Part shown: piece by piece, positions 1-32,500 of the stretch
How the letters are laid out: each line of letters begins with the position of its first letter
How positions within the stretch are numbered: position 1 is the stretch's first letter
Assembly: GCA_029834535.1 (NCBI GenBank)
Contig: JAQMWT010000669.1
Coordinates: 1-32,500 of the forward strand
DNA: 32,500 nt
Source of the DNA: Chrysophaeum taylorii
Lineage: Eukaryota; Sar; Pelagophyceae; Pelagomonadales; Pelagomonadaceae
Reading direction: 5' to 3'
Translations under genes and position numbers: made by a program
Notes under the pieces: model-generated
What the model saw: only the letters and a program-made list of their open reading frames with translations
Told to the model about the DNA's origin: nothing
Database searches by the model: none

Positions 1-409
1 GGGCTCGGATAGTTTTCATAGAAGTGGCCTTGCGGGTGTTGGGCTGTTTGGAACCTGGGACAAGAATGAGGTCATCTTGTGCAAAAAGGTCTTTGTAAGA
101 AGGAAGCAAGGGCGGCGGTGACATAGAGCCAGAATCGTCGGCGAGAGCGTCAGAAGAGGGAGAAGAGGCAGGAGCAGGGGACGAAGAAGGAGCTGAAGGA
201 GGTGGGGAGTGCCCCTCTGAGGATGAGGTGTCTGTGTCCCCTCTGAATGACATGGTCTTGGATAGCGGCGTGGGGTGTGAGCGAGAAAGGCGCGGAGGAG
301 CGTGAGGCGGAGGAGCAAGTTCAGGATCAGGAGTAGGATGCTGAAGCATGTAGAGGAATTGCAGCTTGACGAAACACGAATTTGTCCGTTTTCATGGTTG
401 AGGACGACG
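1..409 (-). pseudogene. Element C, linker between integrase and reverse transcriptase (partial)
   Basis: A low-complexity, Pro/Ser-rich coding stretch on the minus strand runs off the left end. The peptide LLPSYKDLFAQDD near the left edge matches LLPSCRSLYSHD of element B at about 9890, which lies between integrase and RT there. So this is the inter-domain linker of the polyprotein, not a separate gene. The reading frame differs from that of the upstream integrase piece, so at least one frameshift lies around position 410. No catalytic motif is visible. RT itself must lie to the left of the window if the element is complete. Confidence 0.7.
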
Positions 410-1400
410 TCAGCGAGATGGTCGACGCGTGGGGAGACGAGCGGGTTTTGCGCGTTGGCGCAACAGAGATATAAATATTTGCGGCGGCACGGTTCCCACT
501 TGGTGTTCATGGGGCTCCAATAGAAGGTAACATTCAGCGCCAAAAATCTTGAGCATGTCATGTTGGGGAGTGTTGAGTTGGTTGTAGAGTAGCTGTTGCG
601 GACTCAGGATAGCATGATGAATGCGCTCGAGCGTGGCGTTCGGGAGAAGGTTGTAGCTTTGAACGGTGTGTATCACCGCCCACGGAAACATGATGGCTGG
701 TTCCACGATCTTGGCGCCACGATAGTGAGCATTAAGGAGAGAACGACGGCGAGTTGAGGAGGCGGAGGCGATGAAACCGATGGCGGACTCAACTTCAAAG
801 TTAAAGTGGCGCACGTACGGCGGGAAGGCGATGAGTTGAATGCCCTTATCGACGCGGTACGGGAAGTAATGTGCTGGCTAAAGTAGGGTTTGAAGGCATC
901 AGAGTAGAGGGTGCGCACGTGCACGTTGAGTTGAGTACGACAGAAGTCATACACAAAATCCGGAGCTTGAGTGAACTCCGTGGCGTTGGTGGTGCGTGTA
1001 AAGTACACCAAGAGAAATTTCGAGATGAGTTCCTTGACGATGATATGTGTGAAGTCTCCCCATTCGGATGGGATGGTCACATAGCCGCCGTCGCACGCCC
1101 CGACTTCGCCGGCTTTGTGGGTTTGCTCAAAAGAAGGCTTGGTCGCATTGAAATGCTTGTGCGGGTGGCGCTTGTTATGTGCGATGCAGTCGGTGCATAA
1201 GTCGCAATATGGTATGTCAGAAGCAGAGAATCCAGAGCGAGCAAGTACGTTGGGGGCCTTGGCAGCGACATTGTCAGTGATGCACCCGGTGGAAGCGACT
1301 GGCACGTTCTTTGGCATTGAGATAGTCGGTTCGGTGGATCCGTGTGCGAGGGACTTACGAGGAATGGGATGAGCGGGAATATGCCGTTTGCCCGAACATC
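410..1400 (-). pseudogene. Element C, copia-type integrase (frameshifted)
   Basis: Integrase inserts the element's cDNA into chromosomes. On the minus strand, 1317-673 encodes the end of the zinc-binding region (CDLCTDC) and the first two catalytic aspartates, in CDGGYV and YSDAFKPY. A frameshift then moves the reading to 814-410, which carries the catalytic glutamate (EVESAIGF) and the copia-type C-terminal part (FPWAVIHTVQSYNLLPN, then FGAECYLLLEP). The order and spacing match element B's intact integrase at 10437-11744. The upstream zinc-finger histidines lie in yet another frame around 1350. It cannot make a working enzyme as it stands, although the D, D and E positions are all still readable. 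Confidence 0.85.
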
Positions 1401-1559
1401 GAACTTGAGTTCGGTGTCTAAGGCAGGGGGAGGCGGTGCGTCGTCATCCTGGTGCGCAGCAGGGTCACTTGGAGGTGCATCCTCATCATCACGAGTAGCG
1501 AGAGTATCTTCGTAGGACGAAGATATATAGTTTAACGACATTTCGGTCAAGCAGTTGCT

Positions 1560-3442
1560 GGAAATAGACATCATAAAAGATTGTGCCAAAGACAAGGTAT
1601 CTGTGCTGCACGTGGTGGAAGCTTGGTCAACGGTCATGAAATTGGATACATAGGATTTCTTCGTCACGGCAGCAGTATGTTGGAAGGTAGGGTCCAACAT
1701 AAGGGATTTAATATCGGCGACGATGAGCGAAAGGTGCTTGTACAGAGTGCTGTACGTACCGGCAGGCAGAGCATTGCTGAGCATGTCACAGCAAAGGTCA
1801 TGGCGTAGAGACAAGAGGAAGGATTCCTGTTGTTTGGTGTGGTTGTTAGCACGAATCAACTCCGGTCGAGTGGGGTAGCGTAATTTCCCGTTGCGGGGGT
1901 CGAGTAAAATAATATTGGCGTACCCTCGGACGGTGGGCAATGGAGCATGCATGGAGTGGATTTTAGAGCCGAGTTTGCGGTCACTTCCACGAAGGTACCC
2001 TATATAGCGACTATGAGATAAGTGGTGATCTTCCAGAGCAAAATGAGAATCCTTGTAGTCGAAAGAGTTGTCGGTGGCCTTGTAAGGCAGCCAGGCATCA
2101 CAAGAGAGTATATGGACAAGAGCTTTTGTATGGCAGTGCCATAGGTGGCAGCGGAGCCAACTTGGGGAAGGGCTTGACTATCCACAAGTAACCCATAAAC
2201 GGCTCCAAATATATGGACCTGTCCCGGTCGCGGGGAATGTCGAAGCAGTGAACGCATACGTGCTTCCAAACGTCAATATAAGCATGATATTTGGTGGTGG
2301 CGTTCTCTATGGTGAGGTTGCCGTCAGATGGTGGCCACCAGTTAAGAAGTGGGAGTTGTGTGATGCTGATGAGGTTGTAAGTAGTAACCTGTGTGACGGT
2401 TGGTTAGTTTCGAAAACGGTTATGTAATAGGACACAGGAGTGGGTGAGTTAGTGTGTAAGCTGGCAAACAAGTTATAGAGGATTGTAAAAACCTTGACAT
2501 GTATAGGGTAGGTTGCATTGGGTAGCGGCTCCATAGAGGGGCGTTTAAAGCACAGCGGATGATAATTACACTCGGATTGAACAGAGTGAGTACGTTGCTC
2601 GTAAGCCTGTTGTGAGTGAAGGCGAAGCAGTAACATATTGAGGGATTCAAGGTCAGCCATAGTAAGCTAAACAGAACCTGTGCGAGAGTAAGATGCAAGC
2701 GTTTTAGGAACGGGGATATATGGAGGATCGGGAACACCCGGATCCAGTCTTTGGATACGTGTTTAGGTAGCCAAAGACGCTTGGGAATCGCTTGTAGATC
2801 ATCCACGATCTTTAGGAAGGGGCGTGGATGGAGGATAGGCCACGACAATAATTTAATTGGTCCAGCATAATACCTGCGTGCGATGCATATCCATCTTTCT
2901 CTAGATTGGTAGTCGCCACAGAGGTAGGTCGGGAACCTATCAACAACATCGACACAGTAAGCAAGTGTTGTATGGACAAGGTTGGCCACTGTGATGTGGT
3001 CTTGATGACAGTACTTATGCGGAGGCGCCATCTCAGCCAGTAGTACCAAGGGCTGGAGTAGCTTGATGACAGACAACATGCTGTCGAAAAGAGAATCGTC
3101 CAGCAGGCTGTGTAAGTCTTCTGTCTTATGCTGTTTTCGTAAGTTCCTGTTCGTGCAGGGAGGAGTGATCTCAATTGTATCACAATATAACGTGCGCCTT
3201 TCCTCTGGTGAAATTACGTGAAGATGATTAATAAAGGCGGGGAGAGATTCAAATAAGAATACAGTAGGGAAACGGTGGCGTAACATACGAACAAGCGTAT
3301 CATCAGACTCAACAACAACTTTTACATTGATATTTAAGCCTAAGTCATTAGTGGCTTGAGACAGGAACGCCGGAGTTGACAAACCAGAACAAAGTAACAT
3401 GACAGAGGGTTTGCGGGGATTAGACTCTTGTGAGAGAAACAC
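1560..3442 (-). pseudogene. Element C, C5-cytosine DNA methyltransferase domain (frameshifted)
   Basis: The family methylates carbon 5 of cytosine in DNA using S-adenosylmethionine. The first open stretch (3442-2420) holds, in order: motif I-like VMLLCSGLSTPAF (residues 14-26); motif II-like VVVESD; motif IV ITPPCTNRN with the catalytic cysteine at residue 96; motif VI-like LLAEMAPP (Glu 137, in place of ENV); and motif VIII QSRERWICIARR (residues 179-190). The reading then changes frame near 2660 and again near 2270 and 1950. Motifs IX and X appear at 1952 onward as RYPTRPELIRANNHT and LSNALPAGTYSTLYKHL. Between VIII and IX lies a region of about 300 residues, the position of the target-recognition domain in this family. 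Protease lies upstream (3458-4762) and integrase downstream, so it is part of the polyprotein. Which cytosine context it read cannot be told. Confidence 0.87.
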
Positions 3443-3457
3443 TGGGCGTGAGAGTAG

Positions 3458-4762
3458 TCAGGTTAATGGCTGCGTGTTTTGTTGAACAAACTTGTTCTGT
3501 TTCCGAAGATTGAGAACCAAAGGGCGAATCCACGGGCGATGTGGCAAAACTCTTTGGAGTAGGTAGTTGTACTGTGCCAGTAGATCCCTGTTTTCATGGT
3601 ATCGCTTGAGGGGAAATGCGAGGTAACGAAGTTCGAGTTGCTTGTCGCGAGCGATGTTGTAAGTGAGACAGGGGAGAGCAGGTAAATTAGCTGCAATGTA
3701 GTGCATGGGGATACGTACATCTTTGTCTATGCGGCTCGTGACAGCGCTGAGCTTTGGCTCAGCTCGATCATTGAACACAGTGATCAGGTTCGTCTGGTTC
3801 CACTCGAGCATGCTCAGGATAGCGAGAAGTCGGTCGTGCACTGGCTGAAGGCATAAAGCGAAGTCGATGTTAACATGGCTAACTCGTGGATGATCTGGTA
3901 GGGGAACAACAATGTTACGTGTTAACATCATGTGTGAGGCACGTTGTTGTCCAGTGCCTGTTTGAATAACAATCGGCGCGTATTTGGAGTCCAGTGGAAT
4001 AATGTGATTGGGTATTGCAAAATCGTAAGTGGACATCAATGAGATGGTAGCACAAGAGTCAAAATATAGAAAATAACAATGTGGAGGGACACTGTTTACC
4101 TTCATGTAGTTGGTGAGGAAGGCGTTTTCCGAATGTGGGTAAGTAGTGGAGAGGCTGGCTGTGAAGAAGTTTTCCAGCAATAGCAGATTCGTTGGAATAA
4201 TTATCGGTTGAACAGGTGGTGATGGTTCGTCAGCCTCATCAGCCATGCCGTGCTTTTCATCAAATGACGATAGCGAAGTATGATCGGCATCCCTTTTGGT
4301 TTCGGCTTGTGGTGGTAAGTTGAGGGCAGATTGGACCTGTGAAGATAGCGAGGACAATAACGCTGGTGGTAAAGCCGAGATGGCGGAAGCAGTAAAGAGG
4401 TTAGGCACAATATTGGAAGGATTACCCTGTGTGTTGGGGGGATTCTTCGTGTCTGTAGTAGGAGGAGTTGCCTTTGGGGTGGGAGCAGTAACAGCAGTAT
4501 GATGTTGAGGCTCCACGTAGTTTAACGATTTTTCGGTCGAGGATAGATGAACGTCTACATCAGAAATGATGCCTTCTGCAAACATGAGTTGTTCGTTTAT
4601 ACGAAGTAAGCTACTGTTGTCCTCAGTAGATGTCGTTGACAGAATGTCAGCTGATTGTAATAGAGTCTCAAATAACTTGTTTATATTCTGTTGTAGCTGA
4701 GCCGTGGTATCATTATCTGTCACATGCTTCGTAAGTTCACTACACTGTCGCAGGGTGTTCAA
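3458..4762 (-). CDS. Element C, gag-protease spacer and retroviral-type aspartic protease
   Basis: This open frame of 434 residues processes the polyprotein if active. Residues 1-85 match the helical spacer of element B (14674-14958). Residues 90-190 are a Pro/Thr/Ser-rich linker. The protease active-site loop is YFDSCATISLM (Asp 235), followed by a typical flap and C-terminal region. The family consensus is D-S/T-G-A-S/T; here glycine is replaced by cysteine, and element B has the same change (DTCAS). The frame ends 16 bases before the methyltransferase open stretch. The apparent start is the first ATG after the SINE insertion, so it is not the original start of the polyprotein. Confidence 0.75.
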   Translation of the reverse strand: MNTLRQCSELTKHVTDNDTTAQLQQNINKLFETLLQSADILSTTSTEDNSSLLRINEQLMFAEGIISDVDVHLSSTEKSLNYVEPQHHTAVTAPTPKATPPTTDTKNPPNTQGNPSNIVPNLFTASAISALPPALLSSLSSQVQSALNLPPQAETKRDADHTSLSSFDEKHGMADEADEPSPPVQPIIIPTNLLLLENFFTASLSTTYPHSENAFLTNYMKVNSVPPHCYFLYFDSCATISLMSTYDFAIPNHIIPLDSKYAPIVIQTGTGQQRASHMMLTRNIVVPLPDHPRVSHVNIDFALCLQPVHDRLLAILSMLEWNQTNLITVFNDRAEPKLSAVTSRIDKDVRIPMHYIAANLPALPCLTYNIARDKQLELRYLAFPLKRYHENRDLLAQYNYLLQRVLPHRPWIRPLVLNLRKQNKFVQQNTQPLT

Positions 4763-4776
4763 GGTGTGATTTGTTC

Positions 4777-4987
4777 TAAACTAACTAACTAACTAACTTC
4801 TGACCTCTCCCGAGCATGGGAGCCAGGCCGGACCGACAGGAGCCAGTCCGGAATCACGGGCCTGTAGACGAGGAGCGCCGAAAGGTCGGTCGGCGGAGGG
4901 TGACCATCAAGCTTGTCGCCATGCGACGAGGAGACCGCGATGTGACTGGCAACCAGCTCGTCGATAACCTTCCGTCTTCGCCCCCCG
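4777..4987 (-). mobile_element. SINE-like retroposon, copy 1 (5'-truncated), with 11-bp target duplication
   Basis: An insertion splits the gag-protease spacer of element C. It is flanked by exact 11-bp direct repeats GTGATTTGTTC (4766-4776 and 4988-4998). On the minus strand it ends in a GTTA/TTAG simple repeat. Long target duplications plus a short-repeat tail are the marks of target-primed reverse transcription, as used by LINEs and their SINE partners. It matches the copy at 10095-10448 almost base for base but lacks about 140 bp of that copy's 5' part, the truncation expected of this mechanism. A plus-strand open frame across it is shared with copy 2, but I do not consider it a gene. Confidence 0.85.
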
Positions 4988-4998
4988 GTGATTTGTTC

Positions 4999-6550
4999 CA
5001 TCTAATAATTTCATGTTAGACCGAGAGGACCTGTCAAAAGTGCGGGGGTAAATTGGACGGTCATGGGACTGTCCAGCAGTTTCCTTGGTGACGTAAGAAT
5101 CACCAGAACGAAAGTACGATAAGTCGCTGCGAGAGAAAGGCTGGCGAGCATCATTAGAGTTACGCAGGCGGCTAGCATTAAACGTGGAAGATGTACCAGG
5201 TTGAGACGCAGTGATGAAGGCGAGTGTATTAGCAGTTTGAGTCAGACTTTTGTCTGCTAAATCCAGCGTATTTGTAAGTAGTAACTTTGGCTTTCGTTGA
5301 GATGATAAACCTTCGACATAGGGTTGCCAAGAAACAGGGCGTTCTAAGCGTCTTTTGTTCGATCCATGTGATACTACATTGTACAAGTCATGCGTACTAA
5401 ATGTAGCTAGGGTTGGTAGGGTGACACAATCGTTCAGCTTCTGGCACAGGCCGAGATGAAGATCGGATTTCGCATATAGCACCAATCTACCCAACCACGA
5501 TCGTAACGATTGTTGCTGGTATTATCGGCATAATGCCGATGTATCTCTTCATGGATTTTCATACAAAGAGTACCAAAGTCGAATTGAAGGTCAGTCTCTT
5601 CCTGGTTAAGTTGGTAAGAGATTTGCCTCAATGCTAGGACAGCTTCGATAAATACATGGACATACCAGTTAGGATTATAAACAACAGAGTTAAATTGCTG
5701 TTTCAAATAGGACACATCAGTAGTCAAAGAGACTCGTAGTGACTAAAGGCGATGAGCATAATGGCTCGAGCCTTGTTGGGTAAATAACTTTTGTTGTATA
5801 CCTCATTGATGGCGGGCCAGGCCGCAAGTGCTGGTTTTCCAGCATTTCGAGATTGACGTAAGTATGCACGAATGTAGCATGCGTGTTCTGATAAGCGTGC
5901 CAGTCAGCAGCAGTTAACGAACACATAGTAAGAGGGGCACGAACACGGGTGTCGAAAGCTAATGCCTTCGGGTGCGCGCGATTTAAGATTCGTTCCTCTT
6001 CTAGGAAACGGGCATTGATTTCAGGACGTAATGCATTGACTTCATAGTCGCAACAGACAGTAGCTAGCTCGGCTACTTCTGCATCAGGTAAGTTGGAGAA
6101 AGCCTCGTTGGTGAAATGCCATTCCTGATACTCAGGGGGCAATTCATCAACAGCCAAACGGAGATCAGCAGCCCTATCGGTCTTCGATTCCAGGGAAACG
6201 CGATCGAGAATTTGATTCCGGAGGATCTCGTAGTCCTTGCATGACCGAGTATATGCTTCGTACGAGTCGTACTCGAGGAAGGCATCGGCATGACTGGACC
6301 GAAACAATTGCTTAATGTGCTTGATTTGCAAGTATACCTTGCGAGTCTGAAGCTGAAATCGATTTCCATCGTTAAGAAACTCAACTACATGAGCTTCGAG
6401 CTTCAATATATCCGCACCTGTGATCGCCTTGGGTGCGCCTCGTGCTGCGTGTTCTGCCATTGCAGTTGACGGGGAACCTGTGGGTTCAGTCACGCAGTTG
6501 ACACTGTCTAGACATTCTAAGGGGGTCTGTCTATCGGTGTCTATGTACAC
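4999..6550 (-). pseudogene. Element C, gag (frameshifted)
   Basis: Gag forms the particle in which the element is reverse-transcribed. The piece 6550-5717 aligns along its length with element B's intact gag (15076-16368), for example DALFCFASYDAYTRN in B against DAFLEYDSYEAYTRS here. The frame is lost near 5830, resumes in 5727-5434 (NPNWYVHVFIEAVLALRQ against NVNWYAHVFVEQLLAFQT in B) and again in 5494-4999. It ends in RSNMKLLDGTN, cut by the SINE. No CCHC knuckle is visible. The ORF-start methionine is about 90 bp upstream of where B's gag would begin, so the true start is uncertain. Confidence 0.78.
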
Positions 6551-6603
6551 TCATCGTTTTCGATGGAAACATGTATATTTGACGACTGTGCAAGCTGTGA
6601 GTC

Positions 6604-7295
6604 CAGAGTAGTGTCGCTAAGCGTAGTCACTCAGGCAGCTGGTTAGTTTTGGTGCTCTCAAGGAGCTTGTTAAGTGCATTGCCATGGAATGTACGAGTGG
6701 ACGTACCCAAAATATTCCATAACATGTGTGCAAGAGTACAGGTTAGCCAATTACACACACACATCAACATTGACATGACAATACGATACTATGAACAGGT
6801 GCACACAAGGTTACACGACCACGTGTGCAAAATGTGTTATATACAGCCCAATGGTAATGGCGTAATATTCACAAGCGTGTTTACGTGGCGAGGCTGGGCC
6901 GGCGCGGTAACAGCCCAATACCCATAGGCTACGTGCGCGTTTTAACACATGGTTCCTCAGGGACCCGCCTGGGCCCATGACCTGCAGAGCATTTAGCAAG
7001 CAGTGGTAAGTCACCTGGGAAACCATCCCGTCTCATCATGAACGTCTGGAAGTATTTAATTCGGGGAACGAAAAGGTATGTTCTCTATATCCTCAGAACA
7101 CGACAGGCGGCATATAGAACTACACGAGAAAGGTAAAGTGTATAGTGCTACATACCTCGGGACGCGCTAGACCATGATGATGAGCGTAAGCACAAATCAG
7201 AGGACTATTTGATTGTGTAGATAGGAAGAAGAAGGGTAAGGAAGAGGTCACGTTCTCAACGGACGGATAAGGGTAAGAGGCAGCAGATTTCTCTG
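6604..7295 (-). repeat. Element C 5' LTR (692 bp, ends CAGAG...CTCTG)
   Basis: This non-coding block lies between gag of C and the point where element A's gag homology starts. In transcription direction it begins CAGAGAAATC and ends CACTACTCTG. The last ten bases are identical to the LTR end of element D, whose borders are fixed by a target duplication, and the CAGAGA start is shared with B and D. Internal similarity to the A/B LTRs is weak; the clearest match is around a GGGCCCATGACCTG core near 6975. The bases next to it, CAGTG (7296-7300), would be one target-duplication copy if C inserted into A. The sequence after it (TGGACTCACAGC) could be the primer-binding site. Confidence 0.68.
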
Positions 7296-7297
7296 CA

Positions 7298-7746
7298 GTG
7301 AGGACACGTCTAACATCTTAAATTAATTCGGGACGAACGAGATTGTATGACTCTTGGTCGTAAAGTCGTTCGAGATTATTACGAGCATCAACTGATAGAT
7401 GATGTGATGAATTGACGTGCCAAGTTTTAAGATGATCAGGCAAGGCATCTTCATCGGGTAAGTGTAGATCATTTACTTTTTCAGCTTCCCATTGAGCGAA
7501 GATGATATCAACTTCTTGTTCAAGAAGATGGTTATACTTCGGAGCATGCCGGGTGTAAGCTCCATATGAATCGAAGGAGAATAACGCGTCCACGTATGGA
7601 CTTGTCATATGCCTGCGAGGCACCTCAATTTGTAACCTCACCTTGGTTGAGTTGTCTTGGAAACGCAATCCAGCGTTGATTTTATCAACGAGGATTTGTT
7701 ATTGTTTGTAGATATCCGTAGTGGATATTGGTTTTTGTTTTGACGT
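7298..7746 (-). pseudogene. Element A, gag N-terminal fragment
   Basis: The fragment is nearly identical in protein to residues 1-145 of element B's gag (TSPYVDALF, DALPDHLKTWHVNSSH, ESYNLVRPEL). It is dead by three visible changes: the start ATG of B is ACG here (7744-7746), a TAA replaces a glutamate codon soon after, and a small indel puts a stop at 7318 after RPELI. Homology to B ends at 7298, exactly where the LTR of element C starts. Confidence 0.85.
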
Positions 7747-7939
7747 GGTTGTGGCCTATTAAAGAATAGGTTATACGATTGATAGACATATTCGACACAT
7801 AATAATGAAGGGTTTCTCGAGTGCGGGTTATATGTACAGTACGCTATTTTAAGCGTGGGCTTATTTACAAGACCAAACAAATCAACATGCTATTTAAAAA
7901 CAGGATGACTTGAGACTGAAGAATGGATTAATTCTCGAG

Positions 7940-8628
7940 CAGTCAGTCTTTTGTTGGGGAATAAGAGGAAAAACCCGTACAAGTTTCCGCGGCTTGTGTA
8001 GGAAAATTTTTAATTTTATTGGCTATGCGAGTGCATATGACCAGTGACCGACCCAACTCGGTCACAAACCGAATTAAAAGGTGGGCACATACCGTCACAC
8101 AACAAATATGTACAGTAGACCACCGCCAAACACACTGTCGCATTGTACTCGTGATCAGGCGTAAAATTTGATCACTCCATTTATACGTACAACACAGTTG
8201 GGCTGACACACCTACGCATCTGGGCCCATAACCTAGAGAGATTTGACCCTCTCCGGGTACATGGTCGAGACTGCGTGCAGTCGTAGGCGTGTACAGACCA
8301 TTCCGCTTGTCACATGCTACTACAAAAGGTAGGGACTTAAGCCCTAACTCCTTAAGGACATTGGGTCCCATAGAAGCGTTTACACTGACAACGAGGAACG
8401 AAGCCTCTGTTAATTAAAGAGAAAGCACCGTACCTGACGGTACGCACCTGGAGGCCTACTCCATGTTGGAAAAGAGCTTCAGACTGGGTTCTTCATAGTG
8501 ATGAATAAGTAATCGCGGAAGGGGGGTAAGGAAGGAAAGAGGGAAAGCCGTCTGACGGAGAGAAAACCCTCTTGTAGAGATAGGTGTGAAATGTTCCAGT
8601 GTCGCACACATAATAGTGTCGCTCGCTG
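7940..8628 (-). repeat. Element A 5' LTR
   Basis: This block is homologous over its length to element B's LTR (16561-17251), with scattered substitutions and small indels. Homology on the right stops at 8628-8630. To the right is element B's RT coding sequence (LYGICQSPALWNQTINGFF). The left border is an estimate: homology between A and B continues into the leader and gag, so only the CAG...CTG end pattern and the 692-bp length of C's LTR suggest 7940. No TG...CA ends fit the homology limit. Confidence 0.6.
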
Positions 8629-10094
8629 GAGAATCAAAGAAGCCGTTTATGGTTTGATTCCAAAGGGCGGGGCTCTGGCATATTCCATAGAGAAACTTAA
8701 GTAGCTTTTTCAGGATCGAGAAGGTAAATGCCTTGTGGCAGTTTAACACAGACATGAGAGTCGATGGGAGCTTGAACAAAAGCGTTAGGTACGTCAATAT
8801 GGTAGACGGGAAGTCGCAGATGAGCTGCTAGCGCCATAACACAACGGATGCCAGTAAGCTGTGCCATAGGGCTGAATGTGTGGAAAAAATCGGTGCCCAG
8901 AGAGGCTAAGAATCCTCGTAGGACCAGGTGTGCTTTATGCTTAATGTACTGACCAGCAGCATTGGTTTTTATACGTAGGACGAGGCGGGTGTTAATAGGC
9001 TTTGAGTTGACCATTGGCAGCGCTAGTTCAAAGCAGCCAAACTTAACAATATCAAAAATCTCTTTGGAGATGGCGGGGATATAAGCTTTGTGATCAGCGT
9101 CTGAAAGACCTTTGAGGCAGCTCAACTCATATTCATCAATTTTGATATCTTTGGCTTGAATCGTGTATTCGTCCGAACCAACAGTGCTGGGGTCATGAGC
9201 CGTCGTAAGATGGGTAATTGCGTAAGAAGCGACATTATCGTGAGTGTGAGCGTGATCGGGATCTTCGACGAGTTGAAGAACTAGAAGAGGAGCATCACCA
9301 AGGTGGGCCTCAATGTAATGCGATTGCACGGTGATATAGTCTTCGATGGCGGAGAGGTGAGGCTCGGAGGCACCATAAGAAGCGTCATTATGATCCAAAA
9401 TGGAGTGGGGTGTGAACAAAGCATAAGCATATTGAGCGGGAGGAACTTGAAAAGCGTGAGCATGTTCGGAAATGAGATGAACGAGAGCACGAAGAAGGTG
9501 AAAGTCTGCAAGGCTGAAGTCGTCGAAGAGATGAACAGGAGTGACATCCGGCAATGGATGGCTATGGGTCCTATGACACATAACTGAAGAGGACTGTGGG
9601 AGCGCTTGGTGAACATGGTGATGAAGGGATGGTGCAAATTCCCCCTCTGGAGGTATAGCCATCCGGTGGATGCCATGAGCAAGATGAAGGGAGTGGAGGG
9701 TGGGGTCGCAGAAAGTTATGTACTGCTTGGAGAGGTCATACTTGAAGTCGGCAAGCGCACCACCGGCTTGTTTATAGGCGGCAACAGTAGGGGAGGCAAT
9801 ACGAGTAAGAACATTATTGAGATTGGTTTTGCGACGAGGGTGAGGGTGACGAGGACCACGGGTGAGACGTAGGACATCATGGGAATAGAGAGACCGACAA
9901 GATGGTAAAAGTGGCAAAGTGTTTGAGGACACGTCCGACGTAGGTGTGGTGGCGGAAGTAGCGGGTGCAGCTGGAGCACATGCGGAAACGGGAGAGGGAG
10001 CATGGAGTGGACAAGAAGGAGTCCCCCTCTCGTGGTCAGTGTCGGTCGGCATAGCATTCCCCCTCTGCGCCGCATCATTGGGGGTGCTGTGAAC
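8629..10094 (-). pseudogene. Element B, linker and truncated copia reverse transcriptase
   Basis: RT copies the element's RNA into DNA. The minus-strand frame 10094-8697 starts with a Pro/His-rich linker of about 300 residues. It then shows copia RT: HKAYIPAISKEI, INTRLVLRIKTN, KHKAHLVLRGFLASLGTDFFHTFSP, and VYHIDVPNAFVQAPIDSHVCVKLPQGI, which contains the first catalytic aspartate. A one-base shift near 8710 moves the next motif, LLKFLYGICQSPALWNQTINGFF, into another frame, and the sequence then stops at element A's LTR. The YxDD box and RNase H are missing. The apparent ATG at 10118 lies inside the SINE and is an artefact of that insertion. Confidence 0.88.
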
Positions 10095-10448
10095 TAACTT
10101 CAGACCTCTCACAAGCATGGGAGCCAGGCCGGACCGACAGGAGCCAGTCCGGAATCACGGGCCTGTAGACGAGGAGCGCCGAAAGGTCGGTCGGCGGAGA
10201 GTGACCATCAAGCTTGTCGCCATGCGACGAGGAGACCGCGATGTGACTGACAACCAACTCGTCGATAACCTTCCGTCTTCGCCCCCCGGCCATACCCCGT
10301 CCCACTGCGAATGTTCCGGATGCCAACCGGCCCACCCGGGAGGCGAATAGGTGCCAACCTACGCCGGGAGGGCGGATGCCCTCGCAAGGCTCAGGATTCA
10401 TGAGGCACCGTCCTCCATCGCAACCGCAGTCGGCGATCAGGGTAAGGG
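10095..10448 (-). mobile_element. SINE-like retroposon, copy 2 (354 bp)
   Basis: This copy sits in the integrase-RT linker of element B. Imperfect flanking repeats GCTGTGAAC (10086-10094) and GCTGCGAAC (10449-10457) look like an aged target duplication. On the minus strand it starts with a head that includes GGTTGCGATGGAGGACGG, shared with copy 3, and ends in the GAAGTTAG tail shared with both other copies. Its 3' 200 bp are almost identical to copy 1. No clear RNA polymerase III A/B boxes were found, so its parent RNA (tRNA, 5S, 7SL or part of a LINE) is unknown. Confidence 0.78.
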
Positions 10449-11744
10449 GCTGCGAACAGAAAAGGGAATGTCGGTTGAAGGTGCGGGAGGTGGATGTTGT
10501 TCATGAGCAGGAGGTTTTTTAGAAATAAGATGAGGAAAGGTAGGTTTAGAAGAAACACGGACTTGGCCGTTCTCAGGATTAAGGACAACATCGGCTAAAT
10601 GATTAACATGGGGTGTTATTAAAAGGTTTATGACATTAGCACCACATAAGTAGATGTAAGGACGACATCGAGGCTCATATTTATGAAATTCGTTACGTTC
10701 CAAATGCAGATAACAAACAGAACCAAAAGGTTCGAGGTTGTCCTGTTGGGGAACATTACATTGGTCTAACAAAACTTGTTGGGGGCTTAGGACTTTATTG
10801 TAAATACGTTCGAGGGAAACGTTAGGGAGGAGATTATACGATTGGATAGCATGTACAACAGCCCACGGGTAGTGTGGTGCCGGATCTGTTAGGGGGTGAC
10901 CTTTACAGGACACATTAAGCATATGCCGGAGGCGTGTAGACGCGGCAGTGGCTATGTGACCAACAGCGGCTTCTACTTCATGATTAAAGACATGTAAGTA
11001 AGGGGGGAACGCGGACATATTAATACCATGTTCCACACGGAAGGGGGTTGTAACATGCGGAGATAAATAGGGTTTAAAGGAATCACAATATATTTGTGTT
11101 AGTTGTACATTAACATAAGTAGAGCAAAATTTGCGGACAAACTCAAGGGCGTTACAAAATTCGCTGGAATTAGTGCTACGACAAAAGTACACTAATAAAA
11201 ATTTAGAAATGAGACACTTAAAAACAATATGTCGAAAGGATTTCCATTCCGAGAGAACAGATACGTAACCACTGTCACATGCCCAGGCTTCACCAGGTTG
11301 AAACATTTTTTCGAAAGATGGTTGCTTGGTAAGGTGGTGTGGATGAGGGAAGCGTTGTTTAGGAATCGTACAGTCCGCACAGAACTTACGGTAGGGTACG
11401 TCAGATGGGTGATGTCCAGGACTGGCAATAACCTGAACAGCTTTGATAGCTTGAGAATCACTAGAATGGTGGATGTTGTGAAAATTGGTAGCTCGTTGTT
11501 GCGCATCTCGAAATGCGAGGGTGCCCTTGGCATGAACTTTCTTATCGAAGGGCGCATGCTTCTCATGGAGCTGTCTTGGTGTTATGAGAGGAATTTGTTT
11601 TTCTTTTGTCGGATATGATATATCTGCGGATGAGGTGTTAGAGAGGAAGACATGAGCTACTGAATCGAGATGAAAAGATGGAAGTTCGTGGTCAGAAGCA
11701 AGATTATCACAACATGAGAGTTTTTGATTGGAGATGTAGAACAT
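10437..11744 (-). CDS. Element B, copia-type integrase
   Basis: A single open frame of 435 residues inserts cDNA into the genome. The zinc-binding region is FHNIHH...CADC (His 89 and His 93, Cys 122 and Cys 125). The catalytic core shows Asp 157 (WACDSGYV), Asp 221 (YCDSFKPY) and a glutamate at 256 or 258 (NHEVEAAVGH), close to the D,D-35-E spacing. Downstream are copia features YPWAVVHAIQSYNLLPN and FGSVCYLHLE. The core is therefore intact. The frame is the same as that of the methyltransferase C-terminal half, from which it is separated by one stop at 11769, and its C-terminal end (SVRSPLP) reads into the SINE. The annotated ATG is only the first after that stop; the native protein would be released from the polyprotein. 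Confidence 0.9.
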   Translation of the reverse strand: MFYISNQKLSCCDNLASDHELPSFHLDSVAHVFLSNTSSADISYPTKEKQIPLITPRQLHEKHAPFDKKVHAKGTLAFRDAQQRATNFHNIHHSSDSQAIKAVQVIASPGHHPSDVPYRKFCADCTIPKQRFPHPHHLTKQPSFEKMFQPGEAWACDSGYVSVLSEWKSFRHIVFKCLISKFLLVYFCRSTNSSEFCNALEFVRKFCSTYVNVQLTQIYCDSFKPYLSPHVTTPFRVEHGINMSAFPPYLHVFNHEVEAAVGHIATAASTRLRHMLNVSCKGHPLTDPAPHYPWAVVHAIQSYNLLPNVSLERIYNKVLSPQQVLLDQCNVPQQDNLEPFGSVCYLHLERNEFHKYEPRCRPYIYLCGANVINLLITPHVNHLADVVLNPENGQVRVSSKPTFPHLISKKPPAHEQHPPPAPSTDIPFSVRSPLP

Positions 11745-11768
11745 TGTAATGGAACTATGGTGTAATAT

Positions 11769-12662
11769 TTAGGATGTATCTGTTGGGAATATATTTGTGA
11801 AGAAGGCTGACCTATAGTTTTTGGATAGAGAAGCATGATCAGGGTCAAACGATGGTGATAGCGTTAATTTACGCAAATCATAGACAAGCTGACACAAATG
11901 TTTATAAATTGTATGATATGTTCCAGTTGGAATAGCATTTGCGATGATATCACAGCATAGGTCAGGGGACAGAGACAAAAGAAAATTGATTTGGTGCGCT
12001 GTGAAGTTATTGGCGCGTGCCAATTCGCGAGTTGAGTAAGGTCGAATGCGATCGAGTCGTGGATCGTACACGAGTATATTCGCAAATCCACGAATGGTAG
12101 GAGTGGGAGTGTATATAGAATGAACTTTGGCACCCATCTTCCTATCGCTTGATGTAATAAAGCCCAGGTATCTGCTTTGGGACAGATGCATGTCACTTAA
12201 AGCAAACATTTTATCGATAAACTCGAGACGATTTTCCTGAGGGTAGAAAACGAAAGAACCGTGAAGTACCGGTGAAGTATAGGAAACCAGTGTTTGTACT
12301 AGGCGACGCGTGTCTTGATTTTCATTATTATGATGGTATGCTTGACAAAGCCAAAGAAAACCGGTAACAGGATCGAGAGAAGCAGTCTTATCGATTCCGG
12401 TGTCATGTGTGAGGAAGGTATAGGTTCCACCAAATGCATTTATATGTGCCTGGTATTTAGAAGAGGAGTTAGAAACTGCAATGTCTCCACCTGTGTGTCT
12501 TCCACCGGTGATGTAAATGATGGAGGAAGTATAAGATTTAGTTAAGAATAGCCTGTGAGATGGTTGGTTAGATTCGATCGTTTTAATACGAAAGGACACA
12601 GGTAATGTGATTGATTTTGGGAATAAGCGTCCCATAATATTATAGAGGAGCACGAAAAGCAT
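11769..12662 (-). CDS. Element B, DNA methyltransferase C-terminal half (motifs IX-X)
   Basis: These 297 residues continue the methyltransferase after a frameshift at about 12640-12662. Residues 1-190 belong to the variable region between motifs VIII and IX, where target recognition is placed in C5-methyltransferases. RPYSTRELARANNFT (207-221) corresponds to motif IX, and DIIANAIPTGTYHTIYKHL (238-256) to motif X, which in the family reads GN-A/S-V/I-P. The same peptides occur in element C around 1700-1900. This frame joins integrase directly except for a TAA at 11769, showing that the enzyme was encoded inside pol. Confidence 0.85.
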   Translation of the reverse strand: MLFVLLYNIMGRLFPKSITLPVSFRIKTIESNQPSHRLFLTKSYTSSIIYITGGRHTGGDIAVSNSSSKYQAHINAFGGTYTFLTHDTGIDKTASLDPVTGFLWLCQAYHHNNENQDTRRLVQTLVSYTSPVLHGSFVFYPQENRLEFIDKMFALSDMHLSQSRYLGFITSSDRKMGAKVHSIYTPTPTIRGFANILVYDPRLDRIRPYSTRELARANNFTAHQINFLLSLSPDLCCDIIANAIPTGTYHTIYKHLCQLVYDLRKLTLSPSFDPDHASLSKNYRSAFFTNIFPTDTS

Positions 12663-13626
12663 CTAGTTTACTAGGAGATCTCATACAAGCAAGGGGCTTT
12701 CTTGAATTAGTTAAGAATCCTAAGCGGAAGTTAGAAGTGCCCTCCGTGTCATATTGACTTGGATGTTCGACTGTTTTGTTTGAGTGTAGACGAAGAAACA
12801 ACATGGTTAAAGTTTCGAGTTCAGTAACTGTTAAGCGAACGGATCCTGTGCGACTGAAGCTATTATAAGTTTTTGGTGTAGACACGAATGGTATGTCAGG
12901 AAAAACCTGTGTCCAAGGTTCGTCGACTATTAACTTGCGACTGATGGAGTTAGCGTGATCTGCAATATCCAGGAAGGAAGTGACTCGTTTGTTAGGCCAG
13001 GAAAGCAAATCTAGATGGCCGGTATTATATTTGCGTGCAACAAGGATCCATCTTTCTCTGGCATGATAATCTCCACACATATAGCATGGAAATCGGTCAC
13101 ATATATCCACCGTATAGTGCATCGTAGAGAAGATGAGATTAGCAACTCGTATATGGTCTTCATACGATGCGGAGTGTGGTGGCGTCATTTCCATGAAAAG
13201 AACAAGCGGCTTTAAAAGCTCAAGTACACTTAGAGCACTTGGAAACAAGGAGTCGTCCATATCACGCTCGAAAGTTGAAATGGATCTCCCATTGATTATG
13301 TTGCGATTTGTGCATGGAGATGTCAGTTCCACTATATCAGTGTAATATCTTGCACGTTCAGTGTCCGATGCTCGATGTAGATATGTGAGAAACTTGGGTA
13401 GTGATGGGAAAACTTCGATGGAATTACCAAAACGTCTTCGTAGCATGTGCGTGAGATTTTCGTCGCTCTCAACCAGAACTTTGACGTTGATGTTGATTTG
13501 CAAATCATTAGAAGCGCAAGCCAGAAAGGCGGGAGTGGACATCCCGGAACAAAGTAGTGTTACAGTCGGTGTTCGTGAACTTGGAGAAGTAGTTACTGTA
13601 TGGAGTAAGCGTGTGGTAACCTTGCG
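12640..13626 (-). CDS. Element B, DNA methyltransferase N-terminal half (motifs I-VIII)
   Basis: Counting from the ATG at 13542, the frame shows VKVLVESDEN (motif II-like), ELTSPCTNRN with the catalytic cysteine at residue 77 (motif IV), PLVLFMEMTPPH with Glu 118 (motif VI-like, EMT in place of ENV) and GDYHARERWILVARK (motif VIII, residues 158-171). Motif I, TVTLLCSGMSTPAFL, begins upstream of that ATG, so the real domain starts near 13600, directly after the protease stop and in the same frame. The glycine-rich loop CSGMST departs from the common FxGxGG and is nearer to the DGIAT-type loop of DNMT3-like enzymes, but I do not assign a subfamily. Only a phylogeny would settle it. Confidence 0.87.
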   Translation of the reverse strand, partial: RKVTTRLLHTVTTSPSSRTPTVTLLCSGMSTPAFLACASNDLQININVKVLVESDENLTHMLRRRFGNSIEVFPSLPKFLTYLHRASDTERARYYTDIVELTSPCTNRNIINGRSISTFERDMDDSLFPSALSVLELLKPLVLFMEMTPPHSASYEDHIRVANLIFSTMHYTVDICDRFPCYMCGDYHARERWILVARKYNTGHLDLLSWPNKRVTSFLDIADHANSISRKLIVDEPWTQVFPDIPFVSTPKTYNSFSRTGSVRLTVTELETLTMLFLRLHSNKTVEHPSQYDTEGTSNFRLGFLTNSRKPLACMRSPSKLDAFRAPL

Positions 13627-14595
13627 TCATACAGGAGGTGAGAAGTGCTTGCGTATATAAGGCAGCTGCGAATGCATCGACTCCAATATGGTTTTGAGCC
13701 ATGGTACGTAAATTGCGCGTTCAATAAGGTTGGAATATAGCTTAAGCATTTCGCGTTGTTCGTTAAAAACACTTAGTATGAACTGTAATGAGCGAAGTTC
13801 CATTTTTCGAGCCTTCGCTTGTTGTAGCGAAAAAAATGGGAGAGTAGGCAACAAATTGTTTAATATGAACAAAGTGATCTTGGCGTTGTCTTCAATTTTA
13901 CTTTGGATAGATGATTGTCCTTTAAATGCAATCCCATAAAGATGTATACCAAGTTTATCTTCTCCCCATTGAGTCATGTTGATGATGTGCAGATCGGGAT
14001 CGTTATGGTCGTTTTGCTTGGGTAGGAAAAGTGCAACATCTAGCTTTACATATCCCACGTTCGGATGCTTTGGGAGAGCGGGAATGACGGTTCTTATAAT
14101 CATGGCATGTGTGATACTTTGAGTATCCGTAGCAGTCTGGATAGCGGGTGACAAGGACTCGGGTAGTTTAACGATATGTATTCGACCAGCGTAACGTTTA
14201 AAATTAATTACATGTTGAGAGGCACACGTGTCAGCATATCCTGGCGTAGTCATTGGCGGCAAATTGTACTCATTGTACAGTTTAAGCATTGTTGCATAAC
14301 AGGCATGTGTCGAGCTTTGGCCAAACACGTACTGTGTCATGAAACTTTGCGTTTGTTCGGAAGGCACAACGACGAGTGTAAAACCATTGTTTAGTTTTGG
14401 TAGCAACACGGGGGGATCTGTACCATCCTCATTATCTTCGTTGGGTTGATTATTGGGGAGCTCGGAGTGCGAAGAAGTTTCCCGAGCTTGACGACGAACG
14501 ATAGCATTCTGGGCTTTAGCATTTATGTGCTGCAGTAGCGGCTGAGGAATGTTATCGATTTCATCATCTTTGATCGATAGAAGAGTATGAAACAT
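13627..14595 (-). CDS. Element B, retroviral-type aspartic protease
   Basis: This open stretch of 322 residues lies in the same frame as gag upstream and methyltransferase downstream. The active-site loop is YADTCASQHVIN (Asp 122), matching the copia protease pattern D-S/T-G-A-S-x-H except that the glycine is cysteine. The region before it (residues 1-75) is an Asn/Asp/Pro-rich linker. The C-terminal part aligns with element C (LRSLQFILSVFNEQREMLKLYS against LRYLAFPLKRYHENRDLLAQYN). The protein ends in a TGA at 13627 and coding resumes at once. The aspartic protease would cut Gag, methyltransferase, integrase and RT apart. Confidence 0.8.
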   Translation of the reverse strand: MFHTLLSIKDDEIDNIPQPLLQHINAKAQNAIVRRQARETSSHSELPNNQPNEDNEDGTDPPVLLPKLNNGFTLVVVPSEQTQSFMTQYVFGQSSTHACYATMLKLYNEYNLPPMTTPGYADTCASQHVINFKRYAGRIHIVKLPESLSPAIQTATDTQSITHAMIIRTVIPALPKHPNVGYVKLDVALFLPKQNDHNDPDLHIINMTQWGEDKLGIHLYGIAFKGQSSIQSKIEDNAKITLFILNNLLPTLPFFSLQQAKARKMELRSLQFILSVFNEQREMLKLYSNLIERAIYVPWLKTILESMHSQLPYIRKHFSPPV

Positions 14596-14673
14596 TTTTT
14601 CTGTTTCAGCAGTCCCCCTCTGCTCCGCATCACTGGGGGGCGCTGCAGGAGCAGAAGTTTCAACTTGATACTT

Positions 14674-14958
14674 TTATTCTATACCATGAGATTCGTTATC
14701 GGCTCCTAAGAGGTTCGATATGGTATTGGACATAGTATCAACTCGTGATAAGTATAGATGAACTTGAGTAGCTTCTTCAGGATCTAAAGACTGTGTCGAA
14801 GCTTGAGAGGCGGTTGTCCAAAGGGTGCTAAGTAAGCTCTTCATCTCCCCCTGTACCATTTTATAATCGGTGGAAGGATTAGGATTCGCTTCCTGTAATT
14901 TACCAAACAGGTGGCGAAGACGATCAACTTGATAAGTAGCCCGGTCCATAAGAGACAT
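14674..14958 (-). CDS. Element B, gag C-terminal / spacer segment
   Basis: These 94 residues lie in the same frame as gag and protease, separated from them by stops at 15076 and 14674. They are predicted helical, with leucine-rich stretches (VDRLRHLFGKL, MKSLLSTLW, LYLSRVDTMSNTISNLL). They align with the first 85 residues of element C's protease frame. Coding-like sequence also fills the space between the stop at 15076 and this ATG (a Ser/Arg/Asn-rich stretch ending RNSRSNMSLMD). It has no known catalytic motif and is probably a structural spacer or the end of Gag. It is named only by position and homology. Confidence 0.6.
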   Translation of the reverse strand: MSLMDRATYQVDRLRHLFGKLQEANPNPSTDYKMVQGEMKSLLSTLWTTASQASTQSLDPEEATQVHLYLSRVDTMSNTISNLLGADNESHGIE

Positions 14959-15075
14959 GTTAGAGCGCGAGTTGCGGTTAGAGGAGTGTGAGTAGACAGG
15001 ACGGTCGAAACTGGTGCCTTTAACGTTATAATTTGAAGGTGGACGATAGTAAGACGTGTCACGAGGTGAAATTGT

Positions 15076-16368
15076 CTATGCTTTATCTTTTGCATTACGA
15101 AGCTTACGAGCATTAAAGCCAGACTGTCCAGCCGCAGTAGCTAACAACGAGTAAGCATTGTTTAGAGAGTCGTGGGATTTATGAATAGTATCCATCAATA
15201 AAACCTTAGGTTGCTTGGTAGCGGTAGTACCAGAGATGTATGGAATCCATGATGCGGGTTTATCCAAGCGTCGGTTAGATGAAAATGTTGTTTCATTATA
15301 TATCTTTAACAAGAAGTCCAATAACGGACGAACGTCGTTAGGATCAACTTGCTTTAAAACTTCAGGATCGTGAGTCGAGTTGTTCCCAGAGCGTGTCTCG
15401 TAGAGTTTACACCATTCTAATAAAGACTGAGAGTAGCGCTCGTGATCAGAGGGATTAGCATATAGACGATAGATCTCCTCGTGAGCTTTGAGTGTGATTA
15501 TGGAATCATTAAATTGGATTGATGCTTCGTCATTATTTAATTGCTTTGCCTGAGTTTGGAAAGCAAGGAGTTGTTCGACAAATACATGAGCATACCAATT
15601 GACATTTAAGGACATTCGATTAAACTGAGATTTAAGCTCAGTGACATACGTACATGGCACTGTCTCATAGTAATGGTAAGCTAAAAGCATTACTGCACGT
15701 AGTTTATTAGGATGTGGAGTAAGTGCACAAATCTTTTGTAATTGAGGCCACATGGCGAGGGCAGGGCGTTCTTGCGATTCTAGATTGAAGAAGGTGTGCA
15801 GGAAACCGGCGTAAGTTTCGCAATGTTTGATCCAATCGGCATTAGAGAGACCTGTAAAGGACATGTTAGTTAGAGATGAGTCATACACAATTGATTTGTG
15901 GAATCGTGTATCTAATAAAGTGAGAACACGCTTAACATCATCATTTAATTCGGGACGAACAAGATTGTATGACTCTTGAAAGAACAGTCGTTCGAGATTA
16001 TTACGAACATCGACTGATAGTTGATGTGAAGAATTAACGTGCCAAGTTTTAAGATGATCAGGTAAGGCATCTTCATTAGGTAATTGTAATTCGTTAGCCT
16101 TTTCAGCTTTCCATCGAGCGAAAATGATATCAACTTCGTGTTCAAGAAGTTGGCTGTACTCCGGAGCATTCCGGGTGTAAGCGTCATACGAAGCGAAGCA
16201 GAACAACGCGTCCACGTATGGACTTGTCATATGTATGCGAAGCACTTCAATTTGGAGGCTTACTTTGGTTGAGTTGTCTTGGAAGCGCAATCCAGTTGTG
16301 AGTTTATCAACAAGGATTTGTTCCTGTTTGTAAATATCCGTGGTGGATATTGGTTTTGGTTTTGACAT
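15076..16368 (-). CDS. Element B, gag-like protein
   Basis: An intact open frame of 430 residues lies directly after the LTR and leader. It has no standard zinc knuckle. The sequence is helical and acidic/basic mixed, with conserved blocks shared with elements A and C (DALPDHLKTWHVNSS, NVNWYAHVFVEQLLAF, ASWIPYISGT). Position, size and context make it Gag, the particle protein. The ATG at 16366-16368 is chosen because homology to C begins near it and because A has ACG at the same place. It ends in TAG, but coding continues in frame to the spacer and protease, so either readthrough or decay separates gag from pol. Confidence 0.8.
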   Translation of the reverse strand: MSKPKPISTTDIYKQEQILVDKLTTGLRFQDNSTKVSLQIEVLRIHMTSPYVDALFCFASYDAYTRNAPEYSQLLEHEVDIIFARWKAEKANELQLPNEDALPDHLKTWHVNSSHQLSVDVRNNLERLFFQESYNLVRPELNDDVKRVLTLLDTRFHKSIVYDSSLTNMSFTGLSNADWIKHCETYAGFLHTFFNLESQERPALAMWPQLQKICALTPHPNKLRAVMLLAYHYYETVPCTYVTELKSQFNRMSLNVNWYAHVFVEQLLAFQTQAKQLNNDEASIQFNDSIITLKAHEEIYRLYANPSDHERYSQSLLEWCKLYETRSGNNSTHDPEVLKQVDPNDVRPLLDFLLKIYNETTFSSNRRLDKPASWIPYISGTTATKQPKVLLMDTIHKSHDSLNNAYSLLATAAGQSGFNARKLRNAKDKA

Positions 16369-16560
16369 AGTCGTGACCTAAGGAAAGTAGGTTATAGGAA
16401 GGATTAAACAGGTTGACATGTTTGAATGAAGGGTTTCTAACATGTAGAGGAATATGTACAGTTCGATATTTTTAAGCGTGAGCATATATACAAGACCAAA
16501 CAAAGCAACATGCCATTTAAACATGATGATTTGAGACTGAAGAATGGATTAATTCTCGAG

Positions 16561-17251
16561 CAGTCAGTCTTTTGTTGGGGAATGGAAGAAAAAAACCGTA
16601 CAAGTTTCCGCAGCTTGTGCATGAAAAATTTTAATTTTATTGGCTATGCGAGTGCATATGACCAGTGGCCGACCCAACTCGGTCACAAACCAAATCAACT
16701 GGTGGTCAAATACCGTCACACAACAGATATGTACAGTAGACTACCGCCAAACACATTGTCGCGTTGTACTCGTGATCAGGCGTAAACTGATCACTCCATT
16801 ATACGCACAACACAGTTGGGCTGACACACCTACGCATCTGGGCCCATAACCTGGAGAGATTTGACCCTCTCCGGGTACATGGTAGAGACTGCGTGCAGTC
16901 TTAGGCGTGTACAGACCATTCCGCTTGTCAGATGCTACTACATAAGGTAGGGATTTAGGCCCTAGCTCCTTAAGGACATTAGGTCCCATAGAAGCGTTCA
17001 CACTGACAATGAGGAATGAAGCCTCCATTAATTCAACAGACAACTCCATACCTGACGGTACGCACCTGGATGTCCACTCCTTGTTGGAAGTGAACTGCAG
17101 ATCTAATTCTTCATAATCTGAGATATAAGGGCGGACGGGGTAAGGAAGGAAAGAGGGAAAGCCGTCTGACGGAGAGAAAACCCTCTTGTGGAGATAGGTG
17201 TGAGAGGAGTGAAAAGTTCCAGTGTCGTACACATAATAGTGTAGCTCTCTG
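16561..17251 (-). repeat. Element B 5' LTR (left border approximate)
   Basis: This block is homologous to the LTR of A (7940-8628). The right border is set where the two copies stop matching, just after CTCTCTGG; in transcription direction the LTR begins CAGAGAGCTACAC. The left border near 16561 is inferred from a CAG...CTG pattern and the 692-bp length of C's LTR. The leader between it and gag (16369-16560) is AT-rich. Promoter and polyadenylation signals must lie here, but I could not pick out a convincing TATA box. An open frame across this LTR is shared with A but shows mostly amino-acid-changing differences, so it is not a gene. Confidence 0.65.
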
Positions 17252-17261
17252 GACCACCACG

Positions 17262-17603
17262 TATGGCGGCACAGAAAAACACTCCCGACCCCCTGGTGAC
17301 AAAGGGGGTACTCACCAACTTGCCCTGGACCTCACTGAACGAGGCAAACACGGACTCGGGGTCGGTTATGCTCGCCACGCACCTTGCTCACGCTCACAAG
17401 GCTCTCAACTTGAGGATGGAGAGTTGCTCGCGCTCACAAGGCTCTCAACTTGAGGATGGAGAGTATGTTTATGATAGCAAGATACGCTTCTCTCGAGGGA
17501 GAGGTATGACGTCAATAGGAAAGTAAGAAAAGGCGTCCCGTTGAACGGGTATCAAGCCTTGAGAAGGGGGGGCAAGCCTTCGCGGTCAGGAGTTGCCGCC
17601 ACA
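17262..17603 (-). repeat. Inverted gypsy LTR of the same family as G
   Basis: On the minus strand this block starts TGTGGCGGCA and ends TGCCGCCATA, the same ends as element G's 3' LTR, and matches it throughout. After its end the minus strand reads CGTGGTGGTCC, like the primer-binding site after G's 5' LTR (CGTGGTGGAGG). So this is a 5' LTR plus the first bases of a second gypsy element (G2). Element B begins at once after that, so B probably inserted into G2's leader. The rest of G2 is not visible in the window. Confidence 0.85.
17384..17463. repeat. 40-bp tandem duplication inside the inverted gypsy LTR
   Basis: Two 40-bp copies (17384-17423 and 17424-17463) differ at one base. Both LTRs of element G carry a single copy of this segment, so it is a local duplication specific to this LTR. 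Confidence 0.9.
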
Positions 17604-17960
17604 CGTGCGACGGGTCGAGGTTGCGAAGACTTTAAGATCGCGATCAAAGTCAGCATGCCGTTGGTTGTCCGGGAGTTGAAAACTCGACTGTAAAGAGCGA
17701 GGCGTCGTCTTCCGACCCAACCTAATCGGCCGAAAAGAACTCCGACGCCTCGTCTCCGGGAAAGGCCGCGGTCATGCGCGCGTTGTCAGCATCGACAACA
17801 TCGTTTCGACGGGGCGTGAGAATGGCGCGCCGAAAGAGCCGCCGAGGGTCGTGGAAATAGTCTGCGAGGTCGCCGTATACGGCTTGGAGGACCAATGTCT
17901 GGCTCGCGCGCCTACCTAATCATTACCCTGATGCGGGGACAAACCGACGTTCATGCGCCA
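17604..17960. other. Unassigned 357-bp spacer between two head-to-head gypsy LTRs
   Basis: I see no convincing gene, tRNA or repeat relationship to the rest of the window. It is GC-rich, with short imperfect repeats such as AGGCGTCG and CGACGCCTCG. It lies outside element G (its 5-bp target duplication CGCCA occupies 17956-17960) and outside the inverted LTR, so it may be older genomic DNA or part of another decayed element. Confidence 0.4.
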
Positions 17961-18052
17961 TGTGGCGGCAACTCCTGACCGCTAAGGCTTACCCCCCCCC
18001 CCCTTCTCCAGGCATGATACCCGTTCAAAGGAACGCCTTTTCTCACTTTCCT
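17961..18052 (+). repeat. Element G 5' LTR, left part
   Basis: This matches the first 90 or so bases of the 3' LTR (31394 onward), including CCCGTTC and CGCCTTTTCT. It breaks off after ACTTTCCT, where element D is inserted. The 3' LTR and the inverted LTR show the uninterrupted site (ACTTTCCTA). Confidence 0.92.
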
Positions 18053-18161
18053 CCGAGATCCCCTTGAGTTCCCTCGTGGGGAACACGCCGCGGCCAGTGA
18101 TCCACCGGACACGGATGCACTAGGCACCGGTACTCTCCCTGTCACTCTAGTCACTACTCTG
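18053..18161 (+). repeat. Element D left LTR (109 bp)
   Basis: It is 109 bp long, as is the right copy, and differs at a handful of bases. It starts CCGAGATCC (right copy CAGAGATCC) and ends CACTACTCTG. It contains a small palindrome GTTCCCTCGTGGGGAAC. The element-internal sequence follows directly as GGTATATGTACCC. Confidence 0.88.
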
Positions 18162-18171
18162 GGTATATGTA

Positions 18172-18570
18172 CCCTAACCCCTGCGATCGCTAACCGTTGG
18201 TTGCGATGGAGGACGGCGCCTAACACGCTTGCTCCCTGCGGCGGCCCCGGCCGTCCCGGAGTGAGACGGTGCCTGCTCGCCTCCCGGGCTGGCCGGTTAG
18301 CACCCGGAAAGTCCGCGCTGGGATGGGGTTCGCTCGGTTGGGCAGAACGCGACGGACAGGTTGATTGTTCGTGGACCAACACGTCCGCGGCCTGCGACGC
18401 TTTTGCACGACCTCGCACAAGACCGCGCGCAGTGGCGGTCCACCATCAACAAGTCCGTCCTCGTCCCTCGCCTCTGCCCCAACTGCGTGAATTTCCTCTG
18501 TGATTCCGTACCGGCTCCTGCCGGTCCGGCCTGGCTCCCATGCTCGGGAGATGTCTGAAGTTAGTTAGTT
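18172..18570 (+). mobile_element. SINE-like retroposon, copy 3 (about 399 bp)
   Basis: The head (GGTTGCGATGGAGGACGG) and GCCTCCCGGG..GGCCGGTT match copy 2. The last 70 bases, ending GAAGTTAGTTAG, match both other copies. The middle is different, so this is another subfamily or a recombinant. It sits in element D between LTR and gag. I could not find a secure target duplication, so the outer limits are approximate. Confidence 0.7.
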
Positions 18571-18728
18571 ACCTATGGGCCCGCGCTAACACCGTTGCGT
18601 TCACGACCTTGAGTGGCAGAGTCGCCGATGAGCAGGCTCGACGCTCGGCGAGACGCGTAAGCGCTCCAACACACCTTCACGCGCTGCCTCCGCCAGCGCT
18701 CTCTCTCTCGCTGCATCACAGCACCGAC

Positions 18729-18864
18729 ACACGACGCGCTGCTACGCAGCCAACACCTCCACACACGACGCGCTGCCACGCAGCCAACACCTCAACACAC
18801 GACGCGCTGCCACGCAGCCGCCTCATCAACACACGACGCGCTGCTACGCAGCCACCTCCTCAAC
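18729..18864. repeat. 34-bp tandem repeat, four units, just before gag of D
   Basis: The core ACGACGCGCTG recurs at 18731, 18765, 18799 and 18833, a strict 34-bp spacing. Each unit carries a short inverted pair around GCGCTGCTACGCAGC. The array ends at the gag ATG (18865), so it forms the 5' leader of D's RNA and could be a packaging or translation element. Confidence 0.85.
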
Positions 18865-19953
18865 ATGTCAGACGCCCACGACGTCACCCCCACTCCTGCT
18901 GCCGACGCGACGCCCGACCCGCTCATGAACTTCACTGATTTCTTGCATCTCTGGCGCGCCGACCACGACTTCAATCCCACCACAGACAAGGCCACCAACG
19001 ACCGCGCCTTCCGCCACTATCGCGTCCGACTCGAGAGCATGGTTCCCGGCATCCAGTGCATCACGCGCCCGCAGGCCTGTCCCGCAACGAGTCGTCGCTC
19101 TGACACCGAGAAAGCAGCGGCGAAGTTCCTCGCGCGCGTGCTCGGCCAGACGGTCCGCGGCGACGCGCTTGAGGTCATCTCCGAAATAGACGACGGGGCC
19201 GACAAATGGCGCGCGCTCGAACGCTTCATCGGTCTAACGTCCACGGCCGTGGCCAAGCATGAGGCCCGTGCGAAACTGCGCGCGCTGTCCTGGGCCTCAT
19301 CTCGCTCCGCCACGCTCTTTACCACCAATGTCCGCCGCTACCGCCAGATTCTTGGCGACGCCTGCGATGAGGAAGTTGCCGCGGCCCTCTGCGACGCGAT
19401 CGATCCCGACAATGGGGGTCCACCGCAGCTTTTTCTACTTCACCAGATGTGGGTCGATAGACTATATGTTCGCGGCGAAGAGCCCGACATCCCCGCGATG
19501 CTCGAGACACTTGAGGCCACTGCGGCCGCCCGCCGTCTCGGCAAGGCTTCGATCTACTGCACTCCCTTGCCTTCCACGGCCACCGAGCGCACCATGGCGG
19601 CTTCGCAGTCTCCGACGCTCAACACCCCCTCAACTTCCGCGCTGCCGGGTCAGCCGTCCCTCTTCATGCCCACACCGTGCAACGACCCTTTTCTCGTTCA
19701 CCCGTCCGCGGGTCCAAACGCCGACGTTGTCTTCGACACCATGACACCTTGCCTTGCCCTTATGTGCGGGGCCACACAGGTGCCTTTCCCGGATACTACC
19801 CCGCCGCTCGCACTCGCCCATCGTCGCTTCTTCCTGGACTGCGCCGCTCAAGTCCACGCCACGCGCGACAACTCTTTGTTCCATTCGGCGTGGCGCGGAC
19901 CGCCTGCGAACACGAAGGACCAACCACTCACGCTTCTTGCCGGGGGGGGTTAA
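18865..19953 (+). CDS. Element D, gag and N-terminal part of copia protease
   Basis: This open frame has 362 residues. Residues 15-250 are an alpha-helical Gag-like region (FTDFLHLWRADHDF, then AKFLARVLGQTVRGDALEVIS). Near the C-terminus is the copia protease active-site loop RRFFLDCAAQVHATRDNSLF (Asp about 328), corresponding to LDSGAS-x-HAT in the family; glycine is replaced by alanine and serine by cysteine. The frame stops inside a run of eight G (19942-19949), and the following protease part continues in another frame. A one-base change in that run, or a programmed shift there, would explain the break. No zinc knuckle was seen. Confidence 0.82.
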   Translation: MSDAHDVTPTPAADATPDPLMNFTDFLHLWRADHDFNPTTDKATNDRAFRHYRVRLESMVPGIQCITRPQACPATSRRSDTEKAAAKFLARVLGQTVRGDALEVISEIDDGADKWRALERFIGLTSTAVAKHEARAKLRALSWASSRSATLFTTNVRRYRQILGDACDEEVAAALCDAIDPDNGGPPQLFLLHQMWVDRLYVRGEEPDIPAMLETLEATAAARRLGKASIYCTPLPSTATERTMAASQSPTLNTPSTSALPGQPSLFMPTPCNDPFLVHPSAGPNADVVFDTMTPCLALMCGATQVPFPDTTPPLALAHRRFFLDCAAQVHATRDNSLFHSAWRGPPANTKDQPLTLLAGGG

Positions 19954-20569
19954 CCCCCACACGGTCACCGAGTCCGGCACCTGGTTCGCTCGCGACCCAC
20001 ACGGCCACGCATTCGGCTTTCGCGACATCAACGTGGCGCCAACGTTCGGCATCGACGTCCTCTCTCTTGGCTTGCTCTACGAACGGGGATACCATTTCGG
20101 CTTCGACGCCAGCGGTCCGCACATGATCTTCTGCGGCACCGGCGACAAGCTTCGCCTGGGCATGCACGCACGCCTTTTCTTTATTGACCTACGCGACGAC
20201 CTGCACCTCGCGGCACGAGCAGCGATGCCCGGCACCCAGACCATCAAAGTCACTATGGCCCCAACCCACGCGGTGCCTCATCTTCACGTGCCGGTCGCCG
20301 CTCGGGCCACGCTGGCGTCGACATCTTCACAGCTGCATCGCCGATTCATCAGCCCGGAAACCCTCCTGGCTCTGTTCGACACGCAAGTGCAGCCTCAACA
20401 ACCCTGCTCGCATCGCCCGTTGCACGCTCGCCATCCGCGCTATTTTGGCGGCCACCGAACGCAGAAGCTTCGACGGTCGTGCACCCGCGCCACGGTGGGC
20501 GGGTACGTTTCGAATATGGTGCAACTGATTCGTTTACATCTTCGGACGATGGCATCCGCGGCATTCTAG
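19950..20569 (+). pseudogene. Element D, protease C-terminal part and pre-integrase start
   Basis: In the next frame after the G run, the peptide GTWFARDPHGHAFGFRDINVAPTFGIDVLSLGLLYERGYHF aligns with the copia pattern of a protease followed by a VLYVP..NLLSV..L..-type segment. Further on, SSQLHRRFISPETLLALF resembles the copia pre-integrase domain (WHRRLGH..), with the GH lost. After that nothing recognisable follows. The expected HHCC finger and D,D,E core are missing, so the element is deleted in pol. Confidence 0.75.
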
Positions 20570-21530
20570 AGGACGCGGGCGACGACGACACGTTGCCCGG
20601 CCTCATCGCTGATGGCTCCGAACGCAGTAGCAAGCCCGACGCCACAATGCATGCACCCGTCGACGATTACGCCGACAGCGACGGACCGAAGCCCGCCTTT
20701 AGTCCCCTTCCGGCAGTCGCCTCTGGTCACTGCGGACCCAGAATCGACGACAACGACTCGCCCATCAAGGACACGATTGTTGCGCCCTCGACCCGGCAAT
20801 TCTCTGGACCCCGCATGGATGCTGACCATGTCCAACCCCATGACCACCCACATGGCGATCAGAGCGTGAGACTCCAGAACACATCACAGGCCGCCGAGCT
20901 GCTTAAACTACACGCGTCCATCGCCGCCCCCCCCACGAACCTTCGTACGGACCCCGATGAGCCGACATTGCAGATCCACTGTCCGCCGCTCGTGCCGCCA
21001 CATACGGCCATCTCTTCACCGACATGTATAGAATGCGCGTCAACCTACGAAGAATCTCTCCTGCTGCCGCACCACGCTCGGCCGACCGACCCCGCACTAC
21101 GCAGCGTCATAGCACGCCGAGGCCTTATCGTCGACGGCTCGTGCCACATCTTTCCCCATTTCTGGAAGGACGCCCACTTTGCCGCGGGAGTCTACCCATA
21201 TGTGCCCGGCGCGCTCGCTTGCTCGCGGTCGGTCTGCGTCGGCAAGAGCCGCAGCGGCCACTTTACACACTTCCGACGACGACTCTGTGGTCATCGCCCA
21301 ATTTTGCGCCCGCGATCTCTCAGGCCCTGAGTCAGGGTGCCACAACAACAACAACAACAACAACAACGAAAAACGCACCTAGGGGGCTTTTGTTCCGGAC
21401 GCCTTTGACGCCCGCGCGATCGACGTCTTGACAGCAACCGCCAAGATGGTCGCCGACATGTGCACCCAGGTGGACACCGTGACGTTCTCGCGCTGCGATG
21501 ACTTCGCCTCCGGCTACTCCCGCAGGCCGT
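20479..21530 (+). pseudogene. Element D, unrecognised 3' coding-like region
   Basis: An open frame (20479-21330, 283 residues) and a short one (21383-21530, ending YSRRP and a stop) fill the 3' third of D. The first is rich in Asp, Pro, Ser and His and low in hydrophobic residues, as expected of an inter-domain linker. The second (FDARAIDVLTATAKMVADM) is helical. I recognise no family. They may be remnants of the integrase-RT linker and the end of pol left by an internal deletion. A CAA repeat lies between them. Confidence 0.4.
21341..21367. repeat. CAA microsatellite
   Basis: About eight to nine CAA/ACA units lie near the 3' end of element D. In one frame they encode a run of asparagines. 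Confidence 0.9.
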
Positions 21531-21628
21531 AGCCCTGTGACTCTCCCTTTCTACTCCTTTTGCTTCCTTCCTCTTTCTCCCATCTTCATCGGCGCTCCAC
21601 CACGTCCCTGGACGTCCCCGCGCCGCTG

Positions 21629-21636
21629 CGGGGGGG
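21629..21636 (+). other. Polypurine tract of element D
   Basis: The run CGGGGGGG directly precedes the right LTR start CAGAG, the position where plus-strand DNA synthesis is primed in LTR retrotransposons. Confidence 0.6.
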
Positions 21637-21745
21637 CAGAGATCCCCTTGAGTTCCCCCGTGGGGAACACGCCGTGGCCAGTGATCCACCGGACACGGAT
21701 GCACTAGGCACCGGTACTCTCCCTCTCACTCTAGTCACTACTCTG
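21637..21745 (+). repeat. Element D right LTR (109 bp)
   Basis: It begins CAGAGATCCC and ends CACTACTCTG, followed by target duplication TTCCT. Start and end form a perfect 5-bp inverted repeat CAGAG/CTCTG. Confidence 0.9.
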
Positions 21746-21750
21746 TTCCT

Positions 21751-21966
21751 AGTGACGCCATACTTCTCCCTCGAGAGTGGCGTTTTTTGCTATCATAATT
21801 CGACACTCCATCCTCAAGTTGGGAGGCTTGGTGAACGTGAGCAAGTAGTGTGGCGAGCATAACCGACCCCGAATCCGTGTTGGCCTCGTTCAGCGAGGTC
21901 TAGGGCGAGTCGGTGAGTACCCCCTTTGTCACCCTAGGGTCGGGAGTGTTTTTCTGTGCCGACATA
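21751..21966 (+). repeat. Element G 5' LTR, right part
   Basis: This continues the LTR from AGTGACG after element D and matches the 3' LTR to its end (TGCCGACATA, 3' copy TGCCGCCATA). Differences from the 3' copy are mostly transitions. Confidence 0.92.
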
Positions 21967-21968
21967 CG

Positions 21969-21986
21969 TGGTGGAGGCTACGAGAC
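21969..21986 (+). other. Putative primer-binding site of element G
   Basis: TGGTGGAGGCTACGAGAC begins two bases after the 5' LTR. TGG at this position is complementary to the CCA end of tRNAs. The same CGTGGTGG follows the inverted LTR of G2. The tRNA it pairs with cannot be named without the host tRNA set. Confidence 0.6.
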
Positions 21987-22341
21987 TGTGCGACTATATC
22001 GGTCGCCGACGAACGAGTGCCCCGTACGAACTGTATTACGCGGTCCGAATTTACGTGCCCTGATCAAGCACGCGGAATTCCAGCGGACCGACTTGCGTTG
22101 AAGAGTATACGCGGAGTTTTGTTTCGTTCGCACGTCCCGATAGACGACGAACACGCGCGCGAGTTGGAAATCGCAGCGCATTCACCCGGGATTGATTTTG
22201 GTATAGCTGAACGGCGGAAGCTGTTGGCGAGTGGGATCGCTACCCACACGGCATTTTGGATTGCCAGGCGGACAATAACTCCGCGAGTGCTGTTTTGACT
22301 GCGACGGATCACGTCATTGTCAACGACGTGCATCGCTTTGA
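21987..22341 (+). other. Leader of element G
   Basis: About 355 bases lie between primer site and gag. A short open frame (22017-22298) shows no recognisable domain and is out of frame with gag. Packaging signals would be expected here, but none can be identified by eye. Confidence 0.4.
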
Positions 22342-24603
22342 GTGATCGAATCCGGACTTGGTTCGAGATTCCTCATCGACATTATGGAAGAAGACGCAGA
22401 CGTGCATGAGGAAGGATCTCCTCCAGTGCTTCCCGCCGCCACCGATACCGGCCCCGAGGAAGGTGAATTACGAGAGGCCGAGGCAGTCGACGCTACCGAA
22501 CTACCTCCTGTTGAAGCGCCACCAGAAACAGTAATTTTTTCGCCGACGAGTCCAACGACCCCGGACCGTGGCGAGCGCACTACTATTGAGCGCGGATCCG
22601 TGACTCGACGTCGACTTCGTGAAGACCTCGAGCGGAGACAACGCGAAAACGAACGGCTAGCTGAGCGATTCGCCCGTGAAAGGGCTGAAGCAAGGGAAGA
22701 AGCAGCTCGACAAGAACTTAATTTGCTAAATGATGCGTTGCGGCAAGAGCTCGAGACAACGAGGACCTACGTGAAGAGGTTGATCGATTTCGCGTGAGCG
22801 AGACGACTTAGCAGCAGAACGAGTCATGCGACGTGAGAGCAGCGTGGACGACCCGTGAGTCGGCCCGAACCGGAAACACCCGCGAGGCGGACTGAACCGG
22901 AATGGGGCACTGAAACGGGGGATGAACCTCCGCCCCGAGTCGATACGGAGACTGAGGATAGGACTGAACCCGAAGATGAAGGTACGAAGTTATTACGGGG
23001 ATTATCGCGGACATTTGCGGACGCCTTCGAGAAGGCCAGTTTGGGCCGGTCTCGTCGCCCCACTTCCGGTTTGAAGGCTGACAACTTCAAACTCGTCATC
23101 GAAGGTCGAGATCAACGACAATTTGATTTGGATTCGGCAGCGGTGATGCATACTTTGGCAGACGACCATTACTCGGTCGAAAAATTACGTTATTTATTGC
23201 CCGTGCATCTACGCGAGACCGTTGCACCAATTTTCGAGGAGCATTAAAAAAAATATGAGAGGCAATGCGACGAGCTGCCGCACGGCCCGTCATTTTATTT
23301 GAAATTGGATGCGGACGATGAAGAGCATGGGGCCGCGATTCGGCGCCTCCGTCGTCTGAACAAAACCTATTGTGATAGGGTCTTGGATTATTTTAGATCG
23401 ACCTGCCGACCTCCGAGCACGCAGCAAGAGCTGCTCGATAAGCTGCGGAAGGTCACTCAGGCTTCGGTTCAGAAGAACAGTGGTGAAAGGCATGTGCAGA
23501 CCTACTGCACCAAGCTCCAGAATGAGGCGTTAGCCTTTTGCACCGAGTCCAGCCGCACGATGGACGACGTTGATATTATCGACCAGCTTATTAGCGGTTT
23601 GGCGTCCAAGGATTGACGAGCCCGTGTGCGGACTATGCGGAGCGGTCACCCGGTTAGTTATGTGACGTTCACGTCGACGGTGGCGCCCAATACAAGACTC
23701 GAGAACGACTTTCGGAAGTTGATGGAGGAGGAAAAGGACCAAGGGACCTCCAATCCGAAACCAAATAAACCACCGCGAGGACGGGGAGGTCGAGCTATGG
23801 CCACCGATCAACAAACCAAACAAGACGCGGACAACCCTTATGGAAATACGGTTCCGCTGATCTTACGAGATCCGTTTTGGTGGTGCAAGAAGACCTGCAA
23901 GGAATGCGGATTCTTCTGGTCCCCTCCTGATGAAGATGAACACGGAAATCGCGTGGTTTGCAACCGCGATCCGGATCGATACCATCGTGCGATGTGGAAG
24001 CGCATTCGGAAACAGAAGAAGCAGCCCACATCACGTTCCGATTGGGAGAAGCGCGACGATGCATCTAATGCGCACGCTACGCGCGGATCGGAACCCACTA
24101 CCGAGATTCAAACGGCCCTCACCGAGCTTGGAACCACGATGGCGACCATGGTGAGCGAGGTCAGAAGTATTAAAGACGGCAAGTCGTCTTCTACACGACA
24201 GCGAGACGGACGGTCACCTTCTAGACGATCGTCGCGCCGACGCCGAAGTAAGAGCCCTGATCAGAAGGTCAATAGTCCTACACCCAGTCCGAGCCCCCGC
24301 CGTCGCCGCAATAGCCGAGTTCCAGTCGCAATTCGCGCCGGCGCAGACGACATCGGCCGCGCGATGACGAATATGACGGAGGCCGATACCAGGACAGTTC
24401 GGGTCATTCGAGCGCAACCTTCGCGTTCCAATCTCTATGCGAAGCGCAGCCATCGTCGGGAGTTGTCTTTTACCCGACGGCGCGCCCCGCCCGAGTCTCC
24501 GATGATGTTGCCGATGCCGCCGCGACGAGCAGCCATCGCTTGCAACAGGAGCAAACTACCACCGACGCTCGGATCGTTCGATGGCCTTCTACATCGTATG
24601 TAG
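22342..24603 (+). pseudogene. Element G, gag (interrupted by stops)
   Basis: One reading frame runs through four open pieces. 22342-22797 has an acidic N-terminus and a coiled-coil-like RRRLREDLERRQRENERLAE. 22855-23247 contains GLKADNFKLVIEGRD. 23299-23616 contains RVLDYFRSTCRPPSTQQELLDKL and reads like the retrotransposon Gag domain. 23626-24603 is nucleic-acid binding. The last has a cysteine cluster CKKTCKEC...VVCNRDPDRYH (about residues 85-120), not a CCHC knuckle, and an Arg/Ser-rich tract (about 190-235). Stops occur at 22795, 23245 and 23614, with another between the first two pieces, some in contexts that one CGA-to-TGA change would create. Confidence 0.78.
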
Positions 24604-25095
24604 AAGCAATATCAGATGAGGCTTTGCATTCTCCACGCTACTGGGGAGACTCCGACTCGGAGACCGACGAACCCGCGCTGCAGGTTCCAGTGTCCCCCCA
24701 TTCGTCAATGTGCACGTCTCGCAGGGTAGTTCACGACGACGACGTCAAACCCTTCGAGTTGACGTCGGGGACGACGTCTTCTTTTCCTACGCCCCCCCCC
24801 CTGAAACGGTTTAGCCGATACAGTTTTGGTCGCACCAGAGCAGACCACAGCGGCGCCGATGGAGGAGAAGTGGACGGGTATACCCGATTTGATGGACGAG
24901 AAATTGCGAGAATAGTCCGAGGAAACGAAGGAGGATGTATATGTGCTTCCGATTGAGAAGTGTCAGAATTTGATGGCAGCGAAACTTGGGCATGAGGAAG
25001 CAGCCGAGGCGCCGAGCCCACCCGAGGTCGCGATGGAAAATGAGAGAGAGCCACCAGACAAAGAGACCGCGGCGAACGCCAATATAGATTGAGAG
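24540..25095 (+). pseudogene. Element G, gag-protease spacer
   Basis: After the gag frame closes at 24603, coding-like sequence continues first in another frame (24540-24956). It then continues through an acidic stretch (EDVYVLPIEKCQNLMAAKLG, then AMENEREPPDKETAANANID) up to about 25092. No domain is recognised. At least two frameshifts occur here. Confidence 0.5.
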
Positions 25096-25640
25096 GTGAG
25101 ACGCGGGACGCCAGATATGGCAGCGGTGACGATGCGGATGCCGGGCGATGCGTATCCGGAAGGGCGATGCCATCATACTGCACTTTCGCCGCGCGATGGG
25201 GAAAAGATCGAGCAAGACCTCATCACCATCGGTTGTCTGGACCCTGGCACACTTACGTTCATAGTTGGACATATTTACAGACGACGAGACGGGCCGAAGT
25301 TCGCAACGACTTTAGGCGTTGATGGAATGGCTGATGTCTCCTATATTTGTCGTGGGATGGTCGACAAACTGGCGAAGGATAATATAATCCTCGACCGAGG
25401 CGATCTCCCAGTCGAGCGCACCCTGTACGGGTCGGGATTGAATAAGACGACTATCCACAAATGGGTCGCATTGCGAATTGCGCTCGCGGACGACGTGGCA
25501 GTCCCAGTGGTTGCCATCGTGGCCGATATAATCATTTATTTCTGCTGGGAGCGCGCGATATTCGGGTGCTGGGAGCCATAGTGGACTACCCGCGAAATCG
25601 CATTGCGTTTCTCCGCACACAAGTCGCCTATGGGCGCAAG
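25096..25640 (+). pseudogene. Element G, retropepsin-like protease (frameshifted, altered active site)
   Basis: FATTLGVDGMADVSYICRGMVDKL aligns with the gypsy protease pattern (L-V-D-T-G-A-x-x-S-x-I). The D-T-G triad reads D-G-M (Asp 76 of the 25096 frame). The C-terminal half continues, after a frameshift near 25530-25545, in the frame of the downstream polyprotein as LFLLGARDIRVLGAIVDYPRNRIAF, which matches the I-L-L-G-x-D-x-L motif. Protease would release the mature proteins, but with the altered triad and the shift this copy is not expected to work. Confidence 0.72.
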
Positions 25641-27926
25641 AAGTTAAAGGTGCAGGATCGACGAGTCGATTCTCCGATTTTGACGTTCAGATCAACTTAT
25701 GATGAGCGCAACCCCGTGGTAGTTCAGGTCTATGGGCAACAGCACCATGCGATGCAAAAGAGCCTGAGCACGGTTGAGGACCGCGTTTACGCTCGCTTGT
25801 GCAAGATTGAAGACCTCCAGCGTCCACCGCCGAAACGAGCGGCAGCTTCGACGACTTGGGGAGTCCCGACAGTTACGCCTTCTCAAAGCTCGAACAGCGA
25901 TGCCCATGAAGTGGTAGCCTATGCTGCGCGCACGATGAAGGTCGAGCCTGGGCGCACTTACTGCGTGCCAGTCACTCTTTCAGAGCCCATGGAAACCGGG
26001 CAAGTTTTCGTTGCTACGTCCCCTGGATACGAGCAACTTGGGGTAGTCGATGGAATGTGTTCTTCTCCCGAGGATCACGACAAGTTCGCCGCTCGAGTGG
26101 CGATCTCCTCTACCCAGGATGTGCCGACCGTGATTACTCAAGGTGAAGTTCTCGCTTTGGGAGATATTGTTTGTTTTGATGACGAGCTGAATGTTGAGAC
26201 GGTCGACGAATTAACGAAGGACTGTGAAGCCGAATATGACAAGGCCAACCTATCGTTTACTGTTTCGGTCGCAAGCCATCTGACTCAAGGCGATGCGGCT
26301 CCCGAACCGATGCTTTTGAGCTCGGTGCAGAAGGCGTCTCCTTCTGCTGATAAGGATAGGAATTCTCGTCAAGAATCGCTCGGTAACGACGCTTTCGACC
26401 GACGAACCGACGAGGAGGAAAAGAAGTGCCGAGAAGTTACAGAAGGCGAGATTCGCCGAAGATTTGAAAAGGTCCAATGGCTGCCGATCACGTATCGCAA
26501 GGTTGTGATGCTATTTAGCGGCGCCGGAGGCAGTACTTTAGGGCTGCAACGAGCGAATGAGTTGTGCGGGACGTCGTTTCGAGTCGTCCTTGCTCTTGAC
26601 TCTTCAACAGCTGCCAACAAGATTCATCAGAAGAATTTTCCGAAGATACCTGTGGTTCAGCACACGCTCTGCGGACGATATGACACGACCCTCCGATTGA
26701 TCAAGGCTTATTTGCCTGAAGCGGAATGGTCATCGTCGATGTGTATCGCGTCTCCACCCTGCGTTCATTCAGCACTCTGCAACTTGACGTCCAGAGATGT
26801 TGGCAGGGGAGTTACGGCCACTAATTGGACGATGAAGCTGTGCAAAATGGCTGGCTTCATGATGTGGCTGATTGAACAGGAGGCGTCCATTATTTCTTAT
26901 ATAGCGCGCTTACACCCTTATGTGTACGTCGTCAATTTTCATGATATCACGCCCACTTTGATGAGCTCTCGCGTGCGGTTGTTGGTCTCCAGTCACCCAC
27001 TGCACCTGCAAGAGGCTCCGAAGACATGTGCGAACATGCAACAGAAATTCGCTGCAGCATTAGGTTACGCAGATGAACGCCACCTGCTCCAGCTGAATAA
27101 TCTAGGCTCGTCCCGAGACGCAACAGATACGGCTTACACCGTTACGCGAGTTCCTCTTCGCTTGGGACCGCACCGCTCGGACACTCAGCCTTTGACTCTC
27201 AAGATGACGGCAGAGTTGCTCACGATGCCGCTGGACCATGATTGGGCTGGCCTGTCTAAGACAGATTCGTTCAAGCACTTAGCGTCTGTCGTCCCTCCAG
27301 ACACTCTTGCGATTTTAGCAGTCGATCTGCACAACTCCGTGACCAGAGGTTTCCGCCAAAGTGGCGACGTCCTGCCGACCGCGTTGAGCCCGACAGATCG
27401 ATCCTCTGAGCAGTATTTGCGAATTGCCGACACCACCCTTCGTCACGTACAGGTTCCGCTGTTGAATACGCGTACTCGTGTCGTTAAGTGGGTGTCAGAA
27501 GATGATCTCCAGGATCCCACCAAATGGAAACCGCCAGAAGTACCTGTGCTTCCGCTTCCAACAGATGCGCCGGGGACGGCTCATGCTTCTTCTGCCCCCC
27601 GACAATCAAAAGTGGACGTTCCGCCGGATCCTGAACCTGACCAGGAGCCGAAAATAAGGAGCGAGCCGAATGTGCGCGTCAAAGGTGAAAAGATCAATAA
27701 GAGCCACCCTGAGGTGAGGTTCAAATACGAAGAAAAGTTCGATGTGCCATGGAAGGATGCGCCGCGCGACGCGGACGGTGCACCGTTACCGCAGACTCCG
27801 GAGCACGTCAAGGACAACGAAGCGATGAAAGTCGAAACTCCGACGAAAGAAGAAGTCGAGAAGGTTGTTCGAGAACTGGGAATTCCCGACAACCCGCATC
27901 TGGATGAGGATGCGATGATGATGTAG
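25461..27926 (+). CDS. Element G, protease end, linker and C5-cytosine DNA methyltransferase
   Basis: This frame of 821 residues holds three parts. The start is the end of the protease. Residues 155-260 (KVEPGRTYCVPVTLSEPM, then ARVAISSTQDVPTVITQGEVLAL) are the beta-rich linker commonly seen between protease and RT in gypsy elements. Residues 345-620 are a C5-cytosine methyltransferase: motif I VVMLFSGAGGSTLGLQRA (348-365); motif II-like VLALDSS..ANKIHQKNFP; motif IV CIASPPCVHS with catalytic Cys 434; motif VIII SSRVRLLVSSH (502-512); IX/X-like LKMTAELLTMPLDHDW and LASVVPPDTLAIL (about 580-620). ENV (motif VI) is not evident. A charged Pro/Glu/Lys tail leads to RT, which continues in the same frame after a TAG at 27924. 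The enzyme would methylate DNA cytosines; its target is unknown. Confidence 0.88.
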   Translation: MGRIANCARGRRGSPSGCHRGRYNHLFLLGARDIRVLGAIVDYPRNRIAFLRTQVAYGRKKLKVQDRRVDSPILTFRSTYDERNPVVVQVYGQQHHAMQKSLSTVEDRVYARLCKIEDLQRPPPKRAAASTTWGVPTVTPSQSSNSDAHEVVAYAARTMKVEPGRTYCVPVTLSEPMETGQVFVATSPGYEQLGVVDGMCSSPEDHDKFAARVAISSTQDVPTVITQGEVLALGDIVCFDDELNVETVDELTKDCEAEYDKANLSFTVSVASHLTQGDAAPEPMLLSSVQKASPSADKDRNSRQESLGNDAFDRRTDEEEKKCREVTEGEIRRRFEKVQWLPITYRKVVMLFSGAGGSTLGLQRANELCGTSFRVVLALDSSTAANKIHQKNFPKIPVVQHTLCGRYDTTLRLIKAYLPEAEWSSSMCIASPPCVHSALCNLTSRDVGRGVTATNWTMKLCKMAGFMMWLIEQEASIISYIARLHPYVYVVNFHDITPTLMSSRVRLLVSSHPLHLQEAPKTCANMQQKFAAALGYADERHLLQLNNLGSSRDATDTAYTVTRVPLRLGPHRSDTQPLTLKMTAELLTMPLDHDWAGLSKTDSFKHLASVVPPDTLAILAVDLHNSVTRGFRQSGDVLPTALSPTDRSSEQYLRIADTTLRHVQVPLLNTRTRVVKWVSEDDLQDPTKWKPPEVPVLPLPTDAPGTAHASSAPRQSKVDVPPDPEPDQEPKIRSEPNVRVKGEKINKSHPEVRFKYEEKFDVPWKDAPRDADGAPLPQTPEHVKDNEAMKVETPTKEEVEKVVRELGIPDNPHLDEDAMMM

Positions 27927-27935
27927 AGCAACTGC

Positions 27936-29030
27936 GTGCAATACGCGTGGGCCTTCTTTGACCCGATTATAAGACCCGTGGACTCGCCGCCGGTTTCTCT
28001 ACGATTCAAGGACGCAAACCCACGACCGATCAAGATGACACCTTACAGGTTGACGCCAGCAAAGCTCGAGTGTCTCAGAAAGCAGATCACCGAGTGGTGT
28101 CGCGATGGAGTCATCCGACCGGCGAATTCTCCGTGGGGATTTCCTGTACTGATGCTGCCTAAGAAGGGAGCAGAGACCGGGACGTCAAACGCGTTTCGTC
28201 CAGCAGCTGACTTGCGTCAGCTCAACGATCCGTTGGTCAATGACAGTTGGCCGAATATTCGTCAAGATGATGCGTTGGCTTTTCTTGCCATGCGCCGTTG
28301 GCGGACGTGCATTGATATTCGATGGGGTTACCACAACCTGCGTTTGGACGCCGCCGCTCAGGACGCCGTCACGATGGTTAGTCCACTTGGAGCACATAGT
28401 TTCTTGCGCTTGCCTCTGGGAGTGAAAACAGCAGGAGCTCTCTTCTGTAAGCAGATGGCTAGCGATTTGTCAACATGGATGTATAAGGACTTGGTCGCGC
28501 TTGTCGACGATATTATGATGGGATCGGGTGAACTCCACCGTCATTTGCAAGTCTTGATTGAAGTGCTGTGCCATGTAGCGCTGCGAGGATATAGTGGACG
28601 AACTTATAAGTTCCATCTCCTCAAAGATGAAATCGAGTTTCTGGGACACATGTCGACTCCGGAAGGTTTGAAGCCGAATCCCAAGAAGTTAGAAGCGTTG
28701 CAGCAGATGCCGATTCCCGGTACGCTGCCGACCACGTCCCCGAAGACCCAGATTCGATCCTTCATCGGCATGAGCAACTACTGCCGCCGATATGTGAAGA
28801 ACTATTCGAAGATTGTGGGGCCGCCGAGGCGATTGTGTCTTGAAGGTGTAAAGTTTGAGTGGACACCCGAGTGTCATGGGACACGATCATCGAAGCTTTG
28901 GTGGACTCTCGCGGAGTTTATCATCCTGACTACGATCTTCCTTTTCAGATCCGCTCGGATGCTTCCAAGGATGGTCTGGGCGCGTATCTTTTTCAGCTCG
29001 TGGAAGTCAAGGACGACACCGGCAAGGTGA
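27936..29030 (+). CDS. Element G, Ty3/gypsy reverse transcriptase
   Basis: This is RNA-dependent DNA polymerase. It lies in the same frame as the methyltransferase, from which it is separated by a TAG. The numbering uses a GTG at 27936, but the native protein comes from the polyprotein. Motifs in order: CRDGVIRPANSPWGFPVLMLPKK; FRPAADLRQLN (Asp 92); CIDIRWGYHNLRL (Asp 127); FLRLPLGVKTAGALFCKQM; and ALVDDIMM (Asp 191 and 192), the catalytic box with LVDD in place of the usual Y/F-x-DD. EIEFLGHMSTPEGLKPNPKKLEAL is the typical gypsy thumb start, and IRSFIGMSNYCRRYVKNYS follows. The frame is lost near 28870, and the real product would continue into RNase H. Confidence 0.93.
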   Translation: MQYAWAFFDPIIRPVDSPPVSLRFKDANPRPIKMTPYRLTPAKLECLRKQITEWCRDGVIRPANSPWGFPVLMLPKKGAETGTSNAFRPAADLRQLNDPLVNDSWPNIRQDDALAFLAMRRWRTCIDIRWGYHNLRLDAAAQDAVTMVSPLGAHSFLRLPLGVKTAGALFCKQMASDLSTWMYKDLVALVDDIMMGSGELHRHLQVLIEVLCHVALRGYSGRTYKFHLLKDEIEFLGHMSTPEGLKPNPKKLEALQQMPIPGTLPTTSPKTQIRSFIGMSNYCRRYVKNYSKIVGPPRRLCLEGVKFEWTPECHGTRSSKLWWTLAEFIILTTIFLFRSARMLPRMVWARIFFSSWKSRTTPAR

Positions 29031-29584
29031 CACGAGAGGAACGAGTAATTGAGTATTGGAGCTAAGCTGTGCCGAAAGAGTTGCGGAACTATGAGCCCCG
29101 CCGGCTAGAGCTACTTGCAGTTATTCTTTCTCTTGAGCATTTTCGCTCTTATATCGAAGGTCACAAGACGATCCTTGAGACAGATCATCGCAATTTGACG
29201 TTTTTACGAAAGGCCATGCACTCGTCTGGGCAGTTGGCTCGATGGGCGATGCGGCTCGCCAATTTTGATCCAGAATTGGGTTACAAGCCAGGGAAGTCGC
29301 CGGGAATGAGTATCCCTGACTGTCTCTCTCGCAATCCTATCGACCGTGTCATCGAGACGGATGAGTTTGGTGAACCCTTGAACCACGCGTACCTAGTGTG
29401 CCAAGAACTTCCTCGACCTGTCGATGATGAAGGAGTACCTTTACCTGGGTGCCATGTCATTCTGTCGTTTGTTACGACTGAGTTGCCTGTGGAGGAAGAA
29501 GAGAAAGACCTCGATGATCCGATGCAATTGGTCACGTCTCATGCTACGACAACGTCAGAAGCAACGTCTGCAGACCCAACCTAG
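28859..29584 (+). pseudogene. Element G, RNase H domain
   Basis: This domain degrades the RNA strand after reverse transcription. In a shifted frame it reads FQIRSDASKDGLGAYLFQ (Asp), then VIEYWS and a TAA at 29063. After the stop it continues in frame with NYEPRRLELLAVILSLEHFRSYI (Glu), ETDHRNLTFL (Asp) and YKPGKSPGMSIPDCLSRNP (the D-x-LSR end of gypsy RNase H). The metal-binding D-E-D set is therefore readable. One stop and frameshifts on each side (near 28870 and 29510-29590) interrupt it. The last 80 residues are an acidic linker toward integrase. Confidence 0.88.
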
Positions 29585-31445
29585 TATTTTCCGTGATGCC
29601 GATGATTACCAAGAGTACATCGACAAGATTCCGGATAATTTGACTTTGGAAGAGATAGCCAAAGAGCAGATCACTGATGCTACTTGCGAGGACATTCGTT
29701 ATCGCATGGCTCAGGGCCATTCTCTTCGTCGGTACGGAGCCAATTATCGCTATCAAGTGGTGAAAGGAGTTCTCTACCGTGCCGCACCCGACTTGCACCC
29801 GATGATAGTCGCACCCCGAACTTTACGGACGCGCATCATCCGATTGTACCATGACACACCTCTCAATGGTGGTCATATGGGTCTTCAAAGTACAGTGCAG
29901 TCGATACTTGAACGTTTTTGGTGGCCCCATATGTCTAATGAGATGGGTGCTTACATTGCTGGTTGCATAGTGTGCAAGAAAGCTCGCACACCTGAACCAA
30001 AGAGAGCAGGTCTTCTTCAGCAACCTGTGTATGATGATGATTGCGCCGTCCTGTGTATGGATTTGTTCGGACCTTTGCCTAGTGCTGGTCCCGAGACGTA
30101 TCTGATCATCTTTTTTGATCCATTTTCTCATTTCTTGATTAATGACGTACTGCACCATAAGACTGCTGAGTCAATCCTCGAGTCTTTTGTCGCGAATATA
30201 TTACTCGAAGGTTATTTACCTCGGAGGATTCGCACCGACAACGACAACAGGGAAGAGTTTGTCAACAAATTGATGGAAGATTTTTGTCATCTCTGTAATG
30301 TTCGGCATAGTACCACGATTCCGCATCATGCTCAGGCTAATCCGGCGGAAAGGGTCAACCGTTTTATTAGGGCTTTCCTCCGTGCATGTCTTCAAGACCG
30401 CAAGATCGCGGACTGGCCTAAGTTCGCAGAGTATACTGCTTTTTGCTACGATCGTAAGTTCATCCCGGGAACTCTGATCTCGCCCTTCATGCTTCGTCTC
30501 GACTGGCAGACTCTATTGCCGACAGATTATACGATCATGGATCTTGATGTCCGCCGCCTGCCGAAAACTCGCTCCGATGTTGTGGCAGAGACTCGCGAGA
30601 GGTTGAAATTCTACACCGCTACGGTGAATGAAGCTCGCGAGAAGGCTCTTCGTAAACAACGTCTCGCTTACAATGCGGACCATGTCGATGTGGAGTATGA
30701 AGAAGGATCACATGTTCTGCTCTACATCCCTTTTCTTCAGAATAAGCTTCGACCGGAATGGCGCGGTCCGTTCGTTATTGTGGAACGCTTGTCTACGGTC
30801 ACTTACAGGATTGAGTCTCTTGATTCTCCTTCGGAACGCCGTTGTGTTCATGTCCGTCAGATCACCCCTGTGATGGTTTCTCCAGTGGTCGATCGAGGGG
30901 TGCCCAAACCCAAGGAGACCTTCCGGGATGATTTCAAGCACGGTAAGTTCGTTGTCTTTCGGATCCCCGATAGCAAACGGTCCGATTGGCGAAAGAAGAT
31001 TTACGTGGCTGAAGTTTATGAGCCCTATGATTTTGTGAATGATCGAGTCGCTCTGCATTTTTATGCCGATCTCGGTCCCCATGACAAGGTTTCTTATTGC
31101 AAGCCCACCTCACGTCTCTCTACTTTCAAGCTCAAGCCGGAATACAAGGACGTGGACGGTCGCAGTTTCACCGACAAGTCCAAGGTCAACAACAGTACCA
31201 CTCCTTGTGTCACCGACTTCGCTCCGCATGAGATCGATGTGTTGATTCCTAAGTTCACTTTGCGTAGTGGACGCGTCCCGAACCTGTCGAACGCGTCTAC
31301 AAGAAGGTTCGTTCCCGAGATGCACAGTCAGCCAAGGCTCGTGATTCTCGTCGAGCTCGCTGAGGGCAGCTCGTATTCTCACCAGGGGTGTCCTGTGGCG
31401 GCAACTCCTGACCGCCAAGGCTTACCCCCCCTTCTCAAGGCTTGA
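29424..31445 (+). CDS. Element G, integrase with GPF module and extra C-terminal domain
   Basis: This is an open frame of 673 residues; the first 50 are probably out of the true frame. The HHCC finger is YHDTPLNGGHMG...CIVCKKA (about 142-186). The catalytic core has Asp 213 (CMDLFGPLP), Asp 272 (RTDNDNREEF) and Glu 309 (NPAERVNRFIRAFL). The GPY/F module is KLRPEWRGPFVIVERLSTVTYRI. Beyond it is an unusual extension of about 150 residues with a beta-rich core (KFVVFRIPDSKRSDW, then IYVAEVYEPYDFVNDRVALHFYADL, about 505-550). It is not a chromodomain that I recognise. The stop lies 52 bases inside the 3' LTR. Integrase would insert the cDNA, and the extension may guide it to chromatin, which is only inference. 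Confidence 0.92.
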   Translation: MMKEYLYLGAMSFCRLLRLSCLWRKKRKTSMIRCNWSRLMLRQRQKQRLQTQPSIFRDADDYQEYIDKIPDNLTLEEIAKEQITDATCEDIRYRMAQGHSLRRYGANYRYQVVKGVLYRAAPDLHPMIVAPRTLRTRIIRLYHDTPLNGGHMGLQSTVQSILERFWWPHMSNEMGAYIAGCIVCKKARTPEPKRAGLLQQPVYDDDCAVLCMDLFGPLPSAGPETYLIIFFDPFSHFLINDVLHHKTAESILESFVANILLEGYLPRRIRTDNDNREEFVNKLMEDFCHLCNVRHSTTIPHHAQANPAERVNRFIRAFLRACLQDRKIADWPKFAEYTAFCYDRKFIPGTLISPFMLRLDWQTLLPTDYTIMDLDVRRLPKTRSDVVAETRERLKFYTATVNEAREKALRKQRLAYNADHVDVEYEEGSHVLLYIPFLQNKLRPEWRGPFVIVERLSTVTYRIESLDSPSERRCVHVRQITPVMVSPVVDRGVPKPKETFRDDFKHGKFVVFRIPDSKRSDWRKKIYVAEVYEPYDFVNDRVALHFYADLGPHDKVSYCKPTSRLSTFKLKPEYKDVDGRSFTDKSKVNNSTTPCVTDFAPHEIDVLIPKFTLRSGRVPNLSNASTRRFVPEMHSQPRLVILVELAEGSSYSHQGCPVAATPDRQGLPPLLKA

Positions 31446-31695
31446 TACCCGTTCAACGGGACGCCTTTTCTTACTTTCCTAGTGACGTCATACCTCTCCC
31501 TCGAGAGAGGCGTATCTTGCTATCATAAATCGCTCTCCATCCTCAAGTTGAGAGGCTTGGTGAGCGTGAGCAAGTAGTATGGCGAGCATAACCGACCCCG
31601 CGTCCGTGTTGGCCTCGTTCAGTGAGGTCCAGGACGAGTCGGTGAGTACCCCCTTTGTCACCCTAGGGTCGGGAGTATTTTTCTGTGCCGCCATA
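31394..31695 (+). repeat. Element G 3' LTR (302 bp)
   Basis: It starts TGTGGCGGCA and ends TGCCGCCATA, near-perfect inverted ends, and is followed by target duplication CGCCA (31696-31700). Internal inverted repeats include CCCGTTCAACGGG and CCTCTC..GAGAGG. The sequence before it is not strongly purine-rich, so the polypurine tract is uncertain. It contains the stop codon of pol. Confidence 0.93.
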
Positions 31696-31797
31696 CGCCA
31701 CACACACCCCTCCTTTTAGCAGTCGACCTTTAAAGACAAACAGACAGACAAACAAACAGAAAAACATCTCCTTTTTAGAAGTTAGGACAAGTGCAGG

Positions 31798-32252
31798 CCA
31801 GTAAGATCACCTAGTCCCAATCTCCAACCCCACCCCTTACACCCTCCCACCCCACTCTCATTTCAGCTCGACGCTCTCACCCCCGCCAATCTAAGCTGCT
31901 TTGATCAGCGCACGTTCGCTAGCCTTTGAGTTTACTCCTAAACCCCAGTAAGTTCACCTGGTCCCAGTAAGTTCACCTGGTCCCAGTAAGTTCACCTAGT
32001 CCCAATCTCTAACCCCAGTAAGTTCGGCGTAAACCCACTCGTGCTCACATCCACTCACCCCACTCTCCTTCGAGCTCTTCGCTCTCACCCCCGCCAATCT
32101 AAGCTGCTTTGATCCGCGCACGCCGCTAATCTTTGAGTTTACTCTAAAAACCCCAGTAAGTTCACTTGGTCCCAGTAAGTCCACCTGGTCACTAAGTTCA
32201 CCTAGTCCCAATCTCTAACCCCAGTAAGTTCACCTGGCCCCAGTAAGTTCAC
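31798..32252. repeat. Satellite-like array: 19-bp units within a 185-208-bp period
   Basis: A 19-bp unit CCCAGTAAGTTCACCTGGT recurs in clusters (31944-32000 and 32152-32255). These clusters are part of a longer unit that also includes CCCCGCCAATCTAAGCTGC. Landmarks recur at 31811, 31996 and 32202 (CTAGTCCCAATCTC) and at 31883 and 32091 (CCGCCAATC), giving steps of 185-208 bp. The array starts about 100 bp after element G and runs up to the stop codon of the Helitron fragment. The 100 bp before it (31701-31797) show only CA and CAGA-type simple sequence. Confidence 0.82.
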
Positions 32253-32500
32253 CTACAGTGCGCGTGTAGACGCCGGGAGGGGGCTTATCGGTATTGCGCA
32301 GCACGTGTGGGGTAGGGTGGAGTCGTCGACCCAGAAGAGAATATCCTCGGGGTTGCCGACTCGACAGCGAGCCACGTAGAGCTGGACGTGGCAGAAGGCG
32401 GGCTTGGGCAAGAGGGCGCCGACCTTGCGGGGCGTCTGCCCCTGGCTCTTGTTGGTCGTTTGGGGTCGGCGGGGCTTAAGGGATACTGGTTGGAGGAGCC
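32253..32500 (-). pseudogene. Helitron Pif1-type helicase, C-terminal fragment
   Basis: On the minus strand the frame from the right edge reads TNKSQGQTPRKVGALLPKP followed by AFCHVQLYVARCRVGNPED and a stop at 32253-32255. This is the last helicase block of Rep/Helicase proteins of Helitrons (NKSQGQT..., then F-x-H-x-QLYVA-x-SR). Two positions that are usually conserved differ (HVQ for HGQ, ARCR for ALSR). The residues before TNKSQGQ are shortened compared with the family (RRPQT where RRQFPV..AFAMTI is usual), suggesting a small deletion. The rest lies off the window. The array to its left could belong to the Helitron's 3' end. Confidence 0.82.

Follow-up and report, generated by a model that had tools for sequence, protein, structure and literature searches.

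Cytosine methyltransferases in described retrotransposons

DNA methyltransferases (DNMTs) carried by LINE, DIRS and Gypsy retrotransposons are already known (PMC5890265). Among these, KnitGypsy-Dnmt3 of the charophyte Klebsormidium nitens is an intronless C5-DNMT within an LTR Pol polyprotein and is under purifying selection, and SymbioDIRS-Dnmt3 and SymbioLINE-Dnmt are retrotransposon C5-DNMTs present in many copies in an alga (PMC5890265). The SymbioDIRS domains are reported to carry out de novo CG methylation in yeast; in the same study those of SymbioLINE and KnitGypsy are reported as inactive, a result that its authors call inconclusive (PMC5890265). Symbiodinium Copia elements carry no DNMT domain (PMC5890265). 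A single clause in a 2025 article names DNMT3 in “LTR Copia and DIRS” elements, but this clause gives no element, host or domain order, and the source cited there reports Gypsy and DIRS elements (PMC12344493). The mention of Copia may be a slip or refer to an undescribed case.

Here we describe three copia families, B, C and D, of the pelagophyte Chrysophaeum taylorii, in which a putative C5-cytosine methyltransferase (MTase) domain lies between protease and integrase. Our literature search found no description of a copia element with the order gag-protease-MTase-integrase-reverse transcriptase, nor of any in a pelagophyte. The families recall KnitGypsy-Dnmt3 in placing such a domain within an LTR polyprotein. 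However, that family is defined by a Gypsy Pol and a Dnmt3-clade DNMT and lives in a charophyte, whereas B, C and D are copia elements by their RVT_2 domain, and the domains of B and C go undetected by Pfam. They likewise differ from SymbioDIRS and SymbioLINE, which are DIRS and LINE elements. A sequence-only reading of this DNA had mentioned similar captures in dinoflagellates and charophytes; DNMT-bearing retrotransposons do exist (PMC5890265), but the lineage here is a pelagophyte.

Layout of element B

Element B lies in the window, i.e., the whole stretch of 32,500 nucleotides that was analysed. Its features, and the motifs of its MTase-like domain, are as follows.

8697-16377, minus: element B, a broken copia copy (ORFs and Pfam)
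15076-16377, minus: gag-like ORF, assigned by position only, no Pfam match
13627-14673, minus: gag-protease ORF, no Pfam match
14218-14238, minus: protease-like YADTCAS, found by eye
13627-13629, minus: conserved in-frame TGA (followed by C) at the protease/MTase boundary, candidate stop-codon bypass site
11769-13626, minus: C5-cytosine-methyltransferase-like domain (two ORFs, profile alignments with Dnmt2 and family D)
12640-13626 and 11769-12662, minus: the two MTase ORFs, offset by a frameshift in the window copy
13522-13557, minus: motif I-like LLCSGMSTPAFL, predicted SAM binding, aligned with Dnmt2 motif I
within 13456-13473, minus: VESD
13300-13323, minus: motif IV-like TSPCTNRN, holding the catalytic-loop Pro-Cys and aligned with SPPCQ of Dnmt2
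13177-13200, minus: motif VI-like LFMEMTPP, with the Glu of ENV, Asn and Val being replaced
13030-13062, minus: motif VIII-like ARERWILVARK, aligned with NDRPRYF of Dnmt2
12003-12047, minus: motif IX-like IRPYSTRELARANNF, by profile alignment
11904-11951, minus: motif X-like DIIANAIPTGTYHTIY (DIIANAIP inside), by profile alignment
10437-11768, minus: integrase, D, D and E motifs found by eye
8697-10154, minus: reverse transcriptase (RVT_2, Pfam 5e-17), truncated near 8630

The order protease-integrase-reverse transcriptase with RVT_2 places element B in Ty1/copia, with the protease identified by eye and the integrase ORF matching SH3_retrovirus (1.8e-4) and rve (0.022) below the curated Pfam cut-offs. 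In BLASTP of a B copy against family D, only the integrase regions gave a significant E-value (3e-8), which marks them as homologous. The window copy is broken by stops, by one frameshift between the MTase halves and by the loss of the reverse transcriptase end near 8630, where sequence resembling B's own 5' end starts. A 1.33-kb repeat (15919-17253 and 7297-8630, 86%) links the 5' ends of two copies, and the 3' end of B is missing. No repeat was found in the stretches fetched for the B copy L064 and the C copy L065, the former of which stops short of the expected 5' end.

The two MTase ORFs lie where the sequence-only reading had placed them, and in the frames that it had stated. The ORF at 12640-13626 is in frame with the gag-protease ORF, with the TGA alone between them, and the ORF at 11769-12662 is in frame with the integrase ORF, again with a stop between. 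In other B copies the two MTase halves run through in one open frame.

Identity of the domain

The motifs I, IV, VI, VIII, IX and X of the B/C domain occur in the order seen in Dnmt2 and other C5-MTases (PF00145), including the Pro-Cys of IV, the Glu of VI and the R-x-R of VIII. Their neighbours differ from the PF00145 consensus: C5-MTases have PCQ and ENV, whereas B and C have PCT and EM(T/A), with Gln replaced by Thr in motif IV and Asn-Val by Met-Thr in motif VI of B, together with a stretch of about 300 residues without assignment between motifs VIII and IX. The key residues are retained across copies. Motif I was present in all copies read (22 of B, 27 of C), which were chosen by that very motif. 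The Pro-Cys of motif IV was found in 22/22 B and 26/27 C copies, the remaining one (L031) having a deletion there, EM.PP of motif VI in 22/22 and 27/27, and R-x-R of motif VIII in 22/22 and 25/27.

As single sequences, B and C matched no model in Pfam or NCBIfam, and none tried reached a curated HMM cut-off. The sequence-only reading had named the lack of a DNA_methylase match beforehand as an outcome that would speak against it, and for B and C as single sequences this outcome did occur. A PDB search with a B copy returned one chance-level row, a ribosomal protein (E 2.2), and a PDB profile search with B and C gave three rows, with E 0.15 at best, all of ribosomal protein uL16 and none of a methyltransferase. 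The same B copy had no homologue among the 8000 candidates scored from a set of 5.8 billion proteins, nor among viral contigs.

Evidence for the domain comes from profile comparison of its two halves, tested separately against Dnmt2, the sole DNMT family represented by a deep profile, and against family D. Against Dnmt2, the N-terminal half scored 27.5 (27.47), with shuffle maxima of 27.4 (n = 100, a thin margin) and 25.6 (n = 220), and thereby exceeded 320/320 column shuffles. Against family D it scored 27.4, with maxima of 26.1 (n = 100) and 28.0 (n = 220), exceeding all but one of 320. The C-terminal half exceeded 100/100 shuffles in both comparisons, scoring 27.3 against D (maximum 22.0) and 23.3 against Dnmt2 (maximum 21.5). 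hhalign itself assigns low probabilities, of 5.0% and 4.2% to the N-terminal half and of 15.7% and 3.5% to the C-terminal half. In an alignment with Dnmt2, B and C did not share more of its conserved residues than expected from shuffles (28/100 reached the count), and the unguided alignment is therefore not used as evidence.

AlphaFold2 gave a pLDDT of 40.4 from the B and C rows only. After 24 homologues of the host DNMT2 had been included, the model reached pLDDT 64.3 and pTM 0.64 with the expected strand-helix order, and 49 of its 50 listed PDB matches were C5-MTases by title, the other being an adenine MTase. Since the added rows presuppose homology, this fold match is not independent evidence.

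Related families and copy numbers

Family D, a third copia family of the genome, carries an MTase domain in the same slot as B and C. Its 1952-aa frame holds a protease-like DGGAS (found by eye), DNA_methylase, rve (0.0061, below cut-off) and RVT_2 (1.6e-38). The DNA_methylase match (1.1e-7, 32.1 bits) passes the Pfam cut-off of 22, and TIGR00675 dcm is matched at 2.7e-8, under its curated cut-off. PCQ is kept in 7/7 stretches read and ENV in 5/7, not being found in L057 and L059. A search with the D MTase region gave no homologue in the protein set and no methyltransferase in the PDB. Together, the profiles and family D support an identity of the B/C domain as C5-MTase-type.

Element C shares the motifs of B and their order, with a core about 50% identical, which bears out the earlier claim of a shared arrangement. 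Its domain lies in the window at:

2420-3457, minus: MTase-like N-terminal half, directly after the TGA at 3458-3460
1077-2177, minus: ORF with the MTase-like C-terminal half (IX-like 1842-1883, X-like 1740-1784)

B occupies at least 122 places in the genome, C at least 117 and D at least 78. The domain order recurs in other copies: a single 1691-aa frame of the C copy L065 holds the MTase motifs, rve, SH3 and RVT_2, and a 1464-aa frame of the B copy L064 has the same set except that RVT_2 is represented by its start. A listed protease lies upstream of 65 of the 122 listed B MTase places, with exactly one codon between them in 54 of the 65. None of 42 B protease-integrase pairs examined was closer than 1289 nt. 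A survey for copia elements without the domain scored 150 of 1670 RVT_2 candidates, and elements lacking it may exist among the rest; the three loci fetched from outside the MTase lists were all C copies with the domain. As the sequence-only reading had proposed, these observations support a family trait of the copia elements and not a chance fusion.

Within the catalytic core, dN/dS had a median of 0.053 and a ratio of sums of 0.057 for 20 B copies, values biased downward because these copies are the best protein matches. For 27 C copies the median was 0.130 and the ratio of sums 0.308. The domain lies in the coding region and is kept by purifying selection across copies, as in a DNMT-bearing retrotransposon. 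Two yardsticks were set aside: the integrase (3 copies, ratio 0.619, probably a frameshift) and the protease, where indels probably disturbed the values from 16 copies (median ratio 0.086, no defined median dN, ratio of sums 0.575).

A gypsy element in the window also carries a DNA_methylase domain:

25446-27926, plus: gypsy ORF with a C5-MTase domain (Pfam DNA_methylase), upstream of the two features below
26508-26543, plus: motif I-like
within 26748-26771, plus: SPPC
27927-29030, plus: RVT_1
29397-31445, plus: integrase

Its DNA_methylase match (7.4e-5, 22.8 bits) passes the cut-off of 22, hhalign to Dnmt2 gave 95.9% over 79 columns, and the family occupies at least 129 places in the genome. 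In kind, it is closer to KnitGypsy-Dnmt3 than B, C and D are.

A conserved UGA before the domain

A TGA stands directly before the MTase domain in 47 of 51 distinct B and C copies read. Of the four exceptions, L049 reads GGA and the other three carry an upstream frameshift. The stop is a conserved feature and not damage, placed in frame between two conserved polyprotein frames, and its conservation suggests stop-codon bypass. In five stretches examined, the RNA downstream of the UGA showed no conspicuous structure. The internal stops of the listed B matches comprise 20 TGA, 25 TAA and 9 TAG; TGA is not favoured, and a reading of UGA as a sense codon was therefore set aside. Reinitiation (TGA followed by ATG) was seen in 2 of 53 rows only and was rejected as a general mechanism.

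Tca2 of Candida albicans is a Ty1/copia element. It also has an in-frame UGA that needs bypass, but this stop lies between gag and pol and the abstract names no DNMT, whereas the stop of B and C follows the protease and precedes the MTase (PMC2194720).

Possible functions of the domain

We regard as moderately probable a reading in which B, C and D carry a C5-MTase-type domain as a standing part of pol, with UGA bypass in B and C, and in which the packaged enzyme most likely methylates the element's own cDNA. The polyprotein order would be gag-protease-MTase-integrase-reverse transcriptase in all three. In B and C, most ribosomes would halt at the UGA to give gag-protease, and a minority would pass it to give the full product. 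The MTase would thereby be packaged along with integrase and reverse transcriptase, and would likely act inside the particle, ahead of integration, on the freshly made cDNA (or cDNA/RNA hybrid) of the element. The resulting copy would then look like host DNA or be pre-marked. That such an element could methylate its own cDNA or the host genome had been raised in the sequence-only reading.

The replaced residues beside the catalytic Cys and Glu (PCT, EMT/EMA) mean that the chemistry of B and C may be altered or lost. It is therefore conceivable, if fairly unlikely, that the domain is a former DNMT, drifted past HMM recognition, which kept its fold because it binds nucleic acid, helps to assemble the particle or spaces the polyprotein. 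Against such a loss of methylation stand the near-complete retention of Pro-Cys and R-x-R, EM in 49/49 copies, the strong selection on the B core and the PCQ and ENV of family D. We give a similarly small chance to a broader reading, in which a stramenopile copia clade has a permanent pol C5-MTase with UGA bypass and altered PCT/EMT surroundings, acting in the particle as a methyltransferase of element RNA or RNA/cDNA hybrid and not of CpG DNA, and in which a separate gypsy lineage of this genome also took up a DNMT, upstream of its reverse transcriptase.

CpG observed/expected ratios of the copia stretches measured were 0.89-1.04, below the 1.23 and 1.50 of two GC-rich stretches of host DNA. 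Values near 1 give no mutational sign of heavy CpG methylation. In B and C, C-to-T differences were only slightly commoner at CpG than at cytosines elsewhere, and in D they were not. The ratios would fit a Dnmt2-like enzyme that targets RNA (element RNA or primer tRNA) rather than DNA, as would the alignment with Dnmt2, though this was the only deep DNMT profile built. RNA methylation has also been raised for SymbioLINE-Dnmt (PMC5890265). However, family D matches the DNA MTase model dcm, albeit under cut-off. DNA target recognition in C5-MTases usually resides between motifs VIII and IX, where B and C have their stretch of about 300 residues, and on balance we consider an RNA target unlikely.

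Action in trans on host chromatin, remodelling the host methylome to the element's advantage, appears very unlikely. The numbers of places occupied by the four families speak for it. Outside the elements, a DNMT5-like and a DNMT2 gene were the only DNMTs identified, so that a de novo enzyme would be useful; this covers 36 of the 57 PF00145 places, and further host DNMTs may lie among the other 21. Placement within the pol polyprotein points instead to action in the particle. Finally, a lineage-specific insert with chance motif likeness would explain the empty single-sequence searches and the shared-residue count, but is highly improbable given that both halves align in order with Dnmt2 and D, and that the D domain, which occupies the equivalent position in a related copia pol, passes the Pfam cut-off.

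Implications

Few retrotransposons that bear cytosine methyltransferases have been described. Our results extend them to a third host lineage and to the copia superfamily, and place such domains in two LTR superfamilies of one 71-Mb genome. Their repeated occurrence, in four families, and the strong selection argue that LTR retroelements benefit from MTase capture, and what a retroelement gains by it can be tested in so small a genome. The B/C domain represents a C5-MTase-like family beyond the recognition of Pfam and NCBIfam, and the conserved UGA offers a concrete entry point to the synthesis of such polyproteins. The presence of a very divergent domain inside the polyprotein suggests that these elements may mark nucleic acid in their own life cycle.

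Identity of the domain

The copia element B of the window is laid out as follows:

15076-16377, minus strand, gag-like ORF
13627-14673, minus strand, protease ORF
12640-13626 and 11769-12662, minus strand, methyltransferase (MTase)-like ORFs
10437-11768, minus strand, integrase ORF
8697-10154, minus strand, RVT_2

The sequence-only reading placed a C5-MTase between the protease and integrase of B. This claim is upheld by the related copia family D and by profile alignments with Dnmt2 and D, and not by the DNA_methylase search which that reading proposed. As single sequences, B and C, the second copia family in the window, had no match in Pfam or NCBIfam. B had no methyltransferase match in PDB, and the same was true of a profile built from 15 sequences of the two families.

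Family D, the third copia family, has the more canonical DNMT, with PCQ in 7/7 stretches read and ENV in 5/7. A PF00145 search of the alga's own genome gave 57 places, of which 32 overlap or adjoin a family D match; of the other 25, two are host genes and two that were fetched are D copies, a tally covering 36 of the 57. The pol of one D copy, L053, is:

L053 2597-8455, D pol, 1952 codons open, overlapping gag at TGATG

By eye, a DGGAS protease motif can be seen in it; the Pfam matches are DNA_methylase (1.1e-7, over the cut-off), rve (0.0061, under its cut-off) and RVT_2 (1.6e-38). As in B, the MTase of D follows the protease and precedes the integrase. B and D are also homologous in their integrase regions (E 3e-8).

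When compared with a Dnmt2 profile built from 60 of 120 listed proteins, the B/C core gave a 234-column alignment in hhalign that keeps motifs I, IV, VI and VIII in register. The score of 27.5 was reached by none of 100 column shuffles (maximum 27.4) and none of a further 220 (maximum 25.6), and the score of 27.4 against D by 0/100 and 1/220. As hhalign's own probabilities for the core are low (5.0% for Dnmt2, 4.2% for D), the shuffles carry the argument for homology. The C-terminal half, tested separately, scored 27.3 against D (shuffle maximum 22.0, 0/100; hhalign probability 15.7%) and 23.3 against motifs IX and X of Dnmt2 (shuffle maximum 21.5, 0/100; probability 3.5%). Together, family D, the core alignment and the C-terminal alignment bring home the MTase identity predicted for the B/C domain.

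For the fold model that was also proposed, AlphaFold2 from B and C only gave a worthless result (pLDDT 40.4). With 24 homologues of the host DNMT2 added, pLDDT was 64.3 and pTM 0.64 with the expected strand order, and 49 of the 50 listed PDB matches were C5-MTases by title. This DNMT2-helped model indicates compatibility with a C5-MTase only.

The domain as a family trait

The MTase order was also said to be a family trait, which our data support. Scored places number at least 122 for B, 117 for C and 78 for D, lower bounds given 1079, 1207 and 772 first-look candidates, respectively. A listed protease lies upstream on the same strand within 3 kb at 65 of the 122 B places scored, and the gap is exactly 3 nt in 54 of these. 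Among the matches listed for B, 57/122 MTase rows lack a protease, 51/118 protease rows lack an MTase, 66/122 MTase rows lack an integrase within 5 kb and 32/80 integrase rows above 900 nt lack an MTase, none of which is evidence of absence. In 42 protease-integrase pairs (from 54/118 and 48/101 rows) the distance was never below 1289 nt, and it was 1850-1876 nt in 23. Three RVT_2 loci without a listed MTase were fetched as a test, and the MTase was present in 3/3.

The B copy in the window is broken, since its RT ends abruptly near 8630, where sequence resembling B's own 5' end starts (86% over 1.35 kb against 15919-17253). The stretches 7297-8630 and 15919-17253 are 5' ends of two B-like copies, separated by 8.6 kb. 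The downstream end abuts the truncated RT, and this suggests either recombination or the insertion of one element into another. Two other B copies, L004 and L005, have one open frame through both MTase halves into the integrase (824 and 822 aa within the fetched stretch).

Other repeats were seen in the window. One of up to 198 nt at 10092-10289 and 4791-4988 is 97% alike between B and C, though at different places of the two elements, and a third, partial copy lies inverted near 18.5 kb (18500-18571). Tandem 34-bp repeats (18693-18896) open a GC-rich plus-strand ORF (18661-19953) without a Pfam match.

A conserved stop codon and selection

A stop codon lies at the protease/MTase junction of both families:

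13627-13629 (B) and 3458-3460 (C), minus strand, conserved in-frame TGA

This TGA directly 5' of the MTase frame was found in 49/53 rows, i.e., 47/51 distinct B/C copies, the difference being L001 and L021, which duplicate the two window copies; L025, L033 and L063 are uncounted as the search motif was unmatched. The four exceptions are three copies with an upstream frameshift and the C-family copy L049, where GGA replaces TGA and the protease frame continues into the MTase. The context is TGA-CGC in B (one TGA-CAC) and TGA-CTA in C, or TGA then A in 7 rows. Because the stop is common to B and C though their flanks are hardly alike, we regard it as a feature. A UGA with C after it, and UGA-CUA most of all, is a leaky stop context. 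The junction TGA is absent from D, where the gag frame of L053 overlaps that of pol and its stop is part of a TGATG. No local RNA structure accounting for UGA bypass was found in the five stretches examined. Like B and C, Tca2 of C. albicans has a UGA, there before pol, and its flanks alone were reported not to be enough for readthrough in yeast (PMC2194720).

For the catalytic core, dN/dS has a median of 0.053 (ratio of sums 0.057) in 20 B copies over 190 codons, a figure lowered by the choice of best protein matches, and 0.130 (ratio of sums 0.308) in 27 C copies over 189 codons. For the C-terminal part dN/dS was 0.074 (8 copies). Distant relatives compared with B gave dN 0.023 and dS 1.04 (L064) and dN 0.094 and dS 1.97 (L062). 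Three D pairs with dS up to 0.86 gave dN/dS of 0.11, 0.16 and 0.15; the remaining three comprise one with dS 1.81 and two that are saturated. Pro-Cys, Glu and R-x-R are kept in 22/22 B copies each, and in 26/27, 27/27 and 25/27 C copies.

Host DNMT genes and the gypsy element

The window is part of contig C669 in a genome of 70.8 Mb and 697 contigs; the genome paper gives 71 Mbp and 702 contigs, and its main text lacks the words 'transpos' and 'retrotransposon' (PMC10366177). Two host genes were identified:

L052 522-1601, host DNMT2 gene, PDB 1g55 match
L051 3968-9901, host DNMT5-like gene, DNA_methylase and SNF2, one open frame over the stretch

The first, on contig C634, is identical to CTAYLR_008533 of C. 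taylorii, a pelagophyte, and is a DNMT2 (1g55, 3.9e-39). The second matches PDB 7r76 (3.7e-129), whose molecule is named 'DNA repair protein Rad8' and which we take to be Dnmt5 of Cryptococcus. DNMT5 with SNF2 is reported from algae (PMC12344493) and DNMT5a from pelagophytes (PMC9998398). Among the PF00145 places examined (36/57), no further host DNMT was identified.

The gypsy element of the window (21746-31697, plus strand) has 92% repeats at both ends and the order DNA_methylase, RVT_1, integrase, i.e., DNA_methylase upstream of RT:

25446-27926, plus strand, gypsy ORF with DNA_methylase (7.4e-5, just over the cut-off)

This domain aligned with Dnmt2 in hhalign at 95.9% over 79 columns, and it has at least 129 genomic places, its open frames reaching 3067 aa. 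In a single alga, DNMT-type domains are thus carried by both copia and gypsy elements, and the gypsy domain is a putative second capture in the same window.

Proposed action

Our best model of the action is that the UGA would occasionally be passed, giving a minor gag-PR-MTase-INT-RT product, which would be packaged together with RNA and whose MTase would methylate the cDNA ahead of integration. CpG o/e was 0.89-1.04 in the copia stretches measured, 1.22 in gypsy, and 1.23 and 1.50 in two GC-rich host stretches. Among copies, C-to-T differences at CpG exceeded those at other C by little in B and C, and showed no excess in D. These figures count against strong CpG activity. Another sequence context, RNA or a hybrid may be the target, or the enzyme may have little or no activity.

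Between B copies L001-L020, C-to-T differences were highest in the CCG context (0.201 per compared site, next 0.142), uncorrected for the copies' shared descent; this excess is absent from C and D.

Relation to known elements

The precedents named from dinoflagellates and charophytes hold as far as DNMT-bearing LINE and DIRS in Symbiodinium and Gypsy in Klebsormidium are concerned, reported in 2018 (PMC5890265), whereas the host here is a pelagophyte and the elements are copia. In that report, CG was methylated in yeast by DIRS DNMT domains but not by the LINE and Gypsy domains that were tested (PMC5890265). Symbiodinium Copia is said there to be without DNMT, in contrast to C. taylorii copia B, C and D, which carry the MTase-type domain (PMC5890265). 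A 2019 essay covers Ty3/Gypsy and DIRS (PMC6338049), and a 2025 paper, in the text available, names 'LTR Copia' in one clause and describes no element (PMC12344493). Among the open-licence PMC articles listed, judged by title and start of abstract, we found no copia DNMT with the PR-MTase-INT order, nor any in a pelagophyte. DNMT-bearing retroelements are thus already known, and we consider the copia case with its PR-MTase-INT order to be a new variant.
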